Positions 1 through 64,000 of a stretch of DNA of 64,000 nt are shown one piece after another. Both the position numbers and the translations under genes were made by a program. Position 1 is the first letter of the stretch. Every line of letters starts with the position of its first letter. Below the pieces are notes generated by a model. The model had not been told where the DNA came from, searched no databases, and was given only the letters and a program-made list of their open reading frames with translations. The stretch lies in the NCBI GenBank assembly GCA_019670725.1, contig AP024629.1, positions 3,162,001 to 3,226,000 on the forward strand, in the 5' to 3' direction. The stretch comes from Alphaproteobacteria bacterium SO-S41 (GTDB taxonomy: Bacteria > Pseudomonadota > Alphaproteobacteria > Micropepsales > Micropepsaceae).

Positions 1-1379
1 ATGCCTTTGCCGCTCTGCTTGATCGATCGGAGGTCTGCGCGAACAGCGGGATCGTCGGGGATCCAGATCGTACGGTCCTCGAAACGCTTCTTCAAAAGCG
101 TAGCGAGCGTCAGCTTGACGGCCGAGCTGAACATCACGCCCTGGACGGCATAGACACCGTTGCGCTCCTGCGCTGCTTCCACGACGGCCATGCCAAGGCC
201 GGTCTGATCGACGCGCGCCGTGCCCTTGTATCTGCGCATCGCTGCATCGAACCGCTTGGCCTGGTCGGCGAAGGTGATGTCCTGCATCTCGATCTGCTCA
301 CGCAGGACGGCGACGGAGCCGATCTGTTCGAACGGCGCGATAACCGAAAGGTGCGCCCGACGCGCCACGTCCCAACCGATGCCGCAGGCCTTGCCGGTGT
401 AGAGGTCGGGCTTGCCGGCCTCGGCGCGCGTCGCTTCCATGATCAGCTCGGCGGGGATGAAGGCGCCCTTGCCGGCCGAAGGAATGCAGTCCAGCTCCTC
501 GTCGCCGCGGCCGACATAGATGCCGCGGATCTTCGCCTCCCAGGCGATCTTGCCCTCTGGCGAACTCGGCTTCCCCTGGACGAGCATGACGCGCTCGTAG
601 AGCCCGTCGTTCAACGCATCGGCGAAGGTGATACGCAGCCACTTGCCGGCCTGCTCGCCGGTCTTGACGCTTTCGACCAGCAGGTTGAACGGATTGTCCG
701 CCCCGTTGTGGGTCGAGACGATGATGATCTTGGAGCCCCAGATCGTCAGCGCGAGCGCGGCGGTGATCAACGCTTCGAGGTTATCCACGAAGGCCGCCTC
801 GTCCAGGATGACCTTGCCCTGTTTGCCACGCAGCGATCGCGGTGCTGAAGAGAGGGCCACGATGGACTTGCCGGAGGCGAAGGAGATCCGGAACGCCTTG
901 ATCTGCCGCGTCTCGCCGTCCGGCGTCTGATCGTCGAACAGGAATTCGCCGGTCGCGGCCGAGATGCTCATGAAGGCCTTCGCCCACATGGCGCACGCGC
1001 TGATGAATTCGCGCGTCATCTCCTGGCTGTACGAAATGTAGAGGACGTCGTCGCCGCCTTCGGACTTCGGCGCGGCAGCAGTCAGGACGGCGTCGGCGGC
1101 GAGCGCCCAGGTTAGGCCAATGCGCCGGCTCTTCTCGATGACGAGCAGCTCGTGCTCGGGGATCAGAGCCAGCGCCGCTTGCTGGTAGCCGAGCAGCAGG
1201 TTGCCCCGCGGGAGGCCGGCGATGGCGTCATAGCTCCGCTCGACGTTCGCGACGATCGCTTGGTCGGTCAGCGGCTGTTGCGCAATGGCGTCGAGCGCCG
1301 GATCGGCCGCGATAAGCGAGGCGGCAGCAACCATGGTCGCGGCCTTGGCGCGGGAGCGGCGTTTGCGAGGTTCGTTCAC
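1..1379 (-). CDS. Mu gp28-like phage terminase large subunit (3' part cut by window edge)
   Basis: This is the DNA-packaging motor ATPase/nuclease of the prophage. About 459 codons are visible before the left edge. The ATPase part shows an atypical Walker A (EKSRRIGLTW, as in Mu-like terminases, where the usual GKT is replaced), a Walker B (KVILDEAAF) and a coupling motif (IIVSTHNG). A first nuclease Asp is suggested by GWDVARR. The start is GTG, inside a GTGA overlap with the stop of the gp27-like gene, which implies translational coupling. Its position right after gp25-, gp26- and gp27-like genes matches Mu. Confidence 0.9.
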   Translation of the reverse strand, partial: MNEPRKRRSRAKAATMVAAASLIAADPALDAIAQQPLTDQAIVANVERSYDAIAGLPRGNLLLGYQQAALALIPEHELLVIEKSRRIGLTWALAADAVLTAAAPKSEGGDDVLYISYSQEMTREFISACAMWAKAFMSISAATGEFLFDDQTPDGETRQIKAFRISFASGKSIVALSSAPRSLRGKQGKVILDEAAFVDNLEALITAALALTIWGSKIIIVSTHNGADNPFNLLVESVKTGEQAGKWLRITFADALNDGLYERVMLVQGKPSSPEGKIAWEAKIRGIYVGRGDEELDCIPSAGKGAFIPAELIMEATRAEAGKPDLYTGKACGIGWDVARRAHLSVIAPFEQIGSVAVLREQIEMQDITFADQAKRFDAAMRRYKGTARVDQTGLGMAVVEAAQERNGVYAVQGVMFSSAVKLTLATLLKKRFEDRTIWIPDDPAVRADLRSIKQSGKG

Positions 1380-1945
1380 GGCGCCACGCCCAATACCGCG
1401 GTCCTGATCGCTTCCACGGTCTGTTTGGAGACGCCTTTGCCAACCGCAGCCACGGCTGCCTCGGCAGCTTTGCCGGCAGTCTCTCTGGCCGCGGCTTGCG
1501 CCGCCTGCAGCTTCGCCGCGTTGATGCGCCGGTCCACGTCGAGCTTCTGCGCCGATGCCGCCGCCTGCAGGGCCTTGGCGATCTTGCCCATGTCGCCCGG
1601 CGAAACGTCGGCGTCCGGATCGGTGATCAGCTTCATCATGCCCCGATGGAGGATCACCTGGGCCATCTCGGTCAGCTGCGCATTGGTCGAGCCGTCACCG
1701 TCATCCGGGCCGAGCTGCATGCTGATCGCGTTCGCCATCTCTCGCGACTGGCGGATATTCGCGATGACCTCTTCCTGGCTGAGCACGTAGCGGGCGACAC
1801 CGCTGCGCGAGATATCGTCGTGACCGTTCGCGGCCAGGAACGCCTGCAGCTGATCGATGGATTTGCGGCCATCCGCAATCTGTGCGTCCAGCTCGGCGCG
1901 CAGCTCGGCCGGCACTTCGATCTGGATGCGGTTTTTGCGGCCCAT
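1376..1945 (-). CDS. DUF3486 family protein (Mu gp27-like, small-terminase position)
   Basis: A 189-residue protein beginning MGRKNRIQIEVP, with an N-terminal ribbon/helix-like DNA-binding segment, a central helical part and an Ala/Lys/Gln-rich C-terminal helix (residues about 120-180). The DUF3486 family occupies the small-terminase position in Mu-like phages and sits directly before the large terminase, as here. I chose ATG 1945 because it follows the upstream stop (1950) by a few bases; the longer reading runs back into the upstream gene. The role in packaging is inferred from position and family. Confidence 0.8.
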   Translation of the reverse strand: MGRKNRIQIEVPAELRAELDAQIADGRKSIDQLQAFLAANGHDDISRSGVARYVLSQEEVIANIRQSREMANAISMQLGPDDGDGSTNAQLTEMAQVILHRGMMKLITDPDADVSPGDMGKIAKALQAAASAQKLDVDRRINAAKLQAAQAAARETAGKAAEAAVAAVGKGVSKQTVEAIRTAVLGVAP

Positions 1946-1949
1946 TGCG

Positions 1950-2240
1950 TCAAGCGCCCGGCCGCTGAACGTCCGGATGTCGTGCGCGGCCGGCGGCGAC
2001 GTCAACGCCGTGCTGGGTCGCCTTCGCGACAAGCAGCTTTCCCGCTTCGCTCACTTCGACGAGGTTCTGCTCGGCGAGCCACGTCAGCTCGCCGCGCACC
2101 TGATCGCGGCTGGGGTCGAAGCCGAATGGTTGCAGTGTGTCGCGCAGGATCGAGTCGTTGCACCGGTATTGTGGCGCATCCTTCAGGATCAGCAGGATCG
2201 AGAGCCGAAGATGCCGGCGCTGCGTATCGAGATAACTCAT
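1950..2240 (-). CDS. Mu gp26-like protein (winged-helix, VpaChn25_0724-type)
   Basis: A 96-residue protein starting MSYLDTQRRHLRLSIL. Residues 10-75 look like a small winged helix: helices, then a DQVRGELTWLAEQNLVEV segment, then a beta wing. It resembles the short phage proteins found between gp25 and gp27 in Mu-like genomes. It starts 9 bases after the DUF2730 gene and ends 5 bases before the gp27-like start. No biochemical role is established for this family. Confidence 0.7.
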   Translation of the reverse strand: MSYLDTQRRHLRLSILLILKDAPQYRCNDSILRDTLQPFGFDPSRDQVRGELTWLAEQNLVEVSEAGKLLVAKATQHGVDVAAGRARHPDVQRPGA

Positions 2241-2248
2241 GGCTCCCC

Positions 2249-2677
2249 TCAGCCGGTCTTCGCCTGGTCAAGCAGGTGTTGCTCGATCCTGTTGACCTGC
2301 AGCGTCAGCCCAGAGCGCGCCGTTTCCGCGCCGCGCATCTCGGCCTGGATGGTATCGAGCCCGCCCTTCAGCTGAGCCCGCAGCACGTCGATCGCGCCGG
2401 TCAGTTCCGCCACCTGTTTGCCGGTAGGCTGGTCCTTCATGCTGGCTTCGACGGCTTTCAGGCGTTCGTCGTGAGCGGCGAAACTCGCGGCGGTCGGCAG
2501 GCTGTTGACCTTGTTCGTCAGCGACGTGATCGCGGCCGAGAGTTGGGCCTGCGTTGTGCTGTCGGCCTTGGTCGCGTCGTTCGCACGCCAGAAGCCGGAA
2601 CGGATAAGCGTGATCAGACCGACCACCGCGCCGATGCCGAGGACGATCAGCGAGATATCGCCATTGTCGAGCGTCAT
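2249..2677 (-). CDS. DUF2730 family protein (Mu gp25-like)
   Basis: A 142-residue protein with one N-terminal membrane segment (about residues 8-27, ISLIVLGIGAVVGLITLI) followed by a long coiled coil to the end. This is the architecture of DUF2730 proteins that follow the lysis genes in Mu-like phages. The start ATG 2677 overlaps the stop of the o-spanin gene in an ATGA. The function is unknown, but a membrane-anchored coiled coil next to the spanins is constant in these phages. Confidence 0.8.
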   Translation of the reverse strand: MTLDNGDISLIVLGIGAVVGLITLIRSGFWRANDATKADSTTQAQLSAAITSLTNKVNSLPTAASFAAHDERLKAVEASMKDQPTGKQVAELTGAIDVLRAQLKGGLDTIQAEMRGAETARSGLTLQVNRIEQHLLDQAKTG

Positions 2678-3057
2678 TCTACGTCCTTCGCTGCTGCTGC
2701 CTTGCAGCGCGCATCCCAATCGGCGCGCGACAATCGCTTCGCCTGTTCGCTCAACGCCCAGTCGGCCAGGGCCGACGCACGCAGCGCCATCTCGGACATC
2801 GACATGCCGGCCTCCGGAAATACGACCGGAGCCCGGCAACGCGCCTTGGCCGGCGCGTCCGAAGTGACGAGCGCCGGCTTCGTGCCGTCCCAGCAGAGAT
2901 CCGTCCCGGCCGGCGGCGTGGCGCAGTCGAGCGCCGCGCCGCGCAGCTCGTCGACGGCGTTACGGACTGTGTCCGGGGCGGAGCCCGAGAAGCTGCTGGT
3001 TGAGCAGGCGCCCAACATCAGAGCCATAGCGGCAATCAGGATTGTCAGGGATCGCAT
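2674..3057 (-). CDS. Outer-membrane spanin lipoprotein (Rz1-like)
   Basis: A 127-residue lipoprotein. A signal peptide (MRSLTILIAAMALMLGAC) ends in a lipobox-like GAC, so Cys18 is the likely lipidated residue. The start lies inside the 3' end of the Rz-like gene in another frame, an overlap of about 98 bases; this nested arrangement is diagnostic of Rz/Rz1 pairs. It should pair with the inner-membrane spanin to fuse inner and outer membranes at the end of lysis. It is longer than the classical Rz1 and not strikingly Pro-rich. Confidence 0.75.
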   Translation of the reverse strand: MRSLTILIAAMALMLGACSTSSFSGSAPDTVRNAVDELRGAALDCATPPAGTDLCWDGTKPALVTSDAPAKARCRAPVVFPEAGMSMSEMALRASALADWALSEQAKRLSRADWDARCKAAAAKDVE

Positions 3058-3361
3058 CGGCGAGCTTCTCGGCTGTTGCGGCGGCGGTTTCACGGATTGC
3101 GGAGGTGACGGTCTGCAGTTCGGCTTCGGCAGAGGCGCGGGCGTCGCGGATCGCGGTGATCTGCTCGTTGAGGCGGGCGAGATCCGCCGCGTCTTTCACC
3201 GCCTGGTCGTCGCGCGCCTTGATGGCGGTGTTCCGATCGGCGACCTGCTGTTCGAGGCCCGGTACCTTCGCTGCCTCGTCGCGCAAGGCGAGATAGTGCC
3301 AGCCGAGCAGCGCGACGATCGCGACGGCGACGGCCGCCAGCCAGCCCTGAATGGCGCTCAT
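2960..3361 (-). CDS. Inner-membrane spanin (Rz-like)
   Basis: A 133-residue protein with an N-terminal membrane anchor (GWLAAVAVAIVALLGWHYL, residues 6-24) and a periplasmic coiled coil over about residues 30-100, the standard i-spanin layout. Its 3' end overlaps the start of the o-spanin gene. Its ATG overlaps the stop of the upstream holin-like gene (ATGA). The two spanins should form the envelope-spanning complex that disrupts the outer membrane after peptidoglycan loss. Confidence 0.8.
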   Translation of the reverse strand: MSAIQGWLAAVAVAIVALLGWHYLALRDEAAKVPGLEQQVADRNTAIKARDDQAVKDAADLARLNEQITAIRDARASAEAELQTVTSAIRETAAATAEKLADAIPDNPDCRYGSDVGRLLNQQLLGLRPGHSP

Positions 3362-3654
3362 GCCTTTGCCCTCCCGAAGGGCCAGATGGATTGGACGATG
3401 CTGCCAAGGCGCACGACGTGTTCGGCCGTGGGGCCGACCAGGTAGAGAACCGCGAAGATGGCGATCAACACGATCAGCCATTTGGCGATTTCAGGCGCGG
3501 CCTCGACCGGCATTAGCTCGACCAGGCGCCAGAGCAACACCAGCAGGACGCCGGTGACGATGAAGACGAAGATGCGCCGAAACGTCCATGTGTTAGCCGG
3601 CATCGCGGCGGCGCGCTCCGCGTAATCTTCCGGCAGCGCTGCTTGGTCGCTCAT
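3358..3654 (-). CDS. Phage membrane protein, candidate holin
   Basis: A 98-residue protein with two membrane segments (about residues 27-48 and 58-78), a charged N-terminus and a short C-terminal tail. It lies between another small membrane protein and the Rz gene, where Mu-like phages keep holins. There is no sequence motif that proves holin activity. The start ATG 3654 overlaps the upstream stop, and the end overlaps the Rz start. Confidence 0.6.
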   Translation of the reverse strand: MSDQAALPEDYAERAAAMPANTWTFRRIFVFIVTGVLLVLLWRLVELMPVEAAPEIAKWLIVLIAIFAVLYLVGPTAEHVVRLGSIVQSIWPFGRAKA

Positions 3655-3884
3655 CCCCGATACTCCGGCAGGTAAGCATCAAGCCATTTGTCGATCCGCT
3701 TCCCGATCCACACGACCACGAAGACGATGGCCCAGCCCGACGCGCCGGGCGCCGATGCGAGGACGAGCAACGCGGCGTCGATCGCTGACTGCCGCACGCC
3801 GAGCTGGTGGCGAATGCCGACGATCACGCCGGAAATGAAGGCGACCGCCAGCCAGATCAACAGCACCAGCGCGAAGATCTCCAT
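3651..3884 (-). CDS. Small phage membrane protein, candidate holin/antiholin
   Basis: A 77-residue protein with an N-terminal hydrophobic helix (about residues 3-24) and a second one near residues 46-62 (GWAIVFVVVWIG). The start ATG shares its A with the upstream TGA (TGATG), so it is coupled to the L,D-transpeptidase-like gene. Paired with the next gene it could form a holin/antiholin pair; this is inferred only from position and topology. Confidence 0.55.
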   Translation of the reverse strand: MEIFALVLLIWLAVAFISGVIVGIRHQLGVRQSAIDAALLVLASAPGASGWAIVFVVVWIGKRIDKWLDAYLPEYRG

Positions 3885-4342
3885 CACGCGCCCTCCACGA
3901 TCTCGACCTGGAAGCCCTTCGCCCCCCGCAGCGCGGCGCTGATCTTCGCGAAATCGGCATCGCCGACGCGCACGCAGCCGGCCGTGGGGATCAGCTTCGG
4001 CCCGTTGCCGCGCCCGCCATGAATTGCGAGGCCGGTGCGGCCGGCGTCTTCAGCCTTCTGCGCGTCGCCGCCGATGGGGTCGATCGGGATCCAGCCGAGG
4101 CCGTATGATTTCATGTAGCGGCCGAACGCCGCCGCCCCGACATGGGCGAGATAGGTGCCGAGCGGCGTATCCCCGCGACGCTTCAGCGGGTTGCGCGACG
4201 GGTTGCCCGCCTTGGTGGCGATCTCGCCGGCCGCCTTGCCGAGGCACGGGACGGTGAGCTGCTCACGGCCGGCCGCGTCCAGGACGGACAGCGTGCCGGG
4301 ATTCGCGCGGTTGCGGGGAAGCGTGATCTTGATTGAAGGCAT
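3884..4342 (-). CDS. L,D-transpeptidase (YkuD)-fold protein in the endolysin position
   Basis: A 152-residue protein without a signal peptide. The C-terminal half carries the YkuD catalytic signature: an HGG (IHGGRGNG) followed about 12 residues later by TAGCVRV, which supplies the nucleophilic Cys. Such enzymes cut and rejoin peptidoglycan stem peptides. Here it is the first gene of the lysis block, where Mu has its lysozyme, so it may be the phage's cell-wall lytic enzyme. ATG 4342 (PSIKITLP follows) is preferred over an upstream TTG. A short inverted repeat lies just upstream. Confidence 0.75.
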   Translation of the reverse strand: MPSIKITLPRNRANPGTLSVLDAAGREQLTVPCLGKAAGEIATKAGNPSRNPLKRRGDTPLGTYLAHVGAAAFGRYMKSYGLGWIPIDPIGGDAQKAEDAGRTGLAIHGGRGNGPKLIPTAGCVRVGDADFAKISAALRGAKGFQVEIVEGA

Positions 4343-4347
4343 CGGCA

Positions 4348-4365
4348 CGTCTCGATAATGAGACG
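4348..4365 (-). promoter_or_regulatory. Perfect inverted repeat upstream of the lysis operon
   Basis: CGTCTC-GATAAT-GAGACG lies in the gap of about 70 bases between the Mor-like gene and the lysis block, one of the few real gaps in this leftward operon. In Mu, Mor binds a dyad upstream of the middle promoter, so this may be the site of the local Mor/C-type activator. No clear -35 was identified. Confidence 0.4.
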
Positions 4366-4415
4366 CCAAACTGGACGTGTGCGATGCCCGCCGCGCCCCT
4401 GAACGCGTTCAGGGC

Positions 4416-4823
4416 TCAGCTCTCGTCGAAGAGGTCCGGGAGAAGGAGGCGGCGGCGCTTGAGCGACCGCACCTTGTGCACGACGCGGCCGCTGCAATGC
4501 AGCCCGCGGGCGATCTGAGACGCCGACTGGCCGTCTGCATCGCGGTCGAGTATGGCGCGACGCTGGCCTTTCAGGAAGCCCTTGATCCCGGCATAGGTCC
4601 AGAGCGGCACGTCGATGCGCTCGCCGCCATACGCCTTGCCCAGCGCTTCCGCACCTGCGGGCGTGCAGATCTTGGTCAGGAAGTGCGCCGCCTTGGGCGA
4701 CTTCGGCACGAAGATCCGCACGCCGCCCTTCTGTTCGGCCAGCGCCTTCGCCGCGGACAGACCTGCGGCGCGCGCGACGATTGCGAGCACAGCGGGCATG
4801 TCCTTCGGCAGTTTGCTGGTCAC
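4416..4823 (-). CDS. Mor-like middle-operon transcription activator
   Basis: A 135-residue protein. The C-terminal region (about residues 85-125) reads as a helix-turn-helix (GQSASQIARGLHCSGRVVHKV), and a glycine-containing linker precedes it, as in the Mor/C family. The GTG start overlaps the stop of the methyltransferase gene (GTGA). Its position just after GemA and before the lysis block is that of Mu Mor (gp17), which turns on middle transcription. Sequence similarity is modest, so the call rests partly on synteny. Confidence 0.6.
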   Translation of the reverse strand: MTSKLPKDMPAVLAIVARAAGLSAAKALAEQKGGVRIFVPKSPKAAHFLTKICTPAGAEALGKAYGGERIDVPLWTYAGIKGFLKGQRRAILDRDADGQSASQIARGLHCSGRVVHKVRSLKRRRLLLPDLFDES

Positions 4824-5395
4824 GCCGCCGCCTTGCCGAATTTGCCGGCCTCGTCGCCGAAGGCCTCCCAGCCGTCCCGGTCGGTGCGGCTGAAGACATC
4901 GGCGCGCCGCTTGGCCAGAGGGTGCATGCGCTCGGCGATGTTGTAGATCTCGTCAGGCTTCTCGCTGTGCCGGCGCAGCTGCGCATGAAGCACGGACTTG
5001 ATGTCCTTGGCGCCCTGCGGCGGCCTGCCCAAGGTGGCGACGATGAAGGGCTCGAAGGATCCGCGCAGGCGATATCCGGTCCCCATGTTCACGTGACCGC
5101 GCTTCGTCGTCTTCACCCACACGCCCATCGTCACGTAGCGCATGCCGAAGCGGCGGATGATGATGTCCATCTGCCGGTGGAACATCGGCGCCGTGCACCA
5201 GAAGATGCCAAGGCCGTTAGCAGTGAAGAGATCCTGAACCGGCAGCGCGGCGATTTCCTCGTCCGTCATGCAGCGGTAGTGAGCCTGCGCGCTCTTCGCC
5301 TCGCCCTTCTTCGAGCGCAGCGCGAACAGCCACGGGAAGTCGATCACCGCGAGGTCGTAGCTGAGAGGCCGGAGCGGTTCGAACGGCCAGCTCAC
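4820..5395 (-). CDS. MT-A70 family DNA adenine methyltransferase
   Basis: A 191-residue protein. It contains the catalytic-type motif VIDFPW (a DPPW variant with Phe replacing the first Pro) and the MT-A70 pattern of AHYRCMTDEEIAALPV, GLGIFWCTAPMF and MGVWVKTTKRG. Such enzymes make N6-methyladenine; phage copies usually modify their own DNA against restriction. The GTG start overlaps the GemA stop (GTGA). It is inserted between gemA and the mor-like gene, which are adjacent in Mu, so it looks like cargo. Confidence 0.85.
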   Translation of the reverse strand: MSWPFEPLRPLSYDLAVIDFPWLFALRSKKGEAKSAQAHYRCMTDEEIAALPVQDLFTANGLGIFWCTAPMFHRQMDIIIRRFGMRYVTMGVWVKTTKRGHVNMGTGYRLRGSFEPFIVATLGRPPQGAKDIKSVLHAQLRRHSEKPDEIYNIAERMHPLAKRRADVFSRTDRDGWEAFGDEAGKFGKAAA

Positions 5396-6105
5396 GAAGC
5401 CGCCGCCTTCTTCCGCAGGGTCAAGCGAATCCAATCACCCAGCTTCGTGATCGCCTGGTCGAGCTGGTCTGAGGTGAGTTGCGACAAGGGACGCCGGCCG
5501 GGCACGATCGGGCCGTGCATCCAGCTCGTCAGCGCGTCCTCGAACGGCACCGTCACCGCGCCCAGCTTGTGCAGCTTGCTCCACTGCGCGCGGACCACGG
5601 CCTGGCGGCCCTCATTACCGACGATCTTGGCCGGCAGCTGCGCCCCTTCCTTGGCGAGCATGTCCTTCAACGCCTCGACCACGCCGGGCGCGGCGCCAGC
5701 GCGCAGGAAGCGGAGCGCCGTCACCTTCGCCTGGCGCGCGACGAACTTGTCGAGGGCCGCGTCGCTGCCGTCAGTGACGCCGGCAAGGTGGTAGAGCGAG
5801 ATCCACAGCGCGCGTACAAGGCGCTGAAAGGGCTCGGTGAGGGTCGAGGGTGCACGACCGCCCGTGAAGGCGCCGCGCTCGTCCTCGGGCAGCGCACGCG
5901 ACCAGGCGGCGAGTAGATCGCGCAGCTCGATATCGCTGAGGTCGGCCGCCGAGCGCTTGCCGGTATGGCCGGCCATCTTGTCGCGATAGGTCGCGTCATC
6001 GAGCCGAAGACGGCTCTTGAGCTGGTGCACCAGGCCGAGCAGCCGCTTCCGCTCGAAGGAGACGGCAGGCTTCGGAGCTTTGGCGGCGGCGGCGCGGGCG
6101 CTCAT
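5392..6105 (-). CDS. GemA/Mu gp16-like regulatory protein (DUF1018)
   Basis: A 237-residue protein. The N-terminal part (KRLLGLVHQLKSRLRLDDATYR at residues about 20-42) and the following helices match the GemA/gp16 family of Mu-like phages. Mu GemA modulates host gene expression and DNA topology late in the early phase. The C-terminal half carries paired helical segments ending KKAAAS. The start overlaps the upstream stop (ATGA), and the downstream methyltransferase starts within its stop. Confidence 0.85.
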   Translation of the reverse strand: MSARAAAAKAPKPAVSFERKRLLGLVHQLKSRLRLDDATYRDKMAGHTGKRSAADLSDIELRDLLAAWSRALPEDERGAFTGGRAPSTLTEPFQRLVRALWISLYHLAGVTDGSDAALDKFVARQAKVTALRFLRAGAAPGVVEALKDMLAKEGAQLPAKIVGNEGRQAVVRAQWSKLHKLGAVTVPFEDALTSWMHGPIVPGRRPLSQLTSDQLDQAITKLGDWIRLTLRKKAAAS

Positions 6106-6551
6106 CGTGTGACGTGCTCCTGGCCGATCAGCAGCGCGGTCAGCGATTTCAGGCGCGCGAAACTGTCGGCCTTCTGGTTCGCCATCGACTTCGGGTCATC
6201 GAGAAGGTCCTGATACGCCTCCAACAGGTCCATGGCGCCCAGGCCATGAGCCTGACACAGCTGAAGGACGGTGCGGTGCAGCTCCAGCGCCACGCCGCGT
6301 GGGCTCGCGGGTAGAGGTGTGGAGAAGTCGCGCGTGCGGCGGCGGAAGCTGGCCGCGGCGGTGCGTAGGAACGCGGCGCGGATCCGTGCGCGCTTATCGC
6401 CGCGCGCCAAGTCGATCAACGGTTCGACGACCAGCAGCAGGTCCTCCGTGGCGTCGCAGACTTCCTGTTCGAACGCCTCGCGGCCGATCGGCGCGACGGC
6501 CGAGGCAATCATCTCCTCGACCAGGGCGTTGTGGGCCTGTGAACTGCTCAT
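6102..6551 (-). CDS. Hypothetical prophage protein
   Basis: A 149-residue, mostly helical protein with no signal peptide or membrane segment. It has an Arg-rich stretch (ASFRRRTRDF) near residue 70. It is coupled at both ends (ATGA overlaps) to the DnaA-like gene and to GemA. I do not recognise the family; its fixed place in the early operon is all that can be said. Confidence 0.65.
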   Translation of the reverse strand: MSSSQAHNALVEEMIASAVAPIGREAFEQEVCDATEDLLLVVEPLIDLARGDKRARIRAAFLRTAAASFRRRTRDFSTPLPASPRGVALELHRTVLQLCQAHGLGAMDLLEAYQDLLDDPKSMANQKADSFARLKSLTALLIGQEHVTR

Positions 6552-6970
6552 AGGGTCACCGCTTTCGTTGTCGCCAGTGCATTGCGCGCCACGCGAACCG
6601 CGTTCAGCGCATCCATCAGCAGGGTCTCGGCAGCGGCGAGCTTTTCGTCAGCTGCAACATCGTCGAACGCCATCGGCGGAAAGCCCGCGAGCAGCTGGTC
6701 GAAGGCGCGCAGCTCCGCGTCGTCGGTCTTCAGCCGCTCCTGCGCGCGCCGAGCAGCGACCAGGACTGAGCTGTGGTCCTTGCTGATCGCCGAGCCGATC
6801 CGCTGCAGCGAGAGGTCGGGTCGCAAGGTCCGGATGGCGAGGATCCCGCGATCTCGCACGCGCGTCGTGATGGCGCCCTGCTTGCCACCGACCAGTTCGG
6901 TGAAGGTCACATGCTCCGGCGATAGCCGTGCGGCCTCTTCGAAGATCGCCTGGATGGTCGCGGTCCTCAT
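6548..6970 (-). CDS. DnaA domain-IV-like DNA-binding protein
   Basis: A 140-residue protein. Residues about 35-85 ([20 protein letters not shown], then [16 protein letters not shown]) resemble the C-terminal DNA-binding domain of DnaA, including the DHSSVLVA stretch that aligns with the DHTTVLHA signature helix. There is no AAA+ part. It could recognise DnaA-box-like sites on host or phage DNA, perhaps linking phage transposition-replication to host initiation; this is inference. It overlaps both neighbours by four bases. Confidence 0.7.
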
Positions 6971-7407
6971 GCTGCCATCCCCACGATCTCGATCGCGCGG
7001 GCTCTGAAATGGAGGCGCCGCAACTGGCCGCGCTCCTCCAAGGCGCTTAGCAAGCGATGGACACCGCTCTTCGACTTAAGGGACAAGGCCTCCGCCATCT
7101 CGCCGAATGACGGCGCAACCTGGTGCTGCTTGTAGTAGTCGCCGATGAACAGCAGCAGGTCGCGTTGCTTTGGCGTCATTCCGAAGCCGGTATTGCTGGT
7201 GACAGGGGCGAGCGCGGCCATCGCCGCCTCGCGCTGCTGCCAGCCCTTCACCCGCTTCTCGATCTGCCAGAGCACATAGAGCGCGGTATCGGCGTTCGAT
7301 TTGGCCTGGACGTCGCCATCTGCGGCGGCGACCCGCGACAGGTCGCCATAGTCCGCGATCTCTGCCGTGATCATCGTGGCGATATCGTTCAGCGGGAGGT
7401 TCGCCAT
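6967..7407 (-). CDS. LexA-like winged-helix protein lacking the peptidase domain
   Basis: A 146-residue protein. The C-terminal 70 residues (from [16 protein letters not shown] through [13 protein letters not shown] and [20 protein letters not shown] to RARAIEIV) closely follow the N-terminal DNA-binding domain of alphaproteobacterial LexA, including the recognition helix SKSG-HRL--ALEERG. There is no S24 peptidase domain; an unrelated helical segment of about 75 residues precedes it. It should bind LexA-type boxes but cannot self-cleave, so it may hold SOS promoters shut, or may regulate the GTTC-N7-GTTC promoter at 16.44 kb in this prophage. Confidence 0.8.
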
Positions 7408-7952
7408 TAGTCCTCCTCTGCCAGCTCAAGGCCGGCCGGGATGATCGCGAACTTCTCGACGTCGGCAATGATGGAGACGCCGGGCACCTTCGCGGCTTCC
7501 GCGGCGTGCTTCAGCATCGACTCCTTGTCGAGTTCGGGCTTCACGCGCAGAAACAGCTTGCGGATGGCCGGCGTCGCCTGGTCGAGCAGCCAAGCGACTA
7601 CCTCGCTCACTTTGCCGGCGACTTTTACGCTCGGCGGGTCGTTCCGCCAGACAAGATGGCCGGCCGGCAGTTCGATGGTTTTGGTCTTGCCGTTCTGCGT
7701 CAGCTCGTCCCGGCGAGCCTCGGCAAACGCCTGAAGCTGCTTTTCGAGCAGCTTTAGAGCCTCCTTATGCGGAGCAGCGGCGGCCTCGGCCGTATCCTTC
7801 AGCGCGGCCGACTGGCGCTGCAGATCGGTGCCGATCTCGGTAATCGCGTTCAGGTGATCGCCGAACGCTTTGATCAGCGCGTTCGCCTCGTCCTTCGACT
7901 GAGGAACGTGCAGCGTGGGCGACTTGGTGCGGGGCTTGCGGACGGCGGTCAC
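7407..7952 (-). CDS. gam: Mu Gam-like host-nuclease inhibitor
   Basis: A 181-residue protein of the Mu Gam family, which binds double-strand DNA ends as Ku does and shields them from RecBCD/AddAB-type exonucleases. Recognisable segments are the N-terminal coiled helices ([20 protein letters not shown]), then [14 protein letters not shown], then [18 protein letters not shown]. The GTG start at 7952 overlaps the upstream TGA (GTGA); the longer reading upstream lies within the previous gene. It is positioned between MuB and GemA as in Mu. Confidence 0.85.
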
Positions 7953-8293
7953 TGCGCGGCCCTCCGCACCTTGGCCTGTGTCTCCTTGTCGAGCAGCGGA
8001 AAGACCGCCTGCTCCAGCCGCGCTTCGGCGAGGCAGATGGAGACTTTGTCGTCGGTCGTAAGGCGCGTGGTCCACCAATCCGCCGCCGCCTGCGCGACGG
8101 GCATTGAGATGGCGACCAGGCTGACAAGCAGATCCGTCTCCAGGATCGAGAGCTGCATGACGGCGTTCCGGCGCTGCCCGTCATGCGCGATCGCCACGAT
8201 CGCCGCGACCTTCGGCCCGAGGGCACGATAGCGTGCGGCAGCCGCCTCTTGTGCGGTCATCGGCGTTGTGGGCTTTTCCGCGGCTTCGGTCAT
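7949..8293 (-). CDS. Hypothetical prophage protein
   Basis: A 114-residue, soluble, helical protein (contains ADWWTTRLTTDDKVSICLAE). The start ATG overlaps the upstream stop (ATGA), and the end overlaps the GTG of Gam. No family was recognised; it occupies the interval between MuB and Gam, where Mu has small early genes of variable content. Confidence 0.65.
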   Translation of the reverse strand: MTEAAEKPTTPMTAQEAAAARYRALGPKVAAIVAIAHDGQRRNAVMQLSILETDLLVSLVAISMPVAQAAADWWTTRLTTDDKVSICLAEARLEQAVFPLLDKETQAKVRRAAQ

Positions 8294-8505
8294 GCCACGA
8301 CCTCGCCGTCACGCGCTGCGATGCGGCCGGAGAAGGCAACGCGATCGGTCAGCCGGCCTGTCTCGATCGCAATGTCGATGTTGCTGCAGTGACGAAGCAC
8401 GGCATCGAGGCGCGCGATCAGCGATTCGTACGAGATGCCGCCAGCGGCGACTGCCTTGGTGTTCTCCACCAGGCCCCGGATGGTTTTGACGCTCTCGGTG
8501 ATCAT
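8290..8505 (-). CDS. Small hypothetical prophage protein
   Basis: A 71-residue protein beginning MITESVKTIRGLVENTKAV, with no membrane segment. It starts 11 bases after the MuB stop and overlaps the next gene by four bases. This is the position of kil in Mu, but there is no sequence basis for calling it Kil. Confidence 0.6.
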   Translation of the reverse strand: MITESVKTIRGLVENTKAVAAGGISYESLIARLDAVLRHCSNIDIAIETGRLTDRVAFSGRIAARDGEVVA

Positions 8506-8515
8506 GAGGTCCTCC

Positions 8516-9514
8516 TCAGGCCTTGATGGTGGGTGAGATCTGCTCCCAGGCGTCGAGCATGTGGACGAGGCCGCGATCGGCGCTGTCCAGCTGCGCGATG
8601 CGCGTGGCGAGCTTCATGAGCTTGGTGATGGAGCGGAGCCCGCCCGGCTGCTGCGAAACTTTGAAGAGAAGATCCGCTTCGTCCTTCTCCTCGACGCCCC
8701 ACGCGGCGGCGATCATCGCCACGTCTTCGCGGCGCGGCCGGTTCTGCTTCTCGCGCATGCCGATGCGCGAGCTGAACTGCGCGAAGGTGACGTTCCGCGT
8801 GCCGTCGAACAGGTCGAAGATGTGCTGGTTGCCGACGAAGACCATGCCGACGCCGGTGCGGTCATGGATCGAGCGCAGCTCGTCGACGGCGAGCGCGCTA
8901 AGGTGCTGGGCTTCGTCGATGATGAGCAGCGCGCCGCCTCCGGAGACCTTTTCGCAGATCTTGCTTGAGAGCGCCTGCGGCGTCCCTTTTGCGCCTTTCT
9001 CACCGAGCGACTGCAGCACCATGATGAGGGCCGTGCTGACACCGCGCGACGATGGCGACATGGTCGAAATTGAAACGCGCGGCCGTTCCATCCTGTACTG
9101 CTCGCAGGCCGTCGTCTTGCCGAAGCCGGGGCCGCACCCGATGACGGCCATGTCGCCGTCCATCTGCGCGTAGTCGAGAATGGCGAGGATGCGCTGCGCC
9201 GACTTGGTCCGCTGAAATGGCGGCGTGGTCACCATTTCCCGCGCGCGCATCACCCGGTCGGCGCGCAGCTTCAGCCACTTCGTCACCTTCTCGGCGACCT
9301 TGGCGTTGTCGCCGGCATAAGTGTCGTTCGCCCACGAGCTGAGCGTGCCCTCGGCGACGCCGGCCAGCTTCGCAGCTTGCCCGTGCGTGAGGCGGTCGGC
9401 CTCGCGAGCGATCTTGTATTGCGCCCTGATCGCCGCGACCTGGTCGACGTTCAGCGGCCCATCGAAGGCCTCTTTTGAGAAGTGAATGCTCATGGTATCA
9501 GGGTTCCATTCCAT
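8516..9514 (-). CDS. MuB-like transposition ATPase and target-DNA activator
   Basis: A 332-residue AAA+ protein. The N-terminal 75 residues hold a helix-turn-helix (HGQAAKLAGVAEGTLSSWAN), as in MuB. The ATPase domain shows Walker A GPGFGKTT and Walker B LLIIDEAQH, followed by a sensor-like VFVGNQH. MuB binds target DNA, stimulates MuA strand transfer and mediates target immunity. The start is ATG 9514, with an AGAAAGG-like ribosome site about 10 bases upstream; a second ATG at 9493 is possible. It lies 40 bases after MuA. Confidence 0.9.
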   Translation of the reverse strand: MEWNPDTMSIHFSKEAFDGPLNVDQVAAIRAQYKIAREADRLTHGQAAKLAGVAEGTLSSWANDTYAGDNAKVAEKVTKWLKLRADRVMRAREMVTTPPFQRTKSAQRILAILDYAQMDGDMAVIGCGPGFGKTTACEQYRMERPRVSISTMSPSSRGVSTALIMVLQSLGEKGAKGTPQALSSKICEKVSGGGALLIIDEAQHLSALAVDELRSIHDRTGVGMVFVGNQHIFDLFDGTRNVTFAQFSSRIGMREKQNRPRREDVAMIAAAWGVEEKDEADLLFKVSQQPGGLRSITKLMKLATRIAQLDSADRGLVHMLDAWEQISPTIKA

Positions 9515-9554
9515 AGTTGCGTTGCCTTTCTGGCCCGGCGTTACAGCGCCGGGC

Positions 9555-11522
9555 CTATTCGCTCGTCACGACGCGCAGGTACGGGTTGGCCTCATGGGCC
9601 GCCCGATGCTCCACGAGCCGGTCGAGTGAATCTCTGCGTTGAGGGTTGGGGCTGGTGTCGGCCTCGTCGGCCGGCAGTGCGCGAGCCTGCAGCGCCAGCG
9701 CGCCAAATACTGGCCGCACGATCTTGGGCTCTTCGATGATTGGGGCAGACGGCGTGTCGAGCGCGGCGCGCATCGCGGCCAGCTCCTCGGCGTTATAGCG
9801 CCGTTCGGCCTTCGCCAGCTGTTTCGTCGCCTTGATGAAATCCCGGCGCGCGCGGCCATGCCGGCGACCGGCTTCCACGTCCGCGAAGCCCGCCTTCAGG
9901 ATGCAGGCGGCGGTCGTGACGAACGCGCCGGCCATATCGTAGACGAAGATCTCGCCGTGGAGGTCCTCGGGATCGAACCGCACCTGCACGGTCTGACCGC
10001 GGAAGCGCAGCAGTGCCTCGTCGTGATAGCGATTGTGGAGCAACGTCACCGCGCCGTCGTCCTGGGCGCAGGTCAACGGCTTCGACGAGAGCAGGCAGAG
10101 GCGCAGCTGCTCCTCGGTCGCGCGGGTGATGAGGCCGCGCCCGGCCGCCGCCTCATAGGACTGCGTGAAGGCCTCGTCGAAGGACCGGACGCCTGCGCAC
10201 ACCTGGCTCTTGCGTTTCGGCCGCGCGTTCCACTCCGCGATTTCGCGCGTAATGACGTCAATGAAGGTGTCGAGCGGCACGGCGTGACTGCCGTAATCGT
10301 GCGGCTTGGAAACGGTGTTGTGGCCGAGATAGGCGCCCGCGAAGGCGACGTCCTTGGCGAGGTCGTGGGCCATGTCGCGCCAGGCGCGCTCGATAGGCTT
10401 CGACTGACCGGCATAGACCTGCGTGAAGTGCGCCTGGACGCCCAGCATGGTCAGCATGCCCTGCGGGTCTTCCTCGCGGATCGTGAAGCGGTAGCGGCTC
10501 TTCTGCCCGCCCGTCAGCTGCTTCGACGCATAGGCCGCGCCGTTGTCGATCCAGAGGTGCTGGGGCACGCCGAACGCGCGGAACGCATCCACGAAGGTGA
10601 TGCGCAGCGCCTCGCTGTTTTCGGAGCGGCCGATGCGCCAGGCGAGCAGCTTGCCGCTGTAAAGATCGCTGATCCCCACCATGGCGGGGCGGCCGAACGT
10701 GCCGTCCGGCCATTCCACCATGACGTCCCAATTATGCGTGTCCGAGCACATCGCCTCGGTCGCAAAGAAACCGCTGCGGTCGCGCGTCTGGTGCGGATAG
10801 GCCGCTTTCAGCGCGTCGGGCCCTTCGCGGTAGAGGATCTCGACGGCGGGCGGCACGTCGCGCTTCACGCGGCGGCGAAGCACCGCCAGCGGCGGCATTG
10901 TGATGCCCTGAGCCGTGGCCAGCCGCGCCGTCGAGCGCCAGCACTTCTCGGCGGAGGGCTGCGAGCCCTGAAGCCAGAAGGATTTGTAGAGTTCGACGAC
11001 GGCGTTATCGACTTCGACGCGCGACTGGCCGCCCTGATGGCGCGGCGCGAGATATGGCAGGCGGTTGGCGCGCTCGACGGACGAGACCGCCTTGAACCAC
11101 TCGTAGACCGAGGCTCTGGAGACCTTCGCCTCGTCCGCTGCTGCGGCGACGGCGGCCGTGCGCCCGATCAGCGGCGCGAGGGTTTCGACCTGCTGCAGGA
11201 TCGCCAGCTTCGCCTTCGCCGCGTCCTTCTTTTTCGCGGGCAGGCGGTCGAATGCCGCCCAGGCTTCGGCGGGCGAGTCCGGCACCGTGCTCGGCGCGGC
11301 GGCGGGCTTCAGAAACGCCTGCGCAGCCTCAGGCAACAGCGTCACGTGAAACTCTACGCCGCCGCCACGACCTGCACGGGGGCGGCAGAGCGCCTCGCCT
11401 GCAGCGTTCCGCATCAGCGCCCAGCCCTCGCGCGCGGCGAGGTGGTTGATGTTGCGCTTCGTCCCCGGCAAGCCCGGCAGGCTGAGCGCTGCCAGCTCGG
11501 CGGACGTGTACCAAACCCTCAT
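9555..11522 (-). CDS. MuA-like DDE transposase
   Basis: A 655-residue Mu-type transposase that cuts the phage ends and joins them to target DNA. The N-terminus (VWYTSAELAALSLPGLPGTK) is the MuA-type winged helix that binds the internal enhancer. End-binding helices follow (about residues 90-230). The catalytic core shows Asp in CSDTHNWDV, Asp in LWIDNGAAYA and Glu in KPIERAWRDM. The C-terminal region should contact MuB. ATG 11522 overlaps the upstream stop (ATGA); the longer in-frame extension is non-coding overlap with the preceding gene. Confidence 0.93.
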   Translation of the reverse strand: MRVWYTSAELAALSLPGLPGTKRNINHLAAREGWALMRNAAGEALCRPRAGRGGGVEFHVTLLPEAAQAFLKPAAAPSTVPDSPAEAWAAFDRLPAKKKDAAKAKLAILQQVETLAPLIGRTAAVAAAADEAKVSRASVYEWFKAVSSVERANRLPYLAPRHQGGQSRVEVDNAVVELYKSFWLQGSQPSAEKCWRSTARLATAQGITMPPLAVLRRRVKRDVPPAVEILYREGPDALKAAYPHQTRDRSGFFATEAMCSDTHNWDVMVEWPDGTFGRPAMVGISDLYSGKLLAWRIGRSENSEALRITFVDAFRAFGVPQHLWIDNGAAYASKQLTGGQKSRYRFTIREEDPQGMLTMLGVQAHFTQVYAGQSKPIERAWRDMAHDLAKDVAFAGAYLGHNTVSKPHDYGSHAVPLDTFIDVITREIAEWNARPKRKSQVCAGVRSFDEAFTQSYEAAAGRGLITRATEEQLRLCLLSSKPLTCAQDDGAVTLLHNRYHDEALLRFRGQTVQVRFDPEDLHGEIFVYDMAGAFVTTAACILKAGFADVEAGRRHGRARRDFIKATKQLAKAERRYNAEELAAMRAALDTPSAPIIEEPKIVRPVFGALALQARALPADEADTSPNPQRRDSLDRLVEHRAAHEANPYLRVVTSE

Positions 11523-12025
11523 CGACGCCCCCGCGCCCGTGCTGAAATCGTGTGCGGCTGCAGCGGCGAGAGTGCGGCCAGCTCGCGGTCGCGCTTCTTC
11601 AGGTCTTCCATCTGCTTTCGGACGAGGCCCCGCTGTGCGTAGATCGCATCCTCCCCGGCGAGGATCGTGAGGCCGTGGCCCTCGGTCGCGATCTCCCAAA
11701 GCCAGACCGCGCCGGTCGCGTGGATCAGGGCGCCGAGGCGCGTGACGGAGATGTCGTGCTCCTCGCGCGCGGGCGAGGCATAGGCGTTCAGCATATGAAC
11801 GCTGACCGGCTCGCCGAGTGCTGTGGTCATCTCGAATGCGATCTGGTCGCGCGACTTGCCGCTGTCCTTCAGCGCCTCGCTGATCGCCTGGGCCAGGCGC
11901 AGCTTGAAGGTTGAGGCCGTGACGACGCCCTTGGGAGCATGCACCGGATACAGCGCACGCGCATCGGCGAGCGAAAACAGATCGCCCTGCCGCTGATCGT
12001 TGGTGCTGGTCCGGCGACCGCTCAT
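11519..12025 (-). CDS. Hypothetical prophage protein, possible XRE-like DNA binding
   Basis: A 168-residue protein. Residues about 45-105 (RLAQAISEALKDSG, then SRDQIAFEMTTALG) resemble a helix-turn-helix of the XRE type, followed by a C-terminal coiled helix. It is directly upstream of and overlapping MuA, where several alphaproteobacterial Mu-like phages have a DUF3164- or DNA-binding-type small protein. I cannot assign a specific family. ATG 12025 is chosen because it overlaps the upstream stop. Confidence 0.65.
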   Translation of the reverse strand: MSGRRTSTNDQRQGDLFSLADARALYPVHAPKGVVTASTFKLRLAQAISEALKDSGKSRDQIAFEMTTALGEPVSVHMLNAYASPAREEHDISVTRLGALIHATGAVWLWEIATEGHGLTILAGEDAIYAQRGLVRKQMEDLKKRDRELAALSPLQPHTISARARGRR

Positions 12026-12387
12026 TTGCGCGTCGCCCTCGGCGCACGCATGACGAAGACGGCGGGGAAGCTGCAGCGGCAATACTCCGCCATGGCGTTA
12101 TCATGCGCCTTGGGGTCGTCGCCGTAGGAGGCAAGCAGCCGCTTGAATGTCCTGCTTTTCAGATCGCCCTGTCCTAGGGCGACGTTCGTGGTGTCGAGAT
12201 AGACACTGCCGTTGTTGAACGTGAATTCTTGGGCGAACGCGGTCTCGATGCGCCCGACCTGTTCGGCGAGTTTCTGAGCCGCGCGCGCGATCAAACGCTT
12301 CTCGCAGCCCATGACGGCGCACCGCAGGACCAGCTCGACGAGTTGGCGGTGATGTTTCGACGCTTTGATTGCGCGGCGAGGGGCCAT
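12022..12387 (-). CDS. Hypothetical prophage protein
   Basis: A 121-residue basic protein (many Lys and Arg at both ends) with a possible amphipathic N-terminal helix. No motif was recognised. Its stop overlaps the next start by four bases, and its start abuts the preceding stop, so it is part of the early operon. Confidence 0.6.
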   Translation of the reverse strand: MAPRRAIKASKHHRQLVELVLRCAVMGCEKRLIARAAQKLAEQVGRIETAFAQEFTFNNGSVYLDTTNVALGQGDLKSRTFKRLLASYGDDPKAHDNAMAEYCRCSFPAVFVMRAPRATRK

Positions 12388-12695
12388 CAGCGGCGCTCTC
12401 CCCGAACGCTGCGGTCGGCCAGCAGGGCGCGATCAGATCCAACCCCGCCGCGCCAGGCGGGCAACACCCACCGATCGCGAATAACGCCATCCGACACGAT
12501 CTTCGAGCTGCGCGAGGGGATGAAGGCGGCGGCAACATAGGCGACCTTCAGTTTCGGCAGCGGCTTGCCCGCGTTGAGGCAGTCCCGTGCTTCCTCAGCG
12601 TGTGCCTTGTTGGTGAACGTCAGTGAGAGACCGCCGCCGCCGGGAGTGACGATCCAGGTGCCATCCATGGGCGAGTGCGCGATCGAGGCGGGCAT
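12387..12695 (-). CDS. Small hypothetical prophage protein
   Basis: A 102-residue protein starting MPASIAHSPMDGTWIVTPGG. The segment GGGLSLTFTNKAHAEEARDCL looks like a small alpha/beta fold similar to DUF2188-type mini-domains. The upstream extension of the frame is a shadow of the zinc-finger gene. The start is coupled to that gene's stop. Confidence 0.55.
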   Translation of the reverse strand: MPASIAHSPMDGTWIVTPGGGGLSLTFTNKAHAEEARDCLNAGKPLPKLKVAYVAAAFIPSRSSKIVSDGVIRDRWVLPAWRGGVGSDRALLADRSVRGERR

Positions 12696-12895
12696 CAGCG
12701 GCGCGCCTCCGCCAATGCGAGCTGGCGGTCGAAGACCTCGACCTTCTCGGGGCACGACGTGCACACGCCGACGGCCAGCGGGTAGCTGACTTTGATCCAG
12801 CCGCAGGGGTCGCCATCGGGGCCCTTGCAGGCGCGGCTGTCGGTGCAGCCGCAGCCGAGGCACGTCGCCTCGCGAAACTTGCTCGCGCGCGCCAT
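12695..12895 (-). CDS. Small Cys-rich (zinc-finger-like) prophage protein
   Basis: A 66-residue protein with CLGCGC near residues 12-17, a second Cys in SRACKG, a third in DPCGWI and a late CTSC, consistent with a zinc or iron-sulfur binding fold. Similar short proteins with CxxCGC-DSRAC-GPDG-C-W are common in alphaproteobacterial phages. It overlaps its neighbours by one base on each side. The function is unknown. Confidence 0.65.
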   Translation of the reverse strand: MARASKFREATCLGCGCTDSRACKGPDGDPCGWIKVSYPLAVGVCTSCPEKVEVFDRQLALAEARR

Positions 12896-13077
12896 CAGTA
12901 GATGCCCGCCATAGGAGCGGCGCGCTCGATAACGGTGTCATCGTCGAAGGCCAGCGTCACCGCCTCGTCGGGCGACAAGACGAGGCCCGTCCACAGGACA
13001 TCGTCTCTGGTGGACACATCGCGCGTCAGCTCCTCGTGACGAAACGCGGGGCGGTGCGTCGGTACTTGAACGGCCAT
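12895..13077 (-). CDS. Small hypothetical prophage protein
   Basis: A 60-residue acidic protein (VLSPDEAVTLAFDDDTVIER in its C-terminal half). There is no recognisable domain. It begins at the stop of the ParB-like gene and ends at the start of the Cys-rich gene, so it is translated as part of the operon. Confidence 0.55.
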   Translation of the reverse strand: MAVQVPTHRPAFRHEELTRDVSTRDDVLWTGLVLSPDEAVTLAFDDDTVIERAAPMAGIY

Positions 13078-14084
13078 TAGCCTTCTCCCTTTTGCGTGGG
13101 GGTTGTGATCGCGTAGCCCTTGGGCAGGCGGGCCAGCGGCTTCGCGCCGCCGGCGTCGAGCGCGAACAGGTCGAGCAGCTCACCGCGCTCCTTTGGCGCC
13201 AGCGTCGGCCACCAGGCGCGCATCCGCTTCATGCGCTTGGCGCTCTCGCTTTCTTCGCTGGGCTTCTTCACGGCCGCGGCGCCATGGATGCCGGCGACGG
13301 CCTCGGCATCGGCGACAGTCGCCGCGCCGGCTACGATGGCCTTCACCACCTTCGCGCGGTCGCCTTTGGGCAGCTTCACCAGCCGCAGCAGCTGCGACGT
13401 TTTCGAGCCGATGGGCGTATGGCGCAGCGCCTCGGCCATCTCAGGCTCCAGGCCGCGAAAGAGCGCGATGTCGTTCTTGATTGTGCGGGTGGTGAGGCCG
13501 AGCTTTTCGGCGATCTGGTCCTGCAGATCGTATGCGGAGGAAATCATTTCCCCCGCATCCGTTGCTTCGGCCTTTACGCGGTCGGCCCACCGCGCCATAG
13601 CCGCGATCTTCTGCTTGTGCTCGCCGAGGCTAACGCCCTTGGCCTGTAGCTGCAGCTGATACCACTCGCCGACATGAGCGGCGCGGTCGAGCGGGCTCAG
13701 CTCGTGACGGACGAGGTTCTCACCGATCTCGCGCGCTCGGCGCACGATCAGCGTGTGATCGACGATACGCGCCGCGATCTCCGTCCAACCGAGCCGAACG
13801 CAGGCTGCGAGGCGGTGCGCACCGCAGACGAGGCGATATCCCTTGCCTTCGCGACACACCTCGATCCGAGTTAGGAGGCCCTGGGCATAGATGTCGCCCA
13901 TCAGCAGATGTACGTGCGCCTCACTGACCGGGCGCAGCCGGTCAGCGACCTTGATCTGCTCGATATCGATCAGCTCGACCGTCTCGCCGGCAGGCTCGGG
14001 GTGGAAAGCCTCGCCTTTGAGGACCTCTTCGGAAATGCCTTCCAGGTCGGGGACAAAGGGAACTGATTTCGGGGCGCTCGCCAT
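13077..14084 (-). CDS. ParB/Spo0J-type CTPase-fold protein of the phage early region
   Basis: A 335-residue ParB-family protein. The N-terminal ParB nuclease/CTPase fold spans about residues 35-130, with RLVCGAHRLAACVRLGWTEI and the GENLVRHELSPLDRA box. A central helix-turn-helix follows at about 175-200 (IAEKLGLTTRTIKNDIAL). There is no ParA nearby, so classical partition is unlikely. In Mu-like phages of this class it more likely acts as a DNA-binding early regulator. It lies two bases after Ner. The start ATG 14084 is clear. Confidence 0.85.
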   Translation of the reverse strand: MASAPKSVPFVPDLEGISEEVLKGEAFHPEPAGETVELIDIEQIKVADRLRPVSEAHVHLLMGDIYAQGLLTRIEVCREGKGYRLVCGAHRLAACVRLGWTEIAARIVDHTLIVRRAREIGENLVRHELSPLDRAAHVGEWYQLQLQAKGVSLGEHKQKIAAMARWADRVKAEATDAGEMISSAYDLQDQIAEKLGLTTRTIKNDIALFRGLEPEMAEALRHTPIGSKTSQLLRLVKLPKGDRAKVVKAIVAGAATVADAEAVAGIHGAAAVKKPSEESESAKRMKRMRAWWPTLAPKERGELLDLFALDAGGAKPLARLPKGYAITTPTQKGEG

Positions 14085-14086
14085 GT

Positions 14087-14362
14087 CTACGCGACCCCTG
14101 CGTTTTGACTCGCGCGGGCGGGGCCAGCGTCGTTAGATGCGACTCGCGAGGCGACTGAAGGGTAGCGATCGGGCCACAGCACACAGGCGGCGACGCCCAA
14201 GAACTTGGCGATGGCAGCTTCGCCGGCGCGGTGGCGCCGCGTGAGAGCGACCCATCCAGCGGACTGCTCTAGTCCCGCTTCTTGAGCCAGCCGAAACAGC
14301 GTCATTCCGCGGCGATGGATCGCCGCCTTGATCTCGTGCTTGTCCCAACGTTTGCGCTTCAC
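14087..14362 (-). CDS. Ner-like negative regulator (Nlp family HTH)
   Basis: A 91-residue protein with a helix-turn-helix over residues 12-50 (IKAAIHRRGMTLFRLAQEAG) and the LGVAACVLWPDRYP ending of the Ner/SfsB family. It is the first gene of the leftward operon and faces the repressor gene, as in Mu, where Ner dampens early and repressor transcription. The start codon is GTG (14362). Confidence 0.85.
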   Translation of the reverse strand: MKRKRWDKHEIKAAIHRRGMTLFRLAQEAGLEQSAGWVALTRRHRAGEAAIAKFLGVAACVLWPDRYPSVASRVASNDAGPARASQNAGVA

Positions 14363-14470
14363 GCCTGGCCTCCGGTGCCGGATCTGCGGGTCCGGCTTTT
14401 TCCGGAGCCCAAATCAGGAACCTGACGATGGCGTATATGCTATTTGTCGTCAACAGATATGAGGTTAACG
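14363..14470. promoter_or_regulatory. Divergent immunity region between ner and the repressor gene
   Basis: This gap of about 108 bases separates the leftward lytic operon from the rightward repressor and should hold the early promoter, the repressor promoter and their operators. I see AT-rich stretches (GCGTATATGCTATTTG) on the repressor side and GTTAAC near 14465, but no convincing operator repeat. Confidence 0.5.
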
Positions 14471-15127
14471 GTGGCAGAAACGCCGTCTTCGAAGGCTGAT
14501 CTGCGAGAAATCGGAGAGCGAATTCGCTTGGCCGTTCAAGGCGCTGGCGGAAATGCTATCGTATCCGAAAAATCTGGTGTTCCGGTTGGAACGATCAACA
14601 ATTACATCGCCGCCAAGTCCGAACCGAGCGTCCTAAAACTGGCGGCGATCGCGAAGGTGACGAATCACTCGATCGATTACTTCCTAACGGGCAGGGATCC
14701 GCCGACTGCCTCCGACTTCGAGCTAATCCCGCTCTACGACATCCGCCTCTCTGCTGGAGCAGGGGCGTGGAACGAGCGGGCGCGAATTATCGAGATGGTG
14801 CCGTTCACCAGAGCACAAATTCTCGCCATTCCCGGCCGCCGCTCGACGAAGGATTTGGCGCTTCTAAGGATCCGCGGTGACTCGGGCGGCGATCGGCTCC
14901 CTGACGGCGCACTCGCGATGGCTGACACTGCGGATAACCAGCTAGCTGATGGCCTGTTCGCATTCGTTCAAGATGACAATGCGCGAGTGAAGCGCTTTCA
15001 GGTCTTGATGTCAGGCATCACCTTGATGAGCGACAATAAGACCTATCCTGACGAGCATGTGGACTATGATCAGATGCAGGATGTTTCGATTATCGGCCGC
15101 GTTGTCTGGTGCGGCGCGCCGCTTTGA
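14471..15127 (+). CDS. Prophage repressor, XRE HTH plus S24 (LexA/CI-type) peptidase
   Basis: A 218-residue repressor. The HTH spans about residues 10-65 (GNAIVSEKSGVPVGTINNYI). The C-terminal S24 domain has a candidate Ala-Gly cleavage site (LSAGAGAW), a nucleophile in RGDSGGD and a general-base Lys in NARVKRFQ, so RecA-stimulated self-cleavage is plausible. This would make the prophage DNA-damage inducible, unlike Mu itself. I chose GTG 14471 because GAGG lies six bases upstream; ATG 14459 or TTG 14444 are alternatives in the same frame. Confidence 0.85.
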   Translation: MAETPSSKADLREIGERIRLAVQGAGGNAIVSEKSGVPVGTINNYIAAKSEPSVLKLAAIAKVTNHSIDYFLTGRDPPTASDFELIPLYDIRLSAGAGAWNERARIIEMVPFTRAQILAIPGRRSTKDLALLRIRGDSGGDRLPDGALAMADTADNQLADGLFAFVQDDNARVKRFQVLMSGITLMSDNKTYPDEHVDYDQMQDVSIIGRVVWCGAPL

Positions 15128-15138
15128 CGTGAGGTCCC

Positions 15139-15522
15139 ATGAAGCTCGGAGCGATTATTCTCTTTGCGGTCGCGCTGACGGCAGGAAAGCCAGTGCCATC
15201 GCTCGACGAGCAACGCGAAACTGCAATCAAAGCTCGTATGGAGATGGTCCTAAAAGACCCCGAATCTGCTCGCTATAAATTCGGCCCTTTGGAATGCGTT
15301 CGGGTGACGTCGGGCACTGAACCAGGCGGAAAGGAGCTTTGGGCCGGTGTCGCGCAGAAGTTCCTCGTCAACGCGAAGAACAGCTTCGGTGGATATTCTG
15401 GCTGGTCTGCATTTGCGACGCTATGGGTCGGACAAGGCCCCGAGATCCACCAGCTCCTTTCTCCAGAAGATATCGCGCACCAGCGCATCTATCTCAATTT
15501 CGTTCCCTGCGTCAGCAAGTAG
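15139..15522 (+). CDS. Exported hypothetical protein of the prophage
   Basis: A 127-residue protein with a short signal peptide (KLGAIILFAVALTAG) and a compact domain containing two Cys (GPLECVRV and FVPCVSK), probably a disulfide. It starts 11 bases after the repressor stop, so it is probably expressed from the lysogen. This suggests a lysogenic-conversion or superinfection-exclusion role, which is inference. Confidence 0.65.
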   Translation: MKLGAIILFAVALTAGKPVPSLDEQRETAIKARMEMVLKDPESARYKFGPLECVRVTSGTEPGGKELWAGVAQKFLVNAKNSFGGYSGWSAFATLWVGQGPEIHQLLSPEDIAHQRIYLNFVPCVSK

Positions 15523-15526
15523 ACGG

Positions 15527-15649
15527 ATGCCGGCCATCAAGAGTTGGCATCGCTTCGCCGCAGTAGCCGCTCGCGCCGGCATCTACGTCTTCGTTGCCTT
15601 TTGCGTCGTCGGCATTCTTAGCGGCTGGTACTTAGCTTTCAGAGGCTGA
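15527..15649 (+). CDS. Short single-span membrane protein
   Basis: A 40-residue protein, MPAIKSWHRFAAVAARAG followed by one membrane helix (IYVFVAFCVVGILSGWYLAF). It starts four bases after the previous stop and is probably cotranscribed with the repressor and the exported protein. Its size and topology suit a superinfection-exclusion or small regulatory peptide, but nothing proves it. Confidence 0.5.
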   Translation: MPAIKSWHRFAAVAARAGIYVFVAFCVVGILSGWYLAFRG

Positions 15650-16015
15650 ACGGCCGATCTGGTCGCCGTTCGGGTTGCGATACTTCCGCACCAGAACATA
15701 GGCGTTGAGCAGATTGTCGATGAGGGCGGCCGCCAGCGATTTGCGGGCCCATTCCCTCTCCTGCCACTCTTTCGATCGAAGCGCCGGCAGTTCTCGGCGC
15801 GCCGCCATGGCCGCCAGCTTCACCGCGAAAGTCGTCTCGATCTCAGCGCGGGTCACGAACTCGGGTTCGCGGCCGTTGATCCGCCAGCGCAACCGATCGC
15901 CGAACTGCGCAGCGCGCGCGAGCGCGTCTAGTTCTTCAAGCGTGACCGTCACCAGCCCCGCATCGGCCTGACCGAGAAGGCGGTCGATGAGTGGCTGGAT
16001 AGCCTGCTTGATCAT
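15632..16015 (-). CDS. Unknown protein, second gene of LexA-box operon (prophage copy)
   Basis: A 127-residue soluble protein. Its middle (VTLEELDALARAAQ, GDRLRWRING, TRAEIETTFA) aligns with the protein at 58056-58418 (VPVAALRPLLNAARQADKMRWRE, PIDEVRRTLAGAI). Both start in an ATGA overlap with the first gene of the pair. I do not recognise the family. Control by the upstream LexA box suggests induction by DNA damage. Confidence 0.7.
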   Translation of the reverse strand: MIKQAIQPLIDRLLGQADAGLVTVTLEELDALARAAQFGDRLRWRINGREPEFVTRAEIETTFAVKLAAMAARRELPALRSKEWQEREWARKSLAAALIDNLLNAYVLVRKYRNPNGDQIGRSASES

Positions 16016-16413
16016 CGGCCGACGAGCGCCGCCACCTGGCGCTGCATAACCTTCACCAGGTCGGCGAGCTGCTGTCCGGTCGCCTCCTGATGCACCCACC
16101 GGAAATCGTGGAAGACCCGGCCTCGATCGGCGTCATGGACGGCCAGCTCTTGGTTGAATTCGTCCTCAGGATAGAATGACAGCCTCGTGTAGAGGCACTT
16201 GAAGCCAGGCCGGCCAAGGAACGCCACCGAGCCTGAAGTGCGATCTCCATCCACCACCCATTCCGAGGCGGCCTGAAGGTGCAACGTGCCTTGCAGCGGC
16301 GGCGGGTCTTCATTGAGCAGGAAGACAGGGATCAGATCCTCGATCTCCACCTGGTCCGCTTCCTCGATCTGCCGCCTGGTGATCTTGCGCGCCCGAACTG
16401 CAGCCTTACCCAT
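16012..16413 (-). CDS. Unknown protein, first gene of LexA-box operon (prophage copy)
   Basis: A 133-residue protein. The C-terminal part (VFHDFRWVHQEATGQQLADL and VKVMQRQVAALVG) aligns with the end of the protein at 58415-58786 (IFRDFQWEDPMPEDPEVLAR and LMLRMMRVVAAIV). The shared core is F-DF-W, a Leu-rich amphipathic helix and VAA. The start at ATG 16413 is favoured by AGGGAG seven bases upstream; ATGs at 16419 and 16446 are also in frame, the last inside the LexA box. The function is unknown. Confidence 0.7.
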   Translation of the reverse strand: MGKAAVRARKITRRQIEEADQVEIEDLIPVFLLNEDPPPLQGTLHLQAASEWVVDGDRTSGSVAFLGRPGFKCLYTRLSFYPEDEFNQELAVHDADRGRVFHDFRWVHQEATGQQLADLVKVMQRQVAALVGR

Positions 16414-16440
16414 CGCCATTCTCCCTTCTTGTGCGGATGA

Positions 16441-16480
16441 GAACATAATGAGAACATGCTGAGTGCTAGGAGTCGAGTCC
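16441..16480 (-). promoter_or_regulatory. LexA box with promoter (GTTC-N7-GTTC)
   Basis: Read leftward, 16455-16441 is GTTCTCATTATGTTC, an exact match to the alphaproteobacterial LexA consensus GTTC-N7-GTTC. Fifteen bases upstream stands GGACTCGACT (16480-16471). If TCGACT is the -35, a 17-base spacer places TCTCAT as the -10, overlapping the box. The same arrangement with identical spacing occurs at 58804-58843. Confidence 0.8.
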
Positions 16481-16527
16481 TGCAGCTCATTTCGAGCGAT
16501 CGGAGCTGTTCGCGAAAATGTGGATAA

Positions 16528-16737
16528 CTAGCGCAGGCGGTTAGGCCCTGAAGCTGATGATCGTGCGCGCTCGCCTTCGGAGACCGTATCTGCATCGACC
16601 CGCGTAAAGACGCGCGAGCCCCATAGTTCCTCCGCCTTGGCCTTGGCGGCATCTCGGGTAGGGCACTCAAGCGCGAGGGAAGGATCCGCCTGACCGCGAC
16701 GGAAAGCTCTGACCCAGAACGTTTGTGCTGGCATCAT
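16528..16737 (-). CDS. Small hypothetical protein
   Basis: A 69-residue protein, MMPAQTFWVRAFRRG, with a short alpha/beta pattern (LALECPTRDAAKAKAEELWG) like a DUF2188-type mini-domain. Two ATGs (16737, 16734) could serve. It stands alone upstream of the LexA-box operon, in the same direction. The relative position resembles that of the 87-residue gene at 58961 in the second island, but I see no clear sequence similarity. Confidence 0.5.
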   Translation of the reverse strand: MMPAQTFWVRAFRRGQADPSLALECPTRDAAKAKAEELWGSRVFTRVDADTVSEGERARSSASGPNRLR

Positions 16738-16834
16738 GTGCTCCGTGGAAAAAGACGAGTGCGCAGCGGCTGTCGAAGCGTATGCTTCTTACCGTGCCAT
16801 CTTGGTTGTGCGGAGCGGAATCTAACCTAAGACT

Positions 16835-17059
16835 ATGTCATCTGCTGTCTCGGAGGTCGCTCTATTGCCCAAATTTGCAATTGAGTTGACCGGACATTGC
16901 GGCGCCTGGCTCTCCCTGCGACGCTTCGATCAGGACGCCGCGATCGACGATGCCGTCGAATTCTGGCTGACCGACAACTATGCGGCGGTGGTCATACGGC
17001 GCGGCGGTAAGGTCCTCTGGCAGATGCCCCAAGCCGCAGGCCCCGGGCGATTGATCTAG
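16835..17059 (+). CDS. Small protein of the EFWLT family (prophage copy)
   Basis: A 74-residue protein. The core AWLSLRRFDQDAAIDDAVEF, then WLTDNYAAVVI and GGKVLWQMP, matches the protein at 59494-59751 (LALLQPDEAVALDNAIEFWL, GTKVLWGSP). The predicted fold is a small alpha/beta domain with strand-helix-strand layout. The family is unnamed to me. It is followed by the WRA-type gene in both islands. Confidence 0.65.
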   Translation: MSSAVSEVALLPKFAIELTGHCGAWLSLRRFDQDAAIDDAVEFWLTDNYAAVVIRRGGKVLWQMPQAAGPGRLI

Positions 17060-17076
17060 GTTATTGATCTAGATCA
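17051..17076. promoter_or_regulatory. Repeated TTGATCTAG and 12-bp palindrome
   Basis: TTGATCTAG occurs at 17051-17059 and 17064-17072. The second copy is part of the perfect palindrome TGATCTAGATCA (17065-17076). It lies at the end of the EFWLT gene and upstream of the next gene, where an operator could sit. Confidence 0.4.
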
Positions 17077-17133
17077 GTTCGGACAATTTAACGCAGCCTG
17101 TAAGACGCCTAGTGGTGGCGCCCCCAACCTACG

Positions 17134-17148
17134 GTGATAAAATATCAC
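17134..17148. promoter_or_regulatory. Inverted repeat upstream of the 17171 gene
   Basis: GTGATA-AAA-TATCAC is a perfect 6-bp inverted repeat 23 bases before the ATG at 17171. It contains an AT-rich TAAAAT that could be a -10 (GATAAAAT), so it may be an operator over that promoter. Confidence 0.4.
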
Positions 17149-17170
17149 TGTCGCAATCGGGGGCATACGC

Positions 17171-17410
17171 ATGCCTTGGCGAGCAAAGCTATTTCAAAGT
17201 TTCGGACCGAACGGCGGCCAGTTTGCCGCCGACCCTGAAACTGAGGCGATCGCCCGCCAGGTCGTCGCCGAAGCGAAGCGCGAAGGCGCCAGCAAAGACG
17301 ACGTTGCCAAAGAGGTGGTCTATCACGCTCATTCGGTGATGATCATGGCCACTATCGCGCTGGAGCCATACCTCAGCATTGCGCTCCAGCGGCTCGACGA
17401 CCTCTGGTGA
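17171..17410 (+). CDS. Small protein of the M-WRA family (prophage copy)
   Basis: A 79-residue protein starting MPWRAKLF. It aligns along its whole length with the protein at 59838-60098: M-WRA-L, F-DP-TE--AR-V-A-AKR-G, DDVA-E-V-H and a final L--LW. It is helical and acidic in the centre (DDVAKEVVYHAH). The family is not recognised. It is the last gene before the presumed prophage end. Confidence 0.65.
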   Translation: MPWRAKLFQSFGPNGGQFAADPETEAIARQVVAEAKREGASKDDVAKEVVYHAHSVMIMATIALEPYLSIALQRLDDLW

Positions 17411-17878
17411 GACGCCGATAGCATCGTCCCACTTACTTCAGCCGGAAGATGGATCAGTGATTTGGTTAAGTGAGTAAGAGGCGCGGATTTCCGCCTCAAA
17501 ACGCCATCGTCCCACTTCTTTTCAAACTGGGACGGCATTTGCCCAGTTCCTCACCCCCTTAGCTGGCTTCCAAGCGTTGTCCTCGGCGGCTTGCTGACCG
17601 CCCTTATTGAGCGCTGAGGGCCGGTTTTCCGCGTTCTTGGGCGCTCCAGAGGCCTTTCTAAGGACGGCTAAGGGCTGCGCGCCGCGAGGGCCGTTTTGGC
17701 CGGCAGGGTGGCCGCGCGGTGTCTATCTTTACCAAAATTCTAGACACCGGCTGCGCGCTGCGCGTAGCTCGGAAATCGCCAATTTTTAGCGGCTTCCTGC
17801 GGTTTCCATCCCGCTATTGCCCGTCAAATCCCGGAATATCCCGTCTCCAGAATTGGATGATCACTTACACCGATCTCG
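17411..17878. other. Non-coding prophage end region with short repeats
   Basis: No convincing gene. CATCGTCCCACTT occurs twice in direct orientation (17422-17434 and 17505-17517), with an inverted TGGGACG just after the second copy. These could be transposase end-binding sites, since MuA binds several repeated sites at each end. A 9-bp perfect inverted repeat (CGGTGTCTA at 17717-17725, TAGACACCG at 17741-17749) also lies here. I could not pick the terminal CA. Confidence 0.45.
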
Positions 17879-17972
17879 GCGCTTCACGCGATCACACGTC
17901 CCCCTCTGCCATCCCGTTCGCTCCGCGACTGGAATGGCTGTCTCCCCCGCAAGCGCAGGGGGAGCAAGGGAC
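17879..17972 (-). repeat. Intergenic hairpin repeat family A, copy 1
   Basis: This is the reverse complement of the elements at 34478, 40546, 43324 and 44906. It has a C-run/G-run hairpin, then a variable stem (GCCAT/ATGGC at 17908 and 17934), then AGAGGGGGACGTGTGATC. Read in the portal gene's direction it begins directly after that gene's stop. It marks chromosomal DNA rather than prophage. Confidence 0.8.
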
Positions 17973-17979
17973 ACATCGC

Positions 17980-19146
17980 CTAGGCGCTCACCCCATACCC
18001 CGCCGCCGCGCGCTTCTCGTCACGGTCCAGGAAGGTTGCCGACTCCAGCTGCGCCCACAGGTTGGCGCGTTCCTCGGTCAGCGCCGGCACCGCGTCGGCA
18101 TCGACGGCAAGCCGCAGCCCGCTTCCGAATTGCGGCCCCAGCCACCGCGTCAACGCCGCCGCCATCCGCGCGGCCAGCGGCAGCACCGTCTGCCGCCAGA
18201 AGGCGAGATTGGCCGCGCCGTAATTGGCATAGGTCGCATCGCCGGGAATCCCGAGCAGCATGGGCGGCACGCCGAACGCCATCGCGATGTCGCGCGCCGC
18301 CGCGTTGCGCCCCGCGTCGAAATCCATGTCCTGCGGCGTCAGGCTCATCGGCCGCCATTCCAGGCCGCCCTCCAACAGCAGCGGCCGCCCTGCCCCGCGC
18401 GGTCCGCTGCGCTGCTGGTCCAGCTCGTCGCGCAGCCGCTGGTATTGCTCGTCGCTCAGCGCCTCCGCGCCCGGGCTCCCGCGATAAACCAACGCGCCGC
18501 TGGGCCGCGCGGCATTGTCGAGCAGGGCCTTGTTCCAGGCCGCCATCGCATTGTGCAGGTCGATCGCCTGCGCCGCCGCCTCGATGGGCGACAGGCCATA
18601 GTGATCGTCGACGGGATGGAACAGCTTCAGATGCAGCACGGGCAGAAACCCGTCCGCCTCGCGCTTGAGGCTCACCTCGCGCCCGCCGGCGCTGTAGACA
18701 TACGCTTCCGGCCACCCGTCGCGCCCCGGCACCGCGCGCACCCGGTCGGCGCGCAGCGCGAACAGCTCGCGCGGCACGCCGTCCAGCCGTACGGCCTCCA
18801 TATAGGCGTTGCCCGCGATCTGCAGCCCGGCATAGAGCCGCTCCATCACATCGGAGCGCGTCTCCGCCGGATTGGGCGTTGCGATCAGCTCGAGCAGCGG
18901 ATGCTGCGTCAGCTCCGCGTCGCCCTCATACAGCAGGAACGGCACGCTCGCCGCCGCCTCCGCGATCATGCGCACGGCGCGATAGGCGACCGGGTTCTTC
19001 ACGAACCCCTCGCGCGCCAGACTGGCATAATCGCGCGGCGTCCACCGCGCGCGCCCGCCATGCTGGAGCGCAATCACCGGCCCCGCCGCACTCGCCTTGC
19101 CTTCGGGCGCACGCATCCGCGCCCGCCGCCTGAAGCGTTCGAACAT
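17980..19146 (-). CDS. HK97/GTA-type portal protein
   Basis: A 388-residue portal protein, the dodecameric ring through which DNA enters the capsid. Typical segments are NPVAYRAVRMIAEAAASVPF (residues 50-69), QIAGNAYMEAVR, then HLKLFHPVDDHYGLSPIEAA, then DFDAGRNAAARDIAMAFGVP and MLLGIPGDATYANYGAANLA. Its length and sequence match the gene-transfer-agent portal (RcGTA g3 type). No prohead protease or capsid gene follows before the prophage, so the cluster is interrupted or incomplete here. A sigma70-like promoter lies upstream at 19332-19360. Confidence 0.9.
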   Translation of the reverse strand: MFERFRRRARMRAPEGKASAAGPVIALQHGGRARWTPRDYASLAREGFVKNPVAYRAVRMIAEAAASVPFLLYEGDAELTQHPLLELIATPNPAETRSDVMERLYAGLQIAGNAYMEAVRLDGVPRELFALRADRVRAVPGRDGWPEAYVYSAGGREVSLKREADGFLPVLHLKLFHPVDDHYGLSPIEAAAQAIDLHNAMAAWNKALLDNAARPSGALVYRGSPGAEALSDEQYQRLRDELDQQRSGPRGAGRPLLLEGGLEWRPMSLTPQDMDFDAGRNAAARDIAMAFGVPPMLLGIPGDATYANYGAANLAFWRQTVLPLAARMAAALTRWLGPQFGSGLRLAVDADAVPALTEERANLWAQLESATFLDRDEKRAAAGYGVSA

Positions 19147-19178
19147 TCGCTCTCCAATCTTTGGAACACACCGTCATC

Positions 19179-19283
19179 CCGGCGAGGCCGCCGCAGGCGT
19201 CCGAGACCCGGACCCAGGGGCGGTAAGCGCCACGGCCCAGTCATCTGGGTCCCGGCTCTCCGCGGCGCTGCGGCCGGAATGAC
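19179..19283. repeat. Intergenic palindromic repeat (CGTCATCCCGG... type)
   Basis: The element opens with CGTCATCCCGGCGAGGCCGC and closes with GCGGCCGGAATGAC, with an internal pair of inverted GGGTCC/GGACCC segments. This is the common alphaproteobacterial intergenic element type. It lies in the 5' leader between the promoter at 19332 and the portal start. Confidence 0.6.
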
Positions 19284-19331
19284 AAAGAAGGCGAAAGCCG
19301 CTCGCCCTCACCTGATACCGGACATAATTCC

Positions 19332-19360
19332 TATATACGCCCTGACCGTTCGCAGGTCAA
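19332..19360 (-). promoter_or_regulatory. Sigma70-type promoter, GTA module copy 1
   Basis: Read leftward: TTGACC (19360-19355), 17-base spacer, TATATA (19337-19332). A 13-bp perfect inverted repeat flanks it: ATAATTCCTATAT and ATATAGGAATTAT, one overlapping the -10 and one just upstream of the -35. Two further copies lie at 19634 and 21909. This one should drive the portal gene. Confidence 0.75.
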
Positions 19361-19448
19361 GCCGATATAGGAATTATTTCTGCACACGCCTCGACGCTGG
19401 TCAATCGCCCGACATCGCGCTTGAATGCCCCAACCCGGGAGCCAAGCG

Positions 19449-19598
19449 ATGACCAAGCCCAAACCGCACGACGATCCGAAACCCAAATCCGAAGACGCGG
19501 ATGCCCTCGACGAGCGTCTCGACGAAGCGCTGGAAGAATCCTTCCCCGCCAGCGACCCCGTCGCCATCACGCCCGATCACGAAAAGCCGAAGCCCTGA
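19449..19598 (+). CDS. Conserved 49-residue protein with ESFPASDP motif
   Basis: A short acidic protein, rich in Lys and Pro at both ends, with the core LDERLDEALEESFPASDPVA. Small proteins with this ESFPASDP motif are widespread and conserved in alphaproteobacteria; their role is unknown. The ATG at 19449 is preceded by GGGAG. It runs opposite to the packaging genes, and the promoter at 19634 would transcribe antisense to it. Confidence 0.7.
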   Translation: MTKPKPHDDPKPKSEDADALDERLDEALEESFPASDPVAITPDHEKPKP

Positions 19599-19633
19599 TC
19601 GCCTCGCCCTCACCCGATACCGGATACAATTCC

Positions 19634-19662
19634 TATATGCGTTTGACCCGCGCGATCGTCAA
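19634..19662 (-). promoter_or_regulatory. Sigma70-type promoter, GTA module copy 2
   Basis: Read leftward: TTGACG (19662-19657), 17-base spacer, CATATA (19639-19634), followed by the conserved GGAATTGTATCCGGTATCGG. The upstream arm of the inverted repeat is less well kept than in copies 1 and 3. It starts just past the 3' end of the TonB-like gene and points to the portal gene. Confidence 0.65.
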
Positions 19663-19697
19663 TCCGAAATCTGATTATTTTCCTATAGAAGGTAAGG

Positions 19698-20027
19698 TCA
19701 GAGCTTGAAGTTGACCCGCAGCCGATAGGTTCCCGGCGGTGTGTTGGCGTTCTTCCATTGCCGCACGGATGCAGCGGCCACTTCGCCGAAACGATACCCC
19801 GCCGGATTTTCGATCAGGACGCGAACATCCGTAACAACGCCGCCCTCGCCGATCGTCACGGCAAGCCCGACCCAGCCCTCCAGCTCCCGCTCCTGCGCCT
19901 CTTTGGGGTAACGAGGCTGAACGATTTCAGTCGGCTCGGGCAGAAGGGGCAAGTCAGACGCCGACGTCTCCGCGGCGGCCAACCCCACGCCAAGTAGCAG
20001 TGCCAGTAAGAGGGTCGCGAATCTCAT
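19698..20027 (-). CDS. Exported TonB C-terminal-domain protein
   Basis: A 109-residue protein with a signal peptide (MRFATLLLALLLGVGLAAA) and a TonB-C-like domain: PTEIVQPRYPKEAQERELEG, then GEGGVVTDVRVLI, then AASVRQWKN and a final TYRLRVNFKL. There is no Pro-rich spacer and no retained membrane anchor, so it is probably periplasmic rather than a full energy transducer. It sits between the GTA terminase and portal genes, which is unusual. Start ATG 20027 fits the signal peptide; upstream ATGs at 20048 and 20060 exist. Confidence 0.75.
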   Translation of the reverse strand: MRFATLLLALLLGVGLAAAETSASDLPLLPEPTEIVQPRYPKEAQERELEGWVGLAVTIGEGGVVTDVRVLIENPAGYRFGEVAAASVRQWKNANTPPGTYRLRVNFKL

Positions 20028-20084
20028 CAAGGGCGCCCGTTGGTGCATGCGTAGCATCATACCGATCTCACGGCGCCGGTTCCC

Positions 20085-21398
20085 TCACAACCCCCGCACC
20101 CGCGCCATTGCCTCCCGCCCCGGCATCAGCTCGCTCAGCGCCCAGACCAGCGCGTCCACCCGGTCCGGGCTCCCCGCGCCCTTCGCCTCGCCGCCGAACA
20201 GGCACATTTCGTCCTCCAGCGCCGGCAGCGCGCCGACATGGTGCACGCGGCCCTGTTCGTAGAGCATCGCCACCGGCTCGGCGCGCACCGCCTTGGACGC
20301 GCTCGCCCGCACCGGCTTCACGCGCACGGCATCGCCGCCGGCCTGGCGCAGCAGCGCCGTGACGAGATCGCCGCCCTGGTTGGTCTCCACCACGATCGTC
20401 TGCACCTCGAACGCTTCCACCGCACGCCGCACCGCGCCCGCCCAGCCTGCGGGGCTAAGCCCCTGCACCGTGCGATCGGCGAGCACATAGAGCGCGCCGT
20501 CCGCCGCGCACCCCGCCACCACGATGCCGCACGCATCCGCCGCCGCGCTTTGCGTCACCGGCGGATCGACGGCTACCACCACGCGCTTCAGCGCCGGCGG
20601 TGCCGCCACGCGGCCCGCGTCGATCCAGTCGCGCTGCCACAGCGCGGTCTCGTCGTCCTCCAGAATCTCCGCCATCAGCTCCTGCCGCCCCAGGCGCGAG
20701 CCGCCATAGAGCGCGTCCATCCGCGCGAGGAAGTCCGCCGCCAGATGCATTCGGTTGTCGGCAGTCGTCGCCCGCGTTGTCACCGCGCCCGGCCCGGCCA
20801 GCAACGCCTTCAGCGCCGCCATCCGGCGCGGCGTCGTCGTCACCAGCATGCGCGGCCGCAGCCCGGCGCGCAGCGTCATCTGCGCCATGTCGAACGCGGC
20901 CTGCGGATAGCGCCATTTCGCGAACTCGTCGGCCCAGATGAGATCCAGCTCCGGCCCGCGCAACTGCTCGGGATCCTCGGCCGAGAACAGCTCCCCCACC
21001 GCCCCGTTCGGCCAGACGATCTGGCGCTTCGACGGCTCGAAGCGCGGCCGCATCGCAGGCAACAGCGGATGGAGCAGGCCCGACCGCCCCTCCACCATCA
21101 CCGCCCGCGCATCGTGCATGGTCTCGCCGATCACCCCGACGCGCCCGGCTCGGCCGCCGGCGACCTCGTGGTTCACCCATTCTGCGCCGGCCTTCGTCTT
21201 ACCTGCCCCGCGACCTGCCAGCAGCAGCCACAGCGACCAGTCGCCCGGCGGCGGGTCTTGATAAACGTGCGACCAGAACCGCCAGCACAGCTCAATCGCC
21301 TTCAGGTCCTCCGGCGACATGAGGGAGAGGATATCCTGCAACTCTGATTTTTTCAGCCATAGCAACCAATCGGCCTTCAAGCCGGGCACGTATGTCAT
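20085..21398 (-). CDS. GTA/HK97-type terminase large subunit
   Basis: A 437-residue packaging ATPase-nuclease. The ATPase part has PPGDWSLWLLLAGRGAGKTK (Walker A near residue 65), Walker B LDLIWADEFAKW and the motif LVTTTPR. The nuclease part has VVAVDPPVT, IVVETNQGG and a late SPDRVDALVWAL that supplies a final Asp. It matches the RcGTA g2 type. The start overlaps the small-terminase-like gene by about 107 bases; homology of the first 40 residues to other GTA terminases supports this upstream start. Confidence 0.9.
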   Translation of the reverse strand: MTYVPGLKADWLLWLKKSELQDILSLMSPEDLKAIELCWRFWSHVYQDPPPGDWSLWLLLAGRGAGKTKAGAEWVNHEVAGGRAGRVGVIGETMHDARAVMVEGRSGLLHPLLPAMRPRFEPSKRQIVWPNGAVGELFSAEDPEQLRGPELDLIWADEFAKWRYPQAAFDMAQMTLRAGLRPRMLVTTTPRRMAALKALLAGPGAVTTRATTADNRMHLAADFLARMDALYGGSRLGRQELMAEILEDDETALWQRDWIDAGRVAAPPALKRVVVAVDPPVTQSAAADACGIVVAGCAADGALYVLADRTVQGLSPAGWAGAVRRAVEAFEVQTIVVETNQGGDLVTALLRQAGGDAVRVKPVRASASKAVRAEPVAMLYEQGRVHHVGALPALEDEMCLFGGEAKGAGSPDRVDALVWALSELMPGREAMARVRGL

Positions 21399-21843
21399 CA
21401 GCGGTTTCCGTTGACGGGCTCGTGGCAGACATCACCCCCATGCTCTCGGCCATCTTGGCGAAGTGATCCGCTGCGCGCACCAGATACGAGACGCTGGCGA
21501 CATTGCGTTCGTGCTGTGCGAGCAGCATTTCGGTGCTGGCGCCTTCGCGTTCGGCCCGCTCGATCAGACGATTGCCGCGCGCCAGCGATCTTTTGACCGC
21601 GCGTCTCGTGTCATTCATCAGGTCGATGACGGCCTCGCGCATTACCGCTCCGTCATCCTTGATCTTGCCAAGGCGATACCAGCTGTGCCGGCTGATCCGG
21701 CTCGAGAGTTGGCCCGGCGTGACGCCGTGCCGCTCGGCGATAATGCGCTGGCTGTCCATCGACTCCTGATAGTCGTTCCTGATCGCTTCCCAATCAGGCA
21801 CGCGTGCGGCAACGGCCGCTGCCGTTGGTTTCTTCTCTGTCAT
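21292..21843 (-). CDS. Small-terminase-like protein of the GTA cluster
   Basis: A 183-residue protein. The N-terminal part (DWEAIRNDYQESMDSQRIIA, then ERHGVTPGQLSSRISRHSW) is a helix-turn-helix typical of small terminases. Long helices follow (RAVKRSLARGNRLIERAERE). It is directly upstream of and overlapping the large terminase, and is the first gene after the promoter at 21909. It should be the DNA-recognition partner of the large subunit. The start is ATG 21843. Confidence 0.75.
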   Translation of the reverse strand: MTEKKPTAAAVAARVPDWEAIRNDYQESMDSQRIIAERHGVTPGQLSSRISRHSWYRLGKIKDDGAVMREAVIDLMNDTRRAVKRSLARGNRLIERAEREGASTEMLLAQHERNVASVSYLVRAADHFAKMAESMGVMSATSPSTETADDIRARLEGRLVAMAEKIRVAGYPLPHVAGGPEGD

Positions 21844-21908
21844 GATTGCTCTCGGGAAAGCCCCGGCAGGACCGGCCTCTCGCCTCACCCACTACCGGAT
21901 ATAATTCC

Positions 21909-21937
21909 TATATACGGGACGACCGCGCGAAGGTCAA
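21909..21937 (-). promoter_or_regulatory. Sigma70-type promoter, GTA module copy 3
   Basis: Read leftward: TTGACC (21937-21932), 17-base spacer, TATATA (21914-21909), then the conserved GGAATTATATCCGGTAGTGG. TTTCCTAT upstream of the -35 is the partner arm of ATAGGAA at the -10. The expected transcript start is about 60 bases before the small-terminase-like gene. Confidence 0.75.
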
Positions 21938-21959
21938 GCAGAAATAGGAAAATAATCTA

Positions 21960-22220
21960 TCAGTGAGTGTCCATCGGCAGGATGTCCCGCACGAACTGCT
22001 GGAACGCGCTCCCTCGCGAGGCCATGCCCTTCAGCAGCGCCAGCGTGTTCAACGCCGGCCCCTCGAAGGTCACGCGGCAATCGCGGATGTCGCAGTCGAT
22101 GATCGAGGGCGGCAGGCCGCCGGAATAGATCAGGTCGCAATCGTCCATCTTGCAGTCGATGAATTCCGCGCCGTCCAGCTTCAGGGTCTGGCTCGTGAAC
22201 GTCTTGCCTGTATGCTTCAT
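21960..22220 (-). CDS. Small pentapeptide-like hypothetical protein
   Basis: An 86-residue protein, MKHTGKTFTSQTLKLDGAEF, then IDCKMDDCDLIYSGG and IIDCDIRDCRVTFEG. The repeated (I/F)xDC spacing resembles a short pentapeptide-type beta helix. A hydrophobic C-terminal helix follows. The role is unknown. ATG 22220 is chosen because the upstream extension has no coding character. Confidence 0.6.
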   Translation of the reverse strand: MKHTGKTFTSQTLKLDGAEFIDCKMDDCDLIYSGGLPPSIIDCDIRDCRVTFEGPALNTLALLKGMASRGSAFQQFVRDILPMDTH

Positions 22221-22321
22221 CGCTTTACTCCCATCCTCACCCGCAGATACACGTCCCGCCCGGCCGCTGTCCACGCATCAAGCGCCCGGAACCTCGTTCC
22301 CCCATCCCGCGTTGCAGGTCC

Positions 22322-22570
22322 ATGATCGTTCGTATCGTCGTCATTCTCACCGTCCTTTACGCCGTCCTCGTCTGTATCGGCGTCGCCATCGTCGCAGGGC
22401 TGCAAAGCCAGCTCGGCTTTCTCCCGGCACTGGGCGTCGCGGTGCTAGCCTTTCTCGGCGTCGCCTGGATCGTGGCGACACTGCTGCTCCGGCGCCTGCG
22501 GTTTCTCAGAAGCATGGCGATGTTCAATGCCGGCGATCTGATGGAGCGGCTGCGCAATCGCCGCCCTTAA
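22322..22570 (+). CDS. Two-span membrane protein
   Basis: An 82-residue protein with membrane helices at about residues 3-25 and 33-55 and a basic C-terminal tail (LLRRLRFLRSMAMF, MERLRNRRP). No family was recognised. It reads toward the metallopeptidase gene 80 bases downstream. Confidence 0.6.
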   Translation: MIVRIVVILTVLYAVLVCIGVAIVAGLQSQLGFLPALGVAVLAFLGVAWIVATLLLRRLRFLRSMAMFNAGDLMERLRNRRP

Positions 22571-22652
22571 AGTATGTTCCGAACCCAGCCTTTCTAACGC
22601 CGCATATTCCCCTTAAGCCCGTCGGGCCCGCTATTCGGGCCGGGGAAAATCC

Positions 22653-23531
22653 ATGTTCGTTCGGTTAAGCCGCACCGCCGCCGCGGCCTGTTGCCTGTTT
22701 GCCGTCACCGCACCCGCTTTCGCTGCCGAGCAGGATTTCACCGAAGCGCTCGACAAGGGCGTCGCCGTCTGGACCGATCCGGACGGCAGCACCCCGTCCC
22801 CCGAACGGGCCCGCGCCGAGGCGGAATACGTGCTCGGCAAGGCGACCTTCACGCTCTACCACGAGTTCGGTCACGCCATGATCGACGACTACAAGATCGG
22901 CTGGATCGTCCAGGAGGAGGCCATCGCCGACGCCTTCGCCGGCATCTACATGCCGGCCTCCGAGGCGAACGAGGCACGCGACTCCCTCGCCATCGGCGGC
23001 ATCCGCGCCTTCATGGATCGCGGCACGCGCATGGCCGAGAATGACGACATCGACTATGCCGACTCCCACCTCACCGACCACCAGCGCGGCTTCAGCGCCG
23101 CCTGCCTGATGGTCGCCCTCAGCGCGGAACGCTTCGGCGCGCTCGCCGAGGAAATCGCCTTGCCCGCCAGCCGCCGCGACTACTGCGGTGCCGAGCGCAA
23201 CCAGGTCGCCGAAGCCTGGCTGAAGCTCATCGGCCCGGCCAATTATCTCGACGAGGGCCAGACCTCGAAGAACCGGATCACCGTCTCCTATGACGACCCC
23301 AATCCCGAACTGAAGCGCGTCGCCGACATCCTGAAGGCCTCGGGCCTGATGGAAGCCATCGCCAAGGAGATCGAGACCACCTTCCAGCTCCCCTTCCCCA
23401 TCCTCCTGCGCGCGCAGAACTGCGACCAGCCCAACGAATTCTGGTTCCCCGACGACCACGAAATCGGCTTCTGCTACAACTACCTGGACTATTACCAGAG
23501 CCTCGGCCTCTCGGTGCGCTTCACGGACTAA
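22653..23531 (+). CDS. Exported DUF4344-type metallopeptidase
   Basis: A 292-residue protein. A signal peptide (to about AFAAEQD, residue 25) precedes the domain. The zinc site is HEFGHAMID (HExxH, near residue 70), with a downstream Glu/Asp-rich helix EEAIADAFA that fits the third ligand of the gluzincin-like DUF4344 family. Conserved HQRGFSAACLMVAL and several Cys follow. It is presumably periplasmic or secreted; no substrate is known. A second, different putative metallopeptidase gene follows 41 bases later. Confidence 0.8.
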   Translation: MFVRLSRTAAAACCLFAVTAPAFAAEQDFTEALDKGVAVWTDPDGSTPSPERARAEAEYVLGKATFTLYHEFGHAMIDDYKIGWIVQEEAIADAFAGIYMPASEANEARDSLAIGGIRAFMDRGTRMAENDDIDYADSHLTDHQRGFSAACLMVALSAERFGALAEEIALPASRRDYCGAERNQVAEAWLKLIGPANYLDEGQTSKNRITVSYDDPNPELKRVADILKASGLMEAIAKEIETTFQLPFPILLRAQNCDQPNEFWFPDDHEIGFCYNYLDYYQSLGLSVRFTD

Positions 23532-23572
23532 GGGCCTTTCCTCCCCCGGCAAATCCCCACTAGCATTCGCCC

Positions 23573-25390
23573 ATGAAAACCATTGCTCCCCTGCTGGCGG
23601 CGCTCGCTGCCTGTCTCGTTTTCGGCCTCGGCACGGCACAAGCGTCCGATCCCGATGCCTTCCTCGACTGCACGGTGCAGGGCGGCGAGTTCTCCAAGAC
23701 CGTCATGAGCACCGGCGAGTGGAGCTGCGCGGAAATGAGCCGCCGCCAGATTTCCAGCGGCGCAGGCAGCTTCCCCGCCCGCATCGTGCGCTCGGTGCAG
23801 ATCGCCGACGACAACTTCAAGACCGTAACGCCCCAGCTCCTCGACGGGCTCGAACTCGCCTTCAAGACCTGGACGAGCTCGGTCGACATCGGCTTTCCCG
23901 GCCGCATCACCATCCTCCTGCTTGATCCCGCCGGCGACGACATGCCGGTCAAGCTGCCCGAACACGGCGCAGCCGCGGTGATCGGCCAGAGCGAATGCCT
24001 CATTGAGGTCAACCTCGCGGGCATCACGACCGATCTCACCAACGGGAAGAAGTCGAGCGACGATCCCGACGCCTGGATCATCCAGCCCGGCGCCAGCGAG
24101 ATCCCGCGCCAGATCCAGAAGGTCGTCGCGCACGAGGCCGCCCACTGCGTCCAGACCTGGCGCAATCCCAAGCAGGCCGCCCTCACCGGCAAGGGCGCGG
24201 ATTGGTGGATGGAAGGCTCGGCCGAGATGATGGCGAGCCTCGTCGTGCCGCGCGCCAACACCACGATGGAACGCTACAAGCAGTTCGACAAGGACAGCGG
24301 CGAGCTGCCGCTCACCACCATGTCCTACCAGTCGATCGTCTTCTGGCAGTGGCTGTGGAACCAGTCGCCTCAGAAAGTGCTCGACGTTTGGAGCGCGATG
24401 CCCACCGCGCAGCCCGGCGCGCCCGCCCAGGCGCTCGCGCTGAAAGCCTATTTCGAGAGCGCGATGCCCAAGGGCCTGGAGTCCTTCCAAGACTTCGCCC
24501 AGAGCTATCTCGACGGCAAGATCACCGACGTCACTGGCGCCGTCATCAGCGCGGCCGAATACGGCGAGCCGCTGCAGATCGACGGCGAGACCGGCCAGCT
24601 TGACGTCGACATGACGGCCTTCACCATCTATCGCCGCCAACTCCTGATCTCCGGCGGCGACTACAAGGTCGCCAACCTCAGCAATTCAGTAGCGCTCGCC
24701 TATGCCGAGCCCGGCGCGGCGTGGGCAAAGCCGGTGCCCGAGCACACCCCGCCCGGCGACTGCTCCAAGCCGCTCACCTGGAATGTCGCTTTGATGCCGC
24801 TCGAGCCGGTAAAGCTGCAGGGCCTTCTCTCCTTCACCCGCGACAAGCCCTGCACCGCCTGCATCGTCACCGACAAGCGCGACCAGTGCCTGGCCGGCCT
24901 CTGGCGCCTCGACAAGCCGGCGCTGACCAAGCTGCTGGTCACCATGCTCGCCGCGGACGCGAACGATGCCGACCCCACCATCGGCGGCGGCGACTTCCTT
25001 ATCACCTTCGACGGTACCGGTCAGGGCCAGTGGTCGTCGGACAGTTTCCAGATCTTCACCAGCGCCACGCAGGAAAAACTCCGCGCCGATATCTGGATCG
25101 GCACCGGCGGCGACTTGCCGATCAAGTGGTCATCCTTCGGCAACGGCTCGGGCAATCTCAAGATGTGCCGCGACCCGGCCCGCGAGGACAGCTTCTCGAT
25201 CCAGACCATGGTCACCATGATCGACCGCGAAACCCAGGCGATCGTCATCAAGCCCGTCGTCACCGACGTGCCTTTGCCCGACGAAATCCCCCAGCTCGCC
25301 TATGCCTGTAACGGCGATACGGTCACGCTGACCGCCCAGGGCACGGGCGCGACTACCGACCCCCAATGGGTCCTGCACCGCGTGAAGTAG
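23573..25390 (+). CDS. Large exported putative zinc metallopeptidase
   Basis: A 605-residue protein with a signal peptide (cleavage near AQAS, residue 25). The probable active site is VVAHEAAHCVQTW (HExxH with Ala in both middle positions) near residue 186. WWMEGSAEMMAS follows about 25 residues later and supplies the third-ligand Glu, a gluzincin pattern. The C-terminal 250 residues form a Cys-containing beta-rich region (KPCTACIVTDKRDQCLAGLW). The function is not known beyond likely proteolysis. Confidence 0.65.
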   Translation: MKTIAPLLAALAACLVFGLGTAQASDPDAFLDCTVQGGEFSKTVMSTGEWSCAEMSRRQISSGAGSFPARIVRSVQIADDNFKTVTPQLLDGLELAFKTWTSSVDIGFPGRITILLLDPAGDDMPVKLPEHGAAAVIGQSECLIEVNLAGITTDLTNGKKSSDDPDAWIIQPGASEIPRQIQKVVAHEAAHCVQTWRNPKQAALTGKGADWWMEGSAEMMASLVVPRANTTMERYKQFDKDSGELPLTTMSYQSIVFWQWLWNQSPQKVLDVWSAMPTAQPGAPAQALALKAYFESAMPKGLESFQDFAQSYLDGKITDVTGAVISAAEYGEPLQIDGETGQLDVDMTAFTIYRRQLLISGGDYKVANLSNSVALAYAEPGAAWAKPVPEHTPPGDCSKPLTWNVALMPLEPVKLQGLLSFTRDKPCTACIVTDKRDQCLAGLWRLDKPALTKLLVTMLAADANDADPTIGGGDFLITFDGTGQGQWSSDSFQIFTSATQEKLRADIWIGTGGDLPIKWSSFGNGSGNLKMCRDPAREDSFSIQTMVTMIDRETQAIVIKPVVTDVPLPDEIPQLAYACNGDTVTLTAQGTGATTDPQWVLHRVK

Positions 25391-25451
25391 TCCGCCCGTA
25401 TCCCGCCGCAATCACCTGTGCTTATGTCGGTCATCTAAGCTGGAGAGACCG

Positions 25452-26027
25452 ATGAATCGCCTGTCACGTACTGTCGCCGCCCTCGCTTTTGCGGCCCTTC
25501 CCGCCTTCTTCACTGCCGCCGTCGCCGAAGAGGCCGCGCCCGTCAAAGGCACGATCACCGGCGTCCTCACCGCCGCCGACGACGCGGGCTACCCGATGTT
25601 CTCCCTCACCATCACGCCCGCCGGCAAGGAACCGGTCGGCTTCCTGATGAACAACGAGGAGGCCGAGGTCGCCGGCCAGATCGGCGAGCTGGTCGGCAAG
25701 ACCGTCACCGCCGAGACGGAAACCAAGCCCTCGACGACCGTGTTCGACGTCACCGCCGACGGCAAGTCCATCGCCTTCCCCGCCGATCAGAAGCCGGAAG
25801 TCGACACCTCGAAGGCGCTGTCGATCACCGGCATCCTGTCGGGCGCCAAGGAGCCGACGGCGAGCGACCTGCCGGACGAACTGACCGTCACCGCCAAGGA
25901 CGGCGCGAAGGTTACTTTCGAATGGTATGTCGATGAGACCATGGCCAAGCACGACGGCAAGGAAGTCACGCTGGTCTATGTCGTGGACTCGCAGACCAAC
26001 GTCACCAAGATCGGCCCGGCCTCGTAA
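25452..26027 (+). CDS. Exported protein with two related beta-rich repeats
   Basis: A 191-residue protein with a signal peptide ending near VAEEAAP (residue 25). Two halves look alike: PVKGTITGVLTAADDAGYPM with GQIGELVGKTVTAETE, and ALSITGILSGAKEPTASDLP with MAKHDGKEVTLVYVV. Each reads as an OB-like small barrel. No family name is known to me. It lies after the metallopeptidases on the same strand, with its own 60-base leader. Confidence 0.6.
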   Translation: MNRLSRTVAALAFAALPAFFTAAVAEEAAPVKGTITGVLTAADDAGYPMFSLTITPAGKEPVGFLMNNEEAEVAGQIGELVGKTVTAETETKPSTTVFDVTADGKSIAFPADQKPEVDTSKALSITGILSGAKEPTASDLPDELTVTAKDGAKVTFEWYVDETMAKHDGKEVTLVYVVDSQTNVTKIGPAS

Positions 26028-26070
26028 GGCGACGATGAGGAGCTGACCGCGCTCCTCCAACCCACCCCAA

Positions 26071-26152
26071 CTGTCATGCCCGCGCAGGCGGGCATCCACG
26101 GCCCAGGCGTCGTGCTTGCCCCATGGATTCCCGCCTTCGCGGGAATGACAAA
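26071..26152. repeat. Intergenic palindromic repeat family C, copy 1
   Basis: It opens CTGTCATGCCCGCGCAGGCG and closes TCCCGCCTTCGCGGGAATGA, giving two hairpins (GCCCGCGCAGGCGGGC and CCCGCCTTCGCGGG). A second full copy is at 50453-50531. Confidence 0.75.
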
Positions 26153-26181
26153 CGGCGGTGGTCCAAAATCAGGCGCGTCCC

Positions 26182-26320
26182 TCAGCCCGGCACGCGCGGC
26201 AGTGTGAAGCTTGCCGTCGTGCCGAACCCGGGGATGCCGGTCAGCACCGGCATCCCGCCATGATCCTCGATCAGGCGCTTTTGAGAGCGTGAGGCCCAGC
26301 CCCGTCCCCTCGCGCCTTCA
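26182..26320 (-). pseudogene. Remnant of a histidine kinase C-terminus, frameshifted
   Basis: One frame reads RLIEDHGGMPVLTGIPGFGT then TASFTLPRVPG and stops, which is the end of a HATPase_c domain. Directly upstream, the preceding residues EGTGLGLTLSK (the G2 box) are in a different frame, so a frameshift separates them near 26280. No dimerisation or N/G1-box region is present upstream. It is a truncated, inactivated kinase fragment between two intact genes. Confidence 0.7.
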
Positions 26321-26476
26321 TGAAGCCCCGCCAGCGCCGGATTGACGTAACGGACGGTGCGCGCCCGTGCCGCACTATGATTCACCCGCGGCCGCCCTAG
26401 GAATAAGCGCCGGGGACAGGGGAATCTGATGGCGCGGGGGCGCCGGCCCGCGAGTCTTCAAGAACGCGCCGTCTGC

Positions 26477-27592
26477 ATGAGTGACCAGACCCTCGCTTTT
26501 CTCGGCCGCTGCTACGACGCCATCCTCGCGCCCGATGGTTGGACCGCGGCGCTGGACATCTTCACCGAGAGTATCGGCGCGGCAGGCGGCTGCTTCAGTC
26601 AATCCGGCGTCGCCGCCGACAAACGCGTCCGCGCGCCCGCCTCCACCCGCTACCAGGCGATGTTCCGCGATTTCATCGGCGACGGCTGGGCGCCGCACGA
26701 TATGCGCGCCTTGCGGGGCTGGCCGCTCGCGAAGAACGGCCAGGTCATCGTCTATGAAGATGATATGACAAGCGCCGAGGAACGCGCCCGGCTGCCGATC
26801 TACACAGATCTCTTCGCGCGTCACGACATGTCGATGTTCGCCGGTCTCGGCCTCTATGCCGGCGATCAGGTCTGGTCGCTCAACCTCGTGCGCGCTGAAG
26901 CGGACGGCCCGTTCAGCGCGCCGGCGCAACACGCCGCGCTGATGGCGCTCCGCCCTGCGCTGGAGCGCATGCTGCTCTACGCCGAGCATCTCTCCGACGC
27001 CGCCATTACCGGCGCGCTCGCCGCCTTCGAGCATGCCGCGATCGCCGCGATCTTCATCGACGGCGCCGGCAAGGCCCGCCTCTTCAACGCCCGCGCCGAC
27101 GCGCTGCTCGGCCGTGACCTCACCGTCTCCGGCGGACGCCTCACCGTCCGGGGCGCGAACGGCAGCGCCGCGCTCGCCACGCTCATCGACACCATGCTCG
27201 GCCGCGACGCCGGCTCCGCCGCGACGGCGGGCGCGCAGATCGTCCTGCGCCGGGCCGGCCGGCTTCCGCTCGTCATCGACGCCATCCCCGTGCGCCAGCT
27301 TCTCGCCGACGCTTTCGGCCGCGCCGGCTGCCTCCTCCTCGTGACCGATCCGGAGGCCGAGACGCAGGCCGACCCGCGCCTCATCGCCGGCGCCTTCAAC
27401 CTTACCCAGCGCGAGACGGAAATCGCCGGCCTCCTGCGCGCCGGGCGCGCTGTGCCGCCGATCGCCGAGACCCTGGGTATGCGCGCCTCCAGCGTGCAGC
27501 AGGTCATCAAGTCGATCCTCGCCAAGACCGGCACCAACCGCCAGGCCGAACTCGTCGCTTTGCTGAACCGCCTGCCGCCCGAACGCCGCTGA
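26477..27592 (+). CDS. LuxR-family transcription regulator with sensory N-terminus
   Basis: A 371-residue protein. The C-terminal 65 residues form a LuxR/GerE helix-turn-helix (LTQRETEIAGLLRAGRAVPP, then IAETLGMRASSVQQVIKSIL and LAKTGTNRQAELV). The N-terminal 300 residues have two sensory-like parts, the second resembling a PAS fold (AAIAAIFIDGAGKARLFNAR). Similar solo LuxR proteins are common in alphaproteobacteria. ATG 26477 is chosen; an upstream in-frame start at 26429 is possible. The large opposite-strand frame over this gene is a shadow. Confidence 0.8.
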   Translation: MSDQTLAFLGRCYDAILAPDGWTAALDIFTESIGAAGGCFSQSGVAADKRVRAPASTRYQAMFRDFIGDGWAPHDMRALRGWPLAKNGQVIVYEDDMTSAEERARLPIYTDLFARHDMSMFAGLGLYAGDQVWSLNLVRAEADGPFSAPAQHAALMALRPALERMLLYAEHLSDAAITGALAAFEHAAIAAIFIDGAGKARLFNARADALLGRDLTVSGGRLTVRGANGSAALATLIDTMLGRDAGSAATAGAQIVLRRAGRLPLVIDAIPVRQLLADAFGRAGCLLLVTDPEAETQADPRLIAGAFNLTQRETEIAGLLRAGRAVPPIAETLGMRASSVQQVIKSILAKTGTNRQAELVALLNRLPPERR

Positions 27593-27675
27593 CCACTCAC
27601 TACCATCCGGTAGTCGCCGCCCCGCCCGTACACTGTCAGGCTTCGATGGAATCGCGGAACGCTTGGAAAACGACA

Positions 27676-28653
27676 ATGAACCTGAAACTGGCGGGCGCGC
27701 TCTTTGCGCTGTCGGCGCTCACCACAGGCGCGGCGACGCCGGCGGCTTCCGGCGACATCATGGGCCTCGTGCAGATGCACACGCCGGAGGGCTGCCAGCT
27801 CTGGATGGCGCAAGTCGATACCAACCGACGCGGCAGCGACGGCAGCAATCCACGAAGGGACGGGTCGCCGGGTATTCCTCTGAAGTTCGAGGGTACCTGC
27901 ACACCGGGTGAAACCATCGATGGCAAAGGCAAGGTCTCGTTCTTCTACGACCAGGGTTACGGAGTGATGTTGTGGAGCTCCTTCGAGGGCACGTTCATCG
28001 ACGGCTATCTCGACGGCCCCGTCGTCGTCACGCTGACCGACAATCCGCCCAACACCTATGAGTACGACATGGGGTGCCCGAAAGCGGCGCCGCAATTCTG
28101 CGACCCCAATTTCCCCCGCGTTCGCACGACCAAAACGCCCGCGCCCGTCGCCGCGGCGGAACCCGAGCCAAGCTCTGAACCCGCCGTCGACGAACCGCTG
28201 GCCGAAGAGCCAGCCGCTGAAGAGCCACCCGCCGTCGAGCAACCCACCGAACCCACCGAGGTCAGCGAAGAGATCGAAGGCGTCAACGAAATCTCCGAAG
28301 GCGAAGTGCCGCAGCAGCGCTGGCTCGAGGCGCGCCGCACGAAAAACAACGCCCCGCGCCATCACGCCGACCACGACGTTTCGAACTGCGTCGGCACGTT
28401 CTGGAAGATGCACGCGGGCACCGGCCACTATGTCATCTACAACAAGTGCGACAGGGACATCCGCGTCGGCTGGTGCTCCGTCGGCTATGGCGGCGACTGT
28501 GTCGCGGGCAAAGGCCAGATCGCGACCATGGAACCCATGGTCGGCTACACCGGCGGCCTCAAGCGCGAAGAGACGCCGAAGTATTTCGCCTGCTCGAAGA
28601 ACATCTTCCCCGTCTACGAAGGCAACGAACTCGTCGCCTTCTCCTGCGACTAG
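27676..28653 (+). CDS. Exported protein of tandem duplicated pair, copy 1
   Basis: A 325-residue protein: signal peptide (KLAGALFALSALTTGAATPA), an N-terminal domain with MORN-like wording (GTFIDGYLDGPVVVTL), a Pro/Glu/Ala-rich linker (residues about 165-215), and a C-terminal domain of about 115 residues with four to six Cys (VGTFWKMHAGTGHYVIYNKC, VGWCSVGYGGDCVAGK). The C-terminal domain is almost identical to that of the next gene. The function is unknown; it is likely periplasmic or extracellular. Confidence 0.75.
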   Translation: MNLKLAGALFALSALTTGAATPAASGDIMGLVQMHTPEGCQLWMAQVDTNRRGSDGSNPRRDGSPGIPLKFEGTCTPGETIDGKGKVSFFYDQGYGVMLWSSFEGTFIDGYLDGPVVVTLTDNPPNTYEYDMGCPKAAPQFCDPNFPRVRTTKTPAPVAAAEPEPSSEPAVDEPLAEEPAAEEPPAVEQPTEPTEVSEEIEGVNEISEGEVPQQRWLEARRTKNNAPRHHADHDVSNCVGTFWKMHAGTGHYVIYNKCDRDIRVGWCSVGYGGDCVAGKGQIATMEPMVGYTGGLKREETPKYFACSKNIFPVYEGNELVAFSCD

Positions 28654-28664
28654 AAGGCACCGAG

Positions 28665-29594
28665 ATGATCCGCACGCCTGTATTCGCGGCGGTCGGCCTT
28701 GCCGCCGCCGTGGCGCTCTCCTTCGTCAATAGCGCGTTCGCTCAAACGCAAGATCCCGACTACGTCTTTGTGACGCTCAAGACCGCGACGGGGTGTCTCT
28801 ATCGACGAACCAAAAACCAGGACACGAGCAATGTCTTCAAGCCCCCGCGTTATTCGGAGCCCTGCACGCAGGGAAAATATCTGTCCGGGAAAGGCACGCT
28901 GACCCTCGACCATCCGGGCGAACGGACGCATGTGCTGTTAACCGCCACCTTCGTCGACGGCTATATCGACGGCCCGACCATCTTCTTCAACGAAGCGGCC
29001 GGCTACGAGATGCCCGATCACTACACGATGGGTTGCCGCGACTGGGACTTGGAAAACGGCTGCGTGCCGGGCATTCCGGACAGCGCCGTTGCGGCGGCCG
29101 AACCCGACCCCCGCGCTGAACCAGCCGGCACGGACCCAGCGACGGAAGAGCCCGCCGCCTTAGAGCCACCCGTCGTCGAGCAACCCACCGAACCCGCCGA
29201 GGTCAGCGAGGAAGTTGAAGGCGTGAACGAAATCTCCGAAGGCGAAGTCCCGCAGCAGCGCTGGCTCGAAGCCCGCCGCACGAAAAGCAACGCCCCCCGC
29301 CATCACGCCGATCACGACGTCTCCACCTGCGTCGGCACCTTCTGGAAGATGCACGCCGGCACCGGCCACTATGTCATCTACAACAAGTGCGACAAGGACA
29401 TCCGCGTCGGCTGGTGCTCCATCGGCTATGGCGGCGATTGCGTCGCGGGGAAGGGCCAGATCGCGACCATGGAACCCATGGTCGGCTATACCGGCGGCCT
29501 CAAGCGGGAAGAGACGCCGAAATACTTCGCCTGCTCGAAGAACATCTTCCCCGTCTACGAAGGCAACGAACTCGTCGCCTTCTCCTGCGACTAG
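28665..29594 (+). CDS. Exported protein of tandem duplicated pair, copy 2
   Basis: A 309-residue protein that starts 11 bases after copy 1. It has a signal peptide (to AFAQTQ), an N-terminal domain sharing only ATFVDGYIDGPTIFFNEA-type motifs with copy 1, an acidic Pro-rich linker, and a C-terminal half differing from copy 1 at only 5 of about 129 residues. The even identity of the C-terminal halves against diverged N-termini suggests recent duplication or gene conversion. ATG 28665 is chosen; the upstream frame is a shadow. Confidence 0.75.
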   Translation: MIRTPVFAAVGLAAAVALSFVNSAFAQTQDPDYVFVTLKTATGCLYRRTKNQDTSNVFKPPRYSEPCTQGKYLSGKGTLTLDHPGERTHVLLTATFVDGYIDGPTIFFNEAAGYEMPDHYTMGCRDWDLENGCVPGIPDSAVAAAEPDPRAEPAGTDPATEEPAALEPPVVEQPTEPAEVSEEVEGVNEISEGEVPQQRWLEARRTKSNAPRHHADHDVSTCVGTFWKMHAGTGHYVIYNKCDKDIRVGWCSIGYGGDCVAGKGQIATMEPMVGYTGGLKREETPKYFACSKNIFPVYEGNELVAFSCD

Positions 29595-29708
29595 GCCCGG
29601 CGGGCGACCGTCAAACAAACTTTCGGTTGCGGCCTGCAAATCATGCGCCGTCTCGTAATTCGTGCTACATTCGCGGTGACACTACTTCCGTCTCCGCGGT
29701 GCCTGCCC

Positions 29709-30260
29709 ATGATGACCGGCGCGCAAGTCCTCGATGCGATGCCGATCGCGATCTACCTGACCGATCTCGACGGCATGCTCACCTATTTCAACCCGGCCGC
29801 CGTGCGGTTCTGGGGCCAGGAACCAACGCTTGGCGTCGCGCGCTGGTGCGGCTCGCACCGGCTTTTTCTGCTCGACGGCACGCCGGTCGCGCATGAGGAC
29901 TGCCCGATGGCCGTCGCGGTGCGCGAGCGCCGTCCGATCCGCGGCATCACCGCGATCGCCGAACGACCGGACGGCGAGCGCGTCCGCTTCCAGCCCTTCC
30001 CGACTCCGGTCCGCAACGAGGCGGGCGAGGTCATCGGCATGCTCAACGTCCTCATCCGCGAGAACGCCGTGCCGGACATGGATCCGCCGGCTGAGAACGC
30101 GGCGCTGGCCGACTTCAACGCGCGCATGACCGAAGCGCTCGGCATCATCCAGTATCTCTCCGCCTCGGCCCTGGAAAACCTGCCCCAGCGCCCCGGCACG
30201 GTCGCGCCCGAAGACCGCCCGCCCGCGCAGATCATCCCCTTGCCCCGCAAGCCGGATTGA
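29709..30260 (+). CDS. PAS-domain protein
   Basis: A 183-residue protein consisting of one PAS fold: LDAMPIAIYLTDLDGMLTYF then NPAAVRFWGQEP at the start and NEAGEVIGMLNVLIREN at the end. A helical tail (NARMTEALGIIQYLSASALE) follows. There is no output domain, so it may be a sensor partner of a separate kinase. The tandem ATGs at 29709/29712 suit the PAS N-cap; an earlier ATG at 29643 is in frame. Confidence 0.7.
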   Translation: MMTGAQVLDAMPIAIYLTDLDGMLTYFNPAAVRFWGQEPTLGVARWCGSHRLFLLDGTPVAHEDCPMAVAVRERRPIRGITAIAERPDGERVRFQPFPTPVRNEAGEVIGMLNVLIRENAVPDMDPPAENAALADFNARMTEALGIIQYLSASALENLPQRPGTVAPEDRPPAQIIPLPRKPD

Positions 30261-30272
30261 GGCGGCGCCGCG

Positions 30273-31394
30273 CTACTTGCAGTCGATGCGCATCACATAG
30301 GGCGACCGCCCGGTCGCGCTGAAATAGAGCGCATCCTTGTGATAGGCGAGGAACACGTTGGAGCCCGCGGTCTGGGTGCGCCGCATGGCGATCAGTTGCA
30401 GCTCGTCCGCCGGATGGGGCTGGTGCGGGTCGTAATCGCCCTCATAGTCGAACCAGATGCCGGTGCCCGCGATCTTCTCGATATCGCCCTTCAGCGGCAC
30501 GTAGAGCAGGTTGCCGGACTGCGTCGTGAACAGGCCCTTCCCGTCGGTCGCGAGACCCGAGACATTGATCGCCCCGTCGCCCAGCCAATAGTCCGAACGC
30601 CCGCGCTGGAAATCCTCGACCTCGCCGCTGGCGGGATCGATCGTCACGATGAAGCCTTCCGACACGCTGTTCTGGCCCAGCGCATAGAGCGCTCCGTTCA
30701 GCACCTTCAGGTCGAAATACGTGCCTTCGGGCAGCGTGACGACGGTCTCCACCGTATGCGCCGCGTCGGGCAGCACGCGCTTCAGCTTGTCGTACGAGCT
30801 GTCGATGAAATAGATCGTGCCGTCGTCCAGCACCGCGACCCAGTCCGGACTGCCGAGCATCGCTTCGGCGCCCGGCCCGTCCGCGTCGCCGAACCGCGCC
30901 GGCCGGCCGGGCACCACGACATCCTGCGGCTCGGTCGCGCCCGCGAGGAAATTCACTGCGCAGTCCGGCCCGAACGGATCGGTGATCTGGAAGATCAGGT
31001 TCGACATCTGGTCGGCGCCGGAGATGCTGCCGTCCGGCCCCAGCGCGAGCCCGCTGATATTCACCAGCCGCGCCTGCTTGCACTTGCCCGGCCGCGCGAC
31101 CCGTTCGCCGTCGCGGCCGAACAGCCGTTCGAGCACGGGCTCTGCGGCTGCGGTATCGACGACCCAGACTTCCGGACCGACCGCCGTGACGAGATGGTCG
31201 CCGGAGAACAGCAGGTCGCGAAAACCGAGCGGCGGCACGTCCAGCAGCGCCTGCCCGTCCTTCGCCCGCAGCGACGGGTCGTCATAGTCCGGCGATCCCG
31301 CCCACAGCGTGCCGGTCGTGCAGACCGGCGCCTTGGCGAGCGCCGCCGGCGCCAGCATCAGGCCGCAGGCGAACCCAGCAAGAGCGCGGCGCAT
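30273..31394 (-). CDS. Exported beta-propeller-like protein
   Basis: A 373-residue protein with a signal peptide (to ALAKAPV, residue 22) and repeated blade-like segments: NISGLALGPDGSISGADQMS, DWVAVLDDGTIYFIDSSYDK, INVSGLATDGKGLFTTQSGN. These suit an NHL/SMP-30-type six-bladed propeller. Single Cys residues near both ends could form a closing disulfide. It may bind ligands or proteins in the periplasm; there is no enzymatic motif. The next gene on the same strand ends five bases upstream of its start, suggesting one transcript. Confidence 0.65.
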   Translation of the reverse strand: MRRALAGFACGLMLAPAALAKAPVCTTGTLWAGSPDYDDPSLRAKDGQALLDVPPLGFRDLLFSGDHLVTAVGPEVWVVDTAAAEPVLERLFGRDGERVARPGKCKQARLVNISGLALGPDGSISGADQMSNLIFQITDPFGPDCAVNFLAGATEPQDVVVPGRPARFGDADGPGAEAMLGSPDWVAVLDDGTIYFIDSSYDKLKRVLPDAAHTVETVVTLPEGTYFDLKVLNGALYALGQNSVSEGFIVTIDPASGEVEDFQRGRSDYWLGDGAINVSGLATDGKGLFTTQSGNLLYVPLKGDIEKIAGTGIWFDYEGDYDPHQPHPADELQLIAMRRTQTAGSNVFLAYHKDALYFSATGRSPYVMRIDCK

Positions 31395-31398
31395 GGCG

Positions 31399-32265
31399 TC
31401 ACTTCCAATCGTCGGTGATCGGGGTCAGCTTGGTGCCGAAGTCCAGGATGGTGGCGTGCGATTGCACGATCGCCGCGTTCATGTCGCCATAGGCCTCGAT
31501 CATGTCGCCCAGCGCGTCGTGATAGTCGTTGTCGTTGGACAGCGCGGATTCCACCGCGCGCAACGCCGTGTCGAATTCGACCCGCGCGTCATAGGCCGGC
31601 TTCCACGCGGCCTCCAGACTGTCGGCCGTGCCTTCCGCCATCGACTGGGCGTTCACGACATAGCCGCTCAGCGTATCGAACGCGCCGCGCAGGTCGCGGA
31701 TCGAGCTGATCGCATTGTCGACCGCGCCGGTGTCCAGATAACCTGCCGTCTCATTGAACTCGCTGGTCATGGTGCCGGTCTGCTGGTTCTTGGCCTGCTC
31801 CACCATCTTCATCAGGTCGCCGTATTTCCGGCCGAAGGTCTTGGTCGCCTCCAGGGCCTTGGGCATGGAGTCATCCAGATAGCCCTTCGCTGCGGTCAGC
31901 GAGTTGACATCCGGCTTGGTACTGCCGAGCGCGATCGATATGTCGAGCGCTACCTTCTCGTAGTTTGCGATCGCGTCTTTCGGGATCGCCCATTCCACCG
32001 ACAACTCGTCGGCCAGCTGGTGCGAGCCATCCGCTACCGCGTTCACCTGGTCTCTCAGCAAGGACAGCCCGATGCGCAGGTCCGCCACGTCCTTCTTGGG
32101 CTGCTGGCTCTTGCCGGCCTCGATCGAGTCGATGAGCTTGTCGTAGTCCTCCTCCAAGCTCTCCCATGTCGCCTTGGCGTCCTGCACCTTGCCGGCCTGC
32201 GCGGGCAGAACCAGCGCAAATCCAGCCACCGCAAAGACCGCCGCCCCAAACGAAGACCTGACCAT
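31399..32265 (-). CDS. Exported helical protein
   Basis: A 288-residue protein with a signal peptide (to LPAQAGKV, about residue 24) and an almost entirely helical mature part with Asp/Glu/Lys heptads (WESLEEDYDKLIDSIEAGKS). No Cys or catalytic motif is seen. It is upstream of and probably cotranscribed with the propeller gene. The family is not recognised. ATG 32265 follows an in-frame GTG. Confidence 0.6.
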   Translation of the reverse strand: MVRSSFGAAVFAVAGFALVLPAQAGKVQDAKATWESLEEDYDKLIDSIEAGKSQQPKKDVADLRIGLSLLRDQVNAVADGSHQLADELSVEWAIPKDAIANYEKVALDISIALGSTKPDVNSLTAAKGYLDDSMPKALEATKTFGRKYGDLMKMVEQAKNQQTGTMTSEFNETAGYLDTGAVDNAISSIRDLRGAFDTLSGYVVNAQSMAEGTADSLEAAWKPAYDARVEFDTALRAVESALSNDNDYHDALGDMIEAYGDMNAAIVQSHATILDFGTKLTPITDDWK

Positions 32266-32402
32266 CACCGCGCTCCCTTAGCTGTCCTCCCGTAAGGATA
32301 GACTCGCACACGTTGCACGCGACGGGACAAATGCGCGCATCGCACCAACCGTTCCCCGCCAGACGAATCCCGGCTAACCTCCGCCCCTCTCGGGGGACCT
32401 GC

Positions 32403-32978
32403 GTGAAGACACTGCTCAAATGGCTGGCGGCTTTGGTCGTCGGCGTCGCGCTCGGCGCCGGGTCGCTCTGGTACATGGTCTTCAAGGCCAATCCGGCGCC
32501 GATGATCACGGTGGGGATCTGGCACATGAACCCGCTCGCCGGCTCCGCGGCCAGCGACCCCTATTCGCGGCTCTACATCGCCATCACCTCGATCCTCGCG
32601 CTCAACAAGTCCGAGACGATCTATTTCGAGGCGAAGACCGACAATGAAGGCGGCCGCCTCTCCTCGGCCTGCGACTACACGCTGACCGGTCCGCCGCCCG
32701 CGGCGCGCTGGTGGTCGGTCACCGCCTATGGCGACAACGACATGCTGATCCCCACCGAGAGCGCGCGCTATTCGGCCAGCGCCGCCGGCGCGACGACGAA
32801 CGCCGACGGGAATGTCGAGATTGCCCTCACCCCCGCCGGCGACGGCCCGAACGGCATCGCGACCGGCAACGGCAATTTCACGCTGCTGCTCCGCCTCTAC
32901 CAGCCCGCCGAGGACGTTGCGGCGGCGCCGGAAACCGCGCCGCTCTTCACACTGAAGAAGGGGGCGTGCCGGGCATGA
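32403..32978 (+). CDS. Membrane-anchored DUF1214 protein
   Basis: A 191-residue protein with an N-terminal membrane anchor (LLKWLAALVVGVALGAGSLW) and a DUF1214 domain (residues about 80-185: PPPAARWWSVTAYGDNDMLI, GNGNFTLLLRLYQP). DUF1214 is usually the C-terminal half of longer DUF1254-DUF1214 proteins. Here it is separate and overlaps the DUF1254 gene by four bases. The start is GTG 32403, with GGGGGAC a few bases upstream. The function is unknown. Confidence 0.75.
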   Translation: MKTLLKWLAALVVGVALGAGSLWYMVFKANPAPMITVGIWHMNPLAGSAASDPYSRLYIAITSILALNKSETIYFEAKTDNEGGRLSSACDYTLTGPPPAARWWSVTAYGDNDMLIPTESARYSASAAGATTNADGNVEIALTPAGDGPNGIATGNGNFTLLLRLYQPAEDVAAAPETAPLFTLKKGACRA

Positions 32979-33496
32979 AATTCCTCAAATGGCTCTTCGT
33001 CACGCTCATCATCGCCGCGGTCACGCATGGCGCGCTGCTTTATTTCGGGCCCTCGCTCATCATGTCGATGGCGATGGGCCGCATCAGTTCGGCGGCCGGC
33101 GTCAACACCATGCTCGCGCCCCCGCGGCCGACCGCGCAGAACAACACGATCGTCCGCTCTTCGCCCGACCTGCTCTACAATGTCTGCGTCTACGACATTT
33201 CACAGAAGCCGCTGCGCATCTCCGCCGAGGTCCCGCCAGGCACCTACTGGTCGGTCTCGTTCTACGATCTCAACACCAACAATTACCGCGTCATCAATGA
33301 CGGCCAGGCGACCGCCGGCGCGGTCCTGCTGGTGCTGATGAAGGCGGGCTCCACCGCGCCGCCGCCGGCGGGGGCCGAGATCATCACCTCCCCCACCGAA
33401 CGGGGGATTGTCCTCTTCCGCACCCTCATCAACGATGAGAGCCGCTTGACCGAAATCGACGCCGCCCGCCGTCTAGCCAAATGCGCCCCGCTGTAG
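32975..33496 (+). CDS. Membrane-anchored DUF1254 protein
   Basis: A 173-residue protein with an N-terminal anchor (FLKWLFVTLIIAAVTHGALL) and a DUF1254-type domain: STMLAPPRP-type entry, RSSPDLLYNVCVYDISQKPL, PPGTYWSVSFYDLNTNNYRV. The ATG overlaps the previous stop (ATGA). The pair is translationally coupled and probably forms one functional complex. Only 10 bases separate it from the solute-binding protein gene. Confidence 0.75.
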   Translation: MKFLKWLFVTLIIAAVTHGALLYFGPSLIMSMAMGRISSAAGVNTMLAPPRPTAQNNTIVRSSPDLLYNVCVYDISQKPLRISAEVPPGTYWSVSFYDLNTNNYRVINDGQATAGAVLLVLMKAGSTAPPPAGAEIITSPTERGIVLFRTLINDESRLTEIDAARRLAKCAPL

Positions 33497-33506
33497 GAAC
33501 CGCACC

Positions 33507-34466
33507 ATGAAAAGACTTCTCGCCGCCGCTGTTGCCGCCGTGACGCTCCTCGCGCCCGCGCTGGCGCAGGAACTCACCAAGGTCCGCTTCGTCACCGACT
33601 GGAAGGCCCAGGCCGAACAGGGCGGCTTCTACCAGGCGAAGGCCAAGGGTATTTACGAGAAATACGGCCTCGACGTCGAAATCATCCAGGGCGGCGCGTC
33701 GGTCAACGTGCCGCTGCTGCTGGGCTCCGGCCAGGCGGAGTTCGCCATCGGCTCCAACAGCTTCATCCCGCTCAACATGATCGCCGCCGACGTGCCCGCC
33801 GTCGCGGTCGCCGCGATCTTCCAGAAGGACCCGCAGGTCCTCATCACCCACCCCCGCGACGACATCAAGTCGATCGGCGACATGCGCGGCAAGCCGATCA
33901 TGATTTCCGACGCCGCGACCGGCGCCTACTGGATCTGGCTGAAAGCCTCGTTCGGCTTCGACGACTCGCAGATCCGCAAATACACCTTCAACCTCGCGCC
34001 GTTCCTCGCGGATGAAAGCGCGATCCAGCAAGGCTACATCACCTCCGAGCCCTACCAGATCGAGAAGGAAGGCGGCTTCAAGCCGCAACTCTTCCTGCTG
34101 GCGGATGAGAACTACCCCTCCTACGCCAACCTGATCCTGACCACCGATGACATGGCCTCGGCCAAGCCGCTCGTCGTCGTGCATTTCATCCAGGCCTCGA
34201 TCGAGGGCTGGACCGACTACCTCACCGGCGACCCGGCCCCCGGCAATGCGCTGATCAAGGCCGACAACCCCGAAATGACCGACGACCTCATCGCCCAGGC
34301 GATCGTCAAGATGAACGAATACAAACTCGCCACCGCCGGCGACGTGAAACTCGGCACCATGACCGACGAGCGCTGGAAAGCCTTCTTCGAAATCATGTCC
34401 GCCAACGGCGTCTACGACCCCAAACTCGACTGGAAACGCGCCTACACGACGGTGTTTTTGCAGTAA
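33507..34466 (+). CDS. ABC transporter solute-binding protein, NMT1/THI5-SsuA type
   Basis: A 319-residue periplasmic protein. A signal peptide (to ALAQELTK, about residue 21) is followed by the NMT1 fold: VRFVTDWKAQAEQGGFYQAK, AKGIYEKYGLDVEIIQGGAS, LLLGSGQAEFAIGSNSF. Members bind pyrimidine precursors of thiamine, taurine, sulfonates or nitrile-like solutes. The ATPase (35060) and permease (35949) genes that complete the importer follow, with a leftward gene interposed. The substrate is unknown; no TPP riboswitch is visible upstream. Confidence 0.85.
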   Translation: MKRLLAAAVAAVTLLAPALAQELTKVRFVTDWKAQAEQGGFYQAKAKGIYEKYGLDVEIIQGGASVNVPLLLGSGQAEFAIGSNSFIPLNMIAADVPAVAVAAIFQKDPQVLITHPRDDIKSIGDMRGKPIMISDAATGAYWIWLKASFGFDDSQIRKYTFNLAPFLADESAIQQGYITSEPYQIEKEGGFKPQLFLLADENYPSYANLILTTDDMASAKPLVVVHFIQASIEGWTDYLTGDPAPGNALIKADNPEMTDDLIAQAIVKMNEYKLATAGDVKLGTMTDERWKAFFEIMSANGVYDPKLDWKRAYTTVFLQ

Positions 34467-34477
34467 TAGCCCCGCCT

Positions 34478-34564
34478 TGCTCCCCCTGCGCTTGCGGGGG
34501 GAGACAGCCATGTCGTTCGCAGAGCGAACGCCATGGCAGAGGGGGGCGCGTGATCGCCTGAAGC
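34478..34564 (+). repeat. Intergenic hairpin repeat family A, copy 2
   Basis: It starts 12 bases after the stop of the solute-binding protein gene. Order: CTCCCCC/GGGGGGAG hairpin, ACA, variable stem GCCATG/CATGGC (34507-34512 with 34532-34537) with inner CGTTCG/CGAACG, then AGAGGGGGGCGCGTGATC. Confidence 0.85.
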
Positions 34565-34592
34565 ACCGTCACGCCGCTCCCCACCCTGCGCG

Positions 34593-34943
34593 CTAGCCGC
34601 GGACTCCCAGCGCGAACAGTGTCGCGGGAATCAGCAACAGCCCCGCGAAGGTTGTGAGCAGACGGTACTCCAACGGCACCTTTCGGACTGCCATGAACAG
34701 CGTAATGGCGCGTGTCACCACGCCCGTGGCGGCGCTGTAGGCTGCGAGATGCATGAAGACTAAGGCGAATATACTGTTCGGCCCATCGGTCCGCTCGTCG
34801 GACACGGCGCGATCAACGTCGTAGAGCCCATAAACGATCAGCCCGCCAAGCACGACGACGATCACGACAAACGATCGCCATCCGCGCGCAGCCTGCGGCA
34901 TCGCGAATGGCAAAACGCCGAACAGAAGGATAATGGCGAACAC
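34593..34943 (-). CDS. Membrane protein of unknown function
   Basis: A 116-residue protein with four hydrophobic segments (about residues 1-15, 22-42, 58-80 and 94-112), starting [20 protein letters not shown]. No family was recognised. It runs opposite to, and lies between, the binding-protein and ATPase genes of the ABC importer, so it interrupts that operon. Confidence 0.6.
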
Positions 34944-35059
34944 GGCACACCCCGTTGGGTCTTCAGGCGTACCGCGTCCAGGTGAATTCGGCGTTGCCGC
35001 CCGTCACAGCCCTCCCCCATTTTGACATCCCCAAAATTGCTGGCACACAGGGCACGCCC

Positions 35060-35797
35060 ATGCCCGCTCTGACCCTCACCCATCTCTCGCGCACCTTCGC
35101 CAACGGCACCGCCGCGCTCGGCGATCTCAGCGCGACGATCGCCGACGGGGCGTTCGTATCGCTCGTCGGCCCCTCCGGCTGCGGCAAGTCGACCGCGCTC
35201 CGCATCATCGCCGGGCTGGACGAGCCCTCCGCCGGCGCCATCGAATGGCAAGGCGCCCGCCCCGAGATCGGCTTCGTCTTCCAGGAACCGACGCTGATGG
35301 CCTGGGCCAGCGCCGGCCGCAACGTCGCCCTCCCGCTCGAACTCGAAGGCGTCGCCCGCGCCGCCGCCGCCGCGCAGGCCCGCACCGCGCTCGCCAATGT
35401 CGGCCTCGCCGGATTTGAAAAATCGCTGCCTCGCGAGCTGTCCGGCGGCATGCGGATGCGCGTCTCCATCGCCCGCGCCCTCGTCGCCGAGCCCGGCGCG
35501 CTGCTGATGGACGAACCCTTCGCCGCGCTCGACGAGTTCACCCGCGCCAAGCTCAACGACGACCTCCTCGCGCTCTGGACCGCCCAGCGCTTCACCACGC
35601 TCTTCGTCACCCATTCGGTGTTCGAGAGCGTCTACCTCTCCCAGCGTATCATCGTCCTCTCCGGCCGCCCCGGCCGCGTCGTCGCCGACATCGCCAACCC
35701 CGCGCCCTATCCGCGCGGCCAGGCCTATCGCACCTCGCCGGAATTCAACGCCGTCGCCCGCGACGTCCTCGCCGCTTTGACGGAGGCGCACGGATGA
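35060..35797 (+). CDS. ABC transporter ATPase, SsuB/TauB type
   Basis: A 245-residue nucleotide-binding protein. Walker A is GPSGCGKST (residue about 38), the Q-loop is [10 protein letters not shown], the signature is [16 protein letters not shown], Walker B is [13 protein letters not shown] and the switch His is in FVTHSVFES. It fits the nitrate/sulfonate/taurine/thiamine-precursor importer ATPases. ATG 35060 is chosen because the earlier in-frame stretch lacks coding character. Confidence 0.9.
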
Positions 35798-35847
35798 TCT
35801 TCCGTATACGGACTATATGCTACCAAATCTCCCCCCCTTCAAACCTA

Positions 35848-35935
35848 ACCGTCATGGCCGGGCTTGACCCGGCCATCCAGGGGCAACCGCACTGCCGCTC
35901 GCCCCTGGATGGCCGCCTCGAGGGCGGCCATGACG
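35848..35935. repeat. Intergenic palindromic repeat family D
   Basis: CCGTCATGGCCGGGCTTGAC leads into GGCCGGG/CCCGGCC pairing, then CCAGGGGCAA..CGCCCCTGG, and closes GAGGGCGGCCATGAC. It sits between the ATPase and permease genes of one transporter. A partial relative (GGGCTTGACCCGAGG) is at 56896. Confidence 0.7.
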
Positions 35936-35948
35936 AAGAGGTAGAGCA

Positions 35949-36749
35949 ATGAAGAGGCTCATCCACCTCATCCTCCCCATCCTGCTCTTCCTCGCGCTCA
36001 TCTGGTTCTGGGAATGGGCGGTCGGCTATTGGCAGGTGAAGAAATTCGTCCTCCCCGCACCCTCCGCGATCTGGACCGCGCTGGCGCAGGAGGCGTCCGA
36101 CCTCATGGCCGGCAAGCCCGGCACGCTCTTCGCCTCGGCTTTCGCCACCCTGCAGACGACGCTCACCGCCTTCGCCCTCGCGGCGGTTACCGGCATCCTT
36201 CTCGCCGCGCTCTTCGCCTCCAGCCGCCTCGCCGAGGCGATGGTCGCGCCCTACACGGTGATCCTTCAGGTCACGCCCGTCGTCGCGATCGCGCCGCTGG
36301 TGCTCGTCTGGGTCGGGCTCGACAATGCGTGGGTCGCGGTGCTGATCCTCGCCTGGATCGTCGCCTTCTTCCCGGTCCTCGCCAACGCGACCGCGGGCCT
36401 GAAGGCCGCCGATCCGAACCTCCGCGATCTCTTCCGCCTCTATCGCGCCTCGCGCTGGCAGACCTTCACCCGCCTCCTCATCCCCTCCTCGCTCCCCTAT
36501 CTGCTGACGGGCCTGAAGACCGCCGGCGGCCTCGCCCTCATCGGCGCCGTCGTCGCCGAGTTCGCCGCCGCATCCGGCAATTCCGGCGGCCTCGCCTGGC
36601 GCATCCTGGAAGCCGGCAACCGCCTCCAGATCGCCAAGATGTTCGCCGCCCTCATCCTCCTCGCCCTCATGGGCCTCGCGCTCTACGCGATCCTCAGCCT
36701 CATCGAATGGCTGCTCCTCCGCCGCTGGCACGGCGCGGTGGCGCGGTGA
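35949..36749 (+). CDS. ABC transporter permease, SsuC/TauC type
   Basis: A 266-residue integral membrane protein with about six helices. The first is near residues 5-25 (LILPILLFLALIWFWEWAVG). The cytoplasmic EAA-like coupling loop is around DLFRLYRASRWQTFTRLLIP, then SSLPYLLTGLKTA, in the expected place. It should pair with the ATPase at 35060 and the binding protein at 33507 to form the importer. Confidence 0.9.
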   Translation: MKRLIHLILPILLFLALIWFWEWAVGYWQVKKFVLPAPSAIWTALAQEASDLMAGKPGTLFASAFATLQTTLTAFALAAVTGILLAALFASSRLAEAMVAPYTVILQVTPVVAIAPLVLVWVGLDNAWVAVLILAWIVAFFPVLANATAGLKAADPNLRDLFRLYRASRWQTFTRLLIPSSLPYLLTGLKTAGGLALIGAVVAEFAAASGNSGGLAWRILEAGNRLQIAKMFAALILLALMGLALYAILSLIEWLLLRRWHGAVAR

Positions 36750-36767
36750 GCGAGCCGCGCACATTTG

Positions 36768-36893
36768 ATCCTCCCCCGTTTACGGGGGAGGGGGACCGCG
36801 AAGCGGTGGAGGGGGCAACGCGTGGAGCGCTGCGTTTGCCCCCTTCCCCCCGCTGCGCGGGGTACTTCCCCCGCACGCGGGGGAAGATCAACA
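36768..36893. repeat. Intergenic repeat family E (CTCCCCCGTTTACGGGGGAG type)
   Basis: TCCCCCGTTTACGGGGGA is a near-perfect hairpin, followed by GGACCGCGAAGCGGTGGAGG. A second half begins CCCCCTTCCCCCCGCTGCGC and ends CCGCACGCGGGGGAAGATC. Related pieces are at 45006, 49250 and 56549. Confidence 0.75.
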
Positions 36894-36909
36894 GCATCGC
36901 TGGCGCGCC

Positions 36910-37236
36910 ATGACCGAACCCCGCCTCAAATCCGGCCTCTGGGTCGCCGCCTATGTCCGGCGCTGCCATGCCTCAGGCGCGCCCGCCTTCGTCACGCGCA
37001 AGGGCGACGAAGACGCCGGCGCGATCCTGGTCACCATCGACCGGCTCGACCGCACCTTCCGCCTCTACGGCCGCGCCCGCGACGGCCAGGGCGCGCTGGT
37101 CTTCGCCCCGCTCACCGACTGGGTCGACACCGAACAGCTCCAGATCGCCATCGACCGGCAGACGAAATACGACCCCGACCTCTGGCTTGTCGCGGTGGAG
37201 AGCAAAACGGGCGACGCGTTCCTGGGCGAGTATTGA
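36910..37236 (+). CDS. DUF1491 family protein
   Basis: A 108-residue protein conserved in alphaproteobacteria. Diagnostic parts are LKSGLWVAAYVRRCHASGAP, FVTRKGDEDAGAILVTIDR and the ending RQTKYDPDLWLVAVESKTGD. The fold and function are unknown. It stands alone between repeats. Confidence 0.85.
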   Translation: MTEPRLKSGLWVAAYVRRCHASGAPAFVTRKGDEDAGAILVTIDRLDRTFRLYGRARDGQGALVFAPLTDWVDTEQLQIAIDRQTKYDPDLWLVAVESKTGDAFLGEY

Positions 37237-37304
37237 TCCGAATGAGGGATAGCGGCCCCAGGCCCGCGCCCTACGCTCGCGCGATGTCCCGGACAGGAAT
37301 CCCC

Positions 37305-37805
37305 ATGCGCCTCGCTTTCTCGCTCTTCGCCGCCGCCGCGCTTCTCGCCGGCGCGACCACCGCTGAGGCCGCCTCGGGCGCGCAGTGGAACGCCCGCGAT
37401 CCCGTCACCGACTGTCCCGAATTCCGCGACGCCGAACCGCCGGGCAATGACGGCGTCGTCGCCCTCTTCCGCTGCTCGCGCGAGGAGATCACCTCAGGCG
37501 ACGAACTCTGGCTGGTCGAGGACCCCGTGATCCAGGTCGGCGAAGGCCGCCCGAACGGCGGCTACAACGAAATGATGTCGATGCCCAACGCCGACACGAC
37601 CAAGCCCGTCTACCCGCTCACGGGATCGTGGACCTGGTTCACCTGCCGCGACCCCAAATATACCAAGGACGCCGCCCTCAACTGCTCCCGCGCCGAGGTG
37701 ACGAAAGCGCAAGGCGCCTGCTGGATGACCACCGACGGAGTCTGGCGCTGCAACATGACCGGCACCACCGGTGCGCGCACCGAAGGACACGCCCCGCCGA
37801 GGTGA
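37305..37805 (+). CDS. Exported hypothetical protein
   Basis: A 166-residue protein with a signal peptide (AFSLFAAAALLAGATTAEAA) and a mature part with six Cys (TDCPEF, FRCSREE, FTCRDP, NCSRAE, ACWMTT, WRCNMTG), probably three disulfides. No family was recognised. ATG 37305 is chosen to fit the signal peptide; ATG 37284 is an alternative. Confidence 0.65.
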   Translation: MRLAFSLFAAAALLAGATTAEAASGAQWNARDPVTDCPEFRDAEPPGNDGVVALFRCSREEITSGDELWLVEDPVIQVGEGRPNGGYNEMMSMPNADTTKPVYPLTGSWTWFTCRDPKYTKDAALNCSRAEVTKAQGACWMTTDGVWRCNMTGTTGARTEGHAPPR

Positions 37806-37819
37806 GGCGGCGCTGATCG

Positions 37820-37838
37820 TCCCCCGTCTGCAGGGGGA
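37820..37838. terminator. Hairpin between convergent genes
   Basis: TCCCCC-GTCTGCA-GGGGGA forms a 6-bp GC-rich stem in the 44-base gap between the exported-protein gene and the antitoxin gene, which converge. There is no U-run, so Rho-independent activity is uncertain. Confidence 0.4.
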
Positions 37839-37849
37839 TGAGGGGTGCT

Positions 37850-38230
37850 TCAACCCCCGCGGTCTGTCCGCTTCGCCGCTGGTTTGGACCGTAGCGCGGC
37901 CACCGTCGCCGTTTTGGCGCGGCGCGCACGCTCGACCTTTTGCGGCTCGACCGCCTCGAACCGCACGCGCATCCCCAACGCCCGCCCGACCTTGACCACC
38001 GTGTCGAAGCTCGGGTTGCCCTCGCCCGACAGCGCTTTGTGCAGGCCGGCTCGCGTGACGCCAGTCTCGCGCGCCAGCTCGCTGAAGTTCCGCGCCCGCG
38101 CGACCGCACCCAGCGCCCGCGCGATGACCGCCGCTTCTCCGGTGGCGGCGGCCTCCTCAAGATAGGCCGCGATCACCTCCGGCGAGGTCAGATACTCCGC
38201 CGCATCGAAGCGGGTAAATGTCTCGGCCAT
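37850..38230 (-). CDS. HigA-like antitoxin (addiction-module antidote, HTH)
   Basis: A 126-residue protein. The N-terminal part (DAAEYLTSPEVIAAYLEEAA) and the HTH (FSELARETGVTRAGLHKALS, then NPSFDTVVKVGRALGMRVRF) match the putative addiction module antidote family. A Lys/Arg/Ala-rich tail follows. Its ATG shares one base with the toxin stop (TGATG), so it is translated second, in the toxin-first order of HigBA-like modules. It should neutralise the toxin and repress the operon. Confidence 0.85.
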   Translation of the reverse strand: MAETFTRFDAAEYLTSPEVIAAYLEEAAATGEAAVIARALGAVARARNFSELARETGVTRAGLHKALSGEGNPSFDTVVKVGRALGMRVRFEAVEPQKVERARRAKTATVAALRSKPAAKRTDRGG

Positions 38231-38526
38231 CAGCCCCTCCATTCCTTTGCCAGCGACTTCGCCTTGGCGATATCCCGGCGCTGGGTTGACTTGTCGCCGC
38301 CACACAGCATGACCGCGATCACCTTGCCGTCCTGCAGATAATAGAGCCGATAGCCCGGCCCATGGGTGATCCGCATTTCCGAAATCCCATCGCCCACCGG
38401 TTTCACGTCGCCGGGATTGCCGGTCGCCAGCCGATCGAGCCGCGTCAGGACCAGCACCCGCGCCCGGGCATCGCGCAATCCGGCCAGCCACCTTGCGAAG
38501 GTCGCGGACTGGACGATCTCCATCAT
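38230..38526 (-). CDS. HigB/RelE-like toxin (addiction-module killer protein)
   Basis: A 98-residue protein of the RelE-like fold: FARWLAGLRDARARVLVLTR, MRITHGPGYRLYYLQDGKVI, LCGGDKSTQRRDIAKAKSLA. The last segment, with GDK-tqrrDI-kA, is the signature of the phage-derived Gp49-like/HigB killer group that cleaves mRNA on ribosomes. Tandem ATGs at 38526 and 38523 are both possible starts. Confidence 0.85.
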   Translation of the reverse strand: MMEIVQSATFARWLAGLRDARARVLVLTRLDRLATGNPGDVKPVGDGISEMRITHGPGYRLYYLQDGKVIAVMLCGGDKSTQRRDIAKAKSLAKEWRG

Positions 38527-38527
38527 C

Positions 38528-38563
38528 TGTATACTGTGGTATGCATTAACGCATATGTCAACT
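38528..38563 (-). promoter_or_regulatory. Toxin-antitoxin operator/promoter
   Basis: The 9-bp arms TGTATACTG (38528-38536) and CAGTATACA (38555-38563) form a perfect inverted repeat directly upstream of the toxin ATG, with an inner TATGC/GCATA pair. This is the expected place for autoregulatory binding by the antitoxin complex; the TATAC runs supply promoter-like sequence. Confidence 0.65.
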
Positions 38564-38579
38564 GCAGTATACACTGATT

Positions 38580-38757
38580 GATCTTCCCCGACGGGGGAAG
38601 GGGGCGCTCGCCGCGGGCGAGCGCGAGGGGCCGGATGCAGCGCGCCGCCCTCCCCGCCTACCCTGCGTGTCATGGTCCGCGAAGGCGGACATCCACGGCT
38701 TCAGGGCGGCTCAAAGTCGTGGATGGTGTGCCTTCGCAGACCATGACAGCTCTATCG
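38580..38757. repeat. Mixed intergenic repeats
   Basis: GATCTTCCCCGACGGGGGAA and GCGCTCGCCGCGGGCGAGCG are hairpins of family E type. GTCATGGTCCGCGAAGGCGG to GCCTTCGCAGACCATGAC (about 38671-38749) is a long palindromic element related to family C. No gene is seen in the roughly 370 bases before prfC. Confidence 0.6.
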
Positions 38758-38947
38758 CTGCCCTGCTCCGCCCACCCCCAAACTTGACCTCGCCCCCGCC
38801 TTCCCCCATATCCCGCGCGCTGGCGCATCCGCCGGCCAAGGGATCACGACCCATGAAGGGTTTCGCGGCGATCGGATTGTAACGCGCTGACCTCGCCGTC
38901 AGCCGCTTCCGCACGCCTGCATCCTTCCCTTCCTGAAAGTTCCGCCC

Positions 38948-40525
38948 ATGTCCGACCACACCCCCGCCAGCGAAGCTGCGAAGCGCCGCACCTTCGCGAT
39001 CATCTCGCATCCCGACGCCGGCAAGACGACGCTGACTGAGCATCTGCTGCTGAAGGGCGGCGCCATCCATCTCGCCGGCGAAGTGAAGGCCAAGGGCGAG
39101 CGCCGCCGCGCGCGGTCGGACTGGATGAAGATCGAGCAGGAACGCGGCATCTCCGTCACCACGGCGGTCATGACCTTCCAGTTCGAAGGCAACACCTTCA
39201 ACCTGCTCGACACGCCCGGCCACGAGGATTTTTCGGAAGACACCTACCGCACGCTCACCGCGGCCGACTCCGCCGTCATGGTGATCGACGCGGCGAAAGG
39301 CATCGAGGCGCAGACGCTGAAGCTGTTCGAGGTCTGCCGCCTCCGCGACATCCCCATCGTCACCTTCGTCAACAAGATGGACCGCGAAGCCCGCGATCCC
39401 ATGGAGACGCTGGACGAGATCGCCGACAAGCTGCAGCTCGAAACCACGCCCATGATGTGGCCCGTCGGCATGGGCCAGAACTTCCGCGGCGTCGCCGATC
39501 TCGACAGCGACAGCTTCCTGCCCTTCGCCAAGCTCGGCGAACACGGCGCCGCCACGCCGCTCAACGGCAACACGCTGACCACGCTCCTCAGCGCGGAAGA
39601 AAAAGCCAAGCTCGACGAAGACCTCGAATTCGTCCGCGGCGTCTGCACGCCGTTCGATCTCCAGTCCTATCTGGAAGGCCACCAGACCCCCGTCTATTTC
39701 GGCTCGGCGCTGAAGGATTTTTCGGTGGAACAGGTCCTGCGCGCGCTCGGCAAATACGCCCCGCCGCCCAAGGCGCTGAAGGCCGACAAGCGCATGGTCG
39801 AGCCGGAAGAAGACAAGGTCACCGGCTTCGTCTTCAAGGTCCAGGCGAACATGGACCCCAACCACCGCGACCGCGTCGCCTTCATGCGCATGGTCTCGGG
39901 CCACTTCAAGCGCGGCATGAAGCTGAAGCCCTCCGGCTCCGGCAAGGTCATGAGCGTCCACAACCCCGTGCTCTTCTTCGCCAGCGATCGCGAGATCGTC
40001 GACGAAGCCTGGCCGGGCGACGTGATGGGCATTCCGAACCACGGCACGCTGCGCGTCGGCGATACGCTGACCGAGGGTGAGGATCTGGTCTTCACCGGCA
40101 TCCCGAACTTTGCGCCGGAAATCCTCCGCCGCGTCCGCCTCGCCGATCCGCTGAAGGCGAAACATCTCCAGCGCGCACTGGAAAGCCTCGCGGAAGAAGG
40201 CGTCACCCAGGTCTTCAAGCCGACGCTCGGCTCCGCCTGGTTCGTCGGCGTCGTCGGCCAGCTCCAGCTCGACGTGCTCGCCCAGCGCATCGCCACCGAA
40301 TACGGCCTCCAGGTCAGCTTCGAAGGGGGCCTCTTCGAAACCGCCCGCTGGGTGAAGGCCGAAGACCCCGCCGAACTCCGCAAGTTCATGGACGCCCACA
40401 AAGGCAACATGGCCGAAGACCGCGACGGCGCCCCCGTCTTCCTCGCCAAGAGCGGCTGGGAACTCAGCTACACCGCCGGCAAATTCCCGGCCGTGCAGTT
40501 CACGGCGACGAAAGAACGCGGCTAA
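38948..40525 (+). CDS. prfC: Peptide chain release factor 3
   Basis: A 525-residue translational GTPase that recycles RF1/RF2 after termination. G-motifs: G1 SHPDAGKTTLTE, G2 RGISVTTAVM, G3 DTPGHEDFSEDTYR, G4 NKMDREARDP. Domain II and III segments such as KVQANMDPNHRDRVAFMRMV and FKPTLGSAWFVGVVGQLQLD are typical of RF3 and not EF-G. The length equals the family norm. It is followed by a family A repeat; the large opposite frame is a shadow. Confidence 0.97.
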   Translation: MSDHTPASEAAKRRTFAIISHPDAGKTTLTEHLLLKGGAIHLAGEVKAKGERRRARSDWMKIEQERGISVTTAVMTFQFEGNTFNLLDTPGHEDFSEDTYRTLTAADSAVMVIDAAKGIEAQTLKLFEVCRLRDIPIVTFVNKMDREARDPMETLDEIADKLQLETTPMMWPVGMGQNFRGVADLDSDSFLPFAKLGEHGAATPLNGNTLTTLLSAEEKAKLDEDLEFVRGVCTPFDLQSYLEGHQTPVYFGSALKDFSVEQVLRALGKYAPPPKALKADKRMVEPEEDKVTGFVFKVQANMDPNHRDRVAFMRMVSGHFKRGMKLKPSGSGKVMSVHNPVLFFASDREIVDEAWPGDVMGIPNHGTLRVGDTLTEGEDLVFTGIPNFAPEILRRVRLADPLKAKHLQRALESLAEEGVTQVFKPTLGSAWFVGVVGQLQLDVLAQRIATEYGLQVSFEGGLFETARWVKAEDPAELRKFMDAHKGNMAEDRDGAPVFLAKSGWELSYTAGKFPAVQFTATKERG

Positions 40526-40545
40526 GCAGCAAGCGGCTGCACCCC

Positions 40546-40634
40546 TTACTCCCCCTGCGCTTGCGGGGGGAGACAGATCGTTCTGTTCGCAAGAACAGAG
40601 CGATCAGAGGGGGGCAAGTGATCTCCTGAAGCGC
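40546..40634 (+). repeat. Intergenic hairpin repeat family A, copy 3
   Basis: It starts 20 bases after the prfC stop. The variable stem here is GATCG/CGATC (40576-40580 with 40601-40605), extended inward to GATCGTTCTGTTC against GAACAGAGCGATC with one G-T wobble. The flanks are identical in plan to the other copies. Confidence 0.85.
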
Positions 40635-40635
40635 C

Positions 40636-42096
40636 CTACCCCTCACCCCACCCCGCCGGCATCGCCGGCCAGCGCCCTTTCACACCGTTGTCGATCACCA
40701 GCCCTGTCAGCGTCCGGTCCGTATGCCGCGCGCGCCAGGCCAGCATCGCCTGCGCTTCCCGCAACACGATCGCAGGATCGCTCACCTCCGTCCGCCACGT
40801 CGGATCCGCCGCCAGATCGAAGCACCGGTACGACCCATCCCCGAACTGCACATAGGCGAGCCCCTCGCTCCGCCTGACCGCAAGGCAGTGCTGCTCCAGC
40901 CCCCGCGCGCCCGGCGCTTCTGCGACGCCCAACTGGATCAGCACCCCGCGCCAGTCGAACTCCCACGCGGCTGCATCGCGCCACATCTCAGGCACCTCGC
41001 CATCCAGGAACGGCGTCAGCGCCACCCCGTCGCACTGCGCCGGCACCGCGACGCCCATCGCGTCGCACAGCGTCGGCATCAGATCGACATTCTCCGTGTA
41101 CTGATCGACTATCGCGCCGCGCACCTTGCCCGGCCGCGGATCGCGCACGATGCCCAGAATATGGTAGCTCGCCTCGAAGAACCCCGCCTTCTGCAGCAGG
41201 CCCTGATCGCCCAGCTGCTCGCCATGATCGGCGGTGACGACGATGAGCGTCTCGTCCCACTGCCCGCGCGCCTCCAGCGCCGCCCACACGCGCCCCAGCT
41301 GATGATCGACCTCGCTGATCATCCCGAAATACTGCGCCCTGATCCGCCGCAGCTTCGCGGCATCCGCCGGCGCGCTCAACTGCTTCTGCTGCAGCAGCGC
41401 ATCGTGCAGCCAGTGCCGCTCATCCCCCATCGGCACCGGGTCCGGCATCGCGTCCGGGTCATACATCGTCGAAAAATGCCCCGCCGCCTTGTAGGGCGGA
41501 TGCGGTCGCAACTGGCTGAGATGCGCGAACCACGGCCGCGTCTGCCCGCGCATCCAGTCGAGAAACCGGTCCGTCAGAAACGCGGACTGGCTCACCTCCG
41601 CCGGCCGCACCGGCTCGCTGCCATATGCCTCCGCCGCATCGTCCGACACGTCATAGCCTTGGTCGCGCAGCCACGATGTCCACGCCACCGGCTCGCCGGC
41701 CGGCAGATCGCACCCGATCGCAAAGCCCGGCAGCACGCCCTCATAGCTGCGCAGCCGCGCATCGTCCGGACCGCTCGTCACGCGCGGATCGACGGCCTGG
41801 TCGGTATAGCCGAACAGCGTCGGCTCATAGCCCGCGCGCCGCGCCGCCAGCGCGATATTGTCGAACCGCGCATCCAGCGGCGAGCCGTTCGCGACCACGC
41901 GATTGTTCATCTGATAGGTGCCGGTGTAGAGGCACGCCCGCCCCGGCCCGCACGGCGCCGCCTGGCTGTAATGCCGCGCCAGCCGCAACCCCTCGCGCGC
42001 GAGCCGGTCGAGATGCGGCGTCTGTACGATCGGATGCCCGGCGACGCCCAGGCAATCGCCGCGGAACTGATCCAGCGTGATGAGAAGAATGTTCAA
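40636..42096 (-). CDS. Sulfatase/phosphonate monoester hydrolase family enzyme
   Basis: A 486-residue alkaline-phosphatase-superfamily hydrolase. The N-terminus NILLITLDQFRGDCLG supplies the metal Asp. AAPCGPGRACLYTG carries the CxPxR signature whose Cys would become formylglycine. VTADHGEQLGDQGLLQKAGF and the late MPTLCDAMGV are also family hallmarks. It has no signal peptide, so it is probably cytoplasmic. The substrate could be a sulfate ester or phosphonate/phosphodiester. Confidence 0.87.
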   Translation of the reverse strand: MNILLITLDQFRGDCLGVAGHPIVQTPHLDRLAREGLRLARHYSQAAPCGPGRACLYTGTYQMNNRVVANGSPLDARFDNIALAARRAGYEPTLFGYTDQAVDPRVTSGPDDARLRSYEGVLPGFAIGCDLPAGEPVAWTSWLRDQGYDVSDDAAEAYGSEPVRPAEVSQSAFLTDRFLDWMRGQTRPWFAHLSQLRPHPPYKAAGHFSTMYDPDAMPDPVPMGDERHWLHDALLQQKQLSAPADAAKLRRIRAQYFGMISEVDHQLGRVWAALEARGQWDETLIVVTADHGEQLGDQGLLQKAGFFEASYHILGIVRDPRPGKVRGAIVDQYTENVDLMPTLCDAMGVAVPAQCDGVALTPFLDGEVPEMWRDAAAWEFDWRGVLIQLGVAEAPGARGLEQHCLAVRRSEGLAYVQFGDGSYRCFDLAADPTWRTEVSDPAIVLREAQAMLAWRARHTDRTLTGLVIDNGVKGRWPAMPAGWGEG

Positions 42097-42145
42097 GCGC
42101 CGCCCCGTCTTTCGCCGCCCGACCCTGCCACACTAATCTCGCCCC

Positions 42146-43321
42146 ATGAAGATTCGCATCGCCGCCCTCCTCGCCATCGCCCTCGCCGCGCCCGCTTATG
42201 CCGGCCTCACCTTCGACGCGGCCAACGACGCGGCCGCCGACGCCTGGAACGCGGCGGCCGAGGCCACAGTCGCCGACACCTCGGACGAACTCGCCAACGA
42301 AGCGATCCAGGCCGGCGGCCAGACGCTGCGCTTCAAGACGGTCCAGTTCACCAATCACAAGGGCAAACCCTGCACCGCGCCCTGCGCCGCCGCCGACGGC
42401 CACGCGCAGCCGCTCTTCATCTCGCTCCATGGCGGCGGCGGCGGCCCGGCCGAGGGCAATGACGAGCAGTGGGAGAACCAGATCGCTCTCGCCTCAACCT
42501 ACCGCCCGACCGAGGGCATTTATCTCGCCCCGCGCGCGCCGACGAATGAATGGGATTGCTGGCACGGCGCCGGCGTCGATCCGCTGCTGGAGCGCCTCAT
42601 CCGCGCCCTCGTGGCCGCGGGCACGGTCGATCCGGAACGCGTCTATCTGATGGGCTATTCGGCCGGCGGCGACGGCGTCTACGCCCTCGCGCCCCGCATG
42701 GCCGACCGCTTCGCCGCGGCGTCGATGATGGCCGGCCACCCCAACGGCATTTCGCTGGTCAGTCTCCGCAATCTCCCCTTCTCCATCCAGGTCGGCGCGC
42801 TCGACGATGCCTATGACCGCGCCAAGGTCGCCGCCGAATACGGCGCGAAGCTCGACGCGCTCCAGGCGGAAGACGAGGACGGCTACCAGCACTTCACCGA
42901 AATCCACGCCGGCAAGGGCCACTGGATGGACGGCGAGGACGCGAAGGCCGTGCCGTGGATGGAAGGCTTCACGCGCACCACCGCGCCCGACCGCATCGTC
43001 TGGCGCCAGAGCGGTGTCATCCACCGCCACTTCTACTGGCTCGGCATTCCCGCCGGCCAGGGCGCCGACGGCGACGAGATCGTCGCCACAAGCGACGGCC
43101 AGACCATCACGCTGGACGGCCCCTCCGGCCGCACGGTGCTGGTCCGCCTCAACGACGACCTCGTCGACCTCGACCAGCCCGTGCAGATCGAGACGCAAGA
43201 CGGCGCCGTGCTCTTCAACGCCGTCGCCCCGCGCTCGCAGAACGTCATCGACCAGACCATCGCCGAGTTCGGCGACTACACGATGATCTACAGCGCCGAA
43301 GTCGCCGTGAAGTTGCCCTGA
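42146..43321 (+). CDS. Exported alpha/beta hydrolase (esterase/PHB-depolymerase-like)
   Basis: A 391-residue protein with a signal peptide (IRIAALLAIALAAPAYAG). Hydrolase parts: oxyanion loop LFISLHGGGGGPAEGNDEQW, nucleophile elbow YLMGYSAGGDGVYALAPRMA, and late HAGKGHWMDG, which may give the catalytic His. The C-terminal 100 residues look like a beta-rich add-on (IVATSDGQTITLDGPSGRTV). It diverges from the sulfatase gene by 49 bases, so they share a promoter region. Confidence 0.75.
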   Translation: MKIRIAALLAIALAAPAYAGLTFDAANDAAADAWNAAAEATVADTSDELANEAIQAGGQTLRFKTVQFTNHKGKPCTAPCAAADGHAQPLFISLHGGGGGPAEGNDEQWENQIALASTYRPTEGIYLAPRAPTNEWDCWHGAGVDPLLERLIRALVAAGTVDPERVYLMGYSAGGDGVYALAPRMADRFAAASMMAGHPNGISLVSLRNLPFSIQVGALDDAYDRAKVAAEYGAKLDALQAEDEDGYQHFTEIHAGKGHWMDGEDAKAVPWMEGFTRTTAPDRIVWRQSGVIHRHFYWLGIPAGQGADGDEIVATSDGQTITLDGPSGRTVLVRLNDDLVDLDQPVQIETQDGAVLFNAVAPRSQNVIDQTIAEFGDYTMIYSAEVAVKLP

Positions 43322-43323
43322 CC

Positions 43324-43412
43324 TTGCTCCCCCTGCGCTTGCGGGGGGAGACAGATCGTTCCGTTCGCAAGAACGCGAACGATCAGAGGGGGGCACGTGA
43401 TCTCGTGAAGCA
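43324..43412 (+). repeat. Intergenic hairpin repeat family A, copy 4
   Basis: It starts directly after the hydrolase stop. The variable stem is GATCGTTC/GAACGATC (43354-43361 with 43377-43384), with an inner CGTTC-GCAA-GAACG hairpin. It differs from copies 2 and 5 by compensating changes on both sides of the stem. Confidence 0.85.
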
Positions 43413-43548
43413 CCAGCGCGCTGCCGTTCGAAACGCCGCTTGCTGTCCCACCGCGGCAAAGCTACACACCGCGTGCCGAAAATAGAGTTGCAGGATGGTA
43501 GCTCCTGCCCCCGTTCGCGGGGTCTTCTCCGCCGCGGCGTCACCTCAA

Positions 43549-43592
43549 CCGAGGACGCCTTGCCGTGTGCGAGCGTCCCTCATCAAGGACGC
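43549..43592 (+). promoter_or_regulatory. Two tandem hairpins in the leader of the SMR gene
   Basis: The first has the nested pairs GGCGT/ACGCC with CCTC-AACC-GAGG inside. The second is GCGTCC-CTCATCAA-GGACGC (43573-43592), ending six bases before the SMR start codon, over the ribosome site. The loops do not carry the ACGR of guanidine-II riboswitches. Confidence 0.35.
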
Positions 43593-43598
43593 GGCATC

Positions 43599-43928
43599 AT
43601 GCAATATTTATTTCTTCTCCTCGCCATCGTCGGCGAAGCCATCGGAACGACCTTCCTGAAGGAGTCGGACGGTTTCACCAAGCCGGTTCCAACAGCCATC
43701 ATGGTCATCTTCTATGTGGGGACGTTCTACTTCCTCTCACTGGCTCTGCGCACCATGCCAACCGGCGTTGCCTATGCGGTCTGGTCAGGCGTCGGTGTGG
43801 TTCTCATCACGGCGCTTGCTTGGATCTTCCAAGGCCAGAAACTCGATGCGGCGGCGTTTGCCGGCATGGCGATGATCGTCGCCGGTTCGGTTGTGCTGAA
43901 TCTCTTTTCCAAAACAATAGCGCATTAA
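43599..43928 (+). CDS. SMR-family multidrug exporter (EmrE-like)
   Basis: A 109-residue four-helix transporter. The membrane-embedded Glu is in [13 protein letters not shown] (residue 13). The patterns [20 protein letters not shown] and [20 protein letters not shown] are those of the EmrE/Qac branch rather than guanidinium exporters. It should work as an antiparallel dimer exchanging cationic drugs for protons. ATG 43599 fits the family N-terminus. Confidence 0.9.
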
Positions 43929-43936
43929 GGCGACGC

Positions 43937-43974
43937 TCTGAGCGGCGCAGCCGATCTGCGCTGCGCCGCTCAGA
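43937..43974. terminator. Bidirectional hairpin terminator candidate
   Basis: TCTGAGCGGCGCAG and CTGCGCCGCTCAGA form a perfect 14-bp stem with a 10-base loop, in the 68-base gap between the convergent SMR and DUF4180 genes. It lacks a strong U-run. Confidence 0.6.
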
Positions 43975-43996
43975 CGATTGTCTGACGCCCCTCGCC

Positions 43997-44359
43997 CTAC
44001 CCACCCAGCTTCGCCTTCAGCTCCGCCATATCGTGCACAAACCAGATATCCCGCCGCGCATTGGACTCGCGCACCCAGTCGCGCACCGGCACGCTCTTCG
44101 CCGTCCAGGTCGAGACATCGCCCACCACCGCCAGCCGCAGCCGGTAATTCACGATCTTCTGCGTGATCGCTCCCGCGAGCCCGTTGCTCAGCTTGAAGAA
44201 CGCATCGCCCAGCCGCGCGACCGGCACCGCGATCATGCTCGCGCCCGCGCCCATGGCGTTGCCGATGAGGTCCGTGCCCGCGCGTTCCGTCTCGATCGCG
44301 GGGCCGTCCATCTCGCACACCAGCACAACAGTGCCGCCGATCTCCACCACCTCTGCCAT
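43997..44359 (-). CDS. DUF4180 family protein
   Basis: A 120-residue protein. The family pattern is plain: TDLIGNAMGAGASMIAVPVA, LGDAFFKLSNGLAGAITQKI, VNYRLRLAVVGDVSTWTAKS, RDWVRESNARRDIWFV. DUF4180 proteins are small alpha/beta proteins of unknown function, often near regulators. It diverges from the GNAT gene by 45 bases. Confidence 0.85.
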   Translation of the reverse strand: MAEVVEIGGTVVLVCEMDGPAIETERAGTDLIGNAMGAGASMIAVPVARLGDAFFKLSNGLAGAITQKIVNYRLRLAVVGDVSTWTAKSVPVRDWVRESNARRDIWFVHDMAELKAKLGG

Positions 44360-44404
44360 GCCCCGCTCCTTGACCTCCGCGCCTGCCCGGCGAAACCTCC
44401 TGCC

Positions 44405-44893
44405 ATGACCGATGGCACTCTACATCTGCGCCGCGCCGAAAGCGCCGACATCGCTTTCATGATGCAGGCCGAACGCGGCCCCGGCTTTGACCGCCTGGTC
44501 GGCCAGTCCAGCGCCGACACCCATGCCGGCTTCCTCGCCGCGCCCGACACCGCCGTGCTGATCGCTGCGCGCGACGGCACGGATGGCGGCTTCATGATCC
44601 TTTCAGGGATCGGCGATCCGCATAACGGCGTCTGCATGAAGCGCATCGTCTCGGCGACGCCCGACGGCGGTTTCGGCACGGCGATGGTGCGCGCCGGCAT
44701 CGCCTGGATCTTCGCCAACACGAACGCGCACCGCATCTGGCTCGACACGCTCCGCCACAACGCCCGCGCCGCGCATGTCTATCGCAAGCTCGGCTTCATC
44801 GACGAAGGCATCTTCCGCGACGCCTACCGCCTGCCCGACGGCACCTATGCCGACCGCATCGTGATGAGCATTCTGAAACGGGAGTGGCGCTGA
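44405..44893 (+). CDS. GNAT-family N-acetyltransferase
   Basis: A 162-residue acetyltransferase of the RimJ-like branch. The acetyl-CoA region spans GGFGTAMVRAGIAWIFANTN, and motif B appears as HRIWLDTLRHNARAAHVYRK then LGFIDEGIFRDAYRLPDGTY. The substrate is unknown. It is followed by a family A repeat. Confidence 0.85.
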   Translation: MTDGTLHLRRAESADIAFMMQAERGPGFDRLVGQSSADTHAGFLAAPDTAVLIAARDGTDGGFMILSGIGDPHNGVCMKRIVSATPDGGFGTAMVRAGIAWIFANTNAHRIWLDTLRHNARAAHVYRKLGFIDEGIFRDAYRLPDGTYADRIVMSILKREWR

Positions 44894-44905
44894 CGCCGCC
44901 GCGCC

Positions 44906-44998
44906 TTACTCCCCCTGCGCTTGCGGGGGGAGACAGCCAAGCTGTTCGCGGAGCGAACCGCTTGGCAGAGGGGGGCAAGTGATCTCACAGAGCGCTCT
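44906..44998 (+). repeat. Intergenic hairpin repeat family A, copy 5
   Basis: It begins 13 bases after the GNAT stop. The variable stem is GCCAAGC/GCTTGGC (44936-44942 with 44960-44966), with inner GTTCGC-GGA-GCGAAC. The flanks match copies 2-4. Confidence 0.85.
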
Positions 44999-45005
44999 AC
45001 GCCCA

Positions 45006-45056
45006 TGCCCCCTTCGCCCCTTCGGGGCACTTCCCCCGTAAGCACGGGGGAAGATA
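45006..45056. repeat. Family E-like repeat fragment
   Basis: CCCCTTCGGGGC and CCCCCGTAAGCACGGGGG are hairpins related to those at 36768 and 49250. Together with family A copy 5 they fill the gap before the convergent deacetylase gene. Confidence 0.6.
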
Positions 45057-45062
45057 AGACCG

Positions 45063-45788
45063 CTAAGGCACACTCGCCGTCGGCCGCATCGCCACCGGCG
45101 CATCGGGCTTCTCGGTCAGATAGTCATGCAGCAGCACGAAGCGATAGCCGAGCTTCTCCAACCCCTCGACCACGTCGGGGATCGCCTCGGCGGTGTGCAC
45201 GCCGCGCCCGTTGATGTGGAAGATCAGCACCTCGCCGGGCTTCGTCATCGCCAGCGTCTGGCGGATCATGCCCTTAGCCGAGACATGCTTGTCCGGGTCG
45301 CCCTCCGGCCAGCGCCAGTGCACGATCTTGTAGCCGAGCGCCTCGACCAGCGCCGTCGTATGCGCGTTCGTATTGCCGCCGGGAAAGCGGAAGAACTGCG
45401 TCCGCCGCCCGGTCATGATCCCCACCTGCCACGCGGCGCGCACGACCTCGTAGATCACGCCCGCATCACTCAGCTTGCGCATGTCGTCGCGGTGGCTCCA
45501 CGAGTGGTTCTCGATCTCCACGAACGGCAGCGCGCTCAGCATCTTCACATCGGCGGCGTTGTCGCGCGCGAAGCGCCCGCCCATGAAGACCGTGAAGGGC
45601 ACCTTGCGGGCGATCAGCCAGTCCGCGACGCCATGGTCGAGATGGGCGACCTTCCCGGCCTCGCAGGCATCGAAGGTCAGCGCGACGACCTTCTCGTCGG
45701 TCGGCATCCGGGTGACGATCTCGGCGGACGCTGCACCGGCAAAGGCGCCGGCGGCGAGCAAGGCGAAGCTGAAACGGGATAGGGCCAT
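45063..45788 (-). CDS. Exported polysaccharide deacetylase (NodB domain)
   Basis: A 241-residue protein with a signal peptide (to GAASAEIV). NodB motifs: VALTFDACEAGK (motif 1, with the second Asp of TFDD replaced by Ala), VEIENHSWSHRDD (motif 2, two metal His), and FFRFPGGNTNAHTT (motif 3). LIFHINGRGVHTAE supplies the late His. The changed metal Asp is also seen in some active TFDAC-type members, so loss of activity cannot be assumed. The likely target is a cell-wall or surface polysaccharide. Confidence 0.85.
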   Translation of the reverse strand: MALSRFSFALLAAGAFAGAASAEIVTRMPTDEKVVALTFDACEAGKVAHLDHGVADWLIARKVPFTVFMGGRFARDNAADVKMLSALPFVEIENHSWSHRDDMRKLSDAGVIYEVVRAAWQVGIMTGRRTQFFRFPGGNTNAHTTALVEALGYKIVHWRWPEGDPDKHVSAKGMIRQTLAMTKPGEVLIFHINGRGVHTAEAIPDVVEGLEKLGYRFVLLHDYLTEKPDAPVAMRPTASVP

Positions 45789-45800
45789 GCGGCCTTTTAG

Positions 45801-46901
45801 CTAGGCGGCGGCCTGTTCGCCACCCGTGCCGACGCGCACGCGCCAGAAGCGCATCACGCGCTGGGCGGTCTCGACCGGCACCTTGTCGTAGAGCTCCAGC
45901 AGCTCATAGGCGGCCGACAGCGAGCGCGACTCGTCCTCGCGGCTCAGCACCAGGGTCGAGAAGGTCTGGCGGTCGAAGCGACAGGCGCGCGAGGCGATCG
46001 CCAAGCTCTCCGGATTGGCTTCGGTCAGCACGCGCTTGGCCGTCTTGAGGTCCAGCTGCGTCAGGCGGGCGAACACCATTGCCACCTCCATCTGCCGCTT
46101 CTGCTTGGCGAGATTGACCAGCAGGGATTCGGTGATCGGGCCGGATTTGGCGAGGCTCGCCATGAAGGCGTCGGCCTTCACCTGTTCGGGATCGGGGGCC
46201 GCCGCGCGCATCTTCATGCGGCGTTCGGTCTGGCGGATCGCACCGTCGATCAGCGCGGGGTCGACCGAGCCCATGCGCTCCATGATGACCCGGCGCAGCT
46301 CCGAGGAGACCGCGAAGAACATCTGGTTCAGCAGATCGGCCGGGATATCGGCGCGCGTCACCATCGGGCGGCGCAGCGGCTCGACGTTCTCGGCCTTGTC
46401 GGTGAGCGTCTCCATCGCGTTGCGCGACAGCTCGGCGCCGCCGTTCTGGGCGAGGCGCGTCAGCACGCGGTCGTCGCCGCGCGCCACCAGCGCATCCGAC
46501 ACGACGGCGCTGATCGTCTTGCGGCCGGCGATGGCGTGCAGGTGGTCCTGGCCCTTGATCTTGGCCAGCGCCACCAGGTCGGTGTCCTGCAGCACGATGC
46601 TCTGCGCCAGCACGGGGCGCGCGACATTGATCTCGTCATTGGCGAGCTGGACGATCAGGCTGCGCGGGGCATTCGGCACGTTGGCGAGACGGGTCGCCAG
46701 TGTCTGGCGGACCTCCATCTCCATCTCGTGCGCCACCGCGCCCAGGATGTCGCCGAACTGCGCGTTTTCGCGCTCGGAATGGCTTTCGGGGGCCTCCATG
46801 AAGAGGTCCGTCATCTCACGCAGCAGCTCGCGGCGCTTGTCGCTCGACGTCTCCTTGGCGAGGTCGACAAGGCGCAAGAGATTGCTATGGGCGTGAGCCA
46901 T
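45801..46901 (-). CDS. DUF2336 family protein
   Basis: A 366-residue, all-helical protein with HEAT-like repeats, typical of alphaproteobacterial DUF2336: LLREMTDLFMEAPESHSERE, RQTLATRLANVPNAPRSLIV, QLANDEINVARPVLAQSIVL. The function is unknown; several family members are cell-cycle or polarity-associated proteins in this class. It is followed 13 bases later by the deacetylase gene on the same strand. Confidence 0.85.
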   Translation of the reverse strand: MAHAHSNLLRLVDLAKETSSDKRRELLREMTDLFMEAPESHSERENAQFGDILGAVAHEMEMEVRQTLATRLANVPNAPRSLIVQLANDEINVARPVLAQSIVLQDTDLVALAKIKGQDHLHAIAGRKTISAVVSDALVARGDDRVLTRLAQNGGAELSRNAMETLTDKAENVEPLRRPMVTRADIPADLLNQMFFAVSSELRRVIMERMGSVDPALIDGAIRQTERRMKMRAAAPDPEQVKADAFMASLAKSGPITESLLVNLAKQKRQMEVAMVFARLTQLDLKTAKRVLTEANPESLAIASRACRFDRQTFSTLVLSREDESRSLSAAYELLELYDKVPVETAQRVMRFWRVRVGTGGEQAAA

Positions 46902-46973
46902 GAAAGGACGTGTTCCCCGAGTGACGCCCTAATCTCCGCAATCTGCGTAAACAATCGGTTGTGAGAACCGTCG

Positions 46974-46998
46974 AAAAACCAAACGAAGTCCGGTTTTT
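46974..46998 (-). terminator. Terminator candidate of the decarboxylase gene
   Basis: AAAAACC (46974-46980) and GGTTTTT (46992-46998) form an inverted repeat about 90 bases beyond the decarboxylase stop. Read leftward it ends in a T-run, as an intrinsic terminator would. Confidence 0.45.
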
Positions 46999-47084
46999 GA
47001 CAGGTGTTTGACGGCGTCCGGGCCGCTTGAGGACAAGCCGGCACGCGCACAGGTTGCACCGCCCCTCTTCGTTCCCGGCCGCCC

Positions 47085-48299
47085 CTACGCCTCCTGCACC
47101 TCGACCCACTGATCGGGATAGAAGCCGTTGAAGGCCGTCCGCAGCGCCGCCGAGTAGGCGCCGACCATGCCAAACTCGATCCAGTCCTCGTCGCCCAGAT
47201 TGGTGGGCAGCAGGATCGGCCGGGGCATCTTGTCCAGCGTGTCGCAGGTCGGGCCGTAGACGCGGTAGGCGCGGCGCGGGCCGCCCACCTCGACCACCTT
47301 GCCTGCCCCGGTCCGCATATAGACCCGGCGGGGATAGTCGATGTTCCAGTCGGGCAAAGTCATCTCGTCGAACGAGCCGTAGACGCCGTCATTGATGTAG
47401 ATGCGGCCTTCCTTGCGGCGGATCACCTGGGTGATCGCCGAGATCCCCTCGGCGCACAGCGCCCGGCCCGGCTCGCACAGCAGCGGCGCCTTGGGGGGCA
47501 GGCGCAGCGCCTTGCGGGCGTCGCGGATCGCCTTGAAATAGTCGTTCATCGGCGGCGCGGGCACGCCCGGATAGGGCGCGGGGAAGCCGCCGCCGACATC
47601 GAACCCGCCGAGTTCCACCCCCGCCATTTCAACCGCCTCGCGGCAGAATTCCAGCGCCTGGCGATAGGCGAGCGGCCGGATGCACAGCGATCCCACATGG
47701 AAGGTCAGCGCCGGCGTGAAGCCGAGCGCCGCGACCTTCTTCAGCAGCACCGCGCCATCGGCGGCATCCAGCCCGAATTTGCTGGAGAGCTCCAGGAACG
47801 CGCCGTCCACCGGCGTCGACAGGCGCACGAACACCTTCACCTGCTTGCGTTCGGAGGCGAGCGTGATCCCCGTCTCCTCGTCCAGATGCTTCAGCTCCGT
47901 CTCGTCGTCGATCGCGAAACTGCGCACGCCGTATTTGCGATAGGCCTCGCCCGTCGTGCCGCGGATGCGGATCGGCGCCATGAAGTGACAGGTCGCATCC
48001 TTGTAGCGCTCGGCGATCAGCTTCACCTCGGGCAGCGAGGCGGTGTCGAAATCGCGCAGGCCCGCTTTGTAGATGAGGTCGAGCAGCGGCGGCGCCGGAT
48101 TGGCCTTCACCGCATACATGGTCGTGCCGGGAAAGCCCGACATGAAGCTCTTCACCGATTTGGTGATGCGCTTGGGGTACAGCGCATAGACCGGCAGGCT
48201 TGGCCGCAACGCCTCGATCGCCCGCGCGACGGTCGGAAAACGCTGCGGGCCCGACCGTTTCGGCGTGTCGGCCGAAGCGGCGGCTTTCTTGGTGGCCAT
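47085..48299 (-). CDS. PLP-dependent ornithine/lysine/diaminopimelate-type decarboxylase
   Basis: A 404-residue fold-III PLP enzyme. The PLP Lys is in TTMYAVKANPAPPLLDLIYK. The phosphate-binding region is GGFDVGGGFPAPYPG. The catalytic loop and second-subunit Cys are in YGPTCDTLDKMPRP. The sequence and length fit eukaryotic-type ornithine (or lysine/ornithine) decarboxylases that make putrescine, which are common in alphaproteobacteria. It starts 128 bases from the divergent channel gene. Confidence 0.85.
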   Translation of the reverse strand: MATKKAAASADTPKRSGPQRFPTVARAIEALRPSLPVYALYPKRITKSVKSFMSGFPGTTMYAVKANPAPPLLDLIYKAGLRDFDTASLPEVKLIAERYKDATCHFMAPIRIRGTTGEAYRKYGVRSFAIDDETELKHLDEETGITLASERKQVKVFVRLSTPVDGAFLELSSKFGLDAADGAVLLKKVAALGFTPALTFHVGSLCIRPLAYRQALEFCREAVEMAGVELGGFDVGGGFPAPYPGVPAPPMNDYFKAIRDARKALRLPPKAPLLCEPGRALCAEGISAITQVIRRKEGRIYINDGVYGSFDEMTLPDWNIDYPRRVYMRTGAGKVVEVGGPRRAYRVYGPTCDTLDKMPRPILLPTNLGDEDWIEFGMVGAYSAALRTAFNGFYPDQWVEVQEA

Positions 48300-48426
48300 G
48301 ATGGGCTGTCCTTGGGGAATGCGGGCGTGGCGAGTTAATCGCCCGCACCTGCAAAAGCAACTCAGCGCCGTTGTGTCACCACATTTCGCTGCGTATTTTC
48401 CCCGACTTGAATCGGGGACTTACAAA

Positions 48427-49245
48427 ATGACGGATATGACTGGCGGGTCGCTGCCCGCGCGTGGACCTTTGGCCGGCGTGCAGCGCCTCCTGGAGAGCGA
48501 TCGCTTCCAGAACTTCATCATCGCGGTGATCATGCTCAACGCGCTGACGCTGGCGCTCGAGACCGCACCGCAGACCATGGGGCCTTACCTCCATGTCCTG
48601 GAGCTGGTCGACCACATCTGCCTCGGCATCTTCGTCTGCGAATTGCTGACCAAGCTCGTCGTCTACCGCCACCGCTTCTTCTTCAGCGGCTGGAACTGGT
48701 TCGACTTCATCATCGTCGGCATCTCGCTGGTGCCCGCTGCGGAAAGCCTGTCGGCCCTGCGTGCCCTCCGCATCCTGCGCGTGCTGCGCATCGTGTCGAT
48801 CATCCCGAGCCTGCGCCGTGTCGTCGAAGCCGGCATCCGCGCGCTGCCCGGCATGGGCTCGATCATGCTGGTGCTGGCGATGCTCTTCGTCATCGGCGCG
48901 GTCGTCTCGACCAAGCTCTACGGCGCGACCTTCCCGCAATATTTCGGCACGATGGGCGAGTCGCTGTTCAGCCTCTTCACCGTCATGACGCTGGAAGGCT
49001 GGCCCGACCTCGCGCGCGAAGTGATGGTCGTGCACCCCAATGCCTGGGCGTTCTTCATTCCCTTCCTGGTCGTCACCGCGCTGATGGTGCTGAACCTCTT
49101 CGTCGGCGTCATCGTTTCCTCGATGGAAGAGACCGCGGGCGAGGAAGAAGCCAAGCTGGAAGCCGTCGAGCGCGAACTCAACGCCAACCTCCTCGGCGAA
49201 ATCCGCGCCCTCCGCGCCGAAATCGCCGAGATGAAGAAAGCCTGA
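48427..49245 (+). CDS. NaChBac-type voltage-gated sodium channel
   Basis: A 272-residue six-span ion channel. S1-S3 run over residues about 25-115. S4 carries regularly spaced Arg (LRALRILRVLRIVSIIPSLR). The pore is FSLFTVMTLEGWPDLAREVM, whose TLEGW filter is close to the TLESW of NaChBac and predicts sodium selectivity. S6 is LVVTALMVLNLFVGVIVSSM, followed by a C-terminal coiled coil that would assemble the tetramer. Confidence 0.92.
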   Translation: MTDMTGGSLPARGPLAGVQRLLESDRFQNFIIAVIMLNALTLALETAPQTMGPYLHVLELVDHICLGIFVCELLTKLVVYRHRFFFSGWNWFDFIIVGISLVPAAESLSALRALRILRVLRIVSIIPSLRRVVEAGIRALPGMGSIMLVLAMLFVIGAVVSTKLYGATFPQYFGTMGESLFSLFTVMTLEGWPDLAREVMVVHPNAWAFFIPFLVVTALMVLNLFVGVIVSSMEETAGEEEAKLEAVERELNANLLGEIRALRAEIAEMKKA

Positions 49246-49249
49246 TACT

Positions 49250-49312
49250 GATCATCTTCCCCCGCTTTATCGCGGGGGAAGTACCCGCGAAGCGGGGGAA
49301 GGGGCAAGGCGT
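49250..49312. repeat. Family E-like intergenic repeat
   Basis: TTCCCCCGCTTTATCGCGGG forms a stem with the following GGGAAG. CCCGCGAAGCGGG forms a second hairpin. The sequence then runs GGGGCAAGGCGTAGAGCGC, as in the related element near 36800. Confidence 0.65.
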
Positions 49313-49377
49313 AGAGCGCCGCGCCCCCGCCTCTCCTTCCTTGACACGCGCTCTGTCCCATATGGCAGGCTCGGCGC

Positions 49378-49782
49378 ATGTCCCGCCCTTCCAGATTCCC
49401 CGACCTCACGCTCGAAGACGGCCCCGAACTCTATGTCGAGGGCGACACGTCGCGCCTCAAGCGCGGCCTCACCTTCGGCCATATCGCGAGCCTCGGCGCC
49501 TGCTATGCGCGTTGCGGCTGCGGCCACACCTCGCCGGTCAAGCTCACCCAGCGCCGCCATGCCGAAGCCTCGGTCGGCGCCGTCGCCCGGGCGCTGCGGT
49601 GCCGCTGGTGCGGCTTCAAGTCCAATCCCTGGATCGTGGTCCGCATGAAGCCCTGCCACGTAAAGCCGCCGGACCTCAGCAAGCCCCCGCACCGCGACAG
49701 CCCGCAGGCCGTCAGCTTCTGGGAGCGCTACAAGAAGGCAACCCGCGCCCCGTCGGCGCCGGAAGAAACCCCGAAGGACTAG
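49378..49782 (+). CDS. Hypothetical protein with zinc-ribbon-like Cys pattern
   Basis: A 134-residue protein. Residues about 40-80 contain CYARCGCGHTSPVKLTQRRH and then LRCRWCGFKSN, a CxCxxH...CxxC pattern suited to a zinc ribbon. The rest is basic. The family is not recognised. It converges on the BLUF gene with an 8-base gap. Confidence 0.6.
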   Translation: MSRPSRFPDLTLEDGPELYVEGDTSRLKRGLTFGHIASLGACYARCGCGHTSPVKLTQRRHAEASVGAVARALRCRWCGFKSNPWIVVRMKPCHVKPPDLSKPPHRDSPQAVSFWERYKKATRAPSAPEETPKD

Positions 49783-49789
49783 CCTCCGC

Positions 49790-50203
49790 TCAGGCCGCCT
49801 TCGCCATCTGCTTCAGCAGCGTGCTGCCGAACGGGCTGACGATCCCGGCGATGATCGCGGGGATCGCGCTCGCCGAGACGAGGCCGTCGAGGCCGGCGAT
49901 CGCGGACGTATCCAGCGTGCGCACGACCAGCGGACAGAACTCGAAATCGCGGCCGGCGACCGCCTCGTCCTGCAACAGGCGGAAGCTGTGATGGCGCGGG
50001 TCGCGGCAGATGCGGGCAAAGGCGGCGGCGACATTGTCGCGCGGCCCCTCGATCACCTGAAAGAACATGTCGCCGCCGAAGGCGAGCAGCGAGGTGATCT
50101 GCATGGTCTCGTTGAAGCGCAGCGCCCCCGAGGTTACGCGCGCGAGGCCCGTACCATCCAGGCCTTTGGACATCGTGCTGAGATAACAGAGCTGACGGAT
50201 CAT
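49790..50203 (-). CDS. BLUF-domain blue-light receptor protein
   Basis: A 137-residue single-domain BLUF protein. The flavin-interacting residues are present: Tyr in QLCYLST, Asn in RFNETMQITS and Gln in MFFQVIEGP. RDNVAAAFARICRDPRHHSF completes the fold. A short C-terminal extension is helical and hydrophobic (ASAIPAIIAGIVSPFGSTLL). ATG 50203 matches the start of its paralogue at 50972; ATG 50209 is in frame. Confidence 0.85.
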   Translation of the reverse strand: MIRQLCYLSTMSKGLDGTGLARVTSGALRFNETMQITSLLAFGGDMFFQVIEGPRDNVAAAFARICRDPRHHSFRLLQDEAVAGRDFEFCPLVVRTLDTSAIAGLDGLVSASAIPAIIAGIVSPFGSTLLKQMAKAA

Positions 50204-50332
50204 AAGCATCGCCCTTCTGGCAAGCCGTCAGCCTAACCCTGCCCCGGTTATCGAAGGGTGAATCGCGCGTTTACTTTGGCGATTGTACGGTTGCGGCCAC
50301 TACGCTCACCGCCTCAAGGCGCACCACCCTGC

Positions 50333-50440
50333 CCGTCATCCTGAGGTGCCCGCAAAGCGGGCCTCGAAGGACGCAGGGTGTTTGCGAGCGTGTGCGTGGT
50401 TCGAGGCGACGCGCGTGCCGCGCTCCGCACCCCACCATGA
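50333..50440. repeat. Intergenic palindromic repeat family B, copy 1
   Basis: CGTCATCCTGAGGTGCCCGC, with stem GCCCGC/GCGGGC, then CCTCGAAGGACGCAGG, GTGGTTCGAGGCGACGCGCG and CCGCACCCCACCATGAC. A second copy, with a changed stem, is at 55147-55252. Confidence 0.75.
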
Positions 50441-50452
50441 CGAAACCTAACG

Positions 50453-50531
50453 TGTCATGCCCGCGCAGGCGGGCATCCATCCCGCAAACGCTTCGGCTTG
50501 GCGCATGGATCCCGCCTTCGCGGGAATGACA
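50453..50531. repeat. Intergenic palindromic repeat family C, copy 2
   Basis: TGTCATGCCCGCGCAGGCGG, then GGGCATCCATCCCGC, and at the other end GGATCCCGCCTTCGCGGGAA, TGACA. It is the same plan as 26071-26152 with a longer middle. Confidence 0.75.
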
Positions 50532-50552
50532 GAAAGAACGAGCGTCGCAGCC

Positions 50553-50972
50553 TTACGCCGCGAGCGGCATCCGGGTCAGCGCCGCGGCCGCTGCGGGGTT
50601 GCCCACCGCCGCCGCGATCTCGCGGGCCGGTAGCCAGGCGCCGCGCAGATGGGCGGCGATCAGGCCGACCGATTCGCCGGCCAGATTGCGGAACGCCATC
50701 GGGCAGCCGCAGAAATCGCGCTCGGCGACTTCGATGTCCTGGAGGATGCGCAGGTTCTCGTGGCGCTTGTCGGCCTGCATGCGCGCGATCAACGCGTCGA
50801 CCGCACCCGCTTCGCCTTCGATGATCTGGAGGTAGAACCCGCCGCCGGCGGCCAGCATGCCCGTGATGCCCTGGGGACCGTTATTGGTCCGCGCCTGGAG
50901 AAGGATGTTTTGGACGTCCAGCTCGCCTTCGACGGGGCGGGCGGTGCTCAGAATGCAAACCTGACGAACCAT
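50553..50972 (-). CDS. BLUF-like protein lacking the photoactive tyrosine
   Basis: A 139-residue paralogue of the BLUF protein 350 bases downstream. Asn (QARTNNGPQGITGML) and Gln (GGFYLQIIEGE) of the flavin site are kept. The position of the essential Tyr reads Ile (RQVCILSTARP against RQLCYLSTMSK). The protein may bind flavin without the normal photocycle, or act as a light-insensitive partner. ATG 50972 gives a start equivalent to its paralogue. Confidence 0.75.
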   Translation of the reverse strand: MVRQVCILSTARPVEGELDVQNILLQARTNNGPQGITGMLAAGGGFYLQIIEGEAGAVDALIARMQADKRHENLRILQDIEVAERDFCGCPMAFRNLAGESVGLIAAHLRGAWLPAREIAAAVGNPAAAAALTRMPLAA

Positions 50973-51238
50973 AGTGACGCAACTTCCTCTACTGCCGTCT
51001 GTCTCTTCTACGCGTCCCAGTATGGACGGGACATGAACGGCGGACTGTGACGGACAATCCGTGGTGTGACTCTCGTCCCGCATCCTGTCCAAATCATGAC
51101 GCGGGTGACCGTCCGGGAGGGCGCGCTTGAACAGCATCTCGCCCGGAAATTCAAGCCTTTCGGCCGCTGTCGGCCGGTGAGAAGCCGCAAAATCCGCAAT
51201 TGATTTCAACCACGTCGTAAAGCGTGAATTGGACACGG

Positions 51239-52942
51239 CTACTCCGCTGCCTCCGCATAATCGGTTCTGACCTGGGGCGTCATGGGCAGGAAGGCGCGCA
51301 CGGTCGTGCCCTGCCCCAGCGCGCTTTCAATCTCCAGCCGCCCGCCATGGAGCTCGACGAACGAGCGCACCAGGCTGAGGCCGAGGCCCGTGCCCTCATG
51401 CTCGCGGGTATAGGCGCCTGAGGCCTGTTCGAACGGCCGGCCGAGGCGCGCGAGGTCTTCCTCGCCGATCCCGACGCCGTCGTCGGCGACGCCCAGCCAG
51501 AACCAGCCGGCCTTGCTCGCGGTCGCGATCTCCACCGTGCCGCCCGCCGGGGTGAACTTGATGGCGTTGGAGAGGAGGTTCAGTAGAATCTGCTTCAGCG
51601 CCCGCTTGTCGGCGACGAGGCCCTGCGCCGCCGCCAGGTTCGCGGTCAGCTTCACCTTCTTGCGCTCGGCGGTCACCCGCACCGTCTCGATGCATTTCGA
51701 GATGAGCTCGACCGAGTCCACCGCCTCCGGCGTCAGGTCGAACTTGCCCGCCTCGACCTTCGACATGTCCAGCACGTCGCCGATGAGATCCAGCAGATGG
51801 CGCCCGCTGTCGTGGATGAGGCCGGAATATTCCTTGTACTTCGGCACCGTGATCGCGCCGAACATCTCCTGCCGCATGACGTCGGAGAAGCCGATGATCG
51901 CGTTCAGCGGCGTGCGCAGCTCGTGGCTCATATTGGCGAGGAACTGCGATTTGGAGACATTGGCCCGCTCGGCATATTCGCGGGCGCGCGCCAGCTGGTC
52001 CTCGAAGGCGCGGCGGATCGAGGTGTCGCGGCCCACGGCGACGATGTCGGCATCCTTGCCCCACGCCCCGTCGCGCACGGGGTCGCAGCGGAACTCGACC
52101 CAGGCGATCCCGCCCGCGGCCTTGATCATGCGGACCTCGGCGGAGGTCGGCCGGCCCATCGCCGCCGCGTCGTTCAGCGAATCCGCCAGCACCGCCCGGT
52201 CGCCCGGCAGCACGAAGTCGAAGACGCTCCGCCCGATCAGCTCGTCCGCCGTCAGCCCCAGCAGCGGCGCGCAGGCGGCGGAGGCGAAGCGCAGCTCACC
52301 TGCGATGGAGAGTCTCAGGATCAGATCGCCCGCCCCTTCCGTCACCGCCTGGAAGACCAGCGCGCCGCGGCGCTCGCGGGCCCGGGCATTGCGCTCGGCT
52401 TCCGTCACCGACCAGATCGCCGTCCCCGCATAGACCGCCGCGCCCAGCGCCACCGCCACGCGGATGATCGCGCCATCGCCCTCGGTCAGCAGCGGCAGGC
52501 TCATCAACCCGAACGGCGCGACCAGGCCCAGCAGGATGATCCCGAACGCCGCGCAGCAGACGCCCAGCACGATCGAGCGCGGCTGGCGGGTCAGCGCCCC
52601 GTCGGCCGGCAAAACCAGCAGCCATGGTAAAAACGGCGAGGCCAATCCGCCGGTCAGGCTGCAGAGATAGGCGATAAAGAGGGTAAGGCTGGCGAGTGCG
52701 CCGGCCTTCGCGGCGGCGTCACGCTCCGGCTCCAGGGCCATGACGGCGAAGCCCGCATGGCTGGTCAGCCAGACAAAGGCGATCGCTTCGGGCCAGCCGG
52801 GAAAACCGATGAAGACGGCATAAAGAATGAACGCCGCGAAGCCGCTGGCGCCGCCCATCAGCTGGCCCAGGATGAACCCACGGTCGGGCGAGCGGCGCGC
52901 AGGGGCGCCGAGCATCACCGAAATCGACCGGAAAACCGCCAT
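51239..52942 (-). CDS. Membrane sensor histidine kinase, PleC/DivJ-like
   Basis: A 567-residue kinase. About five to six membrane helices fill residues 25-170, and a PAS domain spans about 190-310 (LRLSIAGELRFASAACAPLL). The dimerisation box is NMSHELRTPLNAIIGFSDVM at about 335. The catalytic domain has KQILLNLLSNAIKFTPAGG (N box), VADDGVGIGEEDLARL (G1) and EHEGTGLGLSLVRSFVELHG (G2). The HisKA region closely resembles the PleC/DivJ group that feeds the CtrA cell-cycle pathway. No response regulator is adjacent. Confidence 0.88.
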   Translation of the reverse strand: MAVFRSISVMLGAPARRSPDRGFILGQLMGGASGFAAFILYAVFIGFPGWPEAIAFVWLTSHAGFAVMALEPERDAAAKAGALASLTLFIAYLCSLTGGLASPFLPWLLVLPADGALTRQPRSIVLGVCCAAFGIILLGLVAPFGLMSLPLLTEGDGAIIRVAVALGAAVYAGTAIWSVTEAERNARARERRGALVFQAVTEGAGDLILRLSIAGELRFASAACAPLLGLTADELIGRSVFDFVLPGDRAVLADSLNDAAAMGRPTSAEVRMIKAAGGIAWVEFRCDPVRDGAWGKDADIVAVGRDTSIRRAFEDQLARAREYAERANVSKSQFLANMSHELRTPLNAIIGFSDVMRQEMFGAITVPKYKEYSGLIHDSGRHLLDLIGDVLDMSKVEAGKFDLTPEAVDSVELISKCIETVRVTAERKKVKLTANLAAAQGLVADKRALKQILLNLLSNAIKFTPAGGTVEIATASKAGWFWLGVADDGVGIGEEDLARLGRPFEQASGAYTREHEGTGLGLSLVRSFVELHGGRLEIESALGQGTTVRAFLPMTPQVRTDYAEAAE

Positions 52943-52984
52943 ACCGAGTTACTGCCACCTGTACGCGGCGAAAGGTTTGCCTCA

Positions 52985-53160
52985 TCCTTGTTAAAGATGG
53001 CTGAATAGGATTGAAGTTTATTCACGATTTACCAAGGTAAATAAATCGTATTTGAGCTAATTGAGCACCAAATGCGCCTAAAATTCACCCATAATTAAAT
53101 TCAAAACGAAGAACAGATCGAAGTACATCGTTTTCTATACTGTCCCACAGTCGGACTAAC
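52985..53160. promoter_or_regulatory. AT-rich divergent promoter region
   Basis: This stretch is strikingly AT-rich against the GC-rich surroundings. It separates the kinase gene from the DUF5330 gene. It contains the palindrome TTTACCAAGGTAAA (about 53028-53041) and several TTGA/TATA-like hexamers. No gene is seen. Confidence 0.5.
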
Positions 53161-53250
53161 TTGCCGATACGGGCAATTTTAGCGATCCACTTCACCTCAA
53201 TTCAAATCCTCACCGGCATAGTCGCGACTGTAAACCGCGAGACCAAGCCG

Positions 53251-53535
53251 ATGATGTTTCTCCTGCGCTCTGCCTTCTGGATTGCCACCGTGGCGTTCTT
53301 CCTGCCTGGCGATCCCGCAGCCGACGCGCTCACGGGTTCCGCCCGCGCCGCCGTGCATACGGTGACGACCGCTGCCGATGACGGCGCCTTTGCCGCCGTC
53401 GCCGATGTCTGCATGGACAGCCCCGACCTCTGCACGGCCGGCGTCAATGCGATCGACGATGCCCAGGATCTCGCGGTGCAGGGCCTCGATGCCCTCGCCG
53501 CGACGCTGAACGACGAGAAGACCGCGTCAAACTAA
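53251..53535 (+). CDS. DUF5330 family protein
   Basis: A 94-residue protein, MMFLLRSAFWIATVAFFLPG, with an N-terminal membrane helix, then a short conserved part with two Cys (DVCMDSPDLCTAGVNAIDDA). This is the DUF5330 layout, conserved in alphaproteobacteria; the function is unknown. Tandem ATGs at 53251/53254. Confidence 0.8.
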   Translation: MMFLLRSAFWIATVAFFLPGDPAADALTGSARAAVHTVTTAADDGAFAAVADVCMDSPDLCTAGVNAIDDAQDLAVQGLDALAATLNDEKTASN

Positions 53536-53545
53536 CCACCCCGCA

Positions 53546-53620
53546 CGGACCGATCCCCCCTCGGTCCGCAGCGCCGGCCTGGGTACGCTTCGAGAAGTCC
53601 CCACCTCCGAAGCGTACCCA
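53546..53620. terminator. Two hairpins in a convergent gap
   Basis: CGGACCGA/TCGGTCCG (53546-53568) is an 8-bp stem. TGGGTACGCTTCG (53580-53592) pairs perfectly with CGAAGCGTACCCA (53608-53620). They lie between the convergent DUF5330 and cupin genes and probably end both transcripts. Confidence 0.6.
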
Positions 53621-53631
53621 TGTCGCCGGGC

Positions 53632-54114
53632 TCAGGCGGCAGCCGCCATCGGCGGCCCCACTATCTCGATCCCGTGCCGTGCCCCTGCCGCCACCATGGC
53701 CTGCTGCTGTGCGTCCGTCGGGGCGACCGGCACCGGCAGCGCCTCGCGCACCGCGACGCCGCTCAGCTCGCGCACGAACGCCTCGAACCCCGCGCCGTTG
53801 GTGATGACCAGGCAGTGGCCGCCGCCTTCGGACTCCACGCGGAAATTGTGCGGCACGCCCTTGGGCGCCACCAGCGTATCGCCGGCCCGCGCGATCACCT
53901 CCTTGTCGCCCACCCGCACGCGATAGACGCCGTCGATGACGTGAAACACCTCGTCCTCGTCGTGATGCAGGTGCAGCGGCGGCGCCTCGCCGAACGGCAT
54001 GAAATGCTCGTGGACGCTGACCTCTGAATCTTCCAGCGCCGAACGGTGGAACACCACGCGGGTATTGAGGAAGCTGAGGCCGAGCGCGGCCGGGCTTTGA
54101 TTTTGGGCGGACAT
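53632..54114 (-). CDS. Cupin-domain protein
   Basis: A 160-residue single cupin barrel. Motif 1 is PLHLHHDEDEVFHVIDGVYR, with three His and a Glu as metal ligands. Motif 2 is VAPKGVPHNFRVESEGGGHC. A C-terminal tail of about 50 residues follows. It may be a sugar- or amino-acid-derivative binding/isomerising protein; the substrate is unknown. It diverges from the LysR gene with a 90-base gap and is probably its target. Confidence 0.85.
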   Translation of the reverse strand: MSAQNQSPAALGLSFLNTRVVFHRSALEDSEVSVHEHFMPFGEAPPLHLHHDEDEVFHVIDGVYRVRVGDKEVIARAGDTLVAPKGVPHNFRVESEGGGHCLVITNGAGFEAFVRELSGVAVREALPVPVAPTDAQQQAMVAAGARHGIEIVGPPMAAAA

Positions 54115-54204
54115 GAACGACGTTCCTTCTCTTTCGTCGCCGCTTCACTAGTCAGGGCGCCCCGCCGAAGGAAATCGAGAGATGTTATCCGCCGCATTTG
54201 TCCG

Positions 54205-55125
54205 ATGAATATCCTGACCTTCGACCTGAACCTGCTGCGCGTGTTCGACGCCCTGATGCGCGAGCGCTCCGTCACCCGCGCGGGCGAGCGCATCGGGCTC
54301 AGCCAGCCGGCCGTCAGCGCCGCCCTCGCGCGCCTGCGCGCCGCGCTCGACGACCAGCTCTTCGTGCGCAAGGGCACCGAGATGACGCCCACCCCGCGCG
54401 CCGAGGAACTCGCCGGCCCGCTGCGCGAGGCGCTCGCCGCGGTGGATCGCAGCCTCTTCGGCGAAACCCGCTTCGATCCCGCGACGGCGGAGACGACCTT
54501 TACGCTGCTCGGCGCCGATTTCTTCTCGACCCTCGTGATGCCGCAGCTCGCCGCGCGGCTGCGCCGCACCGCGCCCGGTATTCGCCTCCGCTTCCTCGAC
54601 AGCGCGCGCGGTGATGTCGACCGCCTGCTCCAGGACGACGCGATTGATGTCGCGCTCGAACGTCCGCTCGCGCTGCCCGACTTCGTGGCGAGCGAGCCGC
54701 TCTTCACCTCGCCCTTCGCCGTCGTCGCCGCGAACCATCATCCGCAGCTCGCCGCCATCGCGCCCGGCGCCGAGATCCCGCTCGCGCTCTATTGCGCTCT
54801 GCCCCACGCGATCCGTTCGATCACCGGCGAGATGTTCGGCGCGATCGACGAGGCCCTCGCCGCCGAAGGCGCCGCCCGCCGCGTCGTGCTGGCCCTGCCG
54901 CATTTCCACGCCGTCGCCCGCGCTGTCGCCGAAAGCGACCTCGTCGCCGCGCTCCCCATCCAGTTCGCCACCGCCGTCGCGGGCGAACTCGGCCTCACCC
55001 TCTACCAGCTCCCCATGCCCAGCCCCGCGCCGGAGATCCGCATGTACTGGCACGCCCGCCACACCCAAACCCGCCCACACACCTGGCTCCGCGCCCAGGT
55101 GCTGGACGCGGTCCGGGGGCTCTGA
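54205..55125 (+). CDS. LysR-family transcription regulator
   Basis: A 306-residue regulator. The winged HTH is in residues 1-65 (FDALMRERSVTRAGERIGLS then QPAVSAALARLRAALDDQLF). The effector-binding domain follows (PQLAARLRRTAPGIRLRFLD). The sequence type (NLLRVFDALMRERSVTRAGE) is the NodD/SyrM-like branch. LysR genes usually control a divergent neighbour, here the cupin gene. Confidence 0.9.
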   Translation: MNILTFDLNLLRVFDALMRERSVTRAGERIGLSQPAVSAALARLRAALDDQLFVRKGTEMTPTPRAEELAGPLREALAAVDRSLFGETRFDPATAETTFTLLGADFFSTLVMPQLAARLRRTAPGIRLRFLDSARGDVDRLLQDDAIDVALERPLALPDFVASEPLFTSPFAVVAANHHPQLAAIAPGAEIPLALYCALPHAIRSITGEMFGAIDEALAAEGAARRVVLALPHFHAVARAVAESDLVAALPIQFATAVAGELGLTLYQLPMPSPAPEIRMYWHARHTQTRPHTWLRAQVLDAVRGL

Positions 55126-55146
55126 CAACGCGTCTCCCCTCTCCGT

Positions 55147-55252
55147 CATCCTGAGGTGCTCGCCCACCGGGCGAGCCTCGAAGGACGCACACGGATGCAA
55201 CCTGCGTGGTTCGAGGCTCCGCGCGTGCCGCGCTCCGCACCTCACCATGACG
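55147..55252. repeat. Intergenic palindromic repeat family B, copy 2
   Basis: TCATCCTGAGGTGCTCGCCC with stem GCTCGCCC/GGGCGAGC, then GCCTCGAAGGACGCACACGG, GTGGTTCGAGGCTCCGCGCG and CCGCACCTCACCATGAC. The stem differs from copy 1 (GCCCGC/GCGGGC) on both sides while pairing is kept. Confidence 0.75.
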
Positions 55253-55308
55253 AAACCGGTGACCGTCGCGCCCCTACCCCCTCCTGCCAAACCATGGCAG
55301 CATCCCCC

Positions 55309-55998
55309 ATGTCCCGCGCCCAGCGCCTGCTCGACCTCATCCAGGTCCTCCGCCGCCATCGCCGCGCGGTGGCGGGCGCCGTGCTGGCGGCGGAGCTCGG
55401 CATCTCCCTCCGAACGCTCTATCGCGACATCGAAACGCTGAAGGCGCAGGGCGCGCATATCGATGGCGAGGCCGGCGTCGGCTATGTTCTGCGCCCCGGT
55501 TTCATGCTGCCGCCGCTGATGTTTTCCGAGGACGAGATCGAGGCGCTCGTGCTCGGCTCGCGCTGGGTGTCGGAGCGCGCGGACGGACAGCTGGGCCGGG
55601 CCGCGCGCAACGTCCTCGCCAAGATCGGCGCCGTCCTGCCCGACGATTTCAAGCACGGCATCGAGACCACCGGCCTGCTGATCGTCGGCGCCGCCGTCGC
55701 CGCCGGCGACGCCGAACTCGCCGCGATCCGCCAGGCGATCCGCGCCGAGCGCAAGATCGCGATCGCCTATGCCGACGAACAGGGCAACCTCACCCACCGC
55801 ACCATCTGGCCCGTCGCGCTGGCCTTCTTCGAACGCGTGCGCGTCGTCGCCGCGTGGTGCGAGCTGCGGGGCGGCTACCGCCATTTCCGCACCGACCGCA
55901 TCACCGCGCTCGAGGTCGCCACCGAGCGCACTCCCCGCCGCCGCGCCGCTCTGTTCAAGGAATGGAGCAAGCTCGAAAACATCCCCGCGCAATGCTGA
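55309..55998 (+). CDS. WYL-domain transcription regulator (YafY-type)
   Basis: A 229-residue protein. The N-terminal DeoR-like winged helix is SRAQRLLDLIQVLRRHRRAV then AAELGISLRTLYRDIETLKA. The C-terminal WYL-type domain starts at RAERKIAIAYADEQGNLTHR and includes WPVALAFFERVRVVAAWCEL. Such proteins sense ligands or single-stranded DNA. ATG 55309 suits the family start; ATG 55294 is in frame. The VOC gene follows 76 bases later on the same strand and may be its target. Confidence 0.88.
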   Translation: MSRAQRLLDLIQVLRRHRRAVAGAVLAAELGISLRTLYRDIETLKAQGAHIDGEAGVGYVLRPGFMLPPLMFSEDEIEALVLGSRWVSERADGQLGRAARNVLAKIGAVLPDDFKHGIETTGLLIVGAAVAAGDAELAAIRQAIRAERKIAIAYADEQGNLTHRTIWPVALAFFERVRVVAAWCELRGGYRHFRTDRITALEVATERTPRRRAALFKEWSKLENIPAQC

Positions 55999-56074
55999 CA
56001 TAAACTGACAGCATGGCGTCGTATCCCCTTCCGCCGGCGCGCGATCCCGCCCGCCGCTGACCGAGGAGACTCCA

Positions 56075-56446
56075 ATGCTCGACTTCAATTTCGTGCTGCT
56101 GCACGTCGCCGACAGCGCCGCGAGCGCCAAATTCTACCGCGACCTGCTGGGCATTCCGATCATCTCGGAGGTCCCGGGCTTCGCCATGCTGCCCCTTCGC
56201 GAGGGCGTCACGCTCGGCCTCTGGCTGCGCGAGACGGTCGAGCCGAAAACCTCCGGCGAGACCGGCGCCAGCGAAATCTCCTTCGCCGTCGCCGACAAGG
56301 CGGCGATCGCCGCGCTGCACGCCGACTGGCAGGCCCGCGGCCTCCCCATCCTCCAGCCCCCCGCCGAAGTCGGCTTCGGCACCACCTTCACCGCCCAGGA
56401 CCCCGACGGCCACCGCCTCCGCGTGGTCGCCCCGCCGGCGGCGTAG
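56075..56446 (+). CDS. VOC/glyoxalase-superfamily protein
   Basis: A 123-residue single VOC module: FNFVLLHVADSAASAKFYRD then LLGIPIISEVPGFAML at the front and FGTTFTAQDPDGHRLRVVAP at the end. Only some of the usual metal His/Glu are evident. Members act as dioxygenases, isomerases or drug-binding resistance proteins. GAGGAG lies shortly before the ATG. Confidence 0.85.
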   Translation: MLDFNFVLLHVADSAASAKFYRDLLGIPIISEVPGFAMLPLREGVTLGLWLRETVEPKTSGETGASEISFAVADKAAIAALHADWQARGLPILQPPAEVGFGTTFTAQDPDGHRLRVVAPPAA

Positions 56447-57125
<679 letters not shown>

Positions 57126-57188
57126 GTGGCCGTCGCCCTGGACCCGTCAATCCGCGGCGAACATACTAAGACGTCCGGGAGAACGGTC

Positions 57189-57836
57189 GTGCTGAGCCGA
57201 ACAGGATACAAATTCGTAGAGCCGGAAGCGGCACACTTTATCGATGCAGGCTCCGTGAAGGTTGGAGCTTTAGCCAAATATCGCGACGAGGAAGCGAACG
57301 CTGATCTTATCGGAGACAAAGACGACGGCACAGAACAAACCCTGCTCGGCGACCGCGTCACTCTGGATGATGACGAGTTTCAGCGGCGAGCTAACGGTCC
57401 GATGCGGCGCCAATTCAACATCCCTGGCGGAAAAGCAAACACGTTCGCCAACATCCGAGTTGTTCAAGAGCATCATCTTCCGACGTACTGCTTCACACGA
57501 AATCTATCACCGGCTGCCGTTCAGTCGTTCGCGAAGATTGGATTCACTGCCTGCTATCGGATTTCTGACGTCTACTATCTTGCTCACATCATAGCTGCCG
57601 CTATCGCGACGGCGGGTGTCGCCATGGATCTCATGGTCGGCCCCGTCGAATATGTGGAGAGCATAGAAACCGCCTGGGACCAGGAACCACCACCAGCGGA
57701 AGTATCGCTATTTAGGAAGCATCGCCGTTTCGCGGTACAAGACGAGGGGCGAATCTATTGGACCAAGCCTGACTTCAAGGAGCCGACCTTCCTCAATCTC
57801 GATGAGGCGCGGCGCATGTTCACGCGCGTATTCTGA
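57189..57836 (+). CDS. Hypothetical protein of accessory island
   Basis: A 215-residue soluble protein. Its front (FIDAGSVKVGALAKYRDEEA, then GDKDDGTEQTLLGDRVTLDD) and end (FRKHRRFAVQDEGRIYWTKP) resemble a family of unnamed proteins with IGSL-YR-E-GD-EG patterns that I have only seen as hypothetical proteins in accessory DNA. Codon use is visibly less GC-rich than in the chromosomal neighbours, which suggests transfer. GTG 57189 is favoured by GGGAGA six bases upstream; GTG 57126 opens the frame. Confidence 0.6.
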   Translation: MLSRTGYKFVEPEAAHFIDAGSVKVGALAKYRDEEANADLIGDKDDGTEQTLLGDRVTLDDDEFQRRANGPMRRQFNIPGGKANTFANIRVVQEHHLPTYCFTRNLSPAAVQSFAKIGFTACYRISDVYYLAHIIAAAIATAGVAMDLMVGPVEYVESIETAWDQEPPPAEVSLFRKHRRFAVQDEGRIYWTKPDFKEPTFLNLDEARRMFTRVF

Positions 57837-57955
57837 TCTTGCCGTTGCAACGCAAAAGTACCCACCGTCCGTCGAACCGGAGGGGTCGAACAACAGATCG
57901 CTAAAGCCCGAACGGTGCAGAAAGCAACCCCGGCTGCATCGGCCTGACGCCAGAG

Positions 57956-58078
57956 ATGACGCGCGCCATCTACACGATCACCCATGACGCCAGGGGCTAC
58001 CTCGTCGTGTTCGAGGACCGGCCCTACGGTCCGCATGCCGAGCTTCTCGACGCGTTCAAGACCGCTGCGCATTCCGCA
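57956..58078 (+). pseudogene. Truncated duplicate of the 58961 gene
   Basis: The first 40 codons (TRAIYTITHDARGYLVVFED, then RPYGPHAELLDAFKTAAHSA) are almost identical, also at the DNA level, to the gene at 58961. The similarity then stops abruptly at the 3' end of the leftward gene that ends at 58056, and an unrelated tail follows. It looks like a direct-repeat remnant of a duplication or an insertion. Confidence 0.7.
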
Positions 58079-58418
58079 GCCGTCGCGCGAAGACGAAATC
58101 TGCCGCGAGCGCGGCCGTCAGCCGGTCGGCAACGGCCTTGCTGCCGATCTGTTTGAACATGTCGTCGCGATAGGGCTTCAAGGGGCACGGCACATTGCCC
58201 GTGCCGATGTCGACGATCGCACCCGCCAGCGTGCGCCGCACCTCGTCGATCGGCACGACCTGGGGAATGCCCCGCTCTTCTCGCCAGCGCATCTTGTCGG
58301 CCTGCCGGGCGGCATTGAGCAGCGGCCGCAGCGCCGCCACAGGCACGGTGATCTCCGTCTCGTCGGCGAGGCCAAGAAGACCTAGATCCTTGATGATTTC
58401 CTCGACGGTTTCGCTCAT
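58056..58418 (-). CDS. Unknown protein, second gene of LexA-box operon (island copy)
   Basis: A 120-residue protein, SETVEEIIKDLGLLGLADET, then ITVPVAALRPLLNAARQADK, MRWREERGIPQVVPIDEVRR, and an ending with VADRLTAALAADFVFARRLR. It is homologous to the prophage protein at 15632-16015 (shared L-LL-AA--D--RWR and the following I/V-E---T-A). The ATG overlaps the stop of the first gene (ATGA), as in the prophage copy. The function is unknown. Confidence 0.7.
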   Translation of the reverse strand: MSETVEEIIKDLGLLGLADETEITVPVAALRPLLNAARQADKMRWREERGIPQVVPIDEVRRTLAGAIVDIGTGNVPCPLKPYRDDMFKQIGSKAVADRLTAALAADFVFARRLRNAQRS

Positions 58419-58786
58419 CGCTGGCCAGCTCTCGTCTTCACGATCGCGGCGACGACGCGCATCATGCGGAGCATCAGCCGCGCCAACACTTCGGGATCCT
58501 CCGGCATGGGGTCTTCCCATTGGAAGTCACGAAAGATCAGCCCCGTCTCGCTGTCGTGGAGTGTCAGAGCGCCCTCGTCCTGGCTGAAGTCCTCGGCGCC
58601 CGCGTCCTCGGCCGGCATGAATGCCGCGGCGAAGGCAGGCATTCCTTCGAACAGAACCGCACCGCCCTTAAAGCCGCGCCGTACCGTCCAGCGATACTCG
58701 CTGACGATGACCTGCTGCTGGACGCTGCCTTCGGGCGGTACGGCCGCGCCGAGGCCGTCCTGCTCCTCACTAACCGCGCTTCCCAT
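58415..58786 (-). CDS. Unknown protein, first gene of LexA-box operon (island copy)
   Basis: A 123-residue protein with a beta-rich middle (QQQVIVSEYRWTVRRGFKGG) and a C-terminal helix region (LIFRDFQWEDPMPEDPEVLA, RLMLRMMRVVAAIVKTRAGQ) that corresponds to the end of the prophage protein at 16012-16413. ATG 58786 lies about 17 bases after the LexA box, with GAGGA just before it. An in-frame ATG at 58849 would place the box inside the gene and is less likely. It is not a known family to me. Confidence 0.7.
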   Translation of the reverse strand: MGSAVSEEQDGLGAAVPPEGSVQQQVIVSEYRWTVRRGFKGGAVLFEGMPAFAAAFMPAEDAGAEDFSQDEGALTLHDSETGLIFRDFQWEDPMPEDPEVLARLMLRMMRVVAAIVKTRAGQR

Positions 58787-58803
58787 GTCCTCACTCTCGA
58801 CTA

Positions 58804-58843
58804 GAACAAAATAAGAACATTCATTGAGAGCGAAGTCGAGTCC
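58804..58843 (-). promoter_or_regulatory. LexA box with promoter (GTTC-N7-GTTC), second copy
   Basis: Read leftward, 58818-58804 is GTTCTTATTTTGTTC. GGACTCGACT (58843-58834) stands 15 bases upstream, exactly as at 16441-16480. With TCGACT as the -35, the -10 after 17 bases is TCTTAT, inside the box. Confidence 0.8.
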
Positions 58844-58960
58844 CTTCATCTCTACGCGAGGTTGAGCTGGAAGCCCCTGATGATGAAACCGGCGGGATCG
58901 GCCCAACGCAACCGATCGGGCTCTCCCGCGTTCAGCCGAAAAAGCACCACCGAGCCCGAG

Positions 58961-59224
58961 ATGACGCGCGCCATTTACACGATCACCCACGACGCCCGGG
59001 GCTACCTCGTCGTGTTCGAGGACCGGCCCTACGGTCCGTATGCCGAGCTGCTCGATGCGTTCAAGACCGCCGCGCATTCCGCGTTCGATGCGGCAAAACA
59101 GAATGCCGACGGCGCCGAGGTCTTCGTTCAGGAGGACGGCGGCCGGCGCACCATCTGGGCCTCCGAGGTCGATTCCTATCCGATGGATTTCCGCGCCCGG
59201 CTCGGGCTGCCGCCGCTCTTCTGA
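58961..59224 (+). CDS. Small hypothetical protein (intact copy)
   Basis: An 87-residue protein: TRAIYTITHDARGYLVVFED, then DAFKTAAHSAFDAAKQNADG and GGRRTIWASEVDSYPMDFRA. It reads as a small alpha/beta domain of DUF2188-like type. A truncated copy lies 1 kb upstream at 57956. Its stop overlaps the next ATG (TGATG). Confidence 0.65.
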   Translation: MTRAIYTITHDARGYLVVFEDRPYGPYAELLDAFKTAAHSAFDAAKQNADGAEVFVQEDGGRRTIWASEVDSYPMDFRARLGLPPLF

Positions 59225-59421
59225 TGACGGCCGATCGCCCCACTTTGATCGAACGCGCCTACAGCCTCGCGCGCAGCGGCAAGTGCGCGAACGTGACGGC
59301 CTTGAAGGCCGCCCTTCACAGGGAGGGCTATACCCACGCCGAACTGGCGCAGTGGGGGTCCGCGCTGGGGCGCGAGCTGAACAAGATCTGCAAGGCCGCC
59401 CGCGACGCGACAAGCGGTTGA
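59224..59421 (+). CDS. Small hypothetical helical protein
   Basis: A 65-residue protein, IERAYSLARSGKCANVTALK, AALHREGYTHAELAQWGSAL. It looks like a short DNA-binding-type helical bundle, and similar short proteins (single Cys in SGKC, RLxxEGY pattern) occur widely in alphaproteobacteria. It is translationally coupled to the gene before it. Confidence 0.65.
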   Translation: MTADRPTLIERAYSLARSGKCANVTALKAALHREGYTHAELAQWGSALGRELNKICKAARDATSG

Positions 59422-59493
59422 CGGCGCGTGATGGCCAGAGGCGCGGCGCGACGCCGCGCGCGATAACAGTGATCCCGAAAAGGTAGAAGTGGT

Positions 59494-59751
59494 GTGCCCG
59501 ATAAGCTAGTGACGACGCGGATCGGTACGTGGGACTGCGTGACGAGATTTCGTATCCAGCTGCTCGGGCTCGGCGGCGCCACGCTGGCGCTGCTTCAGCC
59601 TGACGAAGCGGTCGCGCTCGACAATGCGATCGAGTTCTGGCTGACCGGCCTCTACGCGACGGTGACGCTGACCTATGGGACGAAGGTGTTGTGGGGCAGC
59701 CCGAAACGAATGCCGGCCGCCTTCAATTTCATGGACAGGCTCGGCGCGTAA
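59494..59751 (+). CDS. Small protein of the EFWLT family (island copy)
   Basis: An 85-residue protein. Its core, TRFRIQLLGLGGATLALLQP and DNAIEFWLTGLYATVTLTYG, GTKVLWGSP, matches the prophage protein at 16835-17059. The start GTG 59494 is tentative. It is followed by the WRA-type gene, as in the prophage. Confidence 0.65.
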   Translation: MPDKLVTTRIGTWDCVTRFRIQLLGLGGATLALLQPDEAVALDNAIEFWLTGLYATVTLTYGTKVLWGSPKRMPAAFNFMDRLGA

Positions 59752-59837
59752 AAATGATGCCTGCCTCCCCTTTTGGGGGGATTGCCCGCCTGAACAGGCT
59801 GCCCGACTGTTCGCTGCGTACAAAGCGAGAGCAGCTC

Positions 59838-60098
59838 ATGTTGTGGCGCGCCGAGTTACCGACAGGCTTCGACCCGCGGGATTGTGTCTTTGCCGGCAAC
59901 CCTCAAACCGAGGGCGCGGCGCGCAAGGTGCTTGCCGTCGCGAAGCGCACCGGCGATGGCCAGGACGATGTCGCCCGCGAGATCGTTTGGCACATCAGGA
60001 CGAGCCCGATCGCCAAGGGCGATGCGGCCTTCGTCGATGCCCAACTGAACCGGCTGGCCGAACTCTGGCGCGCCTTGGACACGCCACGGGCGCCCTAG
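59838..60098 (+). CDS. Small protein of the M-WRA family (island copy)
   Basis: An 86-residue protein, MLWRAELPTGFDPRDCVFAG, then NPQTEGAARKVLAVAKRTGD and GQDDVAREIVWHI. It aligns end to end with the prophage protein at 17171-17410. ATG 59838 gives the equivalent start. Unlike the prophage copy it has no inverted repeat upstream. Confidence 0.65.
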   Translation: MLWRAELPTGFDPRDCVFAGNPQTEGAARKVLAVAKRTGDGQDDVAREIVWHIRTSPIAKGDAAFVDAQLNRLAELWRALDTPRAP

Positions 60099-60132
60099 CC
60101 CTCCTCCGCCATCGCCGAAGCTTCGCTTGGAT

Positions 60133-61212
60133 CTATTCGATCGGCCCGTCGGCCGGCGATGTCGGGTTGGACCGGCGAGAGCGGTCGATCATTTTCTGAA
60201 CGTCCTCGCTGACGCCGATGGTCACGATTTTGATTTCCGGATGCGCGTTCTGATAGACGCGGAAAATTTCGTCCGCGAAGGCTTGTCCGATTTCAGGTAC
60301 GCCCCTGAAGTCGAGCATGACCTCTTCGAATTTATCAAATCGCGCCAAAATCCGTTTCGCCTGCGACCGTGAAACCAATTGTTCCTGGCCAAACCGCGCC
60401 AGGAAAACCGGAACGTGTGTCTTTGCAAAGTCCATGTCTTCGTTCTGAAATTTGTCGAACACCGCTTTCGTCGTCCAGTCGGCGTCGAGATTAATCTCCA
60501 TCTGTACAAACGTACCGGGTGCGGATTCAGGACGATCCTTTGAGTCGATGAGCCAGCCCCAGCCGTCGTCATCCTCGAGCATCGAGCGGCTATAGTAGAG
60601 ATTGCCGGAGAGGATGCCGAACGTGTTGAACATCCGTGACGTGAAAAAAATCCCTTCGCCTGAATGGCGTTTGGGATCAGACGTCAGCTTGCCCTTGGAA
60701 AGCTCGAGCAGCGCCGCGCGAGGATCGGCGAGTTTGAAGTCCCGCTGGATCTTGGCGAAAATTCCGACGCCTCGGTCGGTCACGCTCAAGACGATCTTTG
60801 TCGCATACTGATCGTATTGTACGAGCGCCGTCTCGCTTTCGGAGTGGTCGATCGCATTGTTGAAAATCTCGGTAAAGCCGTAATAGCAAATGTCCGCTAC
60901 ATTCTTCGGCAGGTCTTTTGTAAGAGCTGCGAAGTGCTTCTCCCACACCTCGCTCTCATACATGTCAGGCGTCAGTTGAATGACAGCTTCCTCGTGCACC
61001 ACGGGCTTGAGCACGTAGCGGCGGGCAGAGGTCTTGCCCTCGCCTTCTATGAGCCCGTCCGTTTCAAGTCTTTTGAGGTAACGGCCCGCTGCCGTGCGTG
61101 AGATTTGAAACTTCTCGGCGACCAAGGCGCCGACAGCCTGAGGATGATCCTCGATCGACTTGAGAATAAACGCTTTGATTTCCGGATTTTGGCGGCTTTT
61201 GGGCGTTTTCAC
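60133..61212 (-). CDS. HTH - GHKL ATPase - STAS-like (DUF4325) signalling protein
   Basis: A 359-residue fusion. Residues 1-75 form a winged HTH (VGALVAEKFQISRTAAGRYL, KRLETDGLIEGEGKTSARRY). Residues about 90-250 form a GHKL ATPase: N box YGFTEIFNNAIDHSES, G1 VTDRGVGIFAKIQ, G2 DPKRHSGEGIFFTSRMFNTF. Residues about 265-350 form a STAS-like domain (ILARFDKFEEVMLDFRGVPE, IGQAFADEIFRVYQNAHPEI). It has no phosphoacceptor His, so it resembles an anti-sigma kinase and antagonist on one chain. GTG 61212 follows GAGG by five bases; GTG 61251 opens the frame. Confidence 0.85.
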   Translation of the reverse strand: MKTPKSRQNPEIKAFILKSIEDHPQAVGALVAEKFQISRTAAGRYLKRLETDGLIEGEGKTSARRYVLKPVVHEEAVIQLTPDMYESEVWEKHFAALTKDLPKNVADICYYGFTEIFNNAIDHSESETALVQYDQYATKIVLSVTDRGVGIFAKIQRDFKLADPRAALLELSKGKLTSDPKRHSGEGIFFTSRMFNTFGILSGNLYYSRSMLEDDDGWGWLIDSKDRPESAPGTFVQMEINLDADWTTKAVFDKFQNEDMDFAKTHVPVFLARFGQEQLVSRSQAKRILARFDKFEEVMLDFRGVPEIGQAFADEIFRVYQNAHPEIKIVTIGVSEDVQKMIDRSRRSNPTSPADGPIE

Positions 61213-61322
61213 ATCACCCTCACTGTAAACTTTGAACACATCATCTATCACACTTCGTGGGCTTAACTGTCAACAATACGATAACCGGGTCGCAGCCGGC
61301 CTCCTGCGGCGTCCGGCCCGCC

Positions 61323-62114
61323 CTAGCCCTCCTCCGCCATCGCCCACGCTTCGATCCGTCCGGCCCGCCGCGTGCCCGAGACCAGCCCGTAATGCGCCGC
61401 CAGGCGGTCGAGCGCGAGGCGCAGGATCGTCTTGGCGGAGCGTTGCGGCCAGCCGAAGCCGCGTTCGGCCTCGTTCAGCCCGCGCGCCGTGCACACCACG
61501 TCGAACAGCAGATCGCTGAGGCCCGGCCCCGCCGCGTCCAGCGCCGCAAGGCAGCGCCGTTTGGCGTCGAGCGCGCTCGCCGTGCGGTGCTCGCCGCCCG
61601 CCCCTGCACGCGGCGTCGAATCCAGCGGCACGGACGGATCGCGCGTTACGCGCGGCCGCAATTGGGCGCGCTCGAAATCGGTCTGCAGCCGGTCCGCCGC
61701 CTCGCAGTGCAGGGGGCTGAGGAACGGCGTGCCGTCCGTCTCGATATGGCGCTTCAGGAAATCGAGCGGCGCCGTCGCGTGATCGATGCGCAGACCGCCG
61801 GGCAGCGCCTCGACCTCGCCATGCTGGTTGCGGAACGCCGTCGCGCTCGGCCCCGCCGCGCGCCGCAGCCACGCCTCGCCCTCGGCCGCGATGGCATAGC
61901 GCCGGTCGTCCGCCAGCGCGATCCAGCCCCGCGCCGCGAAGGCCGCGACGGTATCGGCCGCCGCCGTCAGGCGCACCCGGCCGCCGGGGCGCAGGCTCAG
62001 CGCGTAATCGCCCGACGCGCGCCGCTCCAGCCGCGCCTGGCCCATATGCCTCAGGATCCGCGCCGCCTCGCGCTGGATTGCCCGTTTCGCTCCGCCGCTG
62101 TCCGAAATGCCCAT
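61323..62114 (-). CDS. DUF6456 domain protein
   Basis: A 263-residue protein. The C-terminal part (residues about 100-250) is the DUF6456 domain of alphaproteobacteria: SPLHCEAADRLQTDFERAQL, RPRVTRDP, LSDLLFDVVCTARGLNEAER, then GWPQRSAKTILRLALDRLAA. The N-terminal half resembles a winged-helix region (SLRPGGRVRLTAAADTVAAF). It is probably a DNA-associated factor of unknown role. ATG 62114 is preceded by GAGG at five bases. Confidence 0.85.
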   Translation of the reverse strand: MGISDSGGAKRAIQREAARILRHMGQARLERRASGDYALSLRPGGRVRLTAAADTVAAFAARGWIALADDRRYAIAAEGEAWLRRAAGPSATAFRNQHGEVEALPGGLRIDHATAPLDFLKRHIETDGTPFLSPLHCEAADRLQTDFERAQLRPRVTRDPSVPLDSTPRAGAGGEHRTASALDAKRRCLAALDAAGPGLSDLLFDVVCTARGLNEAERGFGWPQRSAKTILRLALDRLAAHYGLVSGTRRAGRIEAWAMAEEG

Positions 62115-62192
62115 GACGTCCTCGCTCTCTTGACGAGAACGAAGGATAATCATCCTAGGAACAAAAGCAATACTATCTAGATTATTTTCCTG

Positions 62193-62768
62193 TCAGATCG
62201 TCGCCTGGCGCGGCTGGAAGACATCCGCCGCCAGCGCCGCGATCGCGCCCTCCCACGAGGGCAGGTCGGCGGGCGCCGCCGTCATCTTGCGCTGCAGGGG
62301 AATGAAGCGGTCATAGCCCAGGATCGTCGTCACCCGGCCGTCGTCGTCCGCCAGCGGCAGGCGCAGCCACGCCTGCACCAGGCTCGGGCGGTCCTTGCGC
62401 AGCAGGGGCATGTAGCCGCTGGCCGGCGCGGCCGAGGCGGCGATGTCGCGATAGATCGCGCGCCAGTCCTCCTGCTCCAGCGCCCGGCCGGTCAGGTCCT
62501 GGCTGAACGCCTCGCGCAGGCCCGTGCCCGCCAGGCGATAGCGGAAGCCCTCGCCGCTCAGATCGACATCGACCAGGCTGATCGTGGGCAGGCGGCGCAC
62601 GATGGCGGCCGGCTTGAAGTCCGCGCGGCGCGGCAGGGCGCCGTCCCGTTTCAGGCTCGCCCAGTAATTCAGGACCTCGCGCTGATCATCCAGCATCTCG
62701 TCCGACCGTAGCGAAATACGCATCGCCCCCATGTGCGGCATCCCCCCGAACCCGCTGACCCCAGACAT
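62193..62768 (-). CDS. PAS_5-domain protein
   Basis: A 191-residue protein of the PAS_5 family common in alphaproteobacteria: VLNYWASLKRDGALPRRADF, KPAAIVRRLPTISLVDVDLS, EGFRYRLAGTGLREAFSQDL, then LGYDRFIPLQ. It has no output domain. ATG 62768 opens the frame; ATGs at 62738, 62732 and 62723 are alternatives, the first with a G-run upstream. Confidence 0.8.
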   Translation of the reverse strand: MSGVSGFGGMPHMGAMRISLRSDEMLDDQREVLNYWASLKRDGALPRRADFKPAAIVRRLPTISLVDVDLSGEGFRYRLAGTGLREAFSQDLTGRALEQEDWRAIYRDIAASAAPASGYMPLLRKDRPSLVQAWLRLPLADDDGRVTTILGYDRFIPLQRKMTAAPADLPSWEGAIAALAADVFQPRQATI

Positions 62769-62791
62769 TCACGTCTGATTAACCATGCGGT

Positions 62792-62886
62792 GAATCGCGG
62801 AATCGAGCAAGCGCAATTTCGCCATAAAGCTTTGAATCTAAACGAATATTCGTTTCGAAACCGATTCAACCCGCCCATCCAGAATC
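62792..62886. promoter_or_regulatory. GANTC cluster and 16-bp palindrome in a divergent promoter
   Basis: Five GANTC sites (62792, 62800, 62834, 62863, 62882) occur within 95 bases. The perfect palindrome AAACGAATATTCGTTT covers 62840-62855. The region is AT-rich and separates the PAS_5 gene from the antiporter gene. Confidence 0.6.
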
Positions 62887-62994
62887 GAATTTCGGAAATT
62901 TCATCCGCCTACGGATGACCGTCCGTCCCTTCCCCCGCCCCGCCGCGCCCGCTAAGAAATCCACGAACGGGCGATGCGGGGGGGCATACCGGGT

Positions 62995-64000
62995 ATGGCG
63001 AAGCGAAGCGCGACGACCCTTGCGGCGGCGATGGCCCTGATCGCGCCCGCGCACGCCGCCGACGGCTTCGACGGCGCCACGCTCAGCCTGCTCTGGGCCA
63101 TTCCCTTCGCCGGCATGCTGCTCTCGATCGCCGTCATGCCGCTCGTCGCCGAGAAAGTCTGGCACCACCATTTCGGCAAGATCGCCGGCTTCTGGGCGCT
63201 CGCCTTCGTCGTGCCGTTTGCGCTTCTCTATGGCGGCGGCATCGCGGCGCATGCCGTCTGGCACACGATCGCGCTCGAATATATTCCCTTCATCGTGCTG
63301 CTCTACGCGCTCTTCGCCGTCGCCGGCGGCATCCTCGTGCGCGGCGACATCATGGGCTCGCCGGCCGCAAATACCGGCATGCTCGCCTTCGGCACGATGA
63401 TCGCGAGCCTGCTCGGCACCACCGGGGCCGCGATGCTGATGATCCGCCCGCTCATCCGCGCCAACCGGCTACGCCCGCGCAACGTCCACGTCTTCGTCTT
63501 CTTCATTTTCCTGGTCGCCAATATCGGCGGCTCGCTGACGCCGCTCGGCGATCCGCCGCTCTTCCTCGGCTTCCTCAACGGCGTCTCGTTCTTCTGGACG
63601 ACCGAGCATCTCTTCCTGCCCGCCGCCTTCTCGAGCGCGGTCCTGCTCGCCGCCTTCTATCTCATCGACCGCATGATCTTCCGGCGCGAGCCGCCCGCCC
63701 AGCGCCCCGCCAATGACGACGTCCAGCAGATCGAGATCCTCGGCGGCCACAACGTGCTGCTGCTGCTCAGCATCATCGCCATCATTCTCGGCTCCAGCCT
63801 GATCGGCGCGGCGCAGCACGTCACGCTGTTCGAGGTCGACATTCCCCTGGACAGCATCGTCCGCTGCGCCGGCCTCGTTCTTGTCGCCGCGATCAGCCTC
63901 GCGACCACGAAGTCCTCCGTGCGCATCGAGAACGCTTTCAACTGGGGGCCGATCGTGGAGGTCGCCCTGCTCTTCATAGGCATCTTCATCACCATCATCC
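62995..64000 (+). CDS. Sodium:proton antiporter, NhaD/ArsB-type (3' end cut by window edge)
   Basis: About 335 codons are visible. The start MAKRSATTLAAAMALIAPAH looks like a signal-anchor or first helix. Then follow multiple membrane helices (LLWAIPFAGMLLSIAVMPLV), a discontinuous motif TGMLAFGTMIASLLGTTGAA and the second-repeat motif NIGGSLTPLGDPPLFLGFLN, typical of the ion-transporter superfamily antiporters (NhaD/CitM fold). These export Na+ in exchange for H+. The C-terminus lies outside the window. Confidence 0.88.
   Translation, partial: MAKRSATTLAAAMALIAPAHAADGFDGATLSLLWAIPFAGMLLSIAVMPLVAEKVWHHHFGKIAGFWALAFVVPFALLYGGGIAAHAVWHTIALEYIPFIVLLYALFAVAGGILVRGDIMGSPAANTGMLAFGTMIASLLGTTGAAMLMIRPLIRANRLRPRNVHVFVFFIFLVANIGGSLTPLGDPPLFLGFLNGVSFFWTTEHLFLPAAFSSAVLLAAFYLIDRMIFRREPPAQRPANDDVQQIEILGGHNVLLLLSIIAIILGSSLIGAAQHVTLFEVDIPLDSIVRCAGLVLVAAISLATTKSSVRIENAFNWGPIVEVALLFIGIFITII

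Follow-up and report, generated by a model that had tools for sequence, protein, structure and literature searches.

Two related gene pairs in the window

The window, the whole 64,000-nucleotide stretch of the genome of Alphaproteobacteria bacterium SO-S41 that was analyzed, contains two pairs of small genes, termed A/B and A'/B'. Within each pair the genes are joined by a 4-base ATGA overlap, as an earlier examination of the DNA without database searches (the sequence-only reading) had described.

16012-16413, minus strand: gene A, 133 aa, acidic; predicted beta-strands followed by a C-terminal helix (low confidence)
15632-16015, minus strand: gene B, 127 aa, slightly basic; all-helical by prediction (low confidence); overlaps A at ATGA
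58415-58786, minus strand: gene A', 123 aa, homologue of A
58056-58418, minus strand: gene B', 120 aa, homologous to B and overlapping A' at ATGA

Homology between the products of the two sites, which had also been proposed, was confirmed by sequence identity, shuffling and a six-frame comparison. Identity was 30% between A and A' (E=4e-7) and 28% between B and B' (E=3e-8). Shuffle z-scores were 16.7 for A/A' and 11.2 for B/B', as against 0.5 and -0.4 for the cross pairs, and the A and B frames were the only ones within the A/B stretch to match at E < 0.001. The first products are acidic, with net charges of -4 and -9, while the second products are slightly basic (+3 and +1). AlphaFold models generated from two-row alignments had a pLDDT of 44-45, so that the secondary-structure predictions are tentative; with such a model of A (pLDDT 44-45), Foldseek detected no match at E<=0.001.

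LexA boxes and the SOS regulon of the genome

Exact alphaproteobacterial LexA boxes had been reported upstream of both pairs, and their positions and pattern agreed with our analysis.

16441-16455, minus strand: LexA box of A/B, GTTCTCATTATGTTC; exact GTTC-N7-GTTC, 7th of the 70 boxes in the genome by the SOS spacer profile
58804-58818, minus strand: LexA box of A'/B', GTTCTTATTTTGTTC; exact GTTC-N7-GTTC, 1st of the 70 boxes in the genome by the SOS spacer profile

The bare GTTC-N7-GTTC pattern was not significant within the window (2 found versus 1.6 expected from shuffles); hence, any meaning of the boxes must come from the genome. Genome-wide the pattern was enriched, with 70 occurrences compared to 42 for a reversed control, and 20 genome stretches with chosen boxes were fetched for reading of the downstream genes. 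In this genome GTTC-N7-GTTC precedes recA, lexA, uvrA (divergent from ssb), uvrB, imuA and a Y-family polymerase gene; further boxed genes were a DNA glycosylase-like gene and two radical SAM genes. The presence of the box before recA, lexA, the uvr genes and others indicated that it serves as the SOS box in this organism; it is in accord with the LexA box published for Caulobacter (PMC12700426).

A spacer profile was built from eight core SOS genes, with the boxes of A and A' being left out, and a random spacer reaches the score of the A box with a probability of 7e-4. Besides GTTC-N7-GTTC, the boxes of the two pairs have an AT-rich spacer like that of known SOS genes, and they lie close upstream of the first gene. 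This comparative evidence supports the assignment of A/B and A'/B' as predicted members of the LexA regulon. A/B resemble the Caulobacter-type alphaproteobacterial LexA regulon in the sequence and spacing of the box and in its location immediately before the start codon, but the A/B products are unlike the recognized members seen here and one copy is prophage-borne.

A shared element upstream of the boxes

The sequence-only reading had further placed a conserved element exactly 15 bases upstream of both LexA boxes, and GGACTCGACT was indeed present at this distance in each case.

16471-16480, minus strand: GGACTCGACT element of A/B, 15 bases upstream of the box; GANTC sites inside; probable -35 region
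58834-58843, minus strand: GGACTCGACT element of A'/B', 15 bases upstream of the box

There are five occurrences of GACTCGACT in 4.44 Mb. Three of these five copies are followed, after exactly 15 bases, by a LexA box; the third of them precedes a chromosomal VOC-family gene at genome position 564260, whose promoter shows the GACTCGACT-N15-LexA box arrangement of A/B and A'/B'. One of the other two sites was within a coding frame and one, lacking a box, was in the Mu-like prophage that carries A/B. The chance of any of the three further GACTCGACT sites being so placed was estimated at about 2e-5, taking in three sites, 70 boxes and the two strands of 4.44 Mb. Conservation of the promoter, with the same element and spacing at both pairs, was thus upheld, but the promoter is not private to them: due to the third copy at the same spacing before the VOC-family gene, it is not specific to the pair. 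The GACTCGACT signature is real but looks like a promoter type rather than a mark of the A/B pair.

A distance of 17 bases separates TCGACT from a weak -10 element overlapping the first GTTC, a spacing which suggests that GGACTCGACT acts as the -35 region. As a sigma-70 consensus scan found no promoter, this -35 assignment is one that we infer. In IMG/VR the promoter pattern gave one match, which was located within a reading frame of a T4-like contig without an A/B relative and was judged to be due to chance.

GANTC, the CcrM site, was depleted around the window (146 versus 383 expected). Within 60 bases of 17 SOS boxes the count was 11 versus 2.4 expected, a comparison made without a control from other intergenic DNA. 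The sequence GACTCGACTC provides two GANTC sites at A/B and at the VOC gene.

A/B as cargo of a Mu-like prophage

The A/B pair is carried by a Mu-like prophage of 41,520 bp (genome 3138350-3179869), each end of which reads TGTA-N11-AATTCTGGA and adjoins a copy of the 5-bp target duplication CCGAT.

1-17869: part of the prophage within the window; its left (c) end is at 17869, and the target duplicate CCGAT follows at 17870-17874
9555-11522, minus strand: MuA-like transposase of the prophage (phrog_310, 7.9e-138)
14444-15127, plus strand: c repressor of the prophage, HTH and S24 peptidase; convergent with A/B

Other prophage genes encode a transposition protein B, a Ner-like regulator and a ParB-like protein, and a gene at 1376-1945, recognized by eye, is presumably Mu gp27-like. 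A pattern resemblance of the product of gene B to a terminase small subunit was rejected, there being no profile support and the phage already having the Mu gp27-like gene. The prophage is inserted between a portal gene (17980-19146) and a protease gene, identified by reading, of what we take to be a gene-transfer-agent-like cluster; the cluster is split by the 41.5-kb element.

A/B and two further genes, E' and F', sit between the c repressor and the left prophage end. A/B are, therefore, located between mapped ends and outside the core genes, as is cargo of Mu-like phages. This location, next to the immunity region, together with the LexA box and the small size of the proteins, would suit an SOS-controlled induction switch like the antirepressors GfoA/GftA of Gifsy, Tum of coliphage 186 and AntC of N15. 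Those antirepressors, like A and B, are encoded by small genes of prophages, and host LexA controls them directly; for A/B, such control is predicted. In such a switch either A and/or B would inactivate the c repressor or transcription of A/B into the convergent c gene would lower repressor supply; A/B are transcribed toward this opposite-strand gene, with only a weak terminator-like site in between. Gifsy-type LexA-controlled antirepressors, however, serve repressors without an S24 self-cleavage motif, and the known examples cited are single small proteins, while A and B are two coupled genes (PMC3121763). The c repressor of this prophage has a peptidase domain (PF00717, E=1.5e-13, residues 96-221) in which, by reading, the Ser, Lys and Ala-Gly positions are kept, so that it looks self-cleavable and should be cleaved directly; the antirepressor explanation is weakened by this difference from the Gifsy targets. 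Furthermore, family searches detected no sequence relation of A/B to the antirepressors, and A'/B' have neither a prophage around them nor a repressor beside them. An induction switch is, on this evidence, distinctly improbable.

In six related alphaproteobacterial transposable phages the corresponding slot, from the c repressor to the left end, contained variable cargo. In Sinorhizobium phage Aussie (OR786373) the slot is occupied at 566-2775 by the PARIS genes AriA and AriB, annotated as hypothetical proteins. A/B have the same position as PARIS and are likewise two adjoining genes, but they have no relation to AriA/AriB (no match in PADLOC), and the GTTC-N7-GTTC box found at A/B was present in the left-end slot of none of the six related phages. 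The slot of Thiobacimonas phage vB_ThpS-P1 contains, at 5782-8041, two overlapping genes (474 and 281 aa) that had no Pfam or PADLOC match.

The occurrence of PARIS in this slot and the patchy presence of A/B are also in keeping with a toxin-antitoxin-like or defense/exclusion module on a mobile element that is fired or re-set by DNA damage. Two small genes with a 4-base ATGA overlap and an acidic product encoded first, followed here by a slightly basic one, are an arrangement that A/B share with type II toxin-antitoxin operons, but this order of charges and the overlap are frequent in ordinary operons. Type II operons are usually autoregulated and not controlled by LexA, whereas A/B have predicted LexA control in place of evident autoregulation. 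No toxin, antitoxin or defense match was obtained with PADLOC, Pfam or NCBIfam, and no known family of toxins or antitoxins was found to be related in sequence. Such a module is rather unlikely.

The conserved block and the chromosomal locus

Comparison of the DNA beyond the two pairs revealed further homologous genes.

16835-17059, plus strand: gene E', 74 aa, prophage copy, homologue of E (48% over 54 aa, E=2e-16)
17171-17410, plus strand: gene F', 79 aa, prophage copy, homologue of F (43%, E=9e-20)
58961-59224, plus strand: gene C, 87 aa, chromosomal locus
59224-59421, plus strand: gene D, 65 aa, chromosomal locus only
59494-59751, plus strand: gene E, chromosomal copy
59838-60098, plus strand: gene F, chromosomal copy; weak relative on E. 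coli plasmids

Beyond both pairs E and F retain their order and lie on the strand opposite to A/B, with C and D intervening between A'/B' and E/F at the chromosomal site. The sequence-only reading had described a two-gene module; the pair is conserved at both sites, but the conserved block extends to at least four genes (A, B, E and F).

That reading had assigned one copy to a prophage and the other to a chromosomal island. The first assignment stood, with the prophage ends mapped exactly, while the second site has neither phage ends nor a second MuA. The idea that the region at 57-60 kb is the remnant of another Mu-like prophage was rejected for want of matching phage ends and a second MuA, and a tRNA-linked island was rejected because the window contains no tRNA. 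A duplicate of the 5' part of C lies at 57949-58099, on the far side of A'/B' (88% over 151 nt). A'/B' are flanked by the resulting 151-nt direct repeat (57949-58099 and 58954-59104, with truncated and complete copies of gene C), as if the pair had been inserted there. Directly adjoining the chromosomal block, at 60133-61251 of the window, is a gene for a protein with a winged helix, a histidine-kinase-like ATPase and a STAS-like DUF4325 domain.

Distribution and relatives

Neither protein had been given a name by the sequence-only reading, and A/B matched no family in Pfam, NCBIfam, PHROGs or PADLOC. Searches of phage and plasmid records, IMG/VR and GTDB contigs detected no relative of A or B; the plasmid search for B used the chromosomal copy B' only, and the contig searches rested on short conserved peptides, such that distant relatives could be missed. 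Searches of the 95 further genomes of the order, and of a sample of about 386 from the class, likewise gave no A, B or F. MuA of the prophage was also missing from all of these 95 order members, which is consistent with A/B being mobile cargo. A weak match to A in one genome of the order or class samples, G032 (E=0.002), was rejected, being antisense to a gene, recognized by eye, that we take to be tyrosyl-tRNA synthetase-like.

This distribution bears on whether A/B encode a cellular SOS function (repair, damage tolerance or division delay) that is carried by chance on mobile DNA, as with further hypothetical members of the LexA regulon. The chromosomal copy consists of intact genes, its LexA box is the best one in the genome, and the chromosomal VOC-family SOS gene has a promoter of the same GACTCGACT type. 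Core SOS functions, however, would not be expected to be missing from all of the other order genomes and the sampled class genomes, and A/B are linked to E and to F, which is as rare as A/B. We consider that a cellular function of this kind has little likelihood.

The sequence-only reading had named the pair as a candidate for an undescribed system. The lack of matches to named families accords with this proposal, but it is possible rather than proven, with the block being found only in this genome, two copies alone being unable to show a shared biochemical function, and the structure models being uninformative. That A/B together with E/F represent an undescribed two-protein system without known relatives, carried by mobile elements under direct LexA control, is a tentative proposition. 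It is equally doubtful, though conceivable, that such a system would act only in DNA-damaged cells, for example in host takeover at induction or in exclusion of competing phages.

A damage-timed effector as the favored interpretation

A/B are real prophage cargo of the LexA type. The explanation that we favor is that A/B form a damage-timed effector serving its element, a piece of Mu-like prophage cargo wired to the host SOS response; taken as a whole, this statement has about an even chance of being correct. A/B would be accessory cargo lodged between the c repressor gene and the left prophage end, under host SOS control. In an undamaged cell, host LexA would occupy the box overlapping the promoter and the operon would be off. 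DNA damage would lead to RecA filaments and self-cleavage of LexA, and A and B would then be synthesized jointly, with the ATGA overlap coupling them; the c repressor of the phage, being of the S24 type, should be cleaved in response to the same signal. The acidic A protein and B would most likely form one functional unit acting on a host process during prophage induction, thereby helping phage development or the damaged lysogen. Chromosomal A'/B' would be a diverged relative in the same four-gene block (A, B, E and F), probably left by another mobile element.

LexA binding, induction, an A-B complex, the timing and the origin of the second copy are features that we infer. As relatives of A/B were found only in this genome, the proposed function rests on position and control. 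The intact genes and best LexA box of the chromosomal copy, with no detectable phage, are a poor fit to a role in phage development.

LexA-wired prophage genes show viruses reading the alarm signal of their host. Such genes are a known kind; what is new here is that the A/B proteins have no relatives in these searches, and with two sequences per family and no reliable model a stronger claim to novelty would not be justified. Two unnamed families with about 30% identity have kept a LexA promoter, an overlap and two neighbor genes at two sites, and the sharing of these features despite such divergence makes chance or decay unlikely. A/B are a compact pair for testing. A damage-timed device for host takeover or exclusion would, if confirmed, be a new kind of cargo for the left-end slot of transposable phages; otherwise, A/B would still be an ordinary but well-mapped SOS cargo operon.

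E. coli plasmids carry a weak relative of F (30%, E=8e-3), with the alignment beginning at the start codon. This relative also occurs on Klebsiella and Salmonella plasmids, at 4001-4240 in the plasmid stretch compared, and in one case is located near genes for a DpnII/MboI-type nuclease and an Abi-family protein.

Follow-up and report, generated by a model that had tools for sequence, protein, structure and literature searches.

The window analysed here, a stretch of 64,000 nucleotides, contains two loci for which the preliminary description had claimed at least four shared genes, arranged in the same divergent order and 42 kb apart. This raises the question of what the two loci are, how the second of them came to lie where it does and what the shared genes may do. 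The claim itself is borne out, since four gene pairs between 15.6 and 17.4 kb (copy A) and between 58.1 and 60.1 kb (copy B) are homologous, all of them far above background. By BLASTP, run against a small database with composition adjustment off, the operon gene 2 pair (A1/B1) shares 26% identity over 118 aa (E value, 2e-8), the operon gene 1 pair (A2/B2) 32% over 100 aa (1e-9), the pair that we call EFWLT 48% over 54 aa (2e-15) and the pair that we call WRA 43% over 79 aa (6e-18). The pairwise protein alignments gave Smith-Waterman z values of 11.4 (A1/B1), 16.2 (A2/B2), 24.0 (EFWLT) and 29.3 (WRA), with 0 of 1,000 shuffles reaching the score of any pair, and none of the pairs, the two small genes included, falls at background level.

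The layout is identical in the two copies (Table 1): a leftward operon preceded by a LexA-type box, a rightward EFWLT gene and a rightward WRA gene. In both of them, the start codon of operon gene 2 lies within an ATGA overlap with gene 1. At the DNA level, the likeness between the prophage that carries copy A and the island that carries copy B comes down essentially to the EFWLT and WRA genes and the promoters, with little else. The pairing of the WRA genes at 17171 and 59838 stands as homology, while the copy B start at 59838 falls inside an open reading frame (ORF) listed as 59691 to 60098. The span first given for copy B, for its part, also takes in the truncated B0 copy at 57956, as well as B0 and the 65-aa ORF, both of which are absent from copy A; the middle gene of copy A, A0, resembles B0 or the 65-aa ORF only at shuffle level. 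Judged from a sequence tree, the two cassettes share one origin and have diverged since, because the copy A and copy B WRA proteins group as sister branches (support, 0.989).

Table 1. Features of the two cassette copies and of their surroundings, in window coordinates
Feature	Position	Strand	Evidence or remark
Copy A operon gene 2 (A1, 127 aa)	15632-16015	-	BLASTP and shuffles
Copy A operon gene 1 (A2, 135 aa)	16012-16419	-	BLASTP and shuffles
LexA-type box GTTCTCATTATGTTC, copy A operon	16441-16455	-	Motif search
GGACTCGACT promoter element, copy A	16471-16480	-	Promoter alignment
Copy A EFWLT gene (74 aa)	16835-17059	+	BLASTP and shuffles
Copy A WRA gene (79 aa)	17171-17410	+	BLASTP and shuffles, family alignment
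Mu-like prophage end on the repressor side; the prophage stops at 17869, followed by CCGAT	17476-17869	-	End mapping, comparison with L021
Truncated second copy of the 5' part of B0	57949-58099	+	151-bp direct repeat with 58954-59104, 88%
Copy B operon gene 2 (B1, 120 aa)	58056-58418	-	26% identity with 15632-16015 (z 11.4)
Copy B operon gene 1 (B2, 123 aa)	58415-58786	-	32% over 100 aa to 16012-16419, z 16.2
LexA-type box GTTCTTATTTTGTTC, copy B operon	58804-58818	-	Box start 32 bp from start codon
GGACTCGACT promoter element, copy B, in register with copy A	58834-58843	-	Promoter alignment
B0 (87 aa), copy B only; relatives on Azospirillum plasmids	58961-59224	+	
65-aa ORF overlapping the end of B0	59224-59421	+	
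Copy B EFWLT gene (85 aa)	59494-59751	+	48% identity with 16835-17059 (z 24)
Copy B WRA gene (86 aa); stop codon inside the 26-bp repeat	59838-60098	+	43% identity with 17171-17410 (z 29)
26-bp exact repeat matching the host gene at 61323 in its 3' end	60091-60116	+	Second copy 61319-61344

Both operon promoters align in register as GGACTCGACT-N14-TGTTCTN5TGTTC, and both contain a GTTC-N7-GTTC box, which is the described alphaproteobacterial LexA motif (PMC3323433). The GAACN7GAAC form occurs twice in the window, in front of the two operons, a count which is not above chance (shuffle mean, 1.27). Different from the bare box count, the conservation of the promoters exceeds chance, since 16 of the 25 bases lying upstream of the box agree between the copies, a value that 18 of 200,000 random windows attained. 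Genome-wide, the more stringent form GTTCTN5TGTTC is found 12 times, compared to a single occurrence of the reversed control, and several of these sites closely precede repair-like genes, for example, those of an endonuclease III-like protein and of a helicase, as named by eye. The element GGACTCGACT is absent from the other boxes of the genome, and its only other near match, at genome position 564260, was discarded as a third promoter of this kind, as it sits in a coding region. LexA control of both operons, as part of the SOS regulon, is thereby predicted from the sequence. The cassette resembles the LexA-regulated accessory genes of mobile elements in having a box of the GTTC-N7-GTTC kind 32 to 36 bp ahead of the first operon gene; it differs from them in that its proteins show no similarity to any described SOS gene.

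Copy A lies within a Mu-like prophage, the ends of which map to genome positions 3138350 and 3179869 (window position 17869). The prophage is flanked by a 5-bp target duplication, CCGAT, and its termini show inverted similarity, with 16 of the 24 terminal bases matching. The presence of MuA-type DDE_2, MuB C-terminal, Portal_Mu and Phage_Mu_F domains identifies the host element as Mu-like, and an S24-type repressor is encoded as well. The nearest phage relative found, the IMG/VR locus L021 (MuB, 53% identical), starts with the same terminal DNA (window 17869-17476 versus L021 2-396) and encodes a repressor 47% identical to that of the prophage, with different genes between the terminus and the repressor. 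Since L021 keeps both of these parts and replaces what stands between them, and since no cassette gene was found in any of 80 related Mu-like phage loci, copy A amounts to replaceable cargo at the repressor-adjacent end of the phage. The earlier notion of a mobile cargo cassette is thus supported for copy A, given the defined prophage ends, the 5-bp duplication and the replacement in L021; a cassette that is a fixed component of Mu-like phages was rejected on the basis of the same 80 loci. In common with phage morons and with the cargo of Mu-like prophages, the cassette consists of extra genes with their own promoter in a non-essential spot between conserved phage parts. Unlike the described morons, it features a LexA-type box, uncharacterised families and a second, non-phage copy in the same genome. 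The carriers are of known kinds, the protein families are uncharacterised and the regulatory design is clear.

Some other features of the prophage could be noticed. It splits a gene-transfer-agent cluster by about 41.5 kb (junctions at window 17869-17980 and genome 3138028-3138350), the flanking parts of which are the portal gene (window 17980-19146) and the prohead protease and capsid genes (L020 9498-12028). Its Mu F-like head protein (L004 16660-18024) presents a C-terminal PBECR2 nuclease-like domain, and the opposite prophage end (L020 12431-14280), a second cargo spot, contains a trypsin-like protein gene and a DNA cytosine methyltransferase-like gene, the latter recognised by eye.

The co-occurrence of the four genes that had been predicted for other Mu-like prophages and alphaproteobacteria was surveyed and not found: among 96 genomes of the same order, about 385 genomes of the class and the 80 Mu-like loci, the four-gene set was seen in this genome only, with a sensitivity that is limited for short, fast-evolving proteins. 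In the 96 same-order genomes, WRA genes and clear EFWLT genes were confined to this genome. The class-wide searches covered three of the four families, WRA, EFWLT and operon gene 1; the search for operon gene 2 covered this genome, plasmids, phages and IMG/VR. In the class samples, the EFWLT and operon gene 1 profiles gave nothing convincing outside this genome, and the WRA profile gave one plausible distant relative (L013); its other weak matches were rejected, as they lie in long unrelated frames or are not gene-like. No relatives of the operon and EFWLT genes were obtained by tblastn against plasmids and phages, and none of the cassette families by scans of IMG/VR. None of the four families, searched through representatives in PADLOC, gave a hit in Pfam, NCBIfam, PHROGs or PADLOC or a credible match among solved structures, and two structure predictions (mean pLDDT, about 44 to 46) were too uncertain for identification; B1 may be helical, according to a low-confidence prediction for its homologue. 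A third EFWLT member, at genome positions 1792844 to 1793041, is solitary and lies beside a glycosyltransferase gene. It was considered as part of a third cassette copy and rejected, as it stands alone.

Among the four families, WRA alone has detected relatives in other organisms, and its wider mobility is evident from where they occur: on IncX4 and other enterobacterial plasmids, on a Pantoea plasmid and in a Pantoea island, in two Roseibium aggregatum genomes and on a Citrobacter P1-like phage-plasmid, where the gene is located between the maturation-control and Ref genes. In a seven-sequence alignment, positions M1, W3, F11, F18, A19, A28, G39 and E48 are conserved, in keeping with membership in one family. 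In particular, the hypothetical proteins WP_000118581 and WP_000118582 of IncX4 and other enterobacterial plasmids are WRA members, about 30% identical over their full length to the copy B protein, with which they share the M-W, FA-P, AK-G and E-VWH positions; their genes neighbour an Abi_2 gene, a DpnII-MboI-like nuclease gene or other plasmid genes, and the EFWLT and operon genes are missing there. WRA relatives often lie near anti-virus defence genes (Abi_2, restriction, Hachiman), the neighbours comprising Abi_2, a DpnII-MboI-like nuclease, an Mrr/methylase/HNH cluster, HigBA-like genes and HamB of Hachiman. The other three cassette genes stand beside no WRA relative examined, and EFWLT was also not found elsewhere in the records that carry WRA relatives.

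We lean towards reading the two loci as diverged copies of one mobile-element accessory cassette, composed of a coupled operon with an SOS box, EFWLT and WRA, with a likely role in survival or exclusion. Copy A would represent moron-type cargo, expressed in the lysogen, between the left end and the repressor of the Mu-like prophage, and copy B would have been built into a mosaic chromosomal island through recombination between short direct repeats. LexA would keep the operon off until DNA damage, or damage induced by infection, released it; the two operon proteins would then act together, with the products of the small rightward genes as accessory factors. Most likely, they would help the cell or the element to survive damage or to exclude competing elements. 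From the anatomy of the cassette we infer an SOS-switched protein pair, carried as accessory cargo that would benefit the lysogen or the element, and the extension to a defence or exclusion role, suggested by the WRA neighbourhoods, is plausible. The defence-like surroundings of WRA may not carry over to the cassette, because the other three genes adjoin none of the WRA relatives.

The operon could also be a toxin-antitoxin or abortive-infection pair under an SOS-inducible promoter, in a cassette that protects its carrier element, as would fit the small size of the two proteins, the ATGA overlap that both copies retain, the LexA-type box and the location of WRA relatives near Abi_2, HigBA-like and restriction genes. 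However, the proteins resemble no toxin, antitoxin or defence protein described in PADLOC, Pfam, NCBIfam and PHROGs, and no members of the operon families turned up beyond this genome, so that there are no neighbours elsewhere to compare; we consider this explanation possible, though unlikely. A broader proposal is that the four uncharacterised families make up an undescribed module for defence or superinfection exclusion, triggered by the SOS response and passing between Mu-like phages and alphaproteobacterial islands, with WRA as its widespread part, also found beside other plasmid defence systems; we advance it as a conjecture with a rather low chance of being right. If an SOS-linked defence or exclusion role were true, WRA on IncX4 and other enterobacterial plasmids would offer a readily testable representative. 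The accessory cassette that we favour defines several uncharacterised small-protein families together with their regulatory logic, which consists of a LexA-type box in front of a translationally coupled pair. The same cassette is seen in a phage, as replaceable cargo, and in an island.

A less structured origin, with selfish or neutral passenger DNA whose small genes piled up in recombination-prone spots and were kept by chance with no joint function, would account for the mosaic surroundings, the truncated B0 copy, the strong sequence divergence and the presence of B0 and the 65-aa ORF in one copy only. We regard it as improbable, since open frames, gene order, the ATGA overlap and the promoter architecture have been retained despite protein identities of 26 to 48%, which points to selection.

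As for the origin of copy B, the 53- to 61-kb stretch is absent from same-genus relatives, which do have the flanking genes. The relatives of B0 on Azospirillum plasmids are 29 to 33% identical to it; the similarity of the 65-aa ORF to the small gene that follows the B0 relative there is not significant, and no relative of this ORF was confirmed. The 151-bp direct repeat derived from the 5' part of B0 brackets the LexA-type-box operon of copy B, and the 26-bp repeat pair (wider match, 33 of 35 positions) brackets a GHKL/DUF4325 gene, its inner copy overlapping the WRA stop codon. Phage-end sequences were found in the window only at 17.8 kb and none near copy B; the island and the prophage have nothing clear in common, in DNA or protein, beyond the four gene pairs, and no Mu genes occur at copy B. 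It is very doubtful that copy B is what remains of one end of another Mu-like prophage of this kind, since lost, which had its own cassette at the same place. In favour of this idea, the copies are just 42 kb apart, neither the rest of the genome nor its relatives were found to have the set, and copy A is carried by a phage. Against it, Mu ends and Mu genes are both missing at copy B, and the order around it (B0, the 65-aa ORF, the 26-bp repeat and the GHKL gene) lacks phage character, so the remnant of a second prophage end suggested in the preliminary description is not supported. Rather than a decayed phage, the island of copy B looks like a mosaic that arose by stepwise recombination or by site-specific gain of small pieces.

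Adjoining copy B, a 236-aa gene (window 57126-57836) has no Pfam, NCBIfam or PADLOC match. The G+C content is 55.7% in this gene and 54.7% in the GHKL/DUF4325 gene, compared to 66 to 68% in the surroundings. The 26-bp repeats resemble a pair of attachment sites on either side of a one-gene integrated element that lacks an integrase.
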